Assembly: GCA_019096195.1 (NCBI GenBank)
Contig: JAGTXK010000055.1
Span: 186,001-250,000 of the forward strand
Direction of reading: 5' to 3'
Source: Boletus sp. NGJ
Lineage: Eukaryota > Basidiomycota > Agaricomycetes > Boletales > Boletaceae
DNA: 64,000 nucleotides
A program made the translations under genes and the position numbers. How positions within the stretch are numbered: the first letter of the stretch is position 1; every line of letters starts with the position of its first letter. This document shows positions 1-64,000 of this stretch, one piece after another. Under the pieces are notes generated by a model, which was not told where the DNA came from, did not search any database, and worked only from the letters and a program-made list of their open reading frames with translations.

Positions 1-2087
1 ATCAGACTTCAAAGCGCGTTGTTTCAAGACATCAAAGCAATGCGGAGATGACGCCATGCACACAGCTTTATACAAAGACGCTGATGTCCATTACACCACA
101 GCGTTGTCCCTCGAGCCTTCATCGACAGACCTTTTGACCAAACGAAGCGAAGCACGAGCTGCGATTGGATCATGGCAAGATTCGCTGAAGGACGCCGATG
201 CGGTACGTATATCCTGATTTACACTGGAGCAAGTAATCAACGCGATTCCAGGCCATCAAACTCGACCCGTCATATCCACGTGGTTACGAAAGAAAGCATG
301 CAGCACTACTGGGCGCTCACCGTTACGATGAAGCAATCATTGCCTATAACGATATGCTTTTGATGCTTGAAAAATCTCCTGATCCTTCTACTCGGGGTAA
401 ATATCTTCTGGATCGCATTGAAGCATCGTCTGAGCATTTGCGTCTCGCAGATTTGCGTAAACGCTATGTGAGCCCATCGCAGACGATGGCGGCTATTCGC
501 AACTCTGTCAAGCGGACTCAGCGGGACGCTCCGCTCGTCCTGATTAGCACGGGGACCGGTCGTCTTTGTGACAAGCACGAGCGTTTAAACGAATTTGAAG
601 GTGATCCAATATTCAAGGAGCTCGTTGCATCCATGACGACAAGGCTCGACGACTTTCGTATCACGCAGACCGTTCGGCAATTCTTCCAATATGGCACGTT
701 CTCCCATACTTGGGAAGGAGCTGAACCGCTGTTCAACGATGTCCTCCACGATTCGGTAAACCAACTGGCAGCTTCGCCCCCAGTCCTCAAGTTGATGATG
801 TTCTGCATGATGGTGCGGGATGCTGGGTTGCGCTGGGCATGGTCTGATACGTGTTGTATCAACAAGGCAGACGGCTCAGCGCTCCAAGAATCTCTGACTT
901 CAATGTTTCAGTGGTATCACGAATCCGCCCTGACGATCGTTCACCTTAAGGGTGTACGATCTGACTCAGACCTGGGTGCGCTCGAGAAAAGTTTTTGGAA
1001 CACCCGTGCATGGACGTTGCAAGAATTCTTTGCGTCCCGGATCATCCGTTTCTACACCGAAGATTGGAAGCCTTATTTTCCTCGGGAGAGTGTATATAAC
1101 CACAAGGATTCGTCCGCAATAATGGGCGAGATGGCAGCCGCAAATGGTGTTGATGTACAAGCTCTGCTCTCTCTCAAACCCGGATCGGAGAATGTACGGC
1201 AGAAACTTTGTCTTGCCGCGACACGCACTGCTACGAAGCCAGAGGATACATCCTACTCGCTTTTCGGTATCTTTGATGTCTCTATCCCGGTCACGTATGG
1301 CGAGGGCCACCAACGTGCTCTGGGTCGCCTCTTACAAGAGGTATTGACTCGGTCAGGTGATGTCACGATTCTAGCCTGGACAGGGAGGGCATCAGACTAT
1401 AACAGCTGTCTTCCTGCGGACATTGGTGTATATCGCGAGCCATCCTCTCCCCATATCCCATCGCTAATTGCAGATGACGAGATGGATCGGTTGGTTGCGG
1501 AACTACGGACAACCCCATATCACGACTCGGCTATGATGCTATATGATCAACTCGCTCTTCTTCAATCGCCGCGTCTTGCCAGCCGCCGCTTAAGCTTATC
1601 TTGCATCATGTTCCCGGTGAGAAGTCTGTCAACCTCGAGCCGTGATTCTCAACATGTTTACCGCGCCGTGACATCCGCACTCGGGAACGCCGAGATCAAG
1701 ACGACGGAGGACTTATCTAGCATGAAGAATCTAGTGTTTGTGCATCCATGGCTCAAGTGCCTTCTTGATCCTGCCCTTCCTTCCGAGGGTCCGGCTATAG
1801 ACGTTAACGATGAACCGCTCACTCCAATCGAAGGGGATAGTGGGGACGATTCTGATGCCCTCGCTCCCTTCTCACCACGCACCTCACTCCCTTCATGTGA
1901 CGAGCTTACCAGAGCATTACGGCTTTTCGCGCGTCTCAGACAACCTTTCGGCGCGCTATTACTCGTTCCTCTATCCCACAATGAATACAAACGTGTCGCA
2001 TCCGATCACCCTATCATCGTGCAGCTACTCGGTAACGTTTCACCGCGCTATCTCGTACAGAAGATACGGACGCTAGATATCTTGTAG
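1..2087 (+). CDS. TPR-HET domain protein (5' end cut by window edge)
   Basis: The reading frame is open from the left edge, with an in-frame ATG at 56; the true start may lie outside the window. The first part reads as tetratricopeptide repeats (for example YTTALSLEPSS, then AIKLDPSYPRGYERK and RYDEAIIAYNDM) with one intron between about 209 and 271. From about 690 follows a HET domain: FSHTWEGAEP, then WSDTCCINK, FWNTRAWTLQEFF, and the KPEDTSYSLFGIF / YGEGHQRALGRLL block. HET domains in fungi act in non-self recognition and heterokaryon incompatibility, where activation can kill fused cells; TPRs bind partner proteins. The C-terminal 200 residues are unassigned. The activating partner cannot be told from sequence. 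The family call is safe; the role in incompatibility is inference. Confidence 0.88.
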
Positions 2088-2461
2088 TTGCCATGCTGTC
2101 GTCTGTCTTTGTTTCCGGGTTTCTTGCTCCCATCTCGTCTCCAACTTCACTCGCACATGTTCTCGGTTTTCGCATTGCTTTCCGTCACGTATATCATCCA
2201 CTTGATCCATTTGTCAATTACTTAGTAGACTTCAACTCATCATGCATCGCATCGGGACCAACGAATATTGACCCACTATGAGATTTATACACCGACGCAA
2301 AACAAAACGGTAGACGGAGCAACTGAGTCGTCGGATTTCGATTAGGTTTTACATGCACAGATTACTGCATGTAGGCCACACCCTATGGTAGGGTTAGGGT
2401 CTTACCTGGTGCAAGCACTGTGACTTAAACCTGAACGCTGTCTCATCAGGGAGGCTGAACC
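2088..2461. other. Intergenic: HET 3' end to COQ4 start
   Basis: No gene seen. Two telomere-like units occur head to tail (TAGGGTTAGGGT at 2389-2400), about 60 bp ahead of the COQ4 start; such teloboxes serve as promoter elements for Myb-type factors in some fungi. Confidence 0.5.
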
Positions 2462-3387
2462 ATGACCGTTAGCACATTCAGTGCGAGGGCCTTTTGTCTC
2501 TCTGGCAATGATTTTGTCGGCAATCATCGCAACCTGGCGTCCCGCACATTCCGGACCAGCTCATTGTTGCATCATTCCCCCGCTTACCCAGGTCACATTC
2601 CCCTCAACGCCTTTGAGAATGCCTTCCTCACCGTAGGCTCCGCCTTCATGGCATTTGTGGACCCAAGACGCGGCGGTAAGCCTTCCCCCAAGAATGCCTT
2701 GGAATATTTTCGCCAGTGTTAATACGCTCTAGACATGGTGGCCGCCCTTGGCGAAACTACCGCAGGGTCTACGTTGCCAAGGTTGCGTGACACGATGCTT
2801 GACTCCCCAGAAGGACGTCGGATTCTCAAAAACCGCCCGCGCATTAGCTCAAAGACCCTGGACTTGCAAAGGCTAAAGGCACTTCCGGACGGGACGTTTG
2901 GCAGAGAATACACAAGATGGCTTGAAATATGCAACGTCACCCCTGATTCTCGAGAGCCGGTTCGCCCTCTCTTTTTTCTTGGTTGTCGTTACTGGGGACC
3001 TTCTCATATCACCAACAGGTTCGGTATATTGATGACCCAGAGCTTGCCTACGTTATGCAGCGCTATCGCGAAACTCACGATCTCTACCACGCTCTGTTTG
3101 CTCTCCGCGTATCTGCTCTACCAGAACTCGCCCTCAAAGCATTTGAATTTGCCAATCTAAGGTTGCCCATGACTGCCATAGCACTTGGAGCGTCTGTCAA
3201 GATGAAGGAGGTACATCGTGATAGGCTCTGGCACGAATTTGTACCATGGGGAATCAGGTGTGGTGGAAGTGCCAGATGTCTTCTGACAGTCTACTGGGAA
3301 GAGAGATGGGACCAAGAAATTCAGGAGATAAAGAAAGAGCTCGGTGTGTGGGATCCACCAGGCGGGTTGAGTATCCATTCTCCATGA
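2462..3387 (+). CDS. COQ4: Ubiquinone biosynthesis protein COQ4, mitochondrial
   Basis: Three exons: 2462-2675, 2733-2959 and 3019-3387, joined in frame by two GT-AG introns of 57 and 59 bp. The N-terminus is rich in S, R and F, as expected for a mitochondrial targeting segment. Family blocks are visible: YPGHIPLNAFENAFLTVGSA, then SPEGRRILKNRPRISS, TFGREYTRWL, TPDSREPVRYIDDPELAYVM. The metal-binding motif HDxxH(x)11E is present as HDLYH...E beginning at 3075, followed by FEFANLRLPMTA and the C-terminal YWEERW. COQ4 works in the coenzyme Q synthome on the matrix face of the inner membrane, and recent work gives it a ring C1 decarboxylation role. The gene looks intact and of usual length. Confidence 0.95.
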
Positions 3388-3603
3388 ATGTTGGCAGCTT
3401 ATTCCCTTTTGTCATTGCATCCATTTCATGGCATGGGGTACCTTTGACATCAGAGGAAAGTAAATGTTACTGATGTGATATACTACACTAGACAAAATAA
3501 AATTACCATGTTCTACAAGGGCCGAATAAGTGTCTGCAATCATGCATATGGAAAAGAGATATTTAACTGGTAACATATTGAACAAGGGTTGTCAGTACAG
3601 TGC

Positions 3604-4468
3604 TCACACCCTCCTCCTGAAAGCCCTCCATGACAGACACCAGACTGCACTTAACAAGCCCACTGGCGGCAGTAGCCAGCTCACCATCCACCCCCACCCC
3701 ACCGCCCTCTCCAGCTTTCCGAGGCACGACATCACCTCTCCATCCAGATCCGTGAGCGAGCCGGAGTTGTCGATGACGAGGTCGGCGTACGAGACTTTCG
3801 AAGTGATCGAAAGCTGCGAGTTGAGTCGGGAGGACGCATCAGCGCGAGTAGATTTGTCGCGGGACATGAGACGTTGATGTTGGAGTTCCGGGGAGCTAGC
3901 GAGAACAGGTGGTGAAGCAGCACACGAGACATGAGTGAAAGCCCAGCGCACCAATACACCACAATGACCCTGCCCATCCACTTCCACAGACCCCCTTCAA
4001 TCAATAGCGGAACGTCCACTACCACAATCTTTTCGCCTCTTAGCCAAGCCTTGAGAATGCCCCAAAGGATTGCTTGTGTGACGGCGGGGTGTACAATCCC
4101 GTTCAGAATTTTCCGCTGCTTCTCATCATTGAAGATGATCCTGCCGAGTTTCTTGCGGTCGATGGGGCGGGTATACCAGTCTCGCTCGTCTGAATCTACG
4201 CCTGAGCCTGAGCGGGACATATTCACAGAAGAGGGCGAGAGTACACTCTTCCCGAAAGCCTTGACGATCTGTTTGTGTCCGCGAGTGCCAGGCTCGACGA
4301 CTTGTCGCGCAATTAGGTCTGCATCGATGATTGGGATGTCATGAGAAGCAAGGAGCGCGGCGACGGTTGATTTTCCGGTTGCTATACCGCCTGTGAGACC
4401 GACGACTACGGGTTTGAAGAAATGAGAAAATGTTAGAATGTAACAAAGAAAAGGCACATACCAAGCAT
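3604..4468 (-). CDS. Dephospho-CoA kinase
   Basis: Catalyses the last step of coenzyme A synthesis, ATP-dependent phosphorylation of dephospho-CoA. The P-loop GLTGGIATGKST follows the first residues; the DADLIARQVVEPG substrate segment, RPIDRKKLGRIIFND, HPAV and VVVDVPLLIEGGLW blocks are all in the family order, ending with VVYCSPELQHQRLMSRD. The first exon is only 7 nt (ATGCTTG, 4468-4462); introns are 4406-4461 and 3896-3951 (minus-strand coordinates given low to high). Splicing the second one is needed to reach the conserved QRLMSRD segment. A hydrophobic stretch near the C-terminus (WMVSWLLPPVGLLSAVW) suggests a membrane tail, as in other eukaryotic enzymes. It converges on COQ4 with 216 bp between stops. 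Confidence 0.93.
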
Positions 4469-5239
4469 CCGAGTACTTGTTGATTAACCGACGAGCTACT
4501 GAATTCAATTCTTCTTGGGCAAGGCTTGCCAGTGGGATGCGAAGCCAACCAAGGTTCTCACTTCCTGTGCCGGGATTCCTGCGCACCTGTCCAGGAAGTT
4601 TCTAGTCTAAGTCATGATCAACGTACTCTGGTATGACTCCCAAAAATCCTGGTATCAATTATGTACTAATGTCTAACTACTAAATTACTACTCAGCCGGT
4701 GAACGAAAACTCGTCCTCGCCAACCTGAATGGGGGGTTCAGCGAGCTCAATCCACATGTCAGTTTGCGGCAGCAAATAAAGGCTTTTTTGGACCCGAGGT
4801 ACGACTTAACAGCTGTTCTGTTTTCTCTCCATGCTCTGATAGTAGCTGGATCCAGGATGTTGGCCCGGGAGTGCTCGGCCTGCGCTCATGCGCAACCTAG
4901 ACACTGCTTACCCAAAGAACTCATCCGTGACTCGGTGGGGGATAAGCCATGCATGCCAATTCAAGGAACTAGGACCAGCCTCAAAGGCGTTTGCAGTGCT
5001 TGTTCCATCCTCTGATGCTCGGAAAGCGCAATTTGGCCATTGCTCACATATAAACGATAAGAATCTTTTTCATTATCGACGTTTTGCACTATCCACTGGA
5101 TCATATGCGAAAATTCGTTGAACCCTGACAGCCTGTCCGAGAGAGACTCGGAGAGAGCAAACGTACCTTCGCAACTGTACACTTCTGAATAGGTCACCCT
5201 GGATCACAGGGAGCCTCCCTCATCGATCCGAGTAATCGC
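4469..5239. other. Intergenic region upstream of dephospho-CoA kinase
   Basis: No gene could be supported. Short open frames exist on both strands but show no family signature and no coherent splice pattern. The part nearest 4469 should hold the promoter of the kinase gene. Confidence 0.4.
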
Positions 5240-6140
5240 TTCTGTGGAAGGTTCAGCATGCTAGTACCATGGAAATTATGTATGGCTCCCTGGCTTTCGT
5301 TGGGACAATCAGGGAACGTCTCTCATTTCACCGACGAGTAGCTGGAGCTCGCACGAACCCAGACCCACCAGAATGATGCCGGTAAGCATTCCTTTGCCTT
5401 CGTTATCCATGTGAGTTCTAATCCAGTTGTGACACTGTTTCTCTCTTTCTTGCCCTGTGTAGCTATCCATTAACCTTGCAATTCAAAATGCCATCGCAAA
5501 GGCAAATCTCAAATCATTCCTTTCGGTGGGAAAAGCTATATGTGTGTTGGACGTCTGATTTGTCAACTTAACTTACTACGTATTGTGACTTACTCTGCTA
5601 GGTGGAAGTGGTCACAAAGCCTGCGTTACTCTCTACTTCAACATCACCGGTAACTCGGGTCTCGTGGGGGTCCAGGTAACAGGCTGGATGCTAGGCGGTG
5701 GGTACTTACTACTCAACCAAGACGAGTCAATATGGGTTGGGTGTGGACAACATTGAGGCTGCGAAGTTCGTCCCTCCGAATGAAAACTTCAAAGAGGTAA
5801 GCGTGGTGAACGACGCGGACATCTTGTGTTTATTAATAATAGGGAGGCAATAACTTCGGCATAGTTCATGCTCAACGCTCATAATCAGGGGAAATACTAC
5901 ATATGTTTTTCTCACACCACCGTTGGTGTTCTCTAATATATTTTATACAGGATTTTGATTTTGTCAAAGATCAGTACTAGTAGCAAAGCAGTCAAGCGTT
6001 CCATCGCCAACTCCGTTAAGAAACCCGATAACAAAGCAAACATCGAAGTGTGTTTAGACATCACAATAATCCCGGTGGTATCGAGGCCTGTTCCAACACC
6101 CCTGCAGCGTGAGGAGTAAACGGATGCAACGAAGTAGGCA
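5240..6140 (+). pseudogene. Remnant of an FAD-linked (berberine-bridge type) oxidase
   Basis: Short pieces in changing frames follow the order of the FAD-binding fold of BBE-like oxidases: LYFNITGNSGLVGVQ and VTGWMLGGGY (about 5635-5707, matching the usual VGVGGxxLGGGYS), then QYGLGVDNIEAAKFVPPN (about 5730-5785), EVSVVNDADI, and GGNNFGIV (about 5843-5870, matching the RGGGNNFGIV motif). A later piece around 5990-6060 (AVKRSIANSVKKPDNKANIE) may belong too. Frames change between neighbouring conserved blocks and an in-frame stop lies between DADI and GGNNFGIV, so I see no intact gene. The N-terminal histidine/cysteine flavinylation region is not recognisable. Alternatively it is an intact gene with unusual introns, which I think unlikely. 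Confidence 0.6.
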
Positions 6141-6759
6141 TGTAAGTTGCTGGTCATACAATTGATCGTTTGGTCGTGCATGTACGTAGGATAGCGATGT
6201 CACGTACTATTCCTTCTCCAGGCGTGAGGCGTTCTTTGTATCTGATATCCGACAAATTTCATAGGACTCTAGTTTTGAATGACCTGCTGAATTGCGGTGG
6301 AACACGTACATGGAATAAAAGTAAGCATAGATGATCCAGTGACACAAAGGTTCCGGAGCAAGGCATCGTCCGACATTACAACACAGCCTAGGTTTATAAA
6401 TGCTAGCAACCCACACACAACAGTAATGTAACAAGTATCCACATGAAAGATGAAACATACAGTACGTGGATAGATGGATTAATCACATAATAGGCGAGCA
6501 CGTCAATGAAGGAGAGCAAGTCACGCAGGGAATATCGAGCAAGTAGCTTCGACGAAGGAACGATCCGCGATTGATGGGAAAGTGAATAGAGTATATATGC
6601 AAAAAAAAAAAAAAAAAAGATGCAGAGATAGCAAATGAGCGTGAGTACCGAAGGCAAACAAACGGGATATCAACGAAGAACAGAAGAACAAAGGAAAACA
6701 AAAAGATGCATAATATGTTATCAAATATGAGGGAACACATGACACACAGTGGTGAGACG
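6141..6759. other. Intergenic, downstream of the arrestin-like gene
   Basis: No gene seen. A pure A run lies at 6601-6618. The stretch is AT-rich compared with its surroundings and should include the 3' UTR of the minus-strand arrestin-like gene. Confidence 0.4.
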
Positions 6760-9700
6760 TTAGTATTGCGCTGCTGGGGGTGGCGGGGGCGGAGGCCGAA
6801 CATGACCATGAACAGGAATGGGGGACGCGAGCGCCGGGCGTGTATTATATCCCAACCCAGCATCAAACGGCGAAAACGGTCGGATATCCAGGCGAGAATT
6901 AGACGGAGAGGCTATCCGCACTGGCGCGGGAGTGAGAGAATCGAGAGCGCTCGCTAAACCCACACCCAGGGTGTCAAAGTACCGCCCGCGTAAATCGGCT
7001 TCCTGTGTCTCCTGAATATATTCTGCAGGAGGACGTGGCATCAGTGGTGGTGGTGGTGGTACCTCGCCTGTAGGAGTCGCAGTGGCATACGGGTGGCGGG
7101 ACGGAGCTGCATCTAGTGGGTGGCCGTTGGCCGATGCCTGTTCCTCAGCTTCGTACCTGGCACGCATTTGTTCCTTCTCCTCAGCCGCTGTCAACGGCTG
7201 AAAGCCATTCAACGTCGGCGGGACAGGTGGGACACGGGAGTTGTTGATAGATGAAACCGGCTGTGGGGGGATCAATTGTTGCTGTTGCTGCTGCAGAAGG
7301 AATGCAACTCTATCCTGCTCCTCGAGCCTCCTTCTCAAGATCTCCTTCTCCGACAACCTACTCTCTTCAAGCGGTGGGTTAGCATACAAAGGCGCCGTTG
7401 CCACGTGCGGCGGGGGCGAAGGGGGCTCGTGCCCCTGTGCCTGTTCCTGTGCAGCGAGCACTGCAGCGTCCTGAGCTTCGTACTGTCTCCTTAACCTCTC
7501 TTTCTCGTTCAGGTAGTGGGGTTGACTACTGCTCCCCGACGAATCAAACGGAGGAGGCATGTCCGACCCGCCTGCATGATCATATCCGTCAGGCTCTGGG
7601 TACAGACTGTCATAGGCCACAGGTCCAGTAACCCCAGCGGAGGAGCCAGCACCGATACCCTCCCTGGATGCAAACTGTGTGTTCTGATTCCGATCCACTG
7701 CGAGCTTGGCTTCGTGGTAACGCTTCAGTGCCGCTTTCTCCTCTTCGGCCGAAGGATAGTGGGGTACTCGCGAGACAGACGATGGAGGAGAGGGCGGCGT
7801 GACCCGGCTGCTCTGCCCGCCAGAGCCATTGTTGGCATTAGACGATATGGAGGAGATGGCTTGTTGATACAAGGCGACCCCTGCTGAGATGGCGGGACCC
7901 GGCACAACACTGGACGAGAATGACTTCTCGCGGGGGCCCGGAGAGTTCGCTTCTGAGCTGCTGCGGCTATGGATAGATGGCGAGGAAACTCCATATGCCT
8001 GGGTACGCTTCGCAGTTGCCTGAGCTTGTTCATACAATCGCACCTTTTCCAATTCTGCCGTTGGCCAAGGGGATGATTTCTTGGATGAGGGGGCGGTGGT
8101 AGAGGTCATACCAGACGGGGCCTGATTATCCATCAGCTCAAATGGAACACGAGAGCGACTGACAAAGATAACAACTCACATCGCTAGCCGCCGTTGCGTT
8201 CGCCATCGCAGCCGCCCCCTGTACCATTTGCACTTTCGCAACGGCATCCTCATACAGCTTTTTCTTCTCGTTTTCAGCGGTAGGCCACTCTTTCTGTGCG
8301 CCGCGCGATGGTGGTGTCGTCGGTCGTGTAGCCTTCGATACCTGAGTAATTTCCTCCGCAGCGTCCTTCTCACTGTAATTCGCGACCGTCAACCGGTTCT
8401 GAGCATTTGCACTCGGTCGTCTTCGTCCCACGCTCGCCGTCCGCGGCTCGGCAACGCCCTGGCCTCCCTCAGCACCTGCACCACCCAGAGGGGAATCTTC
8501 TTGAATATCCCCTAGTCCACCCCGGGAAACTGGTCGGTTCGAAGAACCGTATCCTGGATGGTCAATGGTTCCCGCCACTTTCGCTCCAGAACCACCTCCA
8601 AGCGCTCCAAGTTCGTCCGGGTCCAGATGCGCGCTCGCAGTACCATTGTGTCCGGCTGGAGCGGTACTGTACTGCACGGACTGTTTGGGTGGTGCAGGAG
8701 AGCGGGGGTTGACGCCGAATTCGTTGGTAACACCGGAGAGGTAATTGGAAGTAGTTTGGTTGTAGAAGTCGGCTGTCAGAGGTCGGGTGATAGTAGTAAT
8801 GGGTACAGTTGCTGCCGGGCTCGAGGGGGAGTTTACACATAAACTGGGTGCATGGCCAATGCGTCTGTAACAAACAACAAGAGAGGTCATTCAACCCAAA
8901 ACACGGGGAAGACAGGAGCCCCAACAACGTACCTGATAGCTTCTTCTGATACGTTCCTACAATCAAGGGAATGTCTCAGTTCACCCAATACTCGGACGAA
9001 TTTCGTACAGGGCCTACTCACCGAGGCCAATTTGACACAATGACAGGCAACTCCATCATGATACTCTGCATCGAACCAATCCACGCCCTCACGATGATGA
9101 CGTAAGTAATGTCAATATGTCTCGCTGCATTCAATGTTGTCGTTGTGTGCGTATTAGGGATTAAACACCCCAACTCGGCTTTGTGTTGTGTGCCATTATA
9201 CAACGTCACGTTCAGTGGAACCTTTTGTTCACCAATGTTGGATACTTTTGCTTGGGGTCCACTCCGTTTTGAAGGTACTTGAGGACCGGCACGAAAGATG
9301 GTGGTTTCTTTTAACGTGAATTCGAATCCACGGAGCACGACGGGGTGGACGGCGTCAGATTTGAGAACCGCCATGACAGAGACACGATCGCCAGGTCCAT
9401 AGCATGTTCGTCCGCGATCAACGGTGAGGTGGACGCCTTCTTGATGGACGGAACGAGATTCGGGTTGTGAGTAGACGGGCCAAGTAGAGTGTAGCTCATG
9501 TTTGTCGATTATGATCGTTGTTGCTTGTGATATCACAGCCGTTTTGCGACGACGAAAGAAACCCCTGACATTGATTAGAGAAGATGAAGCAACTTTGTCG
9601 GGGAGAGGACCCACTTTTTGCCGAGTGTGCATACTGTTGCGACAAGTTCGTATCGTATACCAGCTACAAGAAATATTTCAATGACATGAAATAGAAGTGA

Positions 9701-10523
9701 AGCTAGACGATAAATTAACTCACCACCTCTCTCCAATGCAATACTGGGCGGTATGGACTCCGGGATACGAATCAAGAAAGGGAGATCTTGCTATCATCGA
9801 CTCCATCATCAGCAACACCCAAGCACAGAAATAACACATCATCGCGCACAGATTGTAGCACCGAGTAATCTTCACTCGATTGCCAAAGCGAAATGGGGCT
9901 AGGGCCGACATGGTCAAAATATGAATTCGCTTGGCCGCCACCCGGGAGCGTCTCGATCTTCTTGAGCTCGACGCGTACCCACTTGGCTTTGGCGCCGGCA
10001 GGCCCCACGCGGACTTCGACAGCCTAACCATGCATTGCGGGAGTTTGGCGGGTTGGATTGTGATTGTCGGTGACAGGGTTAGATGATTTGTAATTTGATG
10101 GAAAAAAAGAGACAATGCAGAACGGAATTGAAATCGGGATGACGTAGGAAAAGTCAGGAGCAAGCGCAGAGGCCGGACGAGAAAGAACGACATACCCCTT
10201 TAACAGCAGCCTGTGGGCGATCCCTTGCACCGGGCGGAATTCCAGGATAGCCTAACCGTGCAAGCGCCAGTCACATTCCATCGCCAACCCCACACACACG
10301 AGCGAGGTTCGAAATTTTTTATTGTCCAACCAAGCCGCAGAGGCAAGCAAACAGGTACAATTTAAAACGTCAAACTCATCCGGAGAAACCCAGAAATCCA
10401 ATGAACTCACCGACCACAAAGTCGACGTTGGGAGGTGGTTGGAGGGCACTTGATTGCAAAGCCACGTCAGTCAAGAAGGGGGTAATTTGAGAGAGATCGC
10501 TCGTACATCCTCACGCTAGACAT
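6760..10523 (-). CDS. Arrestin-like protein with long repeat-bearing tail
   Basis: The start ATG lies at 10523-10521 in a 14-nt first exon that splices in frame to LQPPPNVDFVVG, then YPGIPPGARDRPQAAVKG. The arrestin N fold follows (KAKWVRVELKKIETLPGGG, then YFDHVGPSPISLWQ, RIPESIPPSIALERG, IRYELVATVC), then the arrestin C fold (RRKTAVISQATTIIIDKHEL, YGPGDRVSVMAVLKSD, HPVVLRGFEFTLKET, IDITYVIIVRAW). At least seven introns are needed. The last about 700 residues are low in complexity and carry at least six copies of an A-E-x-E-K-x-x-L/Y-x-x-A element (AENEKKKLYEDA, AELEKVRLYEQA, AEEEKAALKRYHEA, LNEKERLRRQYEA, LSEKEILRRRLEE, AAEEKEQMRARYEA), ending in a proline-rich C-terminus. Fungal arrestins are adaptors that bring ubiquitin ligases to membrane cargo; the role here is inferred. 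Confidence 0.87.
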
Positions 10524-11126
10524 TTTTCCTGCAAAGAATTGGCCCTCCTAACAGTCTTGAGAATCTTGCGTACCACCCGAATCGGAGCGGTTAAAAAAAG
10601 TGTAAACAACGACCGGGAGCTTGAAAGAGGTAACAACGAGCGTCAGGGAAAGAGAGAAAGTAGGCACGAGGGTTCGTTGGTCGGACGGTCGTCTGGAATA
10701 CGTACGAGCAAACTGGTGTGGTGGGATGGTACTTGAACAACGTAGTCGCCGCGTGTGTGAATGCCGAGCTTCAAGCGTTCATCGCCGCAGGCCAGATGGT
10801 AGATAAATGGAAAGGCTTGCGCCAAACGAGGGAAGTTCACTGGGTCCTGGCAAACTTTGGTCCCGACCGTTAACTTTAAGTGACTTAAGTCGCCCAAAGT
10901 CAAAACCCGACTTTTGCTGACAGGCCTACGCCCGCCGCCTGCACAGCCCTACTCCTCCATCATTTCCACTGATCCGATTCCGACCACGTACACTGAAACA
11001 CACTAAGCGCGCGCCCAATGATATCAATGGTGCACTCAATCAACGGAATAAAATATCAGCAAAAACTACCAAACAGTACGCGAACAACGATAGACGAAGA
11101 ACGTTGTAACCTCTCAACGTGCTGGA
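10524..11126. other. Intergenic: arrestin-like promoter, SF3B2 3' side
   Basis: No gene seen. The end near 10524 should hold the promoter and 5' UTR of the arrestin-like gene; the other end holds the 3' UTR of the SF3B2 gene, both on the minus strand. Confidence 0.4.
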
Positions 11127-13269
11127 TCAAAACCTGAACTCCTTGCCCTTCTTCATCTCCCGTTCCTTGTCCATCTTTTGTTTCTTCTTCGCCATCTCTT
11201 TTGCCACCAGATCCGAAAAGTCCTCCTTCGATCCGGCAACACCCGCTGATCCACGGGAGTGCTGTTCGTACTTCCGGCGGAGTTCTGCTTCCGAGAGTCC
11301 CTCCAGCTCGGTAGCATCCAATGAAACATCCACGCCATTTGCTTTCCGCTGCCATGTCGACCATTTATCAGCCAAGAGGGCCAGAATGCCCAAATGCAAA
11401 CGTACCTTTGTCCCTCTCTCGTCTCCCAAGACGGGTATAGGCGCTCCAGATGCTCCAGTAACAGTAGCAACATCGTATACTCTCTGGCTTCCCATAAGTC
11501 CCCGCACCGACGTTTGCTTCTCTTGAACAACCTGGTACAACGACCGTGGACCCGTATCTTCTTCTCTGTCCCTTGACGGTGCTGTCTTTCGGAGCTCCAG
11601 GAAATCAGGTGTCTCGAGTCCCCCTGCGACAGTTGATACGACAGACGTGAGACCTGATGGCGTTTCGAGACCCGAGGGTGTCTGCAAGCCATCTGTGGGG
11701 GCAGTGGTCTCAGGTGCTTCTTCGGCTTCTGACTCTGATTCCTCCTCCTCCTCCTCCGCCTCCTCTTCTGCAAGTCGTTCAGTGAGTGTTGCGCACGTCG
11801 CGTTACGGTTGGTAATCTATACTTACCTTCTTCGGGTTCAAGTTCACCCCATGTATTTTTGTTGACGGGTTCACCAATCTGTGAAAATTGGATTACGTGA
11901 ATGAATAATATTGCAGTTCCCATAGGTCCATGTACGTACGTTAGCATCGCTAACTTTGGGCAAGACGCCAAAGACGTCACCATACAGAGGTCGGTTGTAC
12001 TCGTCTAGAGGAGGCTTGCCCCATCCACCCGGATGGAAACCCCACTGCGCGCCTTCTGGTATGGGTGCGTTCAAACCTGGTATGCGGAGTGTTGGATAAC
12101 TCGGTGGAGGGCCGAATCGCTGCATGCTGATGAGCCACGGGGGAGGTGCTAGGGGCGGGATAGACAAGGCTTCGACGAGCTCGGGTGACAAATCGCCAGG
12201 CCGCTTCTCCTTTAAGGATGTCTCGAACTCTTTGCCCTCGTAGTACCTACGGAACAAGCAACCCAGCTCGATATTTTAGCATAGATAAAGCTGAGAATGC
12301 ACTCACATTTCTCCGAAGCCCGTAGTGACGGGCTTCGTTGCAAACTTGAAAAATGCATCGTGCAATTTCTGGTAGTCAATATCAACCTTTCCCATCTTGG
12401 GCTGGACCCGTTCCCTCGTCTTCGCTTTGAGTGACATGTTCGCTTCTTTCTCTTTTATCGCATCCCTCATTGTGGCAATGCCAGTGTCTGCGATGTATGA
12501 CGGTAGTTGAAATGGTGGTTTCTCAATACCTCTCTTGCCCTGCAGATAATCCCTCTTGGCACTCCAGTGGGCCGGGATGGGTACGGTATTCCTATAACAT
12601 TTGAGATGCAAAAGCAATCGTGGATCAGCGGCAGAAGGATCGGTCCACTCCACTGCTTCGGGTTTCGGAACGAGCTGTTTGAGTTCGGCGATGGTAAGTC
12701 TGGAGAGTTTACGTTGCTTCTTTTTCGAAAGAGGCTTTTTGGGAGCGTCTGAATTATCCGAACCTGCGTCGGAAGCCATGTCGTCGTCCGAGTAGATGAC
12801 TTCGCCTTTGGTGGGCTCGGAGCTTTTGATCTGGATATGGGGGGAAGAAAGTCAACCTGGTATTTTTGGAGGGTTGGATGTGGAGAGGCGCACCTCCGAG
12901 TAGTCAGTAGGAGCCTGGAACTTGGCAAAGATGTCGGAAAAGGCCTCGAGGGCCGGGTCTTTGACATCCAGCTGCTCAACCACGTACTCGACATTGTCAC
13001 CAACAAAGTCTACCGAACGCCCTCTTTTCGCGCTGAGGTCCCCATTCGAGGCGGTGCCATTTAGTTCCTGCGTGAACGGGACACCGAGCGTTAGTCACCA
13101 TCAACGAGCAACACGCTGAAAGGAGAGATAGACTCACCGGGGTCGTCTGATTTGAGGCAGCAGCAACCTTCTTCTGCTTTGCCTTGGCGCGGCGTAGCTG
13201 GTTTTTGGATTTAATGGCCTTTGAGTTTGTAGCAGAGGCTGCATTTATACCGTTCACTGCGGATGGCAT
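11127..13269 (-). CDS. Splicing factor 3B subunit 2 (SF3B2 / Cus1)
   Basis: Component of the SF3b part of the U2 snRNP, which holds the branch site during spliceosome assembly in the nucleus. The start at 13269 gives MPSAVNGINAASATNSK followed by a basic QLRRAKAKQKK stretch. The DUF382 core is clear: KKKQRKLSRLTIAELKQLV, then PKPEAVEWTDPSAADPRLLL, HWSAKRDYLQGKRGIEKPPF and QLPSYIADTGIATMRDAI. The PSP domain follows (SLKEKRPGDLSPELVEAL, SIPPLAPPPWLISMQRFGPP, PSYPTLRIPGLNAPIPEGAQ, then WGFHPGGWGKPPLDEYNRPL). The tail ends in lysine-rich KEMAKKKQKMDKEREMKKG and KEFRF. Five or more short introns interrupt it. It is divergent from the BuGZ-like gene with about 266 bp between starts. Confidence 0.95.
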
Positions 13270-13535
13270 CGTTTCACGTTTTCCTCTATTAAGGAGTCTT
13301 GTCAATGTCGTAATATGTCTCGAGAACGTGCGTGACGATGGCGAGCGAGTTCCCGACGTCGAGGTGGGCGACTAGCAAGAGACTGCCAAACGACGGATTG
13401 CTCGGAATAATTATGTAATTCAACGGAGGGGTCAACTCAGTCACGGGGTCAACCACCTTTCCCACGGTCTATGCCGAGGCAAGTCACCGAAACGTTTCCT
13501 TGTCCGCCTTTCTTCCGCTCCGCGACCACAACCAG

Positions 13536-15088
13536 ATGGCAAAGAAAAAGGGCAAGCAGGTCAGTCCTTTTCACAGTTTCTCAAGTGGTCCAGGCCCATC
13601 TGATTGGATACTAGATCATTCGGCCATGGTGCTGGTATTGCGAACGAGAGTTCGAGGACGAGAAAGGTGCATTTTCAACCTTACTGCATATAAGCGTCAA
13701 CCTGACTTGTGTTGCTGGGTAAAGTCCTGATGCAGCACCAGAAGGCAAAGCACTTCAAGTGCAACATGTGTCCTCGTCGCTTAAACACCGCAGGAGGTCT
13801 TGCAGTTCACATTCAACAAGTCCACAAACTTGAGCCCGAAAAGTGAGCAATTTTCTTCCTTTCAAAGTATTACCGGTCTTACATCCATATTTCTCTTATA
13901 GCCTCCCACGAATTGAGAATGCCCTTCCGGGTCGTGATGGCTACGAAGTCGAAATCTTTGGCATGGAGGGTATTCCCGCACCCGACGTGGCAGACTATAA
14001 ACGTCGCAAAGAGATAGAACTTGGCCTCGCAGCGGGTTCAATTTCTCAACCACAGCCCAAACGACCCAAAACGGAGAACAAACCTTTGTCAGAAGACCAA
14101 CTTCGTGCCCAGCTTGAGGCTCATAAGGCACTCATGGGCGCCAGTTCGGGTGATGTTGCTTCGGCTACTGCGCCAAGTACGTCCGAAGGCGGAGCAGTGT
14201 ATGGCGCACCACCTCAGGCGTATGCAGCACCTCCAATGCCTGTCATGTCAGCACCTCCTACAGGGATGTCACCACCCCCTGGTATGGTTCCAGGTGCTCC
14301 ACCTACTCCCTTCATCCCTCCAGGAGGTGCACCTCCTACAGGGGCATTCCCAGGTGCGCCGCCTCCATTCCCTCCCTCGTTCCCCGGTGCACCTGGTGTG
14401 CCCGGTTTTCCACCTGGGTAAGTCCATACCTCACTTGTAAGGTTTGTCTGGATCTCGTTCAATTGATGCTGACAATTCCCCTCCGTCTTGTATTCGTGTA
14501 CTATGATGACATACCAGACCTCCACCGCCTGGATTTCCGATGTCCCATTTAGGCGTGATGCCACCACTACCTGGTCTGCTTCCTCAAGGTACGCCCCCCT
14601 TCCAACCAGGCCTGTCTCGCCCACCACTCGGGCCTCCTCCGGCATTTGTCCCCGCTGGCTCGCCTTTCCCCGCCTCTGGGTTAAATGGAACTGGGACACC
14701 AACCACCCCTGTCGTGGGCAGTGGCACGCCTACGCCGGTGTCGCAGGCAAAGCCAACACTGCCTGCTGGGTCACTATCTACCCAAAGTCAGCCCCCGCCA
14801 CTTGTACTTCCAAATGCGACCTTGGAACAAAAGTATACACCCTTTAAGAAAAAGACAGAGCTCAAGTATGCAGATCCTAATTTCTCCCCCGTGCGTTTCA
14901 TTGCCTTCTTTAGTGTCGATTGATACTAATTGTTGTGCGCTACACAGGAAGAGAAACGTGCACATACAACTAGATATTACTTTGCCAAGGAATCCACAAA
15001 CACTACGTCATCACCATCCGCAATTGCGGGTCTTGCTCCGGAGGAAATGAGAGGGAAGAAACGTGCGAGAGCCGAGGATTTCCTCTAG
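13536..15088 (+). CDS. BuGZ/ZNF207-type C2H2 zinc finger protein
   Basis: Exon 1 (13536-13559) codes only MAKKKGKQ; exons 13615-13666, 13725-13842 and a long fourth exon follow. The paired zinc fingers read [35 protein letters not shown] and [13 protein letters not shown], then [20 protein letters not shown], which is the exact signature of human ZNF207/BuGZ. A long proline- and glycine-rich low-complexity region follows ([18 protein letters not shown] type), ending with [20 protein letters not shown], then [12 protein letters not shown] and a basic C-terminus. In animals BuGZ binds microtubules and stabilises Bub3 at kinetochores and also affects splicing; the low-complexity part drives phase separation. 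Whether the Bub3-binding motif is kept I cannot say. Confidence 0.9.
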
Positions 15089-16075
15089 GCTGTCCTCCTG
15101 CGTCGGTCTTGGTCTTCTTTGCGAACGTTGCAGGTCGCGATGAGTGGCTGGTTTTTTGTAGGTTTCGGGCTCAGGTCGTGTTGTCGAGAGAAGGGTCTGG
15201 GAAGAGAGAACTGGTTGGAGGGAAGGAACCGGTGTGTGTGAAAGACGAACGATGGAGACTTGATGATCCAGTCCGTCCCATCCATCTTTACTATCCTCTA
15301 TCCCTGAGCTTTCCGCACTCATCTGATCTTCCTCTTCGCCTTTTACTCCTCGATCACCAACTCCCCCCCATGGTTCGTTGTCAAATGACATGCACATGAT
15401 GCTCAATGAAAAGCAAATAAAGACATGTACACTCACGTGGTATGGACCTCGAATTTCCATCGTCCGTCTCACGTTTTCTTTTCCCCATAATTAAGCTTGG
15501 TAGAAAACGGACGAACGTCATCATCATGCGTTGTGTTGTGTGTGTGACACGGTCGGTTCGTTCTCTATCATGGTCCCCCTTTTTCCCCCTCGTCGTCTTC
15601 TTCCTCTGATAAATTGATGTTTTCGTTGTCTTTTTAATATGAATATACCACTGTTGCGATTTGGAGTGAACACAAGTCGCCGTTTCGCGATACACGGAAC
15701 ATTTGGCACGTGGCAATACACATGGCTCTCCGCCATTGCTCTCTATAACCATGCAAAATGAACTTTCAAACGCATGTTTCAAATGCAACCTGATCTCGAC
15801 TTTCACACCGCTTTTATTTGAGTGAGTTGAAGGGATTTTCCATATCCTCAATATAATGAGGCTTGAAGATATGAAGATACTAATGCCTCCAACTCGTTCA
15901 AATTTTGTGATTACTCGCCTCAAATAGGTCTGAGTTATGATTGTTGGAAAGACAGACTGAAAGAAGATGGAGGACGAAATGGTATTCTATGACCTTGTTC
16001 ACATTGATTCTTATTCTTTGAGCAACGAGCAGCTACTCTTTCCGACTTGCCTTCAGCTCAATAATTTAAAGAATT
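15089..16075. other. Intergenic between two convergent genes
   Basis: About 1 kb between the stops of the BuGZ-like gene and CMR1. No conserved protein signature on either strand; it must contain both 3' UTRs. Open frames on the minus strand (up to 180 codons) show no family features. Confidence 0.45.
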
Positions 16076-18370
16076 TTAAAGTAACAGTATAATTATTCCG
16101 AGTCGGGGGGTGCCCACAACACACAGCGCCCGCTTCCATTGCCCGTCGCACACCGCTCGACAACGCTCGGATGTGAACACGTGACAGCCTGAGTCGCAGT
16201 GATTCTAGCGCGTCCGATTGATTGCTAGATGAGACGAGGCGTCTAGAGTGAAGAAATAGACATACCGCTCGGGGTCTGACAACTTGGCGACTAGTTCTCC
16301 CTAGATAGCCGTTCAGTAAATGGGCAATCAGAGGTATAAGCATGATGGGTATGCTGACGTCTCGAGTCAATGGAAAGGACATACTTTGCAGGAATAAATG
16401 TGAAGGGAGTGATCCATATTCCCCACCTGAGGTACGTTACATATGTAGGTATGTGGCTCCACCATGTATTCGTGGTGTCACGTACCGTAAAATGGGGGTA
16501 GACATCTGGATTAGGGTTCCATACAGCGCGGAGAAGCGTCAACCATCTCCCCTGAATACGACCGTCAATCATCGATCTCCGAAGTTGGAAACAAGTGAAC
16601 GCTTGCTGCTTACCGTCTGACAATTGTGCTTTATTCGACTGAATGGCGTAAGTGCAGGGAAGACGGGAGAAGAGTCGTATTTCCCCGCGTCGAGCTCCCA
16701 AACTGTCCATCGACATCGTCAACACTAAACGAGCAGTGGGTGGAACCTGTACCCACTCCTCAGGGTGTCGTCGTAACTGGTGCTCACGATACTTCGACCT
16801 CTGGGATCCCAGTATGCCGAAGTGACAGATTTTCCGTGGGCATGCTCGCCGCGAAGTGCGCCGTTCCCTTTTTTCGACTCCATAAATTTCTGGATCCTCT
16901 CAAAGTCGAACTCGAATGGGCCAGAGGAGAGTTTTGAAGAGGAAGATGGCGGTGAGGATGGGGGCAAAGTAGCACCACCATCTCTGTGTTTTTGGGTTAT
17001 GAGGGTGTCTAGTTTTCGAGTGTCCCATATCCTGTGCTGGCAAATTAATCACGGGTGAGACATGAGACGTGAATGGTCTTACTTTAAAGATCGGTTATTC
17101 GAAGCCGTCAAGATCAGATGGGGACTGGTCGGGTTTATACTAACACTCCCTATTTTTTGGTCCGACAGCCCGTACCAGCGAGAATGACTTGGACCCTCTC
17201 GAAGGTCTAAATGAGTTACGCCTCCGGAGACATCGGACATCCACATTTCATGTCCGGAAGAGACCAGTTCAAGAGATGTGATCAAGGCGTTTGAAGAAGA
17301 GTATATTTGATGGGAAATGCCTGAAACAAAGGAAAATTGTCGGACAGTGCAATCGTAAGATGTTGTGTATAGCTGGTGGTAGATGCTCAGAAAATTGATT
17401 ACGGGCTGACATGCAGTAGACTCACACTGTGTGAGTCTATCGGGTCTATCCTGATAGACGAAATCGAGGATTTGGCAGTGGCGGGCCAGTGTTGCTGAAG
17501 ACGCCAGTATTTACCTCCCGATTCCCCGTCGGTAGGGGTAACATCGTCGTCTCCGTCTGCCACTTCCTCAGCGGGGGCTCGTGCATCCCAAACGCCAAGT
17601 TGTCCATGCTTGTCTATGAAGGTGTCATGAGAGAGACAAACCAAGCCCAATGCATTTACCTCCAAAAAAGATCAGATCCTTGGTGGGTTCCGGATGATAT
17701 ACCGCACTATAGACCCTGTCTTGTGTTACTTTTGCTCTTGAAACAACTTTCATCTTTCTAAGCCTCTTGCTCAGCTCCTCTGCCTCCCTCTCGCCACGTT
17801 TGTCGTTTTCGTATACCCATGCATCCACGTTCCCAATACCCTTCGGAATAGAGTTGTTGGTGATGGCCTGTAACGAACCTCGTAAAGCGCTCATCTCTTC
17901 ATCACCTAGTTCCTCGGCTGAAGTGAGCACGGTGAGGTCGAGATCCTGTGCTCTGGGATGCTTCGCCGAATGCGCCTGCTCTTCTGCCAAGACAAGCTCT
18001 TCCTCCTCTTTTTTCCGCCGCTCCTTAGCTTCAGCTATGCGTCTCCGTCTCTTCGCAGGGGTCTCGTTAAGGTCTACCTCATCTTCAAGTTTCCGTAGGC
18101 GTGCGCTCTGTCGGCGCGGCGCTTCCTCGGCCAATTCGCGCTTGACCCTCTTGATTGCTGGAACAGGCTTTGCTTTAGGTTTTGGAGCGGGTTTGGGTTT
18201 TGCTGGCAGGCCGAGGGTCGCGACGGCATCCTTGAGCTCGAGTTGTTCCAGAAGCGCACGATTGCGGGCAATGTTTGCCTCGCGTTCTTGTTCACTGTAT
18301 GGAATCGTGTTAGATGCTGTACAGTATACGTTCTCTGGACAATCACTTACTATGCTGATATTTCCGTCAT
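16076..18370 (-). CDS. WD-repeat DNA damage-binding protein CMR1/WDR76
   Basis: The 20-nt first exon (start 18370) codes MTEISAY and splices to EQEREANIARNRALLEQLEL. An N-terminal basic region follows (RVKRELAEEAPRRQSARLRK, KRRRRIAEAKERRKKEEEE), then seven or so WD repeats: VYSAVYHPEPTKDLIFFGGK, DKHGQLGVWDARAP, then ITSLELVSSG, MWMSDVSGGVTHLDLRE, SINPTSPHLILTASNNRSLK, GKSVTSAYWDPRGRSIVSTS, YDDTLR, LRAVWNPNPDVYPHFTV, and QAVTCSHPSVVERCATGNGS near the end. Many introns of about 50-60 bp split the propeller. CMR1 binds UV-damaged DNA and sits at replication-stress foci in yeast; WDR76 is a CUL4-DDB1 substrate receptor in animals. The stop at 16076 gives a slightly divergent C-terminal tail and is less certain than the core. 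Confidence 0.88.
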
Positions 18371-18546
18371 ATGTCAATTGTTACAGGCTTGCAGTAGTAC
18401 TTATGATGTCGAATGGTTGAACGTTGGGAAATGAAACGCGTCGCGTTACGTCACGGTCACGCATTGACCGCCTTTTGCGTATTCCTCAATCGATGATCGA
18501 TACACGCCCCAGTCCATTCCATTACTAACAAGATACTAGTACAAGC
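18371..18546. promoter_or_regulatory. Bidirectional promoter, CMR1/WDR76 and DcpS
   Basis: Only 176 bp separate two divergent start codons, so both genes must share this stretch for transcription start. It contains CGCGTCGCGTTACGTCACGGTCACG-like CG-rich sequence with a CRE/ATF core (TTACGTCA, about 18444-18451). Inference from layout only. Confidence 0.5.
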
Positions 18547-19999
18547 ATGGATCCTTGTCACTCGGGCAGCCTCCTTGCTTTCCCCCATGATCTCAACGAC
18601 TTCACCTTTGAACGCGTCCTTGACGAAAGTAGGCCGATTCTCTGTACCCCCCAACTAGTAACCCTTACCACCACTTCTCACTGTCAGATCCGAATTTTCA
18701 CTCATTGATCGTGCTCGGGACGTTCCCTGCCCCGCTCAGCACTGCACAACCATCCGACAGAAATTCGGTGGACCGTTTTGGCACTCAGACCGATAGCTGC
18801 GGCGAGTCCACCGATGGTATTCGTCTCCCTGCCATCCTGCGCATCGAGCGGACTGCGTTCTCGTCCACGTTCACTGATCACTTGTCTACCGGTATCGTCA
18901 CATCCACGAAGCGCATCGGAGATACGGACATCGTGCGTCGGCCCCGCCGATCGTGTGTACTCGCCGCGCTCACGTTGAATATCTGGATGCTTTGTGCAGT
19001 ATTCATGGTGGCATGGTTGGTTGGCTCGCAAGGATGACATACCAGACGTGAAGATTACGGTGATATTCCCTGCGACAGAAGTGCATATTCGAAAGGTGCT
19101 TGTGTTAACCTTTTTGTTTTCCCTCCCAGTGGTTTTAATTTCATGACCACGCTCCAGTACACGAAACAGGAACGCATCATGGTCACAGAAACACCTGATC
19201 TATACCACGAAGTTGTAGAGCCTTATATCGACACGTTTCCCGCGTCACGCACGCAATGGTACGTCGCAGGACTATGCATTGACTGACAATGACGACGCCG
19301 ATGGTGACGATGATGATCCCATCGCAGGGTCAGAGACGTGTTAGAGGGCAAGTCCGAAACTGGCAGCGTCCTCTGCCGCACCTCGCGCTTCCTCATTCTC
19401 CCAGATATGAAATGGGATCCCTCCGGACCGATCTCGTCGCTCTACCTCCTCGCCATCGTATTTGATGCTTCCATTCGCTCTCTGCGCGATCTCAGGGGTG
19501 GCCATGTCGGGATGTTGGAGGAGATCTCGGACAGGGCGTATAGCATTGCAAAGGAACGATGGGCACTTCCCAGAGGCGCGTTACGGATGTATATCCATTA
19601 CCAACCGTCTTATTGTACGTGGATCTGTTACGTGCGGATATGAAAGCGCTGATCGATACGTGGGGTAGATCACTTTCACGTGCATATCGTACACGCGTCG
19701 CAGGATGGGACGATGGGCATGGCGGTCGGACAGGCTCATTTGTTGGAGGATATCATCTCAATGGTGTGTCGATTTCCTTGGGGGAATAGTCGTGATATCT
19801 TTCGTTGTTCCCAAAGAACTCATCGTACAACGCTGAACAGCTCAAGCACTCTCCGAATATCCTGTCCGAGCTCACGTTGACGTACGGACTCGGCTCACAG
19901 CATGGGCTCTATGATGCGATGGTCGCCGCACAAGTAGGCACCGAGGAATATGCGAACACAATCGCACAAGCAGAGCAGATCTTGAGAGCGTTCGTGTAG
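18547..19999 (+). CDS. Scavenger mRNA-decapping enzyme DcpS
   Basis: HIT-family pyrophosphatase that hydrolyses the m7GpppN cap left after 3'-5' mRNA decay. The first exon ends in FTFERVLDE and joins ENPNFHSLIVLGTFP, then LPAILRIERTAFSS. Splicing out about 18931-18998 gives TKRIGDTDIYSWWHGWLARK and DDIPDVKITVIFPATEVHIR, matching the swapped N-terminal half of human DcpS. Next come YTKQERIMVTETPDLYHEVV, VRDVLEGKSE, LILPDMKWD, LYLLAIVFDASIRSLRDLR, and MYIHYQPSYY. The histidine triad is HFHVHIVHA, with its first codon at 19671. The end reads TERTLTYGLGSQHGLYDAMV. All expected blocks are present and in frame once introns of about 50-70 bp are removed. Confidence 0.92.
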
Positions 20000-20421
20000 T
20001 CTATTAGGTGCGTCCGTTTCTCGAGGTCTCGCTCACGACTTTACTCGTTGCGCAAAAAGGGGTGCCATGGCTCACATGCACTTCAGCGTGCAGGAAAATG
20101 GCCCAGGCCAGCCATGATGCATTGATGGTTGCTACATAACAAATCACATCAAACAAAAGCGCCTCGAGTGATCATACAGTACGTGACGCCGCGTCCGCGG
20201 TGTGCCCAGAGTTGCCACGGCCAACATCCTCCGAGTTTGGTGCGGAATGACGAGCAAACTTGCCGACAGATCAAGAATTACCTCACGAAATATATAATGA
20301 AGCTGAGACAGGGTCAAGAAAAAAAAACTCAATTTGAGTACAAAGCAACAAAAAATATGCAGTTCGGATGTTGCAACGCGGTCGACTGGTCCCACACAGA
20401 AGTAGGAGCTTTGGCGACCAT
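20000..20421. other. Intergenic between DcpS and GH128 stops
   Basis: Convergent 3' ends; no gene seen. Confidence 0.5.
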
Positions 20422-21707
20422 TCAACCAAAGTAATTATATGCTAGCGATGTTGGCCACCCGTTTGCGGTTAACAGCGAGTTACCTTCGTCGACTCCCTGC
20501 AGGTCATGCATCACTCCTAGGGATGCCTTCAGTTACTAGTGTTCATCGGAAGAGATACAACATACCAAACGGGAAGACAGCCTCGATCCATGGCGTGTTC
20601 TCCACGAATGCAATGACTGCACTTTGAAATGCATAAATATCAGACATCGAAGCTTGGCCACCACTGCCGCTAAAATTCTGTGACATCAGGTATCACATCA
20701 TCAGCACTCGGGTTATTCGGTGGTCGGTGGAACAAATGTGCCGCAGCCCTACCTGGTCTGCGAACTCGGTGACCCATATAGGTTTATTGTATGTTTCGTG
20801 CAGGGTCCTGGCGTGTTCGACGAATGCTCCCGGGTCGGTACCATAGAAATGGAACGCGACGGCGTCAATCTGTTATAAAAGTTCGACTAACACTCGACTC
20901 AGATGGTGACAGAAATCCTTACCGTACAATCGGTGCACCCTTCGACGAAGGATTTCATCCAATGAAGTCCTGCTTGATCGTTTGTGCACGCCGGAGAGAT
21001 AAGATAGTATCCCTGATATTTGAGCGGGTCTATGTATTGCTTCCACAACGAGACACCGTCCTGAGGGCTCATGTTTGATTGGGACGGTTCATTTGGTCTA
21101 AGGTGGTCGTATCACTGCAAGTGTGATCCAAAGAAGTCGCAAACATACTCGTTCATCCCAAGAACTTTTGTTGCGTAGCCTTGAACCACCATGCTGTTGA
21201 AAGTGTCTACCTGATCCCATCCCCATAGCATTGGGATACCCTCCAATCCAAGGTCGGATGTGGTAGATGGCAGATATGGGCTCCAAGTATATAGACTAGG
21301 AACAACGTTAGCGCGCGCACAGACACCTCAGATGAATGTTCGAACTAGCGGACTTTCGGGCGGGCGAAATTCGCAAGGTAAGAAGCGTCGCCGTTGGGCC
21401 ACGCCAACCCCCATTTCTTGGACTCGCCGGCGGTGACAAAAGTTGTATTGGACGACACTGGTGAACCTGTCGGCGTTTTCGAACCATGGGAATGCTCAGA
21501 AGCGCTGCAACGCTTCACGAGATAGTTACGCCCACCACGCTTCCGCTTCTCGTGTATGCCCTGTCCATAAATAGAAGTGCTTTTGTGTTCGTCGAAGAAC
21601 GGTCTGAGATGGGTTGCGTCGGTCTTGGGTTCTGCAAGTGTTCGACTTGGTATGGTGGACAGGTAGAACCATAAGACGAGGGAGGGGAAAAGAAGATGTC
21701 TCGTCAT
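20422..21707 (-). CDS. Secreted GH128-type glycosyl hydrolase (Asl1-like catalytic core)
   Basis: The start at 21707 gives a signal peptide (MTRHLLFPSLVLWFYLST, cleavage likely after SRTLA). After a basic KRKRGGRNYLVKR linker that resembles a processing site, the catalytic fold begins: KKWGLAWPNGDASYLANFA, YTWSPYLPSTTSDLGLEGIP, then LGMNEPNEPSQSNMSP (acid/base Glu within NEPNE), SPACTNDQAGLHWMKSF, IDAVAFHFYGTDPGAFVEHA, and NKPIWVTEFA (nucleophile Glu). The last exon, using an acceptor at CCCTAG, ends LTANGWPTSLAYNYFG. GH128 enzymes cleave beta-1,3-glucan; relatives such as S. pombe Asl1 are cell-wall proteins. Likely secreted and acting on the fungus's own wall. Start choice rests on the signal peptide. 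Confidence 0.9.
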
Positions 21708-22270
21708 TTTAGATTCTCGCCGTGAATCCGGGAATCGATGGCGAGGACACAACTCCCAAGTCGAGCACACGCTCTCGAACCACGCCCTGACAAAGGAGCA
21801 AAAAGTTGACGAACTTGATGTTGGCTGGCGTCACAACCATGTTGAACGCCAAATCGAATATGACTGGACCTATGGAATTCAGAATAATTGAACCGTCAAC
21901 TCCGATTCGACGTGAACAAAGAAGAAGCGGATGGGATCGTGGCAGAGTGTTGTGGGTACTTGTAGTAAGTATCGCAGAAGATTAGCGGTCCTCACAAGGT
22001 CCTCATCACCGTGACATGCACACTTGGTGAGACACCGGTGAACGATTTGATAGCCTTGCCTCGCGCGCGCGCGATACTAGTAGATAGACGCGATCTTGGG
22101 AGTGTTTGGGTCAACGCCTTTCGTGTTTACATGAGTGTGTTGGTTTTAATTGGTTCGTGTCTGGATCGCTGCTCGAACGAAAGTCTTTTTGATGTTGGTA
22201 GTATATATTTGTCTCCGCTTCAAGATGTCCCATCTATGTGAAATCTCTCCTTCCTTCCTTACCCTCATTA
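21708..22270. other. Intergenic: GH128 promoter and upstream of small gene
   Basis: No gene seen. Includes a (GC)n-like stretch (CGCGCGCGCG, about 22063-22072). Confidence 0.4.
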
Positions 22271-22923
22271 TGCCCTCCACCAGAAAGAGTACCGGGAATT
22301 CCCAAAGACCCATGCCATATCCTCGGCCAAGTTCTCGCTCTACATCCTTAGAATCAACGCAGCCATCGACATCCACCAATGATTCGCCACCTAGCAGCCC
22401 TCATGCATTCATGCTCTGTTGGCGTCCGCAACACCTACCCTGAGTTCACTCCTCACTAGTAGTCAACGTAGCTTTATCAATGACAAGCTTCTGTATGGTC
22501 CTGCAGTCGTTACGGCTCGTTCAAAACTGGAGACCATGAATGTGTCTCCCACTTATGTCAACAACCTTGTATAATGTTAGTAGGTGAATCTCTCACGACC
22601 AATTCTAGATACAAGCCATTCAACCTCCAGGGGAGGTTAACTTGAGATGGGCTCAAGAAACACGAACCATAGCGGGCATTGTACTTGATACTGCTGCTGA
22701 AGAAGAAGCTTCCTACAGGAAGGAACTCGTAAGGGCGCAGAGGATGACAGCTCTGCTGAACGACAAGGTATCAGTACTGTCGCGCAGGACGAACAAAGCT
22801 CGTCGGAACAAACTGATCCTTGATGCTTTGTGGGAGAATATAATGGATGCAGACTCGGAGGGAGATTGCGGCTCAGCTGATGCACAGCACCCCATAGAAC
22901 AGATTCAGAGTGCGGCCATATGA
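22271..22923 (+). CDS. Small hypothetical protein with C-terminal coiled coil
   Basis: Not recognised. The first part is Ser/Pro/Thr-rich (MPSTRKSTGNSQRPMPYPRP). A second piece in another frame reads IHALLASATPTLSSLLTSSQ and AVVTARSKLETMNVSPTYVN; a GTATAA...TTCTAG intron of about 44 bp (ending near 22608) would join it to IQAIQPPGEVNLRWAQETRT and a charged helix (AAEEEASYRKELVRAQRMTA) that looks like a coiled coil, ending at 22923. The link between the first and second pieces needs another intron that I cannot place. A gene is likely because the last three pieces fit together; the model is uncertain. Confidence 0.4.
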
Positions 22924-23173
22924 GCATCCAACTTGAAGTTGACTTCTTCCAGACATACCAAGTGTTACCTACCAAATCACTTGTTTTATCACACTTCACG
23001 TAGTTGCGGATGTTTTTCATTAGTTCTTCACGTGATTCGTGCTTGGTCTTTGGTAACCCCCATGTGTTCATAATTTAAATTATTCAATTGTGACCCCCCA
23101 TCAAACCCGAAGAAGGAAGTCAAGAACTCAGGCCCAGGATTTGCCTACCTTTGCTATACACTGGGACGACTCT

Positions 23174-24552
23174 ATGCTCGGGGTTGAAGACTACGGTAGC
23201 GACGTCGAGAGCGGCGATGAAGCCTTGAAAACGACGATCCCAGCAGCTTCCTCCTCGTCGCTCCTCCCGAAACTCCCTCCACCGACCTCTAAGTCGACGT
23301 TCGCACTTCCCCCTCCAAAGTCTTCCTCCTCTTCCCTCTCTCTTCCTACACCTTCGAATTCGACTTTTACAACGAACACAGGCGGAAGCGCAGCACTGCC
23401 GAAACAAAAACGAACTAAGAAAATCGCCATCAATCTCCCTTCCCTCCCTCCCGAAGACGACGAGGATGGTGGTCCACCAGCGAAGAAGCCCCGGGTCGCA
23501 TCGAGCGCAGGCGAGGGCGGGGGACCTGCTGGTGCCGGAAAGTCTTCCCTGCTCAGTATGCTTCCCGCGCCGAAACGGCCAGTGCCTGTGATCGAGAAGA
23601 AGGAAGAGCGTGTGCTCGGGGGCGGAGGTGGCCCCGGGTTGGTGTTTCGTACTCCCAAGAGCGCGGCACGGCGTCACGATACCGCTGGTTTCGCGAGCAT
23701 GGACGGACCCTCTGTCGATGCGGAGGACGGGGGAGAGGCAGAGGTTGAAGGACCTGTTGACGTTTCGGGGCCGTCAACATCGTTCGTTCCACCCCATCTC
23801 AAGAAGGGCAGGGGGAACATATCTCTCGAGAGCGAAGGTCCCTCCATAATCTCCGCTTTGGCATCCATGCAGCCCCGGAAATCAGCAGCGCCGCCCGTGG
23901 ATTTCTTCTCGCTGGGTTCGAGCACGCCGCCTACCAGAACACCCACACCGTCTAGGTCCTCCGCGCCAGCCGTTCCGAGCGCACCGTCTACGTCCACATT
24001 CTCCGCATCTTCCGCCCCTGCCATTTCTACCTTCCGACCACCCTCGCCCACGTTGGACGATCCCCACCCGGGCTATTACCAGCTTCCCCTCTGGCGCATA
24101 TGCCCCCTACGACACCGAATACTACGCCTCATATGCCCGAAAATGGAAGGCAGAGTATGATAAACATATTCGTGCGCTCGAGAAATCTCAGTACGAGCCT
24201 GAGGCAGACGGTGCTCAGAACGTTGATATGGCTGCGGAGATGGAGAAGGCGCGTCGGGAGATCAAGGAACGTGAGGATAGGAAGGCGTTGACGACGGGCA
24301 TGGCTGGAGAGAACGAAAACGGAGAACAAGCGATGCCCAAGATGAATGTCAAAGGCGCCAAGCTGGGCTCCGTGGCAAGGTCGAGGCATCAGCTGACGAC
24401 TTTGCTGACGGAGGCATATTTGAACCGGGACGCACTGGAAGAGAGGATTGCGCAAGGCCGAAGGAATAGAAAGGAAGCTGGTAACAAGTACGGTGAGTAC
24501 TCACACCTGCAGTATATTGTTAAAACTAAATGCACGCAATGTAGGTTTCTAG
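23174..24552 (+). CDS. PRCC-type protein (mitotic checkpoint regulator family)
   Basis: Starts MLGVEDYGSDVESGDEALK, the usual N-terminus of fungal PRCC-domain proteins. A long Ser/Pro-rich middle follows, then the C-terminal PRCC block: KGAKLGSVARSRHQLTTLL, EAYLNRDALEERIAQGRRN and RKEAGNKYGF. The last exon is only 8 nt (24545-24552), giving the final F and stop after an intron at 24493-24544. Near 24059-24089 the frame changes: FRPPSPT is one frame and FPSGAYAPYDTEYYASYARK the next. A 31-nt GT-AG segment (GTTGGA...TACCAG) would restore the frame if spliced; otherwise there is a one-base shift. Human PRCC binds MAD2L2 and splicing proteins; function here is inferred. Confidence 0.82.
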
Positions 24553-24676
24553 TATTTGTATGTATAGTATCTACTGGAAAAGAGGTGAGATGCTATGCTA
24601 CATTTGTTTGACACTCCAGTGGATCCTCAATGATATCGATGTCTAAGATATGCATGGATTATGGCGAAAAAAACAT

Positions 24677-25392
24677 TCATCGTCCTGCTGAGAATTCTGC
24701 AATGTGTACAATCAGTATCTTGAGTGTCAAACATCGACGGACGATACGAACTGGTCACACTTTTTGTGCCCTCGCTGATGGCATGTTTTGCGAGTTCACC
24801 CGGTAAGATCAACCTTACCGCCGTCTGTACTTCTCGAGAAGAAAGGGTTGATTTCTTGCTGTACGTAGCGAGCTCTAGGCACCACCATTCAGCTCAGACG
24901 CATCAATTCAATAGTTTCTATCCACTCACTGCTCGCCTCGCTTGCGATCCTCTCGAACAAGTCATTCACGAACGAGTTCAAAACCGCCATCCCCTTGTTC
25001 GAGATGCCCGTTTCGGGATGGACCTGCCTCAACACTACATCCCAGCGCGGAACCCGTCAGCCATCCCCTCGTTGACATGTGGTAACCCGAGAGAGTGCGA
25101 ACCTACCTTTGTATATGTAACTGCTATACGTTTCCTTTCTCGCCTTTTTCCTCCTCTTTTGTTCCTGTGTTCCGCTCGCGGCTGCTTCGTGACCACGGGG
25201 CTTGGTGATTGAGGAAGCGGCGCTGGATACGGGGGCTTTGTTCGCCTTGGACGCGGGAGCTTTGGCGGCCTTGGAAGGGGGAACAACAACGCCGGAGGTT
25301 TTTTCGGTTGTCTGGGGACGATGTTACGTTGGTTGGTTAGAAGTCCATAGTTGACGAAAAGAATAGAATGTTACCTTGGATGCTACGACCAT
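24677..25392 (-). CDS. Histone H2B
   Basis: Core nucleosome histone. Exon 1 is MVVASK; the N-terminal tail is long and lysine/alanine-rich ([18 protein letters not shown]). The histone fold reads [51 protein letters not shown] and [20 protein letters not shown]. Splicing a final intron (about 24695-24748) gives the terminus TKFSAGR; without it the protein would run into a non-histone tail. The gene carries several introns, as is usual for basidiomycete H2B and unlike animal histone genes. No H2A gene lies beside it, although fungi often keep H2A and H2B as a divergent pair. The presence of introns means the transcript is polyadenylated. Confidence 0.95.
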
Positions 25393-25680
25393 GGTAGTTG
25401 CACACTCTGAGTGAATAATAGGTATGGGGATGGAAGACTGGAGTAGAGAGCGACGACGTCCCGACGCGCCTCAAATAGACGCGTCACGTCGGGGTTGGAA
25501 TCACGTCAATTCATACTGCGGCTGCCTCGCGTTCCAGCGCATCTACATATCACTAGGAAACCCGCGTAGCACAACCGTACTAATCCATATGTATGAGGAT
25601 ATCGTAGATATATCATCCGGAGTCGTGCTAGTATTACATGTAGATCCATTGTATAATGTTCGTGTAAGTATATCTTGTCA

Positions 25681-28076
25681 TCAGTTGACCTCTTCCAAAC
25701 TTTCGGATTCAGATTCGGACTCGGACTCGGACTCAGACTCGGACTCGGACTCGACCACCAAAATGGACGCCCCGCCATCCTTGGTCACCCGGGCGCGAGT
25801 CTTCATCAAGATTATTCGTCGACCGAATTGATTGACCGTCAATGGAGTCTTCCGAGTGGTCTCTCCTGTCGACGTCGATGTCGTGGCTGGCGATACGGAC
25901 CTTCTATCCGCCCCAGAATCGTCAGGGAACACGCCCATTCCAGACGGAGCAAACACGATGGCTTCTCCTGTCTGTCAGGATGTTAGAGCAAGGTTTATTC
26001 CTCGTTCCTCGTGAACGACGTCCAGCTTACCTGCAACTTGACCACTTTGTCAAATCCCTCTTCTGTCGGAATGTCTAACGAAACGTGCCGCGCGAAATGG
26101 TCCCACCACGTAGGCGAAGAGAATCGATGCATGATGGCTACCGTACAGAGGTCCAACAGCACAGGAGGAATGATGGTAGGTTCTGTGAGTCGCATCCCTC
26201 AGAATCAACTTAACGCAGGTCACAAGACCCGAACTGACCTTGAGTACTGATGAGCACTCGCATCGCAAGGTGTCGTTGTTCACGTGTCAGTGTAAGTAGA
26301 AGCCTGGTCAATCCGGAGATACCCCAATTCGTAGAGAGGTACTAAGTAGGCGAGCTCAGTAATGTGCTCCGTTATTTTCAAGAGGTAACTTACCTTGTGT
26401 GCTTCGTCCACCACCAATACTTTCCCCGTCCCGACGTCCGCTCGTACAAACAGCCTTGTTACAACCTCAAATAAACCACATGCGGATCCTGGGTCGATGG
26501 ATGGATCCGATAGGTCGACGATGGTTAATACTCCGGCTAAGAAGCGTACCGTGTATCGCGATGGACGCGTGTCCATGAAATCATTGAGTAGGGAAAGACG
26601 CTGTTCAAGGCCAGCAGTTTGCGCTGGGCTGAAGTTCTTCTCCTCTAATTTACGCAAGAACCTCTGATAGGAGAATGATTCACCAATTTCTCGAAGAATG
26701 CTCTACGAATGAAGGCTAGGTCGGTCACGAGTCAATGAAGAAGAAGAACTCAACCTACCAGGACAATCTGAATGTACAGCGGCGCGGACTCTGAAGAGTT
26801 TACAGCCATCATGGAGAGAAACGCCTGGGCGTCCAACTCCGACTCCTGGAACAACAATGGCATCACCTCGATATTTCCCCCCAGTGGCTTGTAGATCGCT
26901 TTCATCGTCTTTAACGATGATTTTGACACGTAGACGCGCACGAATGGCGTCTCAATGTCGGGATTGGAGTCGGAGGGCACACCAACCCACACCGCGTCGC
27001 TCGGACGGGAACTAAAACCGCCCTCGCCAAAGTGAAGGACCAGCCCTGCGAGAGGTTTGGATAACGTCCCGATGGAGTTGAGCTCTGGGATGAACATATT
27101 TTCCAGGAGTACAGAGACGGTGTGAGATTTACCCGATCCCTGTACGCCACATACAACAGCGGAAAAGGGGGCATTCTAGCAGGAAGGTTCGTTATTCGGT
27201 CAGATGAACAACGGGGAGCCAGATCCCACCGTGTTGATGTACAAGCGGGGATCTATCGGTTTATAGACACCCGATTTTGACCTGTAGTCGAGAATGAACG
27301 TGTTTGGAAGAAGGGAACAAGATGTAGGACTGACTGTATGGAAAGTGCTTCTCCCATCACACCGTATTGCATAGACATCTTTGCGAACCCACCCGCGATG
27401 TAGGCCTCGCGCGTGATTAGGGGTGCCGTGCGCACTTCGTGCTCTCGACTTTGATCATGTTTTTTTTGCAAGTGTTCTAATTCTTTCTACAGAGTTGTGA
27501 GGACCAAAGGTAAGGGGGCACACAGGGAATAAAATAAAACAAAGTTTACCTGGGCTGCTTTTACATCCCGCAAGTTATAGAGTGGCTCAGGTTCTTCTTC
27601 GGACTCTTCCTCCGAGTCGGTCTGAGTTGACGGCTAGCGGGCAAGCGAATGAGATGATTAAGAAAAAGTCTCATTAAAATGCATACCATTCTATTGATGC
27701 GTAGTACCGTACTATTGACAGGTGCAACCATATATCGGCGTGGATTCCTGGGAACGGTAGTTGTGCTGAAACTCGGTCTCTCGGCCTTTGAAGCAAGCTG
27801 CGTGTCAAGAGAGCGTTCACGCCTTGTACGAGTAAGCTCACTGCGCACATTCGTGGAGAATGTAAATGGGACTGGCTTTGTGCCACTGGTTTCCGCCACA
27901 GAAGGCGTGACTTGGGGACTACCAAACTATAAGTACACAACCCTTTGGATTCTGTACGCGGATTGTGACTTTGAAACATGACTTACCACGAACTGCTAGC
28001 TAGGTTAGCGCCAACGAGGATAGGAAGATAGAGATGAACTGCTTACGAGGGAGTTGGAACTCGCGCTTTGAGACAT
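25681..28076 (-). CDS. P-loop ATPase of unknown role, acidic Ser-Glu tail
   Basis: The start at 28076 gives MSQSASSNSL. The Walker A motif GVQGSGKSHT lies at about 27120-27149, after NAPFSAVVC. A Walker B-like segment KVLVVDEAHK is near 26395-26425. Between them are GLVLHFGEGGFSSRPSDAVW and VRVYVSKSSLKTMKAIY; after them LDLCTVAIMHRFSSPTWWDH and FARHVSLDI. The C-terminus is a run of about nine Ser-Glu pairs (25,700-25,755), followed by LEEVN. At least eight introns interrupt it. Such proteins with a large ATPase core and no named partner are common in basidiomycete genomes; I cannot assign a function. AAA-like or STAND-type NTPase is possible, but I see no repeat domain or effector domain. Confidence 0.75.
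25700..25755 (+). repeat. Hexanucleotide-type repeat (TCGGAC-like)
   Basis: Tandem copies of a 6-bp unit close to GGACTC/GGATTC. On the minus strand it codes the Ser-Glu run at the end of the P-loop ATPase, so its length may vary between strains without breaking the frame. Confidence 0.85.
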
Positions 28077-28639
28077 TCTCGTTGGCAAGAAAGAGGGAAA
28101 TTGTCACACCAAATTATGCGGCGCAGTCGGACGCGTATGCATAAATATTATGTAGTGTTTTCGAGCTGCCCCTTAGTATGCGGTCTGGTTTGATCCATTG
28201 CGCACATTTGATCGAAATATCGGTAAGCAAACCTTGTACACTCTCTGCAGGCTGGTGCAGTGATAAGACCTCCAACTTGAACAGAAGTTCTTGCCAATCA
28301 GCATCCACCTTCAATTCGGCATCCCATTGACACTACTAAATGCACAACGTTTAGTTCACGTATATTGGTTCTTATAAGTTACTTACTATACCTACGCTTG
28401 GTTTACTCTATTAACCCAGGCCTCTATATATTTGTCGAAATGACGGTGTGGTTCGGGGGTCTACGGTCGGATCGGAATCGGAATCCTTCAACTTTATCTG
28501 CACTTCTTACCACCTGCGCCAACTAGTAGGCGGTGGAGTTGGGTACTTACAGATCCAAGGAGAAAACAGATCCATTAACCCAGCTACAATCAGCCTGGAG
28601 TGTACCTCCCCCCTTTTTTATCCACAGATAACACCGTCG
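28077..28639. promoter_or_regulatory. Intergenic between divergent ATPase and ESF1 genes
   Basis: About 560 bp; must hold both promoters. No coding signature seen; short frames on the minus strand lack family features. Confidence 0.4.
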
Positions 28640-31271
28640 ATGTCAGACGTCCGCTTCGCCGGCCTCAAAACCGACCCTCGGTTCCGCCGTCCCAAAAAAC
28701 ACCACTCCAAAGTCGTTCTAGACGACCGTTTTAAACATCTCCTGGGAGACGAGAAAAAGGGCAAAAAGAAGAGGAGTGCAAAACAAACTGCTGGTGCGTG
28801 CACGCAATGTAATACATTCCTCATCGACCTGCTTAATAACGGTGAACCACTACCCCACCCACGAACAACAGCGAGAGTCGACAAATATGGACGAACGGTG
28901 TCGGAGACGCAAGAAAAGGATGATTTGCGGCGGTTTTACAGGCTTGAAGGGGAGGATGGCGAGGAGGATCCAACCGTTGTGCCGACCGTCGTCGATTATG
29001 CGCGCGGCGCCATACTCATGGAGTCGTCAGACGAGGAGGAGGAAGACAATGATCTATTACACCACGTTCTCTCAGCGGACGGGAGCGGGAGCGACAGCGA
29101 CGAAGGTGGCTTCGTCTCCCTAGGCGCTGAACCGAAGAAGTTGGCAGAGGACGAGGAAGACGCTGAGATTGATCTCGACGAAAACACGATTGCTACCCTT
29201 GATGCGCAGGTTGCCGAATACGCCAAGACCGTCCCGGTTCGGGAAGGGGTTGCAGACGTCAAGCAAACGAAGAGGCTGGCGGTGGTCAACATCGACTGGG
29301 ACTACGTTCGTGCTGTCCACTTGTACAAGATTTTTTCGTCGCTCGTATCCCCAACTATACCTCTTACATCTGCTTCCACTTCGCATACTGAAAAAACCGC
29401 GGCTTCCGCTAGCAAGGGTGGGGTAAACCTAGCCAGGGGAAGAATATTAAGTGTCCGTGTTTACCCAAGCGAATTTGGAAAGAAGCGGATGGCCAAGGAA
29501 GAGAAAGAAGGTCCACCCGCAGAACTGTTCAGGAGGAAAAACAAGAATGTGGTAGCTGAGGAGATCAACGAGAAGACAATCTTTGATACAGGCACCGAAG
29601 CGGATTATGATGAGGATGCTTTGAGAAAGTATCAGCTAGAGCGCTTACGGTACGTCCCTCTTCCATCTAATAGCCACTTTTCTCTTTTTCTCGGCGGAAA
29701 GAACGACTGACGAGCGTTAAGCACAGCTACTACTATGCTATCGTCGAATGCGACACGGCAGAGGCAGCCGCTCATGTATATAACGAGCTCGAAGGAACCG
29801 AGCTAGAAAGATCCGCGAACGTGTTGGACCTCAGCTTTGTCCCAGACGACATGACGTTCGACGACGAACCTCGGTATGTCGCCTTCTACTTTTTCCACGT
29901 CAATCTGGTCGCTAACTCGGATTGCGCGGTGTTCAGGGATGAAGCTACCCAACTTTCAAACGCGCCGTACAGGGCGGTCGAGTTCGTCACCGACGTGCGT
30001 ACCCGTAGTGTTACCGTTCACACGATCCATAAAACGTTAACACCATGCCAGGCTCTCCGCCACTCGAAAGTGAAACTGACATGGGATGAAGACGACCCAG
30101 AACGGAACCATATCCTGCGTCGCCCGCTGACGAAGAAAGAGATCGAAGAGGAAGACTTCCGTGCATACATTGCTTCTTCCTCGTCTTCCGAGGGGGGCTC
30201 CGAAGATGAGGGTGGTGATGCAGGAGGGTCGAAGAAGACTGGGGCGCGTAGAACGAAGAATGAGGTTAAGAGTTCCAAGAAGGCCGGAGGAGACAAACTC
30301 CGGATGCTCCTCCTTGGGGGAAACGGTGACGAACTCCCAGAGGGATGGGGTAACGCGTTCGACAATAAGGCAAGCAGGGGAGAGAAGAGCAAATCCGGGG
30401 GAGGGGAAGACAGTGATGTGGATATGGAAGTTACTTTCATGCCCGGTCTCAGCCAGACGAAGAACCCAGAGGATGAAAACACCCTTGAGAGGTATCAGAG
30501 GAGGATGAAAGAGAAGAGGAAGAGGAAGAAAGAGGAGGCTAGGAAGACGGGAGAGGTCGATGACGATGGCGTGTCGACGAAGACCACTAAGTCGCGTTTC
30601 GACGACGAGTTCTTTGTCGTAGAGAATGGTAGTGAGCACGAGCACGACGACGAAGCACCCTCCAATCGGTCCGGGAAAAACTCCACGAAGCCCAAGAAGC
30701 TTACCGAGTCCTCCAGTGCCGAACTAGCTTTACTAGCAGCATCTGATAACCCCCACGGCGAGCCCGCACACTTCGATATGAAAGCCGTGCTCAAAGCAGA
30801 GAAGCAGGGTAAAAACAAGAAGTCCAAACACAAATTCAAGAAACGTGACAGGGAAAACGATGTGGACGGACCGGGGGAGACACAGGACGACTTCGTTATC
30901 GACGTCAAAGACGATCGATTCGCTGCGATTCGTGAAGACCACCAGTTCGCAATTGACCCTACGAATCCTCTGTACGTTCACTCACTCACTCTCACTCTCT
31001 CTCTCCACCACCTGCGGTATTTGCACGTTAATCACCGACACATTGCCATGTGCCTTCCAGATTCAAAAAGACCAAGAGCATGGTTGCGCTTCTCCACGAA
31101 CGCTCGAAACGCCAAGAAAGCAACTCCCGCTCGGACCATCCTCCACAGTCTCATAGCCCCACACAGCAGAACGATCGTAGTTTGCAGAGTCTAGTGGAGA
31201 GCGTCAAGCGGAAGAGTATTGCTGTTGGTCATAGTGGATTAGGGAAACGGCGCAAGTTCGGAAAGGATTGA
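28640..31271 (+). CDS. ESF1: Pre-rRNA processing protein ESF1
   Basis: Nucleolar factor for 18S rRNA maturation. The start at 28640 gives MSDVRFAGLKTDPRFRRPKK and HHSKVVLDDRFKHLL. Then VDKYGRTVSETQEKDDLRRF, acidic stretches (ESSDEEEEDND), the NUC-type core RLAVVNIDWDYVRAVHLYKI and FSSL, ILSVRVYPSEFGKKRMAKEE, DYDEDALRKYQLERLRYYY, AIVECDTAEAAAHVYNELEG, LDLSFVPDDMTF, and APYRAVEFV. The C-terminal NUC153 block is split by an intron: DRFAAIREDHQFAIDPTNP joins FKKTKSMVALLHERSKRQ, ending GLGKRRKFGKD. Four introns at about 28795, 29650, 29874 and 30973. It is intact and of normal length (roughly 780 residues). Confidence 0.93.
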
Positions 31272-31825
31272 GCATGTCAGGAAATAAGTAGCCCCGCGCT
31301 CGGCTTCGATACACTCATCTCACCGCCTGTCGCAGACCTAACTTGACGACAGAAAGCGGGGGAATCATCTTTAAGCTCACATAGCGCACACCTTAATGTG
31401 CCATGTCGAAATCCCCCCTGTGGTGGCTTTGCTTTAACTCCTTTTTATAAAAGCTAGTCACATCTGCGACAGCAACACACTGATGCACGCGAGCACGTGT
31501 CGTCTTCAGGAGTATAAGTAACACTTACAACAACAAATTCAGTACCAATCGAGAAGGCTGGCCAGGATGGATGTCACTGGATACCAGGTCATAGAGGCCA
31601 ATGATTCCAGGTTGCCAGCCAGCATACATGCAGCTTAAACCAAAAGCCTAAGATATTGGAGGATTCCTGGAAGAGTGATCATCACATAAGAGGCGGAACA
31701 AATGAGCTCGTGTGTGATTGCAGGAATGACCCACTCATTCCTTACCTCTGGATTCTACCCGGGGGCACGGTGGAACCGATTATGAAGTGTGACAAGGCGT
31801 GGCTGGGGCAACATCCGAAAACACG
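31272..31825. other. Intergenic between ESF1 and VPS28 stops
   Basis: Convergent 3' ends; no gene seen. Confidence 0.5.
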
Positions 31826-32755
31826 TCACCTCCAGTCGCCCTTTGCGCCACTCAAACTGCGGAAGAACTCGGCATAGGCATGATCGACATCGAAAAGAAG
31901 CTGGAAGAATCCATCGGCGACAGAAAGTGGTAGGACGCGGAGGGTGACTGACCTGTCTCGACTGCTCCTCTGTGATCTCCTCCGAGGCTTTCATACCATT
32001 TAGCGTGATCAACCTGCCACAACATCATGTGACGGAGATAAACTAGACAGACAACGGCTTACCAGCTAACCATCCGACTTCTTCCTTCCCAATCCTTACT
32101 GCCTTTGAACCTGGCATAGCCAGTGACGAGCTCTTGCAGAATGGGGTGAAGCTGGTCTTTGGCACGAAGACGCAACTTCAAAGCGTCCATGAAAGTAATG
32201 AAGTTCTAGGTGAAATTATCGATTAGTTCTTCTTGGATGCGCTGCCGAGGATGCACACCTGAGTTGTCTCAGCGATCCACTTTCCGGTCTCTGGGCCAGC
32301 TTCGCTCGAGTGTTCTACTGTCGCCGGCACACCAACCTTAACGCGATGTAGCGCAGCTGGTGTGTCCATCTGATAGATCGGCTGGGTGGTACGATCGTAC
32401 AAAACCAAAGGACGGCTACCCACTCGATAACGTGTCATGAACTGCTCGATCGAGGGAACGGAGTCCTTGACGAGCTTAAGCATTGTCATGTACTGAGATA
32501 GCAGCCTCGTACATGCTGGCGAATATCTCTTTCACAAACACACACTTAGCACGCGAGATCCGCAACCCCCGGAACGGTCAGAGTTGAGAAGGGAACTCAC
32601 TCGGCAGCCGTGAGCGCATCGCGGACGTATGCTCGTTCGAGGTAGTCCAGTGCGACTATTATTCCGAATAGCGTAGCCAGAAGAGAGTATTTCTCTCGTT
32701 CTGCGTTCGTAGCGTACAACCGGACCTCTTCATCAAGGGAGAGAGATGCCGACAT
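31826..32755 (-). CDS. VPS28: ESCRT-I subunit VPS28
   Basis: Part of the ESCRT-I complex that sorts ubiquitinated membrane proteins into multivesicular endosomes. The start gives MSASLSLDEEVRLYATNAER, then EKYSLLATLFGIIVALDYLE, RAYVRDALTAAE, YTPACTRLLSQY, LKLVKDSVPSIEQFMTRYR, MDTPAALHRVKVGVPATVEH and the C-terminal four-helix part ETTQNFITFMDALKLRLRAK, DQLHPILQELVTGYARFKGS, MVGWLITLNGMKASEEITEE. Splicing the last intron (about 31899-31950) gives LLFDVDHAYAEFFRSLSGAK and the end DWR. The family signature is unmistakable. An upstream exon is possible but not needed. It is divergent from the NOL8-like gene with about 121 bp between starts. Confidence 0.94.
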
Positions 32756-32876
32756 GATGGTAAACAGATAACCCAGAATATATTTCTAGGTTTCATATTG
32801 ACATACTTAGCTAAGTCCTCCCAATTACTGCAAAACATATTAGTATCCAACTTGTGCCACTACTACTACACCAAAA
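32756..32876. promoter_or_regulatory. Bidirectional promoter, VPS28 and NOL8-like gene
   Basis: Only 121 bp between divergent start codons, so 5' UTRs are very short or overlap the neighbouring gene. Confidence 0.5.
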
Positions 32877-34921
32877 ATGTCTGAGCCATTGCTCACGAAG
32901 CGGCTCCATATTTCTGGGCTGACGCCCTCGATAGCTCCAGCAGACCTTGAGCGCCGTTTGTCTTCGTTCGGAAGGGTCAAGGCGATGAACGGCTTTGGTG
33001 CACGCGATGCCCTCGGGGATCACAGAAATTTCGGTTTCGTGACAATGGAAATCGGCGCAAAAGAGTTGGCAAAGTGTGAGTTATTTCTCTGTTCTACGTC
33101 CGAATTTTTCTGGACGTGGCATGAATTTGTATCACTACTTCCCTAGAACAGGATTCTTACGCGTCTCAAATAGGTTTGAACGTGCTCAGTGGGTCGACAT
33201 GGAAAGGAGCCAAGCTTCGCATCGGCGAAGCGAAACCTGACTTCCGGGAACAGTGAGCGCGTTTCTTTGGTTCGACCCTGCGCGTGCTTGAATAACGTGA
33301 CTACCTCAGTCTCGCTCAAATCAACACCCAGCCATCGCGACCTGTTCGACCAAAACGAACGTTTGCCCGAAACTACGGCCATCCTTCATCTACTCTTGCG
33401 CTGACTCCACTCTCCGCCACTGCTGCCGCATCCACTCCAGGATGGATCGTGACTCCTTCCGGTCGTGTCGTTCGCCCGATGCGAATGAGACCTGAGCGAC
33501 CCTTGGATCCGATGCGTAGCGAACCCAGTATTTCGAAGGCCAAAGGTGTAAATGGCAAGGTGAAGAAACGTTCCAAGCCACCACCAATACGAGCTCGTCG
33601 ACGTCTCATAGATCCCACAAAATGGGACTCGGTGTATCTCAAAGGCGTGTTTTTGGACACTGTTTCCGTGCCTTTACCAACATCAAAAAGTGTACCTGAA
33701 CACCCTATTCCGGTGACGAACGAAATCTTGGAGGAAGAGGGAGAGGATGAAACGGAAGAAGAGGATTCTGACAGTGATGCCCTTTCTAGCGTTGTCCGGA
33801 AAGAGATCAGACCCCCCCAACATATTCTCCAGTTGGCTCAAGATTATGTACATGCCATGCCAAGTTCTCAACAATTGCAAGAGGCTGCCCTCGCAACCTC
33901 TTTACGAATACATGAAGCCACCGACTCCATTGATGTACGTGACGAAGCAAACACTGCGCTCGTAATGCTGGGTAAGATGTTTGGAGACAAGGAAGATTGG
34001 GATGGGAGAGAAAGTGTTACCGAGATGGACGATTTAGAGGACAACGAGGCGAGGGGGAAAGAGATGCAAGTGGATGGCGAGGAGGACATTGGGGTTGTGC
34101 CTCGCGATTTTGGGGATGGTAGGGGGAGCAAAGTCACCACCAACGACAAGGGTAAAGGCGAAGACAGGCCGCTGGGAAAAGTTGTTCGTTTCGGTCATGA
34201 GGGTGGAGTGCATGTAGAGGAAGTAGGCGGCAGGGATGTAGAAATGGAGGAGATCGACCCGCCAGATGATATCAAAATGTCGGCGCCTACAGCGGAATTT
34301 GACCCTCAAACGAACCTCAAGGCGCTGTTCGCACCGAGGGAACAAGGTTTGCCAGATCTTTTCCTTCCCTGTCTCGTTGCTGAAGAATTTTGTGTACACC
34401 TAGCATCATTTTCTCTCCTCGATCACCTTGACCTCGACCTCGACCTTGAACTCGACGCCGACATTCTTGGGATTAGTGCACCTTCTGGTGCACCACAGAA
34501 AAATGGCCATCTGTTAGAACCGATTTTACCAACACCCCAAGTCGTATTTTTCCCCGCCACAATATCAACAACGCAAGCTCGCTCTCGAGTGACCCTTGAT
34601 CATTCACTCCCACTACTTTTCCCACCAGCGGATTCACTCCCGCATCTTCATACACCTTCCTCAAACCCCGCGACTACAATCCACCAGCATACTCCAACAT
34701 GCACCCTGTTCCCATCAGCAACACGAGTTCGAGGTTTGCACTACCTTCCGCCAAGTATCACCTTCACTCGTTCACCTCAAGATACCCCTGAATCCATTCG
34801 TGAATGGTGGGAAATAAACAAGTCATCGTTGACACACGAGTGGAAGAAGGCGTGGCGGGAAGCCAGAGGAAGCAGGAGGAGGAAAGTTGGAGCTGGGGGT
34901 GAAGCTGGTGGCGGTTATTGA
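32877..34921 (+). CDS. NOL8-like nucleolar RRM protein
   Basis: An N-terminal RRM reads TKRLHISGLTPSIAPADLER, RLSSFGRVKAMNGF, HRNFGFVTMEI; after an intron it continues LNVLSGSTWKGAKLRIGEAK and, after another, RLAQINTQPSRP. This pairs closely with the RRM end of human NOL8 (LNKTKWKGGTLQIQLAKE, then RLAQE). A basic segment (KKRSKPPPIRARRRLIDPTK, WDSVYLKGVFLD) and a long acidic region (EEEGEDETEEEDSDSD) follow. The last third is low in complexity, ending RKVGAGGEAGGGY. NOL8 is a nucleolar protein needed for rRNA maturation; the role here is by homology to the RRM only. One long final exon from about 33340. Confidence 0.83.
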
Positions 34922-35894
34922 GGATGCGCCATTAGGCCACTTGGCGGGCCGCCGCAACGTTTGCACGAGGTTGTGGGTACAGTATACGTCGATGTCACCG
35001 CCGGGCTGAGCTTCACCCTTTGCAGAATTTAGCCGCCTTAAGATCCATTCATTATTCTTGGTATGGCCGCCTATTTTCTCATACTCGCGGTGTACCAGGA
35101 TGTTTCACCGCAGAGTTCCACCCTTAAGCACACGTGGTTTCGATGCGGATAAGTCTTGACGCACTCGATTCTCGCTCGGCCGCACTGTTGAATTATACGC
35201 ATCTGCCTGATTTGTATACCCTGCGGGCCCGCGACAGACTTGGATCATCGTTTCCGTTGAGCTCATGAGGTCCCCGATGAGAGCAGGTGTATAAATGGTA
35301 CAATCCCACATCCAGAACCCCTGCCACGATTGGGCTGAACGCCGTGAAACGAGGTTCGACAAACGCTACAAGTCCCATTTGTTCTGGTTGCTCGTTTCAG
35401 TATATAAATACTGGAATGGTTATCTCCGTTCTCTTCCATCGGCTACTGCGATTCTCGTGAACCGCAAACATCCGATTTTGGTGTCCATTTTACACCCACA
35501 ACTTGAGCTCGCTTTCCGATTCATGAACACGTTCTAGAAACATGCTACGGGTGCAATATACACCCCATCCACATGACTCGCTAACGTCAAGGTGGGCCGC
35601 CAATCGAGCGAAAACCGGACATATCTACGGGCTTTCTGTTACTCCAGAAAGGGTCCGACTGACATCGACAAAATCCATTTGTTACAGTTGCGCGAGCCAC
35701 GAGAGTTCTTGTTTCACCGTCTTATCTGTGTCGCACATTCGCAACATCGACAAACACCGTAGGTCTGTGGATCTTCTGTTACGCTGGCATTATCCCTTTC
35801 AGGCACCAGGCAAACAACATATAAAATGCTACCTAGATTCTGGTACCTACCCATCGAGGTATCCGCTCAATCCCCGTGCTTCATCCCTCTGAAC
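34922..35894. other. Intergenic, about 1 kb, upstream of MetE-like gene
   Basis: No coding signature on either strand. The end near 35894 should hold the promoter of the next gene; a TATATAAAT box occurs at about 35400 and ATATAAAATG just before 35830. Confidence 0.4.
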
Positions 35895-37486
35895 ATGGCA
35901 CCCAAACAAACCCCCCCTTTCCGTGCTGAGCATATCGGTTCCTTGCTCCGTCCAGACTACCTCCTCGAAGCACGGAGGATGTTTGACAGGAGAGAGGTCA
36001 CTCGAGAGCAACTAAGGGAAATCGAAGACCGTGCCATCAAAGGGGCGATCGACATGCAGCGAAAAGTTGGCATAAAGAGCTTCACAGATGGCGAATACAG
36101 GTCAGTGAGCAAATTAAATTACACAACCGAACACTCATGCTGACGTCCCGTTTAGGCGACACATGTATGTATCGTTGTGATGATATAGTCAGCAGCTGAC
36201 CATGTGAATAACAAGGTTTTACGATGGTTTTTTTGAATATCTAGAAGGATTTGAAGGTACGACTACCTTGCAATAAGTTAGTTAGGGCGAGATCAAAGTT
36301 GATGTCTGTCGAAGAGGTCGGCAATCCACCGTTGGAAATTTTCAAGGTAATTTGCCAATCAAACCACCCATTCCGCTCGGGCAATATCTTATCACACAAC
36401 AGCTCTACGTTCCCGATATACATGCATTCACAACTAACAGTAAGTGCAAATCCACGGACCACTGGACAGCCTGACATTTGACGCTTATTCTCCAGACACC
36501 AAGCCAGCAACTACGACGCTGTGCACGGGAAAGATCAAATACGTCGAGTCAGGCTATATTCCCCAGTTTGAAGCACTCAAGGAGCTCGTCCACCCTGACG
36601 AGGTCAAAAACATCAAGATAACCTTGGCAGCCCCTGAGTGGTTCCATCTGCGTCACGGTGCGCGCTCGCTCCTTCCTTAGTCCTCCGACGCGTCACTCCA
36701 ACTCGATCAGGAGAGCACGCGTTCGTGCCTGGCGTGTACACCGACCGCGAAGACTACTTCAACGACATCGCCGCCGCCTACCGACAAGAGCTCGAGGTCC
36801 TGTACGCCGCCGGCTGCCGCAACGTCCAGATCGATGACCCGCTCCTCGCCTACTTTTGTGACGTCTCGATGCTCAAGGGAATGGATGACGAAGGCACGGA
36901 CGCCGATGCCCTCCTCGACGCATACATCCGGCTGTACAACAATTGCATCTCGACGCGTCCACAGGACATGACGGTCGGTCTACACCTCTGTCGAGGAAAC
37001 TTTAGGCACTCGATGCATTTCTCGGAGGGGGGTTATGATGCGATCGCGGTCAAGCTTTTCAACGAGGTGAACGTGGATTGTTATTACCTCGAGTATGATA
37101 CCGAGCGCGCTGGTACGTCCCCCCCCCCCCCCCCCCTTCTTCTTTTCTTTCTTTCTTTTTTGGACGTGGCTGATGGTAATTGTGCAGGCACGTTCGAACC
37201 CCTGAGACATCTCCCAAAACACAAATCGCTCGTCTTGGGTCTCATCACCAGTAAGTTCCCAGAGCTCGAAAACAAGACACTCCTCAGGGAACGCGTGTTT
37301 GACGCTGCACGGATTGTGGCGAGCGGTACGGGAGAGACCATGGATGAAGCGTTGAAGCGCATCAGCGTCTCTCCTCAGTGTGGTTTCGCGTCGCACGAAG
37401 AGGGCAACTTGCTCACGGCGTCCGACATGGAGCAAAAGCTGCAGCTCGTCAAGGACCTTGCTGCCAGTATCTGGACGGACGCGTAA
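35895..37486 (+). CDS. Cobalamin-independent methionine synthase-like (MetE C-domain) protein
   Basis: The start gives MAPKQTPPFRAEHIGSLLRP, then LLEARRMFDRREVTREQLRE, IEDRAIKGAIDMQRKVGI and FTDGEYRRHMFYDGFFEYLE after two tiny introns. Later blocks: TTTLCTGKIKYVESGYIPQF, LAAPEWFHLRHG, then CRNVQIDDPLLAYFCD, DMTVGLHLCRGNFRHSMHFS, VNVDCYYLEYDTERAGTFEP, KSLVLGLITSKFPELENK and RISVSPQCGFASHEEGNLLT. This is the UROD/MetE-like C-terminal barrel standing alone, without the N-terminal MetE barrel, as in many fungal proteins of this family. The zinc ligands of MetE look partly kept (H/C in GLHLCRGN and SPQCGF). Substrate is unknown; true methionine synthase activity is not implied. An intron at about 37111-37187 holds an 18-C run. 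Confidence 0.88.
37119..37136 (+). repeat. Homopolymer run of 18 C
   Basis: Uninterrupted C run in an intron of the MetE-like gene, directly after the GTACGT donor and followed by a pyrimidine-rich TTCTTCTTTTC tract. Confidence 0.95.
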
Positions 37487-37760
37487 TCGTGACGATAGAG
37501 CAGTCTGTAGATTGACACAGGACGTGTTGAGCAGGGCGGGGGAGTTCTGGTCGTAGATCCTTCTGAAAATCAATGTATACCTTGTAAATGTTGCACATGT
37601 ATCTGTCTATCTTCCACACTCCACATGTCGCAAAAAAAAAATACCAGTCACATCCATCTAAAGAGTCGTACCCTACAGTCAGGAAAAAAAGGCCTTTCTA
37701 GCGCTTTTGCTCCGTCACAATCCATGAAACCAGAATCACACTTTCTTTGAGGCGCAACGC

Positions 37761-40700
37761 TCATTCCCGACTCCCCTCCTCGCTCTCATATGCACTCAAC
37801 AAGTCATCGTACCCCTCGTCGTCCCCTTCCTCTGCGCCACTATCCCTCACACGTCTCGTCTCCCTGCTCCACGTCGGGGCCTTCCTCAATCTCGCCTCCT
37901 TAGATGACTTGCGCACAACCTGTGACCTCGACAACATCGCGTTGGGACCTTTCTCCTCCTCGCCCACCTCCTCACCACCAATCCCCCCCGAATAGCTTTC
38001 CTTCTTGGGCGTTGTCTCAGACTCGTGCTCACTTGGCCACTCCGGCGCCAAACTCCGCTGCCCAGGACTTGGTGTCCGTTGTTCCGACATCCCCGTCCCC
38101 GCAGGCCGTAAGCGCAGATTCCCAGGACGCGGCACATACCGCTTGGACCGCAATCTCACCGGGTTCTTCCCCGAAGGTGTTCGCTCCAACGACTCGATCT
38201 CTATCTCCGACTCACACGACTCCGAGGCCAACGTCCCCCGGTCATTCCCACTCTCCCGGTTGTTCTTTGGCATCGCCCGTACGGGGTGTGGAGGAGTCTT
38301 CTTTCGCACGAGAAGTCTGCTTTGGGTAGGTGGTTCGAGGGGGGCAACGTTTGCCTCACTCGTCTCGCTCAGCGTCGATATCGAGCTTGTCCCGATGTGT
38401 CCCTCCCTTCCCCCGGCGTTCTCCCCATTGACGATACGGACGACGCCTGGACCGGGTCCAGCTGGCATGAGCGGGGTACGTGGGATCGGTGGAGATGCTA
38501 TCGTCGTGGGCGAATCAAACCCCGTCGTCGTCCCCGTCATCGCCGACGCCATGGTCGAGCCGGTCGAATGGACCCGCTCCTCGACATGTTTCCGTCCGCG
38601 CTCTTCTGCTGTTTCCATTTCCTCCGCCGTTACACTCCCGTTTGACAACGGATGGCCAGAACTACGTCCCCAACCCGGAGACAACGCTTTCCAAGGTGGG
38701 TGCGGTGATCGCGACACCAACGCCATGGGTGATACCGATTTCCGATTCAACGGGACCCTCCGACTCGCCGCCGTCGACCCATCTGATTCGTAATCCGAAC
38801 GTGGACCTGTACCCGAACTCCGTGCATATCCACTTGGAAATTGATGCGGCGATCTATTCATAGCTTCCGAAGGCGACAGCGATGAAGTGGAAGAGATGGA
38901 TTCTTGTCTGAGTGCATGGCGATTCTTTGTAGCTAATAACACGTCTCCCCATTGGCCAGTCCCACCACGGGGCTCTGGCGTGGCGCCTTCCGAACGGGCC
39001 GACGAGTGGGATTGGAGCAGAGAGGGCTTGGTCGTGATGAGATCGCGTGAGCTGAGCATGAGCGGCCTAGGCACGCTCTTTGGCGTCGAATGAGACGATT
39101 GGAACGCAGCAAGAGTAGCAAGAGAGGTGCCTGCTCGATGCATAAATGATGATGCACCCGATCCGGGATCCGAGTCTGTAAACGGAGGCGGCGTGGGCCC
39201 GACGTTTGGACTGGAAGGTGTCGTGGCATATTGTCGACGAGGTTGAGGAAGAAAGCTGTCTCGAGGGGAACGGAAAAACGCAGGTCGGGGTGGGTCCAAA
39301 TCGGTGTTCTCGCTCTCGCGTTGTGTCCCGGGCAACGATCCCCGTCGGTAACTCGGTGCATCTGTGTCGCTCAAACCTGGCCAGCCACTCTGCCGTGGAG
39401 CGATTTCGCTCGCAGCACTTGGGGGCGTCGATTGTGCAGCCGCCACTGGGCTGGACGATGTAGAGGCATCGATCCCTTTGCGTACGCGCCACGCATCGAG
39501 CGCTTTGGCACGCCAATTCGTGCTCACTTTTGAAAATGCAGCTATCGTATCCGAGTCTTTTAGTTGTCCTGCATAGTTCCATAGACTGGCCTGTGAAATT
39601 GTCGGGGCCGCGTCCAGGGGCAATTTCTTGATTTCTTGGTCTTCCGGGGGCATTGGCGAGTCTCGTGCGGACGAAGGCGAAGGCGGCGACGGCACTTCAT
39701 CATCCATCGAGCTCTGATTCGTAATCCCCCTCCACACCGTATTTGCAAGCCTCGACGTCAACGTCGGCGCAGCAGGCGTCTCCGTCTCGTTCCCATCATC
39801 GTGTTCCCCCATCTCGTCAACCTCTTTCTCCTCTTTCTCTTCTTCTTCTTCTGCTTCTTCTTCTTCTCCTGCCTCCTCCTCCTCCGCCTCCTCCTCCTCC
39901 GGACTTCCATCCGCAACCTGATTGGTAAATCCCTTCCACATCCGCTGTTTAATCCGCGCTCCGAACCCAACGTTCTCCCGTTCCCTCTCCCTCTCCCTAT
40001 CTCTCGCCTCGATCCGTTTCTGAGCGAGATCAGCGGCCGTTTGAAGGATCCGATCTATACCACCCGCTGCGTCGATCGGGTACGTTGTGAGAAGTGCGAT
40101 GCCTTCTGTGAAGGCATCACTGAGTTCCCAGGGACGGAGGGGTGAAGGTGGTCGGAGCGCCGTGTGCTCTTGTGTCCAGAGGCCTGGTGCATTCCGCCCT
40201 GGTTTGCCGAGTCTACGCACATGCGAAGAAAATGGAGGCAGAATTGTAAGACAATTAGAGCGGGTGAGACATTGCTAAAAGTTCGACACGTACCTAAAGA
40301 GAGGGGTCCGAGCACGGACAAGAAGCGCGGTACATATGTCCACGAGGTATTCGAGCTTCGGATTGACATCGCGCGTGCGCATCGGACATGCAAATAAGAC
40401 GTCCCATATAGGGAACACAGAGGACAACGGAAGGGTTTGTGTTAACAACGGCGCGAGCCAGCGGCTATTCAAAAAAATGTGAGCATAAGCGAAATCCCCA
40501 CCGGTGGACAGAAAATCCCTGAAAGATGGCCGATACTTACTATGAGTAGTGCGGATGGATAGGGTCGAGTCCGGTCGCATACTGTCATGGGAATGGCGAA
40601 GCACCAATTAGTGACACTGGAACACAATAAGTGCGCAAACACGCACGAGATTCGCAGCCAGCTCCCCATCCGCCCACTTGATACACTCGCTCAACTTTTG

Positions 40701-42824
40701 CGTCCAAATCTTACCCCCTTCCTCTTCCTCCAACTCGGCAATCTCTCCCACGAGCGCCTCAAACACCCAAAACGTGTCCGCTTCAGCATGTGCCACACCA
40801 TCTTCATCTGTTTCCCCGACGAGTGCGCTGTAGAGCGGGACGAGCAACCAAGGGACGTGCGGCGATTGAACGGCCGGGTTTAGCATGCTGTGAATATAGA
40901 GAAGGCGTAAAAGGGCAGACAGATGGGCACGGTGTGCGGGGGGTGCATTGTACGCCTTGGAAGGGAGGAGCGTCGTCCGGTGACGCGGACGCCGAGAAGC
41001 GAGCGTGGTCGCTTCGGATGAAGGCGGGGGCGGGGGCGACGCTGGGTCCGACTCAAGACGGATCTCAGGGGTCTCACAAGTATCACCGTTGTTGAGGAGT
41101 GCAAGCCGTTTGTCGAGATTAGACGCGCATGGGATTTGGATTGTGTCAGGCGCGGTGGGGTCCAATAAGCATCGGCCTAGGTGGATGCTTTTCGGTTCGT
41201 TTCCGAGAAGGACAAACAAGTCCGGGGAGACGCGAAAGAGAGAGTCAGATATTCGGGCGATGAGCGCGTCAGTCGGGGAGAGGGGGTCAGTTGGGGAAGA
41301 CAGAGAAGCGAGGGGATCGAGAAGACGTCGGACGAGATCCTATCATGTAAATCAACTTGGATAGCTCAGAGGTTTTTTAAAAAAGGGTGGAGCAAGACGC
41401 ACGTAGTAACTGTCTCGCTGTTTCTGGCACTCCTTGGCCCATGTCGTTTTCAAGATCGGAAGGGTACCAAACAACAACCTGTCCATTTGATCTCAGTCCA
41501 CCACATCCACACGAAACGCAAAGATCTCACCTCCATATGCGGGGTCGCACCCATGATGGAACATCAGGAAGACCTATCATCAAAGTAACATCAGTCCACC
41601 GGCCTGGATTCGACCACGTGCGAGTAGGAATGACGTACCGCGTGCACATATTTCACGCAAACGTGGAAGGTCCACGATAGGCGACGAACCATCATCCACG
41701 CGCAGGATCGCCGAGATGACATTAAGTCTACATATGTGTGAAGATCAGAGCGGTTCAGGAAGCTCGGAGAGACAATGAGACATACAAATCTTCTCGGCGA
41801 GTTTCAGGAACCCACTTGATGTCGTGCGTTTGTGCAATTTCGACGAGATATTCGTCCATCTTCGAGGCCGTTGGCGGTGGGGAGGATAGTATTTGCATTA
41901 TCTGGATTATTTCAAGACCCAACCGATAGGACAGAAAGGCATTCCAGCGAAACGGGTGAAAGATATTAGAGGAAGGAGGGTACGCTGAGGCAAAGAAGGG
42001 GGCCTTACGCGTAGAGAGACGTGGTTGTTCCGACTCGCAGATGCCGTCTGAGCAAACGTTGGCCCTAACCGTTGGATGAGGACCTCTCTCACCGCACTCA
42101 GGTCTTAACCAGGACAGAATCAGATCAGAACGAACGGCGACGACGCGCTCTCGGATGGAGAACAGTGAACGATACCTACCTTCGGACTCTGTGCTCGGCG
42201 CTGCATGTATGATGCTCGCTGCAGCCTCGACTAGGGCGGGGCTCAACCGTGGTGGCTTTCTAAACGACCACGTTGACCCCCAATTCCAAGCAACCCAAAC
42301 GTCCACCACAACCATCAGCCACTTTTGAATAGTAACTTCCTCCGACCACTCACCCCATAGTACGACCGCCCCTTACGCCGTCCCTCTCCCCTAGCACCTC
42401 CCCATCCCCTTTCACATTCACATTCACCTCCAGCCCCAGCCCCAGCCCCAGCCCCAATCCCAGTCCAACCCCTCCCCCCAACCCGAGCTCCCCAACACGA
42501 CTCCCTACCACACCCACCAGCATCTCTAACTCCTCCAGCAAATCCCCCATCATGTCTTCCTGAATCAACGTCGCCGCTTTGGCGCGTGCGAGGGCGAGGT
42601 GACCCTGAGAGAGGCGCGCAGCAATGTCACGTCGCGTAAGTTGACCTTGTGAATCTTTGCGCTCTTGGAGTTGGCCGAGGCGTAGAGAGGTCGCTCGAAG
42701 GAGGGTCTGTGTGTGTCATGGCAGGTCGTTGGGTGATGTACGCATTGGACTGTGAGGACCAGCTAGAGAAACGTGTAGGTCGGAGTAGACTTGCCTTGAA
42801 TGCGACTGCATCCCAGTCTCCCAT
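37761..42824 (-). CDS. IST1-TBC fusion protein (ESCRT-III regulator joined to Rab-GAP-like domain)
   Basis: The start at 42824 gives MGDWDAVAFK, joined by a GC-AG intron (42707-42794) to TLLRATSLRLGQLQERKDSQ, GQLTRRDIAARLSQGHLALA and AATLIQEDMMGDLLEELEML, an IST1 domain. It continues with PPRLSPALVEAAASIIHAAP, DLSAVREVLIQRLGPTFAQT and TASKMDEYLVEIAQTHDIKW. A 58-bp intron then joins it in frame to LNVISAILRVDDGSSPIVDL and PRLREICARGLPDVPSWVRP, then RLLFGTLPILKTTWAKECQK, the start of a TBC1D13-type domain (later HAEADTFWVFEALVGEIAEL and YRWLAPLLTQTLPLSSVFPI). No ATG in frame exists between the two parts. The last roughly 800 residues are Ser/Pro-rich with a poly-Glu run. IST1 binds Vps4 and ESCRT-III; TBC domains act on Rab GTPases. 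The total is near 1,500 residues. Alternative splicing giving two proteins is possible. Confidence 0.78.
39826..39902 (+). repeat. Low-complexity TCT/TTC/TCC tract (poly-Glu on minus strand)
   Basis: Imperfect trinucleotide repeat coding the EEEEAEEEEAGEEEEAEEE-type run in the tail of the IST1-TBC protein. Confidence 0.85.
42429..42478 (+). repeat. Tandem CAGCCC repeat (Gly-Leu dipeptides on minus strand)
   Basis: About seven copies of a 6-bp unit, coding GLGLGLGLGLGLGL inside the IST1 part, between the third and fourth helices; beside it is a TTCACATTCACATTCACC repeat coding NVNV. Confidence 0.85.
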
Positions 42825-43194
42825 CGTGTCGATAGCGCCGGTACGTGAAGGCAAAAAGGTAAGAACGAGTAGTAAAAGTCGCAGCGGCCGTACTTGTTGT
42901 TACCACGAATGCATCAGACTATAAATTGGGAGGTCGCGAGTACATGTCAAATGATCGGCACTCACGGAGCTAAACCTGCCGGGGTACTACATAAGCAGAC
43001 CGTCACTGACAGTGCGCAGCGAAATTAAAACGTGAACGCGGCTTCAATGATTCAAGTCTTTTTGACATAGATTGCGATGCTACAAGTGTCGCGAGACATA
43101 TAAAACTTTTGTTCTACACCTTCATAATGGACTAGCGTATAAACGGTAAGAAAAAAAAAGTCCTAATACCAGGAACATGCAATGCATTTTAGTG
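42825..43194. other. Intergenic: IST1-TBC promoter
   Basis: No gene seen; holds the promoter of the fusion gene and the 3' UTR of the membrane protein gene. Confidence 0.4.
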
Positions 43195-44616
43195 CTACAA
43201 CAAATGAGCGGGAAGTGGCTTCAACAGTCTCGCTCGCGTGGGGCGTGTCGTGAAACTCCCTTCGGCGCCTTGCATCCCTCCCGGAGAGGAAGACAAGGGC
43301 ATCGTCGAGAGATGGCTCGAGGTCCCTCGGTGATCTTTGGGAGACTGTACATCCGTAACATCTAAGCTGAAGAATTGATTCTGAGGGCGCGCAGGAGAGG
43401 AGTGTGAGTATGGGTATGGGTATGAAGAGGGTATATGAGGATGGGATGAAGATGCATTGGTGGCGGGAGGGCGTGGCATGGATAACGTGAGTAGGGGGCG
43501 AAGATGAGGACCGTTGTCATGTTTGAATGCAGGAAGGGAGTAGTGTCGGCTAGGCACTGGGGGAAGTGGGCGGGGGGGTCGTTGACCAGTGTGCGGCAAG
43601 GATGGCATCGTCGACTGTCGGGGCGGTACGTTTGGCAAACTCGACTGATGCTGGGGGAGCGATGCTTGGCGAGCGTGAACCAAGGTAGGCAACACCAGTG
43701 GTCGAGGTGAAACGCTAGTATCGGTGTTTGAGCCATGCGCTACGAAAAACTTCTTTATTTTCTCGTTCCATGAGGAAAGGGAATCGGTAGAACCCGATTC
43801 GAGATCGACACCCGAACGGCGTTTGTATAGCATGGGCCCCACAGCAACCGGAGTGCGCGACTGGAGATAGACCACGACTGCAAAATAAGTCGAGTAGAAA
43901 CCGACTATGGTCCAAGACGAATCAGCAAGCAGCCTTATCAAAGATGAGCTCGGTGCTTACATATCGTAGGTATAATCCAACAAGCTATCATGGTATAGAC
44001 ACTGATGAGTTGGCAGATACCCAAGTCATCCGGAGCTAAGAAGAGAATTAGGTTAAAACATTTCCAGGTAGAGAGAAAATCAGGGGCTTACTTTGGTTAG
44101 GACATTGGATTTTAGGACCCCAGACGCTACCAGCCACGGCTGAACCTGCGATGCAACGGGTTGAGCTTGACAATCCACACTATTCTTTGCACTGATACGC
44201 ACCAACTTGCAGGACGAATAGAAGGAGCAAACGCGCCTTGTCCAACCACATACGGAACGGAACAAGGATACTAGACACAACTTATTAGCGATTGAGTCAG
44301 GTATGCGAAAAAGGGACCTACAGAATTGGTAACATGATGAGAGTAGTGGTGTTCGTAAGGATGAACAGAATCATCAACGATTCTAGCTGTACGTCAGATA
44401 CGAGGCACAAGAGCAGGGACAATGAAACGTACGACTGATTGGATCAGAAATGCTCCACCGAGTAAACATTTCGACGCATAGCAATATAAGCCACAGAAAA
44501 CTGAACATCATAATGCACGCTATATGGGGTGTGAACTGGTGAAGAAGTAGGCTTCATGGAATGAACTCACTGAAAGTGATTGCACGGATTCTAAAGAAGA
44601 GTGGAGATGGTTCCAT
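43195..44616 (-). CDS. Hypothetical multi-pass membrane protein
   Basis: Not recognised. The start at 44616 gives MEPSPLFFRIRAIT. After introns come hydrophobic helices: CIMMFSFLWLILLCVEMF, ESLMILFILTNTTTLIMLPI, and near 43,880-43,940 SSWTIVGFYSTYFAVVVYLQ; others are likely between, giving four to six spans. The last about 220 residues are a hydrophilic Pro/Ser-rich tail (LPPVPSRHYSLPAF, PHIPSSYPYPYSHSSP), probably cytosolic. Five or more introns. Divergent from the MCH1-like transporter gene. The layout of a membrane core and long disordered tail is common in lineage-restricted fungal proteins; I assign no function. Confidence 0.65.
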
Positions 44617-45119
44617 GATGGAAGTCGTAGTAGTATGACTGTGAAGAGTAGACAAGATCTCGCAGAGACCACAAGCGGGTTGACCAGCAACCGCCTCCAG
44701 AGACGGGCTTAAATATTGGATGGGAGGAAGTCCATCATCTTGTGGAACGTTATAAGTATCCACACTGTGGACAATTAAAACGTGCCAACGCTTTGGCTTG
44801 TCTTTTGTTCCCAACCTTGTACTTCAAGTTACCACAATACCAATTAGGATAAATAGCCCCTGAACACAAGCTTTCACGTCTTCTTTCCCTCCACCTTTGC
44901 GGGACGTGGACCTTGAAAAAAAATATTTTCCGGGTCCTAATTTGACGACGAACAAGCACCGAACGGTAGTCGGAGGGATGATCCAACTTCAAGTTACTGA
45001 GGTCGGTGGGTATGTGAACTCCGCGAACCGTTTCCAGTGTCCACAGCACTCAACTTGGTCTCCTTCTCCCCACCCACCAACAGCGCATGGTGGACCGTAT
45101 AGACTTTCCTTAACTATCC
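44617..45119. promoter_or_regulatory. Intergenic between divergent membrane-protein genes
   Basis: About 500 bp holding both promoters. No coding signature seen. Confidence 0.4.
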
Positions 45120-47054
45120 ATGTCTACCTCAACCCAACAGAGATCGATTCGTCCATCATACCTCCGCCGAGTGAGGCTCGCGCTTTTGTGCTTCTCTGTG
45201 GGCGCTAATGCGTTTGTCCCATTTCCAACTGGTGGACGCAACTTGACACTGATCGAGATTGTCCACCAGAATATGTGCCGGAGGTGTTTTCTGCTTTCCG
45301 ATCATTTCACCAGCATTGGTGGCACACTTGAAACTCACACAACCACAACTGACCACCATCGCCCTTGCGTGCGCTTCACTGCTCCCCCATCCATTCTCGT
45401 TTGCTTAGCTCACTCGTATATAGCGGTATGATGGGCCAATATCCCTTTGCAGCCTTCGTCGGCAAGATCCTTGATTACCATGGCGCCTGGGCGTGCTCCT
45501 TGATTTCCGCCTGTCTCTTCTCGGCAGGCTTTGGCCTTTTCGCTAACGAGATATCCAAGACTCCGGACACCGTCAGCCAACCCTCCACCTCTACATTCCA
45601 CAACCTCGTCATATTTTTCTTCATCGGTGGACTGGGTACTGTGTTCTCGTGCGTACACCCCCATCTCCCATTTCGGGTGTAATAATCCCGGCATGCTATG
45701 ATAGTTACTTCTCATCCGTCTTTGCCGCCTCGAAGAATTTCCCAAACTACATCGGGATTGCAGCAGGGACAAGCATGGCTCTCTTCGGTCTCTCACCCAC
45801 ATTCCTCTCCATACTCGCTGCCCGATATTTCTCATCCCCAGATGGCGAAATTGATATCACTCATTTCCTCCAATTCCTCGCTATACTCTGTGGATGCGTG
45901 CACCTCGTAGGAGGTTTCACTATGCATATCATACCCTCCGACTCCATTCAAGAATCCAAGTCGGCGGTTCCCGCAATTGACCCGGAAGTACCCAACGAAC
46001 GCACCGCGCTGCTTCCCAACAAGACCAACGGAAACGACGATGAGCACGACCAAGGTCAAGTTGATGTCGTTCCCGTGGCCGACGAATTCTCAGAATCCAA
46101 AAACAACGTGTTGGATCTAATATCCGACCGCAATTTTTGGGCCCTCGCCTTTATCGTGTTCGTCGTCCTTGGATCTGTAAGTTACTCCTTGCACTGACCG
46201 TGCTGGAACGTTAGTTTCGAGTCGTCTTCACTGATGCATTGGACAGTGCGAGATGATCATCTCTAACATCGGTACCATTGTTCTCTCCCTTTCGAATCAA
46301 ACCTCCGCCATTCCCACTTTCGTCGACACCCCTTCTACTGTCCTCACGACCGCGATCCAAGTCCGCATGCTTTCCCTCGCGAATACACTCTCCCGGCTCC
46401 TTGTTGGGCTTCTCGCGGACATTGTTTCGCCTGTGCCCTCTCGCGCCATAGATGGCAACCGTGGCTTCCTCGAGAAGCATCGTATCAGCAGAATTTTATT
46501 CCTGACATTATCCACAGCTATGCTTGTTTGCACCTACGCTTGGATGGTCATTGGCGTCAGAGAACAAGCAGACATATGGGCACTGAGGTACGTCCTCCCC
46601 CTCATCCCCCGACAAGATCTGACCATGTACGGTACAATACGCCGTGGCAGTATTGGCGCAGGTCTCGCGTATGGATGCGCGTTCACTGTTCTGTATGTCC
46701 CCGTCCCCGTCCCGCATTTTTTTTGCTCGCCATTGTCTCCCATGCTAATCGCTAACACACCACACCACACCACCCTACCACAGCCCTTCCCTCGTCTCCT
46801 CCATCTGGGGCCTCTCCAATCTCGGCCGCAACTACGGCATCATCACTTACGCCCCTTTCCTCGGCACCCCTGCCTTTTCTTACCTCTATGCCTTCATCGC
46901 TGCCGCCCGCGTCTCCGATTCCGACTCCAGTCCGGACGGGGTATGTCACGGACCGGTATGTTGGACGTTGACGTTCGAGGTGAGTGCGTTGGCTGCTGCG
47001 CTGGCATTTGGTTCGTCAGTGTACCTGTGGCGGGCGTGGAAGGGGCGCGTGTGA
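45120..47054 (+). CDS. MFS transporter, MCH1-like
   Basis: The start gives MSTSTQQRSIRPSYLRRVRL followed by the first membrane helix (ALLCFSVGANA). Further helices: MMGQYPFAAFVGKILDYHGA (with the MFS loop-type GKILDYHG), CSLISACLFSAGFGLFANE, FHNLVIFFFIGGLGTVF, FPNYIGIAAGTSMALFGLSP, FLQFLAILCGCVHLVGGFTM, FWALAFIVFVVLGSCEMIIS, LSLANTLSRLLVGLLADIVS, ILFLTLSTAMLVCTYAWMVI, and, across the last introns, SIGAGLAYGCAFTVLPSLVS, then GLSNLGRNYGIITYAPFLGT. It ends YLWRAWKGRV. A central cytosolic loop is acidic. Mch1 proteins resemble monocarboxylate permeases but show no proven monocarboxylate transport in yeast, so substrate stays open. Confidence 0.85.
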
Positions 47055-47656
47055 GTTCTGAATCCCACGAGCTAGAGAGCATTGAAGTTGGCGTTGGTGA
47101 TCGATTCGATCCACAACCATCCATTCCCACGAACTACGAGCCATCGTTACTACTAGAGATTGTATATAATCGTAATCATTGGCATGTCGTGAGTATAACA
47201 GCGCCCTCTGGGCATTCCTGGACTGGCTGCTGGATCCCCTCACACTGTCGACGTCTCGCGGGCAGCATGCATTACCCCATGTAGCTCCAACTGATAGGTA
47301 TGTGGTTCATTGGGACTGCCTTCACCGGATTTTGAGGTGAAGGTTGTATCCGGTCAGAAACTATTGGTTTCTCGCCGATCTCCAAGTTCCACTAATTTTC
47401 CGAGCGATAGTTCTCGAGCGCACATTCCATGTCATGAGCCAAGTAGATCTTCAAGTCGGGATAACGCCATTGCTTTTCCTTGACATTCGTAGCCTGAATG
47501 AAGCGAGATCTTGTCCATAATACGCAAATCCATCATAATTTGTACGTAGTCCTACATAAGCGTCCCAAGGATATATCGACCGGTCTACTTACCCCCGGGC
47601 CTGGTCCACACTGACCTACATACATGGCAACTTCACGCGAGACATCTCGCGGACAA
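47055..47656. other. Intergenic between two convergent transporter genes
   Basis: About 600 bp; both 3' UTRs; no gene seen. Confidence 0.45.
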
Positions 47657-50365
47657 TCAACTTCCCTTCCCTCCCTCCCGTCCGTCCGTGTCATCCTCAT
47701 TCCTCGCCACGGCTTCCTCCACCGTATCCCCAAGTCCCAATATCCGATCCGCCTCGGGAGATCCAGCCGCTGGGAGATCTTTGCGAAGTGACACTTGGAC
47801 GGGACTCTTACCCTCCTTGTACGCGATCGCAAAGATGATATCCATGTCTGTATGGGAAGAAGGAGAGGAGGAGAGAGTAGCAACATAAAGTGTGGATAAC
47901 AGCACGAAAAAAGAAACTTACCCTCGAGCGATCGTCCGGCCGTCTCTGGCATAAAGAAATAAATGACCGGTACAGCAGCCGCGTTCAACGCCGCAAACAC
48001 TTTTTTGTTGTTTATATTTATTTCATAAAGAATAATCCGACGGATCCGAGGAAGAAATTAAAGAACCGTGACATTGTCAGCACAGTCATAAAAACCAGAT
48101 TTCGATTCCGAAAGAAAAAGAAGATGGCGCGGGAGAGGTGGAATTGTAGCACGTGTAGATAAGTACTTACCCACGTAGGTCCCCCACGAGATCTCCGCAA
48201 ACGCCGGGCCGGTGATCATAACGACGACAAAATTGAACGTCCAATTGGATGCTGATTCCAATGGTCAGGGGTGATTGGCCTGGGACCCGGGAAAAGAAGT
48301 CAGAGTCAGACGGACGGACCTGTGCTCAGTGCGTTTGCTGGTGCCCTGATTTGTAACCCAACCACCTCGGCGCACTGTCCGATCATCCGTGAGTAAAACA
48401 CGCGGAGCGAAAAGGAGAGGAAGATATAAAAACGTACATAGAGCCATGCGACAGCCAACCACCCGATCGCGTGGAACGTATTGAACACGAACAACAACAC
48501 CGCGCTGATTATCTGCGTCGTGCTGTTATCGATGCTGCCCAGAATTGCTAACAAGACCATCGTGACGCCTTGACCGATCGTACCGACGAGCATGAGCTTC
48601 CGTCGACCGACGCGGTCGACGAGTGCGACGGCGATGAAGGAGGCGAAGAAATATTCGGTTCCATTGCATGCTGCGATGATACGAGAGTTGACGCTCGGGA
48701 TACCGAGGCGCTCGAAAAGGAGGGTCTTGGATAGACAGTTAGTAAAAATTGCTCATCAGTTGCGGCATCTTAGTCCTTACCGCATAGCTGAAGAACGTGG
48801 GTTAACCATCAAGCATGTCACGAAGAACGAATTTAGACATGGGGAAAAAAAACGCACTAAGTAATCAAGTTCACACCCGTGATCTGCTGACAACACTGGC
48901 ACACGACTGCAATGGCCGTCCTTCGGAAGTTCTGACTAGGGCCGCTGGTCAACAACTGCTTGAGAAAGGTGCTTTTTTTGTTGCCATCGCCCTTGTTTGC
49001 ACCGCTGCTTTCCATCTCCGCCACTTTGCACATGCCATGAAACGTACGCTGGACCGCAACGTCGGTGACGGGTTTGTCGTCGATCGCGGAGATGACAGCG
49101 AGTGCTTCCGCCCTCCGGCCCTTCTTGATGAGCCTGTTCAATGTGTGAGCAAGCCAAATTCAGTGAACATCGAGCTCCACAAGCTGACCAACGAGGTGAT
49201 TCGGGGAGCTGTGAACACCATAAGCTGGATTGTCCAAAGAGAACACGAATAGTGAGCATACGAAGGTGATTGAGATTGCCAGAGTTAATTCAAGTACTAT
49301 CTGGAGCGCAATAGGCACTCTCCATTGAGCAGATGACCAAGATAGCCAGAAACTGTATGTGTGCACCGATGAGCAGGCTGATTGCATCGGAAGCGTAATG
49401 TACTTACAATGCAAAGTCTAGCCACTAATCGGATGCAAGAAACGGGTGAGCAATGGGACACGAAACCATAGATATAGAATTCACATATCTCATTTGGAAG
49501 CTCAACTATCAGCGACATTCGAGGTCAAATAAACGAATTACGCTCACGAAAGTGTGACACCAAACGTGTTCATACATCCTTCTATGAGGACCAATGCCCC
49601 TCTGTTCTTTGCTGGAGAACATTCCGCTTGATAACTTGGGACGGTTGACGACTGCAAAGATTGGTTTCCGGGAGGTCAGGCATCGCAAATAATAAATAAA
49701 ACTGGGTTTCTTCCGCACGTTCAAACCATTTCCCACACCAGTCACTATTCTGGCTACCACGAGTTGAGCGTAGCTGTACGACGTGGCTTGGAGGATTGCC
49801 CCGATGACCATAATCGATGTGGCAAGCATGATTGTACGACGTCGACCAAGCCGATCGCCAACCCAGAATGCAGAAATCGCCCCCAACAGACAGCCGACTT
49901 CCTGTAACAACGATAATAATGAGCATAATTAAATGGGACGAGCCTTGATGCACTTACGTAGACGGCGACGACGAGACTTTGCAAAGCAGCAGCATTGGAG
50001 TTATTTGCCTTTACGACCACTTGCGGAAACACCTTTTCAAACTAGAAGCCTGGTCGTTATCGGGATGCTAGGGCGTCGGTGGGACCCACCTGGTTGGCAG
50101 TGATCAGAGCGGACATGACACCCTGGTCGTACCTGTAATTCCACCCTCAGCTTCTCGCACCTGAAGGGAAAAATATATCAACGCACCCAAACAAGGTCCA
50201 GGCGGTACCCGCCACGAAAATGACGGAGCCAACGAGCTTGTTACCACGCAGAGGAACCTTGTGCTGTGCACTTTCCAGCTGAAGGTCAGTAAAGCTCTGA
50301 GTCTCGGATCGTTTTTCATCAACGACCTCGATCAACTCTGGTGTTGAAATTTTGTGCGTGGACAT
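47657..50365 (-). CDS. MFS sugar transporter
   Basis: Sugar porter family signatures in order: YDQGVMSALIT after GTAWTLFG, EVGCLLGAISAFWVGDRLGR with the loop 2 DRLGRRRT motif, ATSYSYAQLVVARIVTGVGN, PESPRW at the start of the central loop, QCCQQITGVNLITYYA (helix 7 QQxxG), VALVDRVGRRKLM, TFHAIGWLAMTWLYAAEVVG, and PETAGRSLEDMD closing helix 12. The protein starts MSTHKISTPELIEVVDEKRS and ends in an acidic tail. About ten introns split it. Expected 12-helix plasma-membrane proton symporter or facilitator for a hexose or similar sugar; the substrate cannot be read from sequence. The 5' end lies only 167 bp from the visible limit of the inverted repeat, so its promoter may be partly duplicated beyond the right window edge. 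Confidence 0.9.
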
Positions 50366-50531
50366 GTGGAGTTAGAGGCCAGAAGGGGACCAGTTCCCCT
50401 CTCCATGCGTGTCACACTGGCGTATAAAAAGTCACCAGTTGTGAAAGTATGAGTATGAACAGCACTGGTACGCACACGTGCAGATGAGTCCTCTCGGCAG
50501 CTGACTCCAATGTCATTCCCATTGTCGGGGA

Positions 50532-52059
50532 TGGCCAGCCAACGAGATGCCCAGGGATCCCGGAAAATCGCACCCTGCAGAGCAGATTCGTGGTAGAAGA
50601 GAGAGAGAGAGAAACTCTATATTTGTATACCGCAAGAAGTGTGATGCCGAGTCCGAGTCGTTAGTACTATAGGATCGGCTTGGCAAGAATGGATTCGAGT
50701 TATTTTATGTAGATCAAGTTCTATTTAACGATGATTGTACTATCCATTCCTGTCTTGTGTGATTCTGTGATTTGGCCGCCCTACATGTGACTCACGGCCT
50801 TTTCTGAATGGCCCGGGCCAATCTCAAACTCTGTCCAACTCCTTCAGGTATACTAGCTCCCGTCCCACCGCACGAAGTGCACTGATATATTAGTAATGAA
50901 ATATCAGGAAACGAAAAGGAAAAGGCCACAATCATGAGCAAAGCTGCAGGACTCTATGATAGAATGTGTAATCTCTCTGGTATGTCTTATTGGCCATGTA
51001 ACTGAACTGTAACTTTCTTTGAAACGCACACTACCTGAACTAACAGTCAATGCAGCCATCTTCACCGTCACGGTTGTGGCGGCAGAGATCCCACCTGACG
51101 TTCCCACCTCAAGGCCTCATGTACCTCGCTGGAAGCTGAACTCACGTACCAATTGCAAACTACTGCAAGTGGTCGTTCCAGATTAGGAATCCCTTGCTTT
51201 CGGATCAAGTATTCAACACTAGTACTGCGGGGTAGTCCCGTAAAAATAGGTCTCGGAACTGAATCCACACGCATGAATACAAGACACGTCGTCTCGCTTT
51301 CCACTCGCAGAGCAGATCTAGTAGGGAAGGTCACCCAATCCAATCCAACCTTGTCGATGCGAAGGACAGCCAATATCACGATATAGAGACAAGGACACGA
51401 CTCATCCACTGATGCTGGCATCAACTCTTTGGATACTGTGCAGTACCTCAGACTCTTCAGAATCTTCTTTCGATCAGTGAATTTGAGGTAGGTGGGAATC
51501 ACTTTCAAGTTGTCCATCAATGTCAATCGCTGATTGTGGCAACACTAGGAAGACCTCTATAGCCTGAGCTGTACAGGTCTTTCCTGCGCCGGAACTCTAA
51601 ATTATAGAACAAAACCTTGCATAATACCCATGACCCATGTCTGCGGAGAAGTTCCGATCGTCGCTCGAGATATCCAATCAAAGCGTTGAAAGCAATGTCT
51701 TGATAAGGATGCGTCAACGCGAACATTAATTCTTCTCGCATCGTGTTTGAAGGGGCCTCGACCCGGGATTACAAGGTGCACGATTAAGGGATGAACGGAA
51801 CGGGAAGTGTATACTACATCGAAAGTCACCCTGTAGTGAACGTGAGGAGACACTAGCATTAGGGTGAAGGATTTGGTGTGCAGTGGGTCATGTACTGACT
51901 AAATCGTCGTACGTGATCACACACCATGTACCGACTCGATTTCGCAGTATGATCTGTGCTCCCGCACTGCTCATAGGTGCCAGGCCCTCATCTAGTAAGC
52001 GATCTCGAGGGGCATGTCGTTGTTCGTAACAAGGCCGCCTAACGCGCTGCTTTTATACT
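50532..52059 (+). other. Unassigned outer part of left arm
   Basis: About 1.5 kb with no recognised gene. Minus-strand frames such as REELMFALTHPYQDIAFNAL (near 51,740) and NLKVIPTYLKFTDRKKIL (near 51,500) look protein-like but have no family match that I know, and the intervening sequence does not splice clearly. The mirror copy is at 62,473-64,000. Confidence 0.5.
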
Positions 52060-52610
52060 AGGACTCTATTGTAGGCTTGACGCGTGTGTTGCACCCGTAC
52101 TACGCGCATAAGGTTTGATCATGCGATCGCAAGTCAACATGAAACGAGAGACTACTAAACCTGGAAGTGATATCTTCTCTCTTGATATATGCTTCGGAAG
52201 GCATAGGAGGCAACTTGGAGGGGTCTCAGTGATGACGAATTGATAAGTCGACCCTTGGCCTTACTTCACTGCCAGCAAGAACCTAGTGTGGGCGGTAGGT
52301 CGACATTTCATTCCCTTCATCCTAATCTGTAAGTGCACAATCGTGGCACCGTCTTTTCATTTCAACCGATTGTACCTCAAATATATTTTCTAGATTATCA
52401 CCAAACGTGCTATTCTGAACGAGAAACCTACCGACCCAAAGCAGGATCAAAGTTCAAATGCAGGGGAAGGTGCTGGGGAGTTTACCTTTGTTGCGTATCG
52501 TTGACAACTTGACATTGACTGACGTGACCCCATACATGAAATGTCAGGCACTCGTTCCTCGATCGTTGACAGTGGCCCACGTGTGTTTCCTGAATCCTCA
52601 AGTATGCCAT
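52060..52610 (+). pseudogene. Degenerate cytochrome P450 (left arm)
   Basis: The DNA aligns with the intact P450 downstream in two blocks. The first (about 52,120-52,250) matches the exon ending GLTDDEL and its donor GTAAGT. The second (about 52,328-52,600) matches the exon DYHPKYYSEPEVYRPSRWYA with the introns on both sides and the start of the heme exon. The I-helix (AGxDT) and ExxR parts between them are missing and several codons are changed, so it cannot give a working enzyme. It is a decayed tandem copy that predates the inverted duplication, because both arms carry it unchanged. Confidence 0.85.
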
Positions 52611-53159
52611 CTACTTATGCCAAGAATGGCGGATTCCAAGGGCTGGAAAATTATCCTTGCAGTAAAATTCCGATGTGTTAAGGTATGGTCTGCGGGCATA
52701 AGACCTTGTCGCACAAGGTTAGTAACAGGCATATTTGACAGCTCTATAAAAGCCCAGAGCTACGCAGACCACCAAGCGCAATGATCATCATCAGACTGGA
52801 TCATTATTCCTCGCAATGCACATTCTCCGCGTTCTAGCTTCGGGTGGGGGCACTTGTAGTGTTGAATCAACAATATCTGCATTTATGTCAAACTCCGTGA
52901 GCACTTTCTCCATGATGTTAGAGCGGCGACATGCCACTGCATATGTTCGGGATAAAGAACTGCCAAGTCTCGGCTAAGTTGGCAGATTGGCACCGCTTGA
53001 GTACTGTAACTAGGTGAACGACATGTGCGTAAATCTCCAAAGTTTTATGTGTCATACAAACATCGCAGTCTCCTCAAGCCTTTGACAAGCTATTACTGAG
53101 GCCCAACCCAAACTCAGTCACATAAAGCTAGTCCGTCTTGCGTCTTTCGAGCGCTACAG

Positions 53160-55810
53160 TTCCCTATGCACAGCACCATGCCAATGGCCTCGCCTTCGGC
53201 CTTATTCAGCTCTCATATCTTTGCACCAAGGCGCTCTTGGTGAGTGTAGTCGCTGTATATGATTGGGCCAGCCAGACGCATCCCAACATCGCCTCCCAGA
53301 TGTGTCCACGTGGACGAAGACAGTTGCCTTCCTTGGTGCCCTTGTCGTCATATCGCGTGTCCTCAAGCTCGTCCAAGGCATCCATGTACGTTGTGTTTGT
53401 GACAGCCGGGTTGGGCTCATGCTACAGAGACACAGAGTGTTGACAATGACAACAAGGGTATCGACTCACTCCCTGGATTCCGCATCCCATTTGCTCCGTG
53501 TGTCCCCTATCAGGTAGCCACCCTACCCCTTACGTGCTGGAACCCCAGTGAGAGCCTTCCCGACCAACATGTATCTCTCCGTTTTCGTCTTTTTGATCAG
53601 GAGTTCCCGCCAGATTTTACGTTCGTGTGGAGATGGCGGACGAATGGAAACGGTGCGTGATGCATTGTAGCCCCTGATTACTCCCTGACTTCCATTACCC
53701 TTGTACCAGTCTACCACCTCTTTGGTCGCGATACTGTGTCATTCGTACCGTTTCTCGCTGGTTCCCCGACGTTATTCACTCGATCCCTGGAAGTAGGAAG
53801 GCAGAGTTCTTGCGGGAGGGTCGGACGCGTTCGACAAGTCCCCAGTCACTTGGAAGGTCCCTTTCTCGTCAGTCTACAAGGCATCTCCCAAAAGCCCGTT
53901 GCAGATCTAGCTCACATCATCCATATCACGGAACAGATTCTGGGGTCCGAACATCGTCGATGCATACGGTGACCAATGGCGAAAACACCGAAAGGTTTCC
54001 AGTCCTGCGTTCGGCAACAACACGTGTGTAGACAACCAAATTTCAAGTGCGAATGAGCGATGCTGAATTGTTGTCGTCACTGACTTGAAGGTTTGCCAAT
54101 GTTTGGGATGCCTCGTGCAAACTGTTTGCGGAAATGACGACCGCGGAAGACTGGGCGTCGAAAGGCGTCATCGAGGTGCCCAGCATCGATTCGGTCACGT
54201 TTAAGGTGCTCTCATTCTCCTCCTGGTACTATAAATGACTAACCTACACATATCTTCGTGGCAGTATTCGCTCACCATTTTTACGTCGGTTGGATTTGGA
54301 GTGCCGTTGACGTGGTCTAAGCCACCTAGTCAAGGCGACGAACTCAGCGTGCTAGAATGTCTGGACATCATCACGAAAACATTCATGCTTACTGTAGTTC
54401 TCCCTTCGTGGGCATGGAAGCTACCATTTAAATGGTCAGCATGTCTCGAAACAATGATGAAGCACACTTGTTTTCTGACAACGACAGCAGGATTCGACAC
54501 ACGCGTCGAGCCTACGATGCCATGCGCGCATTCTTGCGATCCCAAGTCAGCACAATACAACAGACAATTCGATCCGAAGCAGCCAACGGAGACGCTAAAC
54601 GCGGCAATGACCTCTTCTCACTTTTGATCCAAGCTTCGGAAGACGTAGGAAGCAAGAGAGGCCTCACTGACGACGAATTGGTAAGTTTGCTTCTCTGTCA
54701 GCAAGGGGGGGTATGGGTGGTAGGATAACTTTTCTTTTATTCGAGCTAGATTGGCGACGTGTTCTCGTTCTTGTATGCTGGTCACGGTAGGATATTTCTG
54801 CTAGTCTACTGAATTCTATACTCACCTGGGGTTTAGATACTGCGGCCCACGCCTTGTCAGCAACCCTTGCGTTCCTCGCTCTGAATTTTGACATCCAAGA
54901 CGAACTTGTAACACAAGTGCGAGAGGTGACACAAGGGAGAGACGACGACAGACTGGTAAGCGTGTATGCACTACAAGTCGCGTCACCTTTTGGTCTGACT
55001 GTGGGACGCATTGTCAGCTTTATGAAGACTATAGCAAACTTGACAAAGTACTCGCGGCATTCTATGAAGCTATTCGATTGTTCCGTGAGTCACTTGATCA
55101 GGTCCATTAGCGACGTGCTCTGAACTTACCGTGGACCATTGTAGCTCCTGGACCGATCGTCCCCCGTGAAGCCAAGCACGACACGGTCCTCAACATCTCT
55201 GATACCAATGAGCCAAAGATGATAGTCGTAAAAAAAGGTACCCAGGTAAGTCACCCAATGTCTGATTGCGATCATCAATTCCATCGGTGTTGATGTGAAC
55301 CAACGCCAAAGGTCGTGGTTGACTTCGTCGGTATCCGTAAGTACACAATCGCGACATCGTCATTTCATTTCAATGGATGTCATTCCAATTATCTCGTCTA
55401 GATTATCACCCAAAATACTATTCCGAACCAGAGGTCTACCGACCCTCGCGGTGGTATGCCAAACAGGAGGATCAAAGTCCGGATGCAAAGGACGGTGGCT
55501 TTACCGGGTTCAGCTTTGGTGCGTATCGCAGCGGACGTGGCGCCCTGTTTGACATCGGCTGATGTGACCCCCGCTATATTAAACGTCAGGTCCTCGCGCC
55601 TGTATCGGGCGTAAGTTCGCGACGACGGAAGCCGTGTGTTTCCTTGCGCATCTACTCCGTGACTGGCGGGTCGAACCCTTACTGGTGCGTCGCGCCGGAG
55701 TGGGCACGATAGAGAGCCTGGGTGAATGGCGGGACCGTGTTTTCCAGGCGGATGTGCTTGTGGCATTGGGTATCAAGGATCATGGTATCCGTTTTGTGCG
55801 GCGGAGGTGA
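53160..55810 (+). CDS. Cytochrome P450 monooxygenase (left arm copy)
   Basis: Heme-thiolate oxidase, probably anchored in the ER by VAFLGALVVISRVLKLVQG. The start is unresolved between about 53,160 and 53,310. Conserved blocks in order: SLPGFRIPFAP, WGPNIVDAYGDQWRKHRKV with SSPAFGNN (helix C WRKHRK), the I-helix YAGHDTAAHAL split by an intron after GGTCACG, EAIR (ExxR), HPKYYSEPEVYRPSRW, and the heme loop FSFGPRACIGRKFA split by the intron 55,519-55,589. It ends GIRFVRRR. About ten introns. One oddity: between EVGRQ and VLAGGSDAFDKSP (about 53,804) the frame shifts by one base, and the right arm has the same. If real, the gene is inactive; if an error or unusual splice, it is a normal P450 of about 530 residues. 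The pathway is unknown. Confidence 0.83.
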
Positions 55811-56114
55811 GAAGGAGATCTAGGACTGGGATGAGGAGCTTGGTGTCGATGACAGTAGTAGGGACTTGCAATCCTAATTTTATTACTACCTGCCATTACA
55901 CTTTCCATCGGATTTGCTCGAGACTGCGACACCGTATGAATACGTCAACTCGAGGTGTGCCGAGGTAGTAACACTTATAGGCTTTATTTGTGCTGAAATT
56001 ACCTCCGGCTTCGCTTGACCGAACCCTGCATTGGGGGTACAATTTGGTCTCGGAATTGTCAAGAGTCGACGTGGCTGTGCTTTCCAGTTGTACCGAGTTT
56101 GTACTCCCGCCATC
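55811..56114. promoter_or_regulatory. Spacer upstream of EXO70
   Basis: Single-copy sequence between the left P450 stop and the EXO70 start; must hold the EXO70 promoter. No gene seen. Confidence 0.5.
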
Positions 56115-58532
56115 ATGGACGATGAAAGCGCAGAGATTGAGCTAGTAAGTTTCATTACAAGCATAAATTTAACTTGACGTTTTTCGACTGATGTACTGCA
56201 CATTCAGCTTGAGCAGAACCTAAACAAGACTCGTCAGATATCGCAACGGATGATATGTACGTGGACCGACTCTGCGTTCGCGATCAAGGCTCATCTTGCT
56301 AGCTATATTGACCAACTTTGATTCCCGCCTGGTCAAGTTGGAGAAATCAATACTTCCACTATACACCGCAACCCAGAGACTCAACTTCCGATCACACAGT
56401 ACGTATTTGGAGTCGTGTTTGAGGCATCATTCTCAGAGTTACGAGCAGACATTGATCGTGCCCTATTGAAGATTGACGAAGTGGCGAGCAGCCACGAAGG
56501 CATTGCTGAAGAGGAGGGTCTCGTTCTACGAGGGTTCGATTCCCTTGCTTCTGTTCCAGAGCTGCCGTGTGACCGTGAACTTCTCTAGTCCTCAGGCCGG
56601 ACAACTGGAAATATACATCGATACTCTCGCGCGCTTGAATGCGGCAATCGCGTTCAAATCGTCAGATGAAGATTCTCGTGAAAAGGTGTGTCTCGTATCA
56701 TCATGATGCTTTGCTACTGGGTCGACTACGACTACCACCCCCACAGGCCCGTCTCGTCGAGACTGGTGCAAAGAGGCTGACCCAGTTGTATACAAAACTT
56801 GTTGCTGAAGGATCATCGGGTTCGCCTCCAATAGCAGGTCTTGACTTCACTCCCACGACATTCCCACCCGTGCTACTTCTCCATCTCAAACCTCTCGTAG
56901 CATTCTTGCGTAGCCTTCCCCTGCCTTCCACCCACCCATCACATCCTGCCGGTCAAGTCATTCTTGCCACCTTAAGGGAGGCACAGCGTGGTTACGCTGA
57001 CATGCGTGGAACGTGGAATCGCAAGTCCCTAGAAACGCATGCCAAGCGAGTCGTCGACCGCGCGGAAACGTTGGATGGTGTTATTGCAGGTAAGGAATTC
57101 GGCACCTGGGTGGAGAACCTCCTCCGTATTGCAGAGGTAGGTGGATGGTTTGTGGCTGTATTGCGTTGAGATTAACGTCCGTAGACCGAATATAGCCTTC
57201 TTACCGACCTCGCACCGCTCACTATGCCCTCTCTCTTGGCATCCACTTACGATACCCTCCTCAACCCCCTCCTCGCACTCTTCACAGATACACTCTCCTC
57301 CTTGACTGCTATCATCAAACGCTCTCTTCATAAATACACCTTCCATGCTCTCGCTACCTACTCTGCTCTTTCGGTATCCCAGAGCCGCTGGGAAATTCTC
57401 ATGAGCAGGAGAGGAGAAGGGCGGAGAGACACGAACGAGCTCCGGGATGGACTTAACTCTGTTAGGAGCGTATGTTTGAGAACCTTTCCAGAATTTTTGG
57501 CCGATTTGAAGTTGGCAGCTGCGGGACCTGGAAAGGGTGGAGAATTAGGCGTGAGCCTGGCCGATTTTGCTATCTCTGTAAGTGTTTTGAATTTATGTCA
57601 TGGCTTTCCATTTACTTGTGTCAGACCGTACAATATCTGGATAGAATCCCAGAAGTACAGGAGGCGGTTGGATCAGCGCTTCTTGCGCTAGGGGATGGAA
57701 ACTGGAAGATGGGTGAGGGTAAGCAAGTCGGAAAAGCCCAAAAGGTTTCGGTGATCGAAGTGACCGAGAAGGTCGTCCTTCAACATTACACCTGTTCGTC
57801 CTTCCTTTTACTTACACGACTGCTCCCGGCCACTTATTTGTGATATTTTTCGAAGTCGACATCGTCAACACGACTGTGAACAGTTTGACAACCCTGTCTC
57901 GCACACAACGTCGTGGCGCATTTGGATCTATATTCTTACTCAACAATATCTCCTATTTTTATTCTCGCCTGGTGCTAAAACCGACGCATCCGGGGCTAGT
58001 AGATCTCGTAACAAAGCCCACTGCAGATACACTCATGTCGGCTTTTCGAACCGCGAAAGCAGGTTATTTCGATGCCAACTTCTCGCCTTTGATGCAAGCG
58101 TTGAGCGAGGATCGTGAGAAGGAAAAGGTAGGCAGTAGTGCGTGGAAAGCGGCCACGAAGGAAAAGTTTACGCGCTTTTATGACCTTTTGGATGAACTCG
58201 GGGAAAGGCATCGGATGGCGAAGGTGTTGGAGGAAGAGGAGGAAGGGAAGAGGGCGATCGCAGAGGAGGCTGTCAAGCTCGTTGTACCGAGTTTGCAGCG
58301 CTTCGTTCAGAAGCAGAGAGATAAGGAGTTCAGCAAAAGTGAAGCTTTTCCCCTTTCTTCTTTTGTGATGCCGTGCGTTTGTGCTGACGTCCGTCTTGCT
58401 TTGCGACAGACCCACAAAAGTGTGAGTATAGGAACTCGGGCTAGGATTGCAGATGCTGATACACTTGTCCCTACAGATATCAAGCTGTCACCGGAAGAAG
58501 TGGAGACGCAAATACGTGCCTTCTACAAGTAA
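56115..58532 (+). CDS. EXO70: Exocyst complex component EXO70
   Basis: Exocyst subunit that tethers secretory vesicles to the plasma membrane through PI(4,5)P2 and Rho GTPases, needed for polar growth. The start gives MDDESAEIELLEQNLNKTRQ, then ILTNFDSRLVKLEKSILPLY. Middle parts include QLEIYIDTLARLNAAIAFKS, KRLTQLYTKLVAEGSSG and ETLDGVIAGKEFGTWVENLL. The Exo70 C-terminal helices read FGSIFLLNNISYFYSRLV, LMSAFRTAKAGYFDANFSPL and KFTRFYDLLDELGERHRMAK, ending LSPEEVETQIRAFYK. About eight introns. It looks intact and fills the spacer of the inverted repeat, with 305 bp to the left P450 stop and 190 bp to the right one. It is the only single-copy gene in the last 13 kb. Confidence 0.93.
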
Positions 58533-58721
58533 ATTTTTCGACAAGTACATTACTGCAGGGAAGTTTACATATCCATGATACATGAGACTAGCACCAGCTT
58601 GGCCACTACAGCGAAACACGTCTATTATTATAGTAATCCCAACCAACAGCTGTACAACCCCCCCGTCCATTGTGGTATCAAGTTTGTTTTGTTTTTCATC
58701 CCGCCCCTCATCCCCTCCATC

Positions 58722-61372
58722 TCACCTGCGCCGCACAAGACGGATACCATGATCCTTGATACCCAATGCCACAAGCACATCCGCCTGGAAAACACGGTCC
58801 CGCCATTCACCCACGCTCTCTATCGTGCCCACTCCGGCGCGTCGCACCAGTAAGGGTTCGACCCGCCAGTCACGGAGTAGATGCGCAAGGAAACACACGG
58901 CTTCCGTCGTCGCGAACTTACGCCCGATACAGGCGCGAGGACCTGACGTTTTATATAGCGGGGGTCACATCAGCCGATGTCAAACAGGGCCCCACGTCCG
59001 CTGCGATACGCACCAAAGCTGAACCCGGTAAAGCCACCGTCCTTTGCATCCGGACTTTGATCCTCCTGTTTGGCATACCACCGCGAGGGTCGGTAGACCT
59101 CTGGTTCGGAATAGTATTTTGGGTGATAATCTAGACGAGATAATTGGAATGACATCCATTGAAATGAAATGACGATGTCGCGATTGTGTACTTACGGATA
59201 CCGACGAAGTCAACCACGACCTTTGGCGTTGGTTCACATCAACACCGATGGAATTGATGATCGCAATCAGACATTGGGTGACTTACCTGGGTACCTTTTT
59301 TTACGACTATCATCTTTGGCTCATTGGTATCAGAGATGTTGAGGACCGTGTCGTGCTTGGCTTCACGGGGGACGATCGGTCCAGGAGCTACAATGGTCCA
59401 CGGTAAGTTCAGAGCACGTCGCTAATGGACCTGATCAAGTGACTCACGGAACAATCGAATAGCTTCATAGAATGCCGCGAGTACTTTGTCAAGTTTGCTA
59501 TAGTCTTCATAAAGCTGACAATGCGTCCCACAGTCAGACCAAAAGGTGACGCGACTTGTAGTGCATACACGCTTACCAGTCTGTCGTCGTCTCTCCCTTG
59601 TGTCACCTCTCGCACTTGTGTTACAAGTTCGTCTTGGATGTCAAAATTCAGAGCGAGGAACGCAAGGGTTGCTGACAAGGCGTGGGCCGCAGTATCTAAA
59701 CCCCAGGTGAGTATAGAATTCAGTAGACTAGCAGAAATATCCTACCGTGACCAGCATACAAGAACGAGAACACGTCGCCAATCTAGCTCGAATAAAAGAA
59801 AAGTTATCCTACCACCCATACCCCCCCTTGCTGACAGAGAAGCAAACTTACCAATTCGTCGTCAGTGAGGCCTCTCTTGCTTCCTACGTCTTCCGAAGCT
59901 TGGATCAAAAGTGAGAAGAGGTCATTGCCGCGTTTAGCGTCTCCGTTGGCTGCTTCGGATCGAATTGTCTGTTGTATTGTGCTGACTTGGGATCGCAAGA
60001 ATGCGCGCATGGCATCGTAGGCTCGACGCGTGTGTCGAATCCTGCTGTCGTTGTCAGAAAACAAGTGTGCTTCATCATTGTTTCGAGACATGCTGACCAT
60101 TTAAATGGTAGCTTCCATGCCCACGAAGGGAGAACTACAGTAAGCATGAATGTTTTCGTGATGATGTCCAGACATTCTAGCACGCTGAGTTCGTCGCCTT
60201 GACTAGGTGGCTTAGACCACGTCAACGGCACTCCAAATCCAACCGACGTAAAAATGGTGAGCGAATACTGCCACGAAGATATGTGTAGGTTAGTCATTTA
60301 TAGTACCAGGAGGAGAATGAGAGCACCTTAAACGTGACCGAATCGATGCTGGGCACCTCGATGACGCCTTTCGACGCCCAGTCTTCCGCGGTCGTCATTT
60401 CCGCAAACAGTTTGCACGAGGCATCCCAAACATTGGCAAACCTTCAAGTCAGTGACGACAACAATTCAGCATCGCTCATTCGCACTTGAAATTTGGTTGT
60501 CTACACACGTGTTGTTGCCGAACGCAGGACTGGAAACCTTTCGGTGTTTTCGCCATTGGTCACCGTATGCATCGACGATGTTCGGACCCCAGAATCTGTT
60601 CCGTGATATGGATGATGTGAGCTAGATCTGCAACGGGCTTTTGGGAGATGCCTTGTAGACTGACGAGAAAGGGACCTTCCAAGTGACTGGGGACTTGTCG
60701 AACGCGTCCGACCCTCCCGCAAGAACTCTGCCTTCCTACTTCCAGGGATCGAGTGTATAACGTCGGGGTACCAGCGAGAAACGGTACGAATGACACAGTA
60801 TCGCGACCAAACAGGTGGTAGACTGGTACAAGGGTAATGGAAGTCAGCGAGTAATCAGGGGCTACAATGCATCACGCACCGTTTCCATTCGTCCGCCATC
60901 TCCACACGAACGTAAAATCTGGCGGGAACTCCTGATCAAAAAGACGAATACGGAGAGATACATGTTGGTCGGGAAGGCTCTCACTGGGGTTCCACCACGT
61001 AAGGGGTAGGGTGGCTACCTGATAGGGGACACACGGAGCAAATGGGATGCGGAATCCAGGGAGTGAGTCGATACCCTTGTTGTCATTGTCAACACTCTGT
61101 CTCTCTGTAGCATGAGCCCAACCCGGCTGTCACAAACACAACGTACATGGATGCCTTGGACGAGCTTGAGGACACGCGATATGACGACAAGGGCACCAAG
61201 GAAGGCAACTGTCTTCGTCCACGTGGACACATCTGGGAGGCGATGTTGGGATGCGTCTGGCTGGCCCAATCATATACAGCGACTACACTCACCAAGAGCG
61301 CCTTGGTGCAAAGATATGAGAGCTGAATAAGGCCCAAGGCGAGGCCATTGCCATGGTGCTGTGCTTAGGGAA
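58722..61372 (-). CDS. Cytochrome P450 monooxygenase (right arm copy)
   Basis: Mirror of the left P450, transcribed towards EXO70, so the two P450s and EXO70 lie in a convergent trio. All conserved blocks of the left copy are present: YAGHDTAAHAL, EAIR, and FSFGPRACIGRKFA. Coding differences from the left copy are few, for example FLAGTPTLYTRS against FLAGSPTLFTRS, and GIRLVRRR at the end. It shares the one-base frame problem near 60,728. An ATG near the upstream end of the left copy (53,166) is lost here by a T/A difference, but I do not rely on it as the start. Confidence 0.82.
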
Positions 61373-61921
61373 CTGTAGCGCTCGAAAGACGCAAGACGGA
61401 CTAGCTTTATGTGACTGAGTTTGGGTTGGGCCTCAGTAATAGCTTGTCAAAGGCTTGAGGAGACTGCGATGTTTGTATGACACATAAAACTTTGGAGATT
61501 TACGCACATGTCGTTCACCTAGTTACAGTACTCAAGCGGTGCCAATCTGCCAACTTAGCCGAGACTTGGCAGTTCTTTATCCCGAACATATGCAGTGGCA
61601 TGTCGCCGCTCTAACATCATGGAGAAAGTGCTCACGGAGTTTGACATAAATGCAGATATTGTTGATTCAACACTACAAGTGCCCCCACCCGAAGCTAGAA
61701 CGCGGAGAATGTGCATTGCGAGGAATAATGATCCAGTCTGATGATGATCATTGCGCTTGGTGGTCTGCGTAGCTCTGGGCTTTTATAGAGCTGTCAAATA
61801 TGCCTGTTACTAACCTTGTGCGACAAGGTCTTATGCCCGCAGACCATACCTTAACACATCGGAATTTTACTGCAAGGATAATTTTCCAGCCCTTGGAATC
61901 CGCCATTCTTGGCATAAGTAG

Positions 61922-62472
61922 ATGGCATACTTGAGGATTCAGGAAACACACGTGGGCCACTGTCAACGATCGAGGAACGAGTGCCTGACATTTCATGTAT
62001 GGGGTCACGTCAGTCAATGTCAAGTTGTCAACGATACGCAACAAAGGTAAACTCCCCAGCACCTTCCCCTGCATTTGAACTTTGATCCTGCTTTGGGTCG
62101 GTAGGTTTCTCGTTCAGAATAGCACGTTTGGTGATAATCTAGAAAATATATTTGAGGTACAATCGGTTGAAATGAAAAGACGGTGCCACGATTGTGCACT
62201 TACAGATTAGGATGAAGGGAATGAAATGTCGACCTACCGCCCACACTAGGTTCTTGCTGGCAGTGAAGTAAGGCCAAGGGTCGACTTATCAATTCGTCAT
62301 CACTGAGACCCCTCCAAGTTGCCTCCTATGCCTTCCGAAGCATATATCAAGAGAGAAGATATCACTTCCAGGTTTAGTAGTCTCTCGTTTCATGTTGACT
62401 TGCGATCGCATGATCAAACCTTATGCGCGTAGTACGGGTGCAACACACGCGTCAAGCCTACAATAGAGTCCT
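61922..62472 (-). pseudogene. Degenerate cytochrome P450 (right arm)
   Basis: Exact reverse complement of the remnant at 52,060-52,610; no base differs between the two remnants. Confidence 0.85.
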
Positions 62473-64000
62473 AGTATAAAAGCAGCGCGTTAGGCGGCCT
62501 TGTTACGAACAACGACATGCCCCTCGAGATCGCTTACTAGATGAGGGCCTGGCACCTATGAGCAGTGCGGGAGCACAGATCATACTGCGAAATCGAGTCG
62601 GTACATGGTGTGTGATCACGTACGACGATTTAGTCAGTACATGACCCACTGCACACCAAATCCTTCACCCTAATGCTAGTGTCTCCTCACGTTCACTACA
62701 GGGTGACTTTCGATGTAGTATACACTTCCCGTTCCGTTCATCCCTTAATCGTGCACCTTGTAATCCCGGGTCGAGGCCCCTTCAAACACGATGCGAGAAG
62801 AATTAATGTTCGCGTTGACGCATCCTTATCAAGACATTGCTTTCAACGCTTTGATTGGATATCTCGAGCGACGATCGGAACTTCTCCGCAGACATGGGTC
62901 ATGGGTATTATGCAAGGTTTTGTTCTATAATTTAGAGTTCCGGCGCAGGAAAGACCTGTACAGCTCAGGCTATAGAGGTCTTCCTAGTGTTGCCACAATC
63001 AGCGATTGACATTGATGGACAACTTGAAAGTGATTCCCACCTACCTCAAATTCACTGATCGAAAGAAGATTCTGAAGAGTCTGAGGTACTGCACAGTATC
63101 CAAAGAGTTGATGCCAGCATCAGTGGATGAGTCGTGTCCTTGTCTCTATATCGTGATATTGGCTGTCCTTCGCATCGACAAGGTTGGATTGGATTGGGTG
63201 ACCTTCCCTACTAGATCTGCTCTGCGAGTGGAAAGCGAGACGACGTGTCTTGTATTCATGCGTGTGGATTCAGTTCCGAGACCTATTTTTACGGGACTAC
63301 CCCGCAGTACTAGTGTTGAATACTTGATCCGAAAGCAAGGGATTCCTAATCTGGAACGACCACTTGCAGTAGTTTGCAATTGGTACGTGAGTTCAGCTTC
63401 CAGCGAGGTACATGAGGCCTTGAGGTGGGAACGTCAGGTGGGATCTCTGCCGCCACAACCGTGACGGTGAAGATGGCTGCATTGACTGTTAGTTCAGGTA
63501 GTGTGCGTTTCAAAGAAAGTTACAGTTCAGTTACATGGCCAATAAGACATACCAGAGAGATTACACATTCTATCATAGAGTCCTGCAGCTTTGCTCATGA
63601 TTGTGGCCTTTTCCTTTTCGTTTCCTGATATTTCATTACTAATATATCAGTGCACTTCGTGCGGTGGGACGGGAGCTAGTATACCTGAAGGAGTTGGACA
63701 GAGTTTGAGATTGGCCCGGGCCATTCAGAAAAGGCCGTGAGTCACATGTAGGGCGGCCAAATCACAGAATCACACAAGACAGGAATGGATAGTACAATCA
63801 TCGTTAAATAGAACTTGATCTACATAAAATAACTCGAATCCATTCTTGCCAAGCCGATCCTATAGTACTAACGACTCGGACTCGGCATCACACTTCTTGC
63901 GGTATACAAATATAGAGTTTCTCTCTCTCTCTCTTCTACCACGAATCTGCTCTGCAGGGTGCGATTTTCCGGGATCCCTGGGCATCTCGTTGGCTGGCCA
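62473..64000 (-). other. Unassigned outer part of right arm
   Basis: Identical mirror of 50,532-52,059. No recognised gene; continues past the window end. Confidence 0.5.

Follow-up and report, generated by a model that had tools for sequence, protein, structure and literature searches.

The window, that is, the whole stretch of 64,000 bp that was analysed (C22:186001-250000), belongs to a contig of 2,424,109 bp (C22), one of the 141 contigs of a 32.8-Mb assembly, and lies inside an inverted duplication at C22:60194-426350, in which two arms of approximately 181.6 kb flank a spacer of 2,897 bp. The left arm (C22:60194-241817) was paired with the right arm (C22:244715-426350) by sampled matches, not end to end, and the extent of the arms is therefore that of the paired samples, with the gaps between them, such as C22:103001-150400, lying outside the comparison. 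Apart from the spacer the window consists entirely of arm sequence, and within it a left position x is paired with the right position 114532-x; 48,286 of the 55,817 left-arm positions in the window were checked against their partner, and for the remainder the pairing is inferred. The main features, in window coordinates, are as follows.

1..55817, + strand: left arm of the giant inverted duplication, beginning outside the window at about C22:60194 (gapless mirror match)
55818..58714, no strand assigned: spacer of 2,897 bp, present at a single place in the assembly (assembly search)
57840..58532, + strand: coding stretch for an Exo70 C-terminal domain, within the spacer (Pfam PF03081, E 2.1e-14)
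58715..64000, - strand: right arm, running on to about C22:426350 (mirror match)

Seven open reading frames were scanned against Pfam at E 0.001 and five of them were without a family, the other two being the Exo70 stretch and a sugar transporter domain stretch at 49509-49910 on the - strand (PF00083, E 2e-13). Interrupted reading frames, together with the Exo70 stretch and the size of the genome, would point to a eukaryote and probably to a fungus. At its outer end, about C22:60194, the arm coincides with the edge of a dispersed repeat for which five further exact places of 610 bp were found, one of them in the mirror arm, besides many diverged copies; the inner arm ends do not fall at such a repeat. 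Positions 1-2100 of the window belong to a dispersed family with copies of approximately 77-81% identity on C22, C114 and C31.

Substitutions between the arms

It had been claimed, in a sequence-only reading of this DNA, that 14 differences between the arms show an identical + strand base in both arms, and all 14 were confirmed, eight of them with C and six with T. The alignment was extended to 78,680 aligned arm columns, corresponding to 43% of the arm, which contained 45 substitution columns; 33 of these were counted and 12 were set aside, nine of them in or touching a scrambled patch of 60 bp and three at the inner edge. Outside the inner edge, 20 further substitutions of the S/W type (C/G or A/T) were found, with the left member inside the window at nine and outside it at eleven, and all 20 have the pair C/C or T/T on the + strand. 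The site at C22:65283, which touches the patch, was dropped from these, leaving 19 further sites and 33 counted overall. The sites within the window are listed below.

53167..53776, + strand: cluster 1, ten sites, namely 53167 T, 53181 C, 53197 C, 53431 C and 53537 C, followed by 53583 T, 53684 C, 53720 C, 53763 T and 53776 T
60756..61365, - strand: partners of cluster 1 in the right arm, with identical + strand bases
55541..55718, + strand: cluster 2, namely 55541 C, 55580 T, 55690 T and 55718 C
58814..58991, - strand: partners of cluster 2 in the right arm
55793..55813, + strand: inner arm edge, with three rule-breaking mismatches
947, + strand: further site, T/T (C22:186947), partner beyond the window
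5214 and 5997, + strand: further sites, both C/C (C22:191214 and 191997)
28507, + strand: further site, T/T (C22:214507)
35488..36733, + strand: further sites 35488 T/T, 35815 C/C, 35873 C/C and 36733 C/C
39877, + strand: further site, T/T (C22:225877)

Outside both the patch and the inner edge, each of the 19 further substitutions is C/C or T/T on the + strand, so that the 33 counted sites, whose class and direction are observed directly, carry C in 19 cases and T in 14; among them, in 43% of the arm with patch and edge aside, there are no transitions and no A/C or G/T changes. The columns that were set aside are of a mixed composition, those of the patch (C22:65224-65283) comprising five transitions, three A/C changes and one C/G change, and those of the inner edge one transition, one G/C and one A/T. 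The latter three were added when BLAST extended the arm to 55817, beyond the 14 differences originally listed, and all lie within the last 25 bp of the arm: 55793 is T against C, the transition, while 55804 is G/G and 55813 is A/A on the + strand. With the edge included in the BLAST alignment, the rule is followed by 14 of the 17 mismatches in this stretch. When the exact pattern around one C/G site was searched for throughout the genome, it was found at four places, all within these arms, the two left copies carrying C and the two right copies G (in the left reading).

That transitions normally dominate, as the sequence-only reading also assumed, holds for real repeats of this genome. Four near-identical repeat alignments, pooled from ten that were listed, contain 244 transitions, 50 A/C or G/T changes and 65 changes of the S/W type (n = 359), i.e. 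an S/W share of 18%. If sites are independent, and with the 18% share and half of these S/W changes having the pyrimidine on the + strand, the chance that 14 of 14 substitutions are of this kind is approximately 2.5e-15, and for 33 of 33 it is 3.8e-35 (about 4e-35). The sites are clustered, 18 of the 32 neighbouring pairs being within 150 bp where 1.9 would be expected, and there are thus fewer independent events and the chance figures overstate the case, although in our view the overstatement is too small to matter.

A probable fixed letter rule at mixed positions

Judged from the sequence, the differences between the arms are very probably not biological, and would be the outcome of a fixed letter rule applied at mixed positions according to the direction of the contig. 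Both arms would rest on identical mixed evidence, either a single assembled path written out both ways or the pooled reads of two real copies, and at positions with two bases a step reading the contig in its written direction would pick C over G and T over A. The IUPAC codes S and W are their own complements. Under a fixed letter rule only such self-complementary pairs (C/G and A/T) need show between copies in opposite directions; positions of the R, Y, M or K kind would be resolved identically whichever way the contig is read and would stay invisible, and what remains to be seen would be C/G and A/T positions alone, with the pyrimidine on the + strand in both arms. The step may have consisted of IUPAC codes that were later flattened, or of a program for consensus or polishing that breaks ties by letter order, two routes that give the same result and that sequence alone cannot separate.

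In agreement with this mechanism, the opposite-direction copies differ by C/G and A/T alone at 33 of the 33 counted sites, and one fixed letter per pair stands on the + strand at all of them, the set-aside edge sites being G/G and A/A. Copies in the same direction are provided by the start of the contig (C22:1-60193) and C75:79870-140064, which are near identical in the samples compared; in approximately 11.3 kb, compared in pieces, they differ by three substitutions (A/G, T/G and T/C), none of the S/W type, a number too small to judge by. C75 is about 227 bp longer than C22 at the repeat junction. C50:136000-145999 and C35:125702-135701 match over 10 kb in opposite directions with 0 differences. 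The presence of such long, near-exact copies elsewhere in the assembly, this pair and that of C22 and C75, favours the explanation; against it, C50 and C35 are without sites of the expected kind, and so are the exact opposite copies of the 610-bp repeat. No IUPAC code or N was found in the window or in the tabulated loci, which contain only A, C, G and T.

Some differences between the arms are of another kind. Outside the patch there are five indels, one of 9 bp at C22:61637 and four of 1 bp at C22:66196, 66211, 66358 and 161744; a letter rule was considered as their source and rejected, no single order fitting all five. Nine more indel columns, at the ends of comparison blocks (70000 to 103000), come from a one-base offset in the cutting of the blocks and are excluded. 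In the patch itself (C22:65224-65283) one right-arm repeat copy bears the bases of the neighbouring copy. A direct repeat of about 820 bp with copies 97% alike (C22:61642-62448 and 65196-66016) carries this patch, and in the right arm the second copy holds a short tract of first-copy bases. A single consensus placed twice should leave no indels or other substitutions between the arms, and the arms do not pass this test; the indels and the patch thus mean that the arms were edited separately at some point or derive from two real copies. The earlier proposal that the arms are one collapsed sequence is consequently borne out only in part: the class of substitution that it predicts was found, with patch and edge aside, at 19 of 19 sites in arm sequence new to it, but the arms also differ by five indels, within the patch and at the edge. 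That true differences between the arms are hidden, as was also proposed, is plausible. In favour of the letter rule are the clustering of the sites and the position of some of them in sequence with further copies, where reads could mix; against it, searches with cluster 2 and with window positions 35300-36900, which hold four sites (35488-36733), yielded no further copy.

A third copy and the order of letters

The end of another contig (C49:46190-46869) is a third copy of window positions 53096-53803, at 90% identity. Once C is preferred to G and T to A, there are by our own derivation just two strict letter orders, C>G>T>A and T>A>C>G, under which R, Y, M and K positions stay hidden. Between the left arm and C49 there are 43 differences, of which C>G>T>A fits 42 and T>A>C>G fits 9, and in five control pairs C>G>T>A fits 30/54, 73/142, 27/47, 189/345 and 87/161 (51-57%). 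At 34 columns G or C in the left arm faces A or T in C49, the reverse being seen at 1, and all 29 gap columns in this alignment are in C49; among eleven control alignments the G/C lean is near even in ten (p 0.17 or more) and 158 vs 120 in one (p 0.026). The C49 differences thus look like the same letter order at work, although they are not a clean proof, as a C49 end that is decayed or rich in errors would likewise be depleted of G and C and carry many deletions.

There are eight C/G or A/T columns at which C49 departs from two arms that agree with each other, and nine C49-aligned sites at which the arms themselves disagree; at the latter C49 matches the left arm in nine of nine, where pooled alleles predict about half. 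Two forms of read mixing were considered and rejected. Mixing of C49 reads into both arms fits 42 of the 43 differences, but predicts a differing right arm at the eight columns, where it does not differ. Mixing into the left arm only fits the stretch aligned to C49, but predicts visible transitions elsewhere, and none were found in the compared arm outside the patch and edge. Two sites with paralogues add to the question of which arm is odd: at C22:161409 four of four paralogues side with the left arm, and at C22:186947 the left-arm T occurs in none of four (A, C, C and A), two of which have the right-arm A. Over the nine C49 sites and these two, the right arm is odd at ten and the left at one. 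A rule for mixed positions permits either arm to be odd, even if a ratio of ten to one is more uneven than it would lead us to expect.

Alternative explanations and what the pattern means

The reading originally proposed, in which one string of IUPAC consensus is placed both ways and S is turned into C and W into T, is a special case of the letter rule set out above and, taken literally, falls just short of an even prospect; it predicts all 33 counted sites, yet the five indels, the patch at C22:65224-65283 and the inner-edge mismatches are left unaccounted for, and the codes themselves are absent from the window and the tabulated loci. With confidence clearly below even, it may instead be supposed that a real and very recent inverted duplication of 181 kb exists, the reads of whose arms were pooled in consensus or polishing. 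This supposition shares the base-choice step with the preferred explanation and differs from it on the existence of the duplication. It is favoured by the spacer being single-copy in the assembly, by the different sequence beyond the two outer arm ends, by inner ends that are free of a dispersed repeat, and by the terminal 25 bp of the arm on its inner side, where three mismatches break the rule and reads could be anchored in the spacer. On the other hand, the arm ends on its outer side at the border of a repeat that occurs in many other places, a usual location for a mis-join, and other long, near-exact copies occur between contigs.

Biological origins fare far less well. A real palindrome in which the + strand forms a hairpin, and repair equalises the arms and leaves C:C and T:T mismatches, would indeed account for 33 of 33 counted sites, each of which would be C:C or T:T in such a hairpin, and C:C mismatches are poorly repaired; it is nonetheless very unlikely. 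It requires hairpins of one strand alone; C:T mismatches might also be expected to persist, and none occur among the counted sites; and T:T mismatches are well repaired. A search of the literature on hairpins and mismatch repair returned nothing that matched this idea by title. That we are dealing with a true 181-kb palindrome, folding on one strand, the differences of which mark a strand-specific blind spot of repair for C:C and T:T, appears more improbable still. Ordinary mutation in one arm after duplication is given practically no credence: in its favour the right arm is odd at the nine C49-aligned sites, but 0 of 33 changes are transitions, the direction is fixed on the + strand and the left arm is odd at C22:186947, while mutation confined to one arm does not allow both arms to be odd; it is the substitution spectrum that, in our view, rules this candidate out.

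A fixed letter choice at mixed positions, the preferred explanation, can be set beside several known phenomena. Draft assemblies may contain repeats that were collapsed or duplicated falsely, and these have in common with this locus the near-identical long copies, an arm end at a dispersed repeat and odd signals at some positions, whereas here the remaining differences bear a strand-dependent letter signature, of which no published account was found in the open-licence literature. Assemblers, variant callers and polishers may output an IUPAC consensus with two-letter mixed positions, as envisaged here, but in the present sequence no codes are seen and their flattening is a step that we infer. 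Foldback artefacts of long reads, the subject of PMC12870357, also join an inverted copy to its source, and the present case departs from them in its 181-kb arms, its 2.9-kb spacer and its single class of counted substitutions.

In conclusion, the original observation is correct and extends beyond the sites for which it was made, and the differences between the arms have most likely arisen through the processing of the data. This offers a quick test that can be made from finished sequence, in that a real inverted repeat should show all classes of substitution, and a pooled or collapsed one C/G and A/T changes alone, fixed by strand. Should the explanation be true, further differences, in larger number, lie hidden between these arms. 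Dating the duplication or inferring gene conversion from the arms would mislead, because the differences that are visible look like choices made by software.
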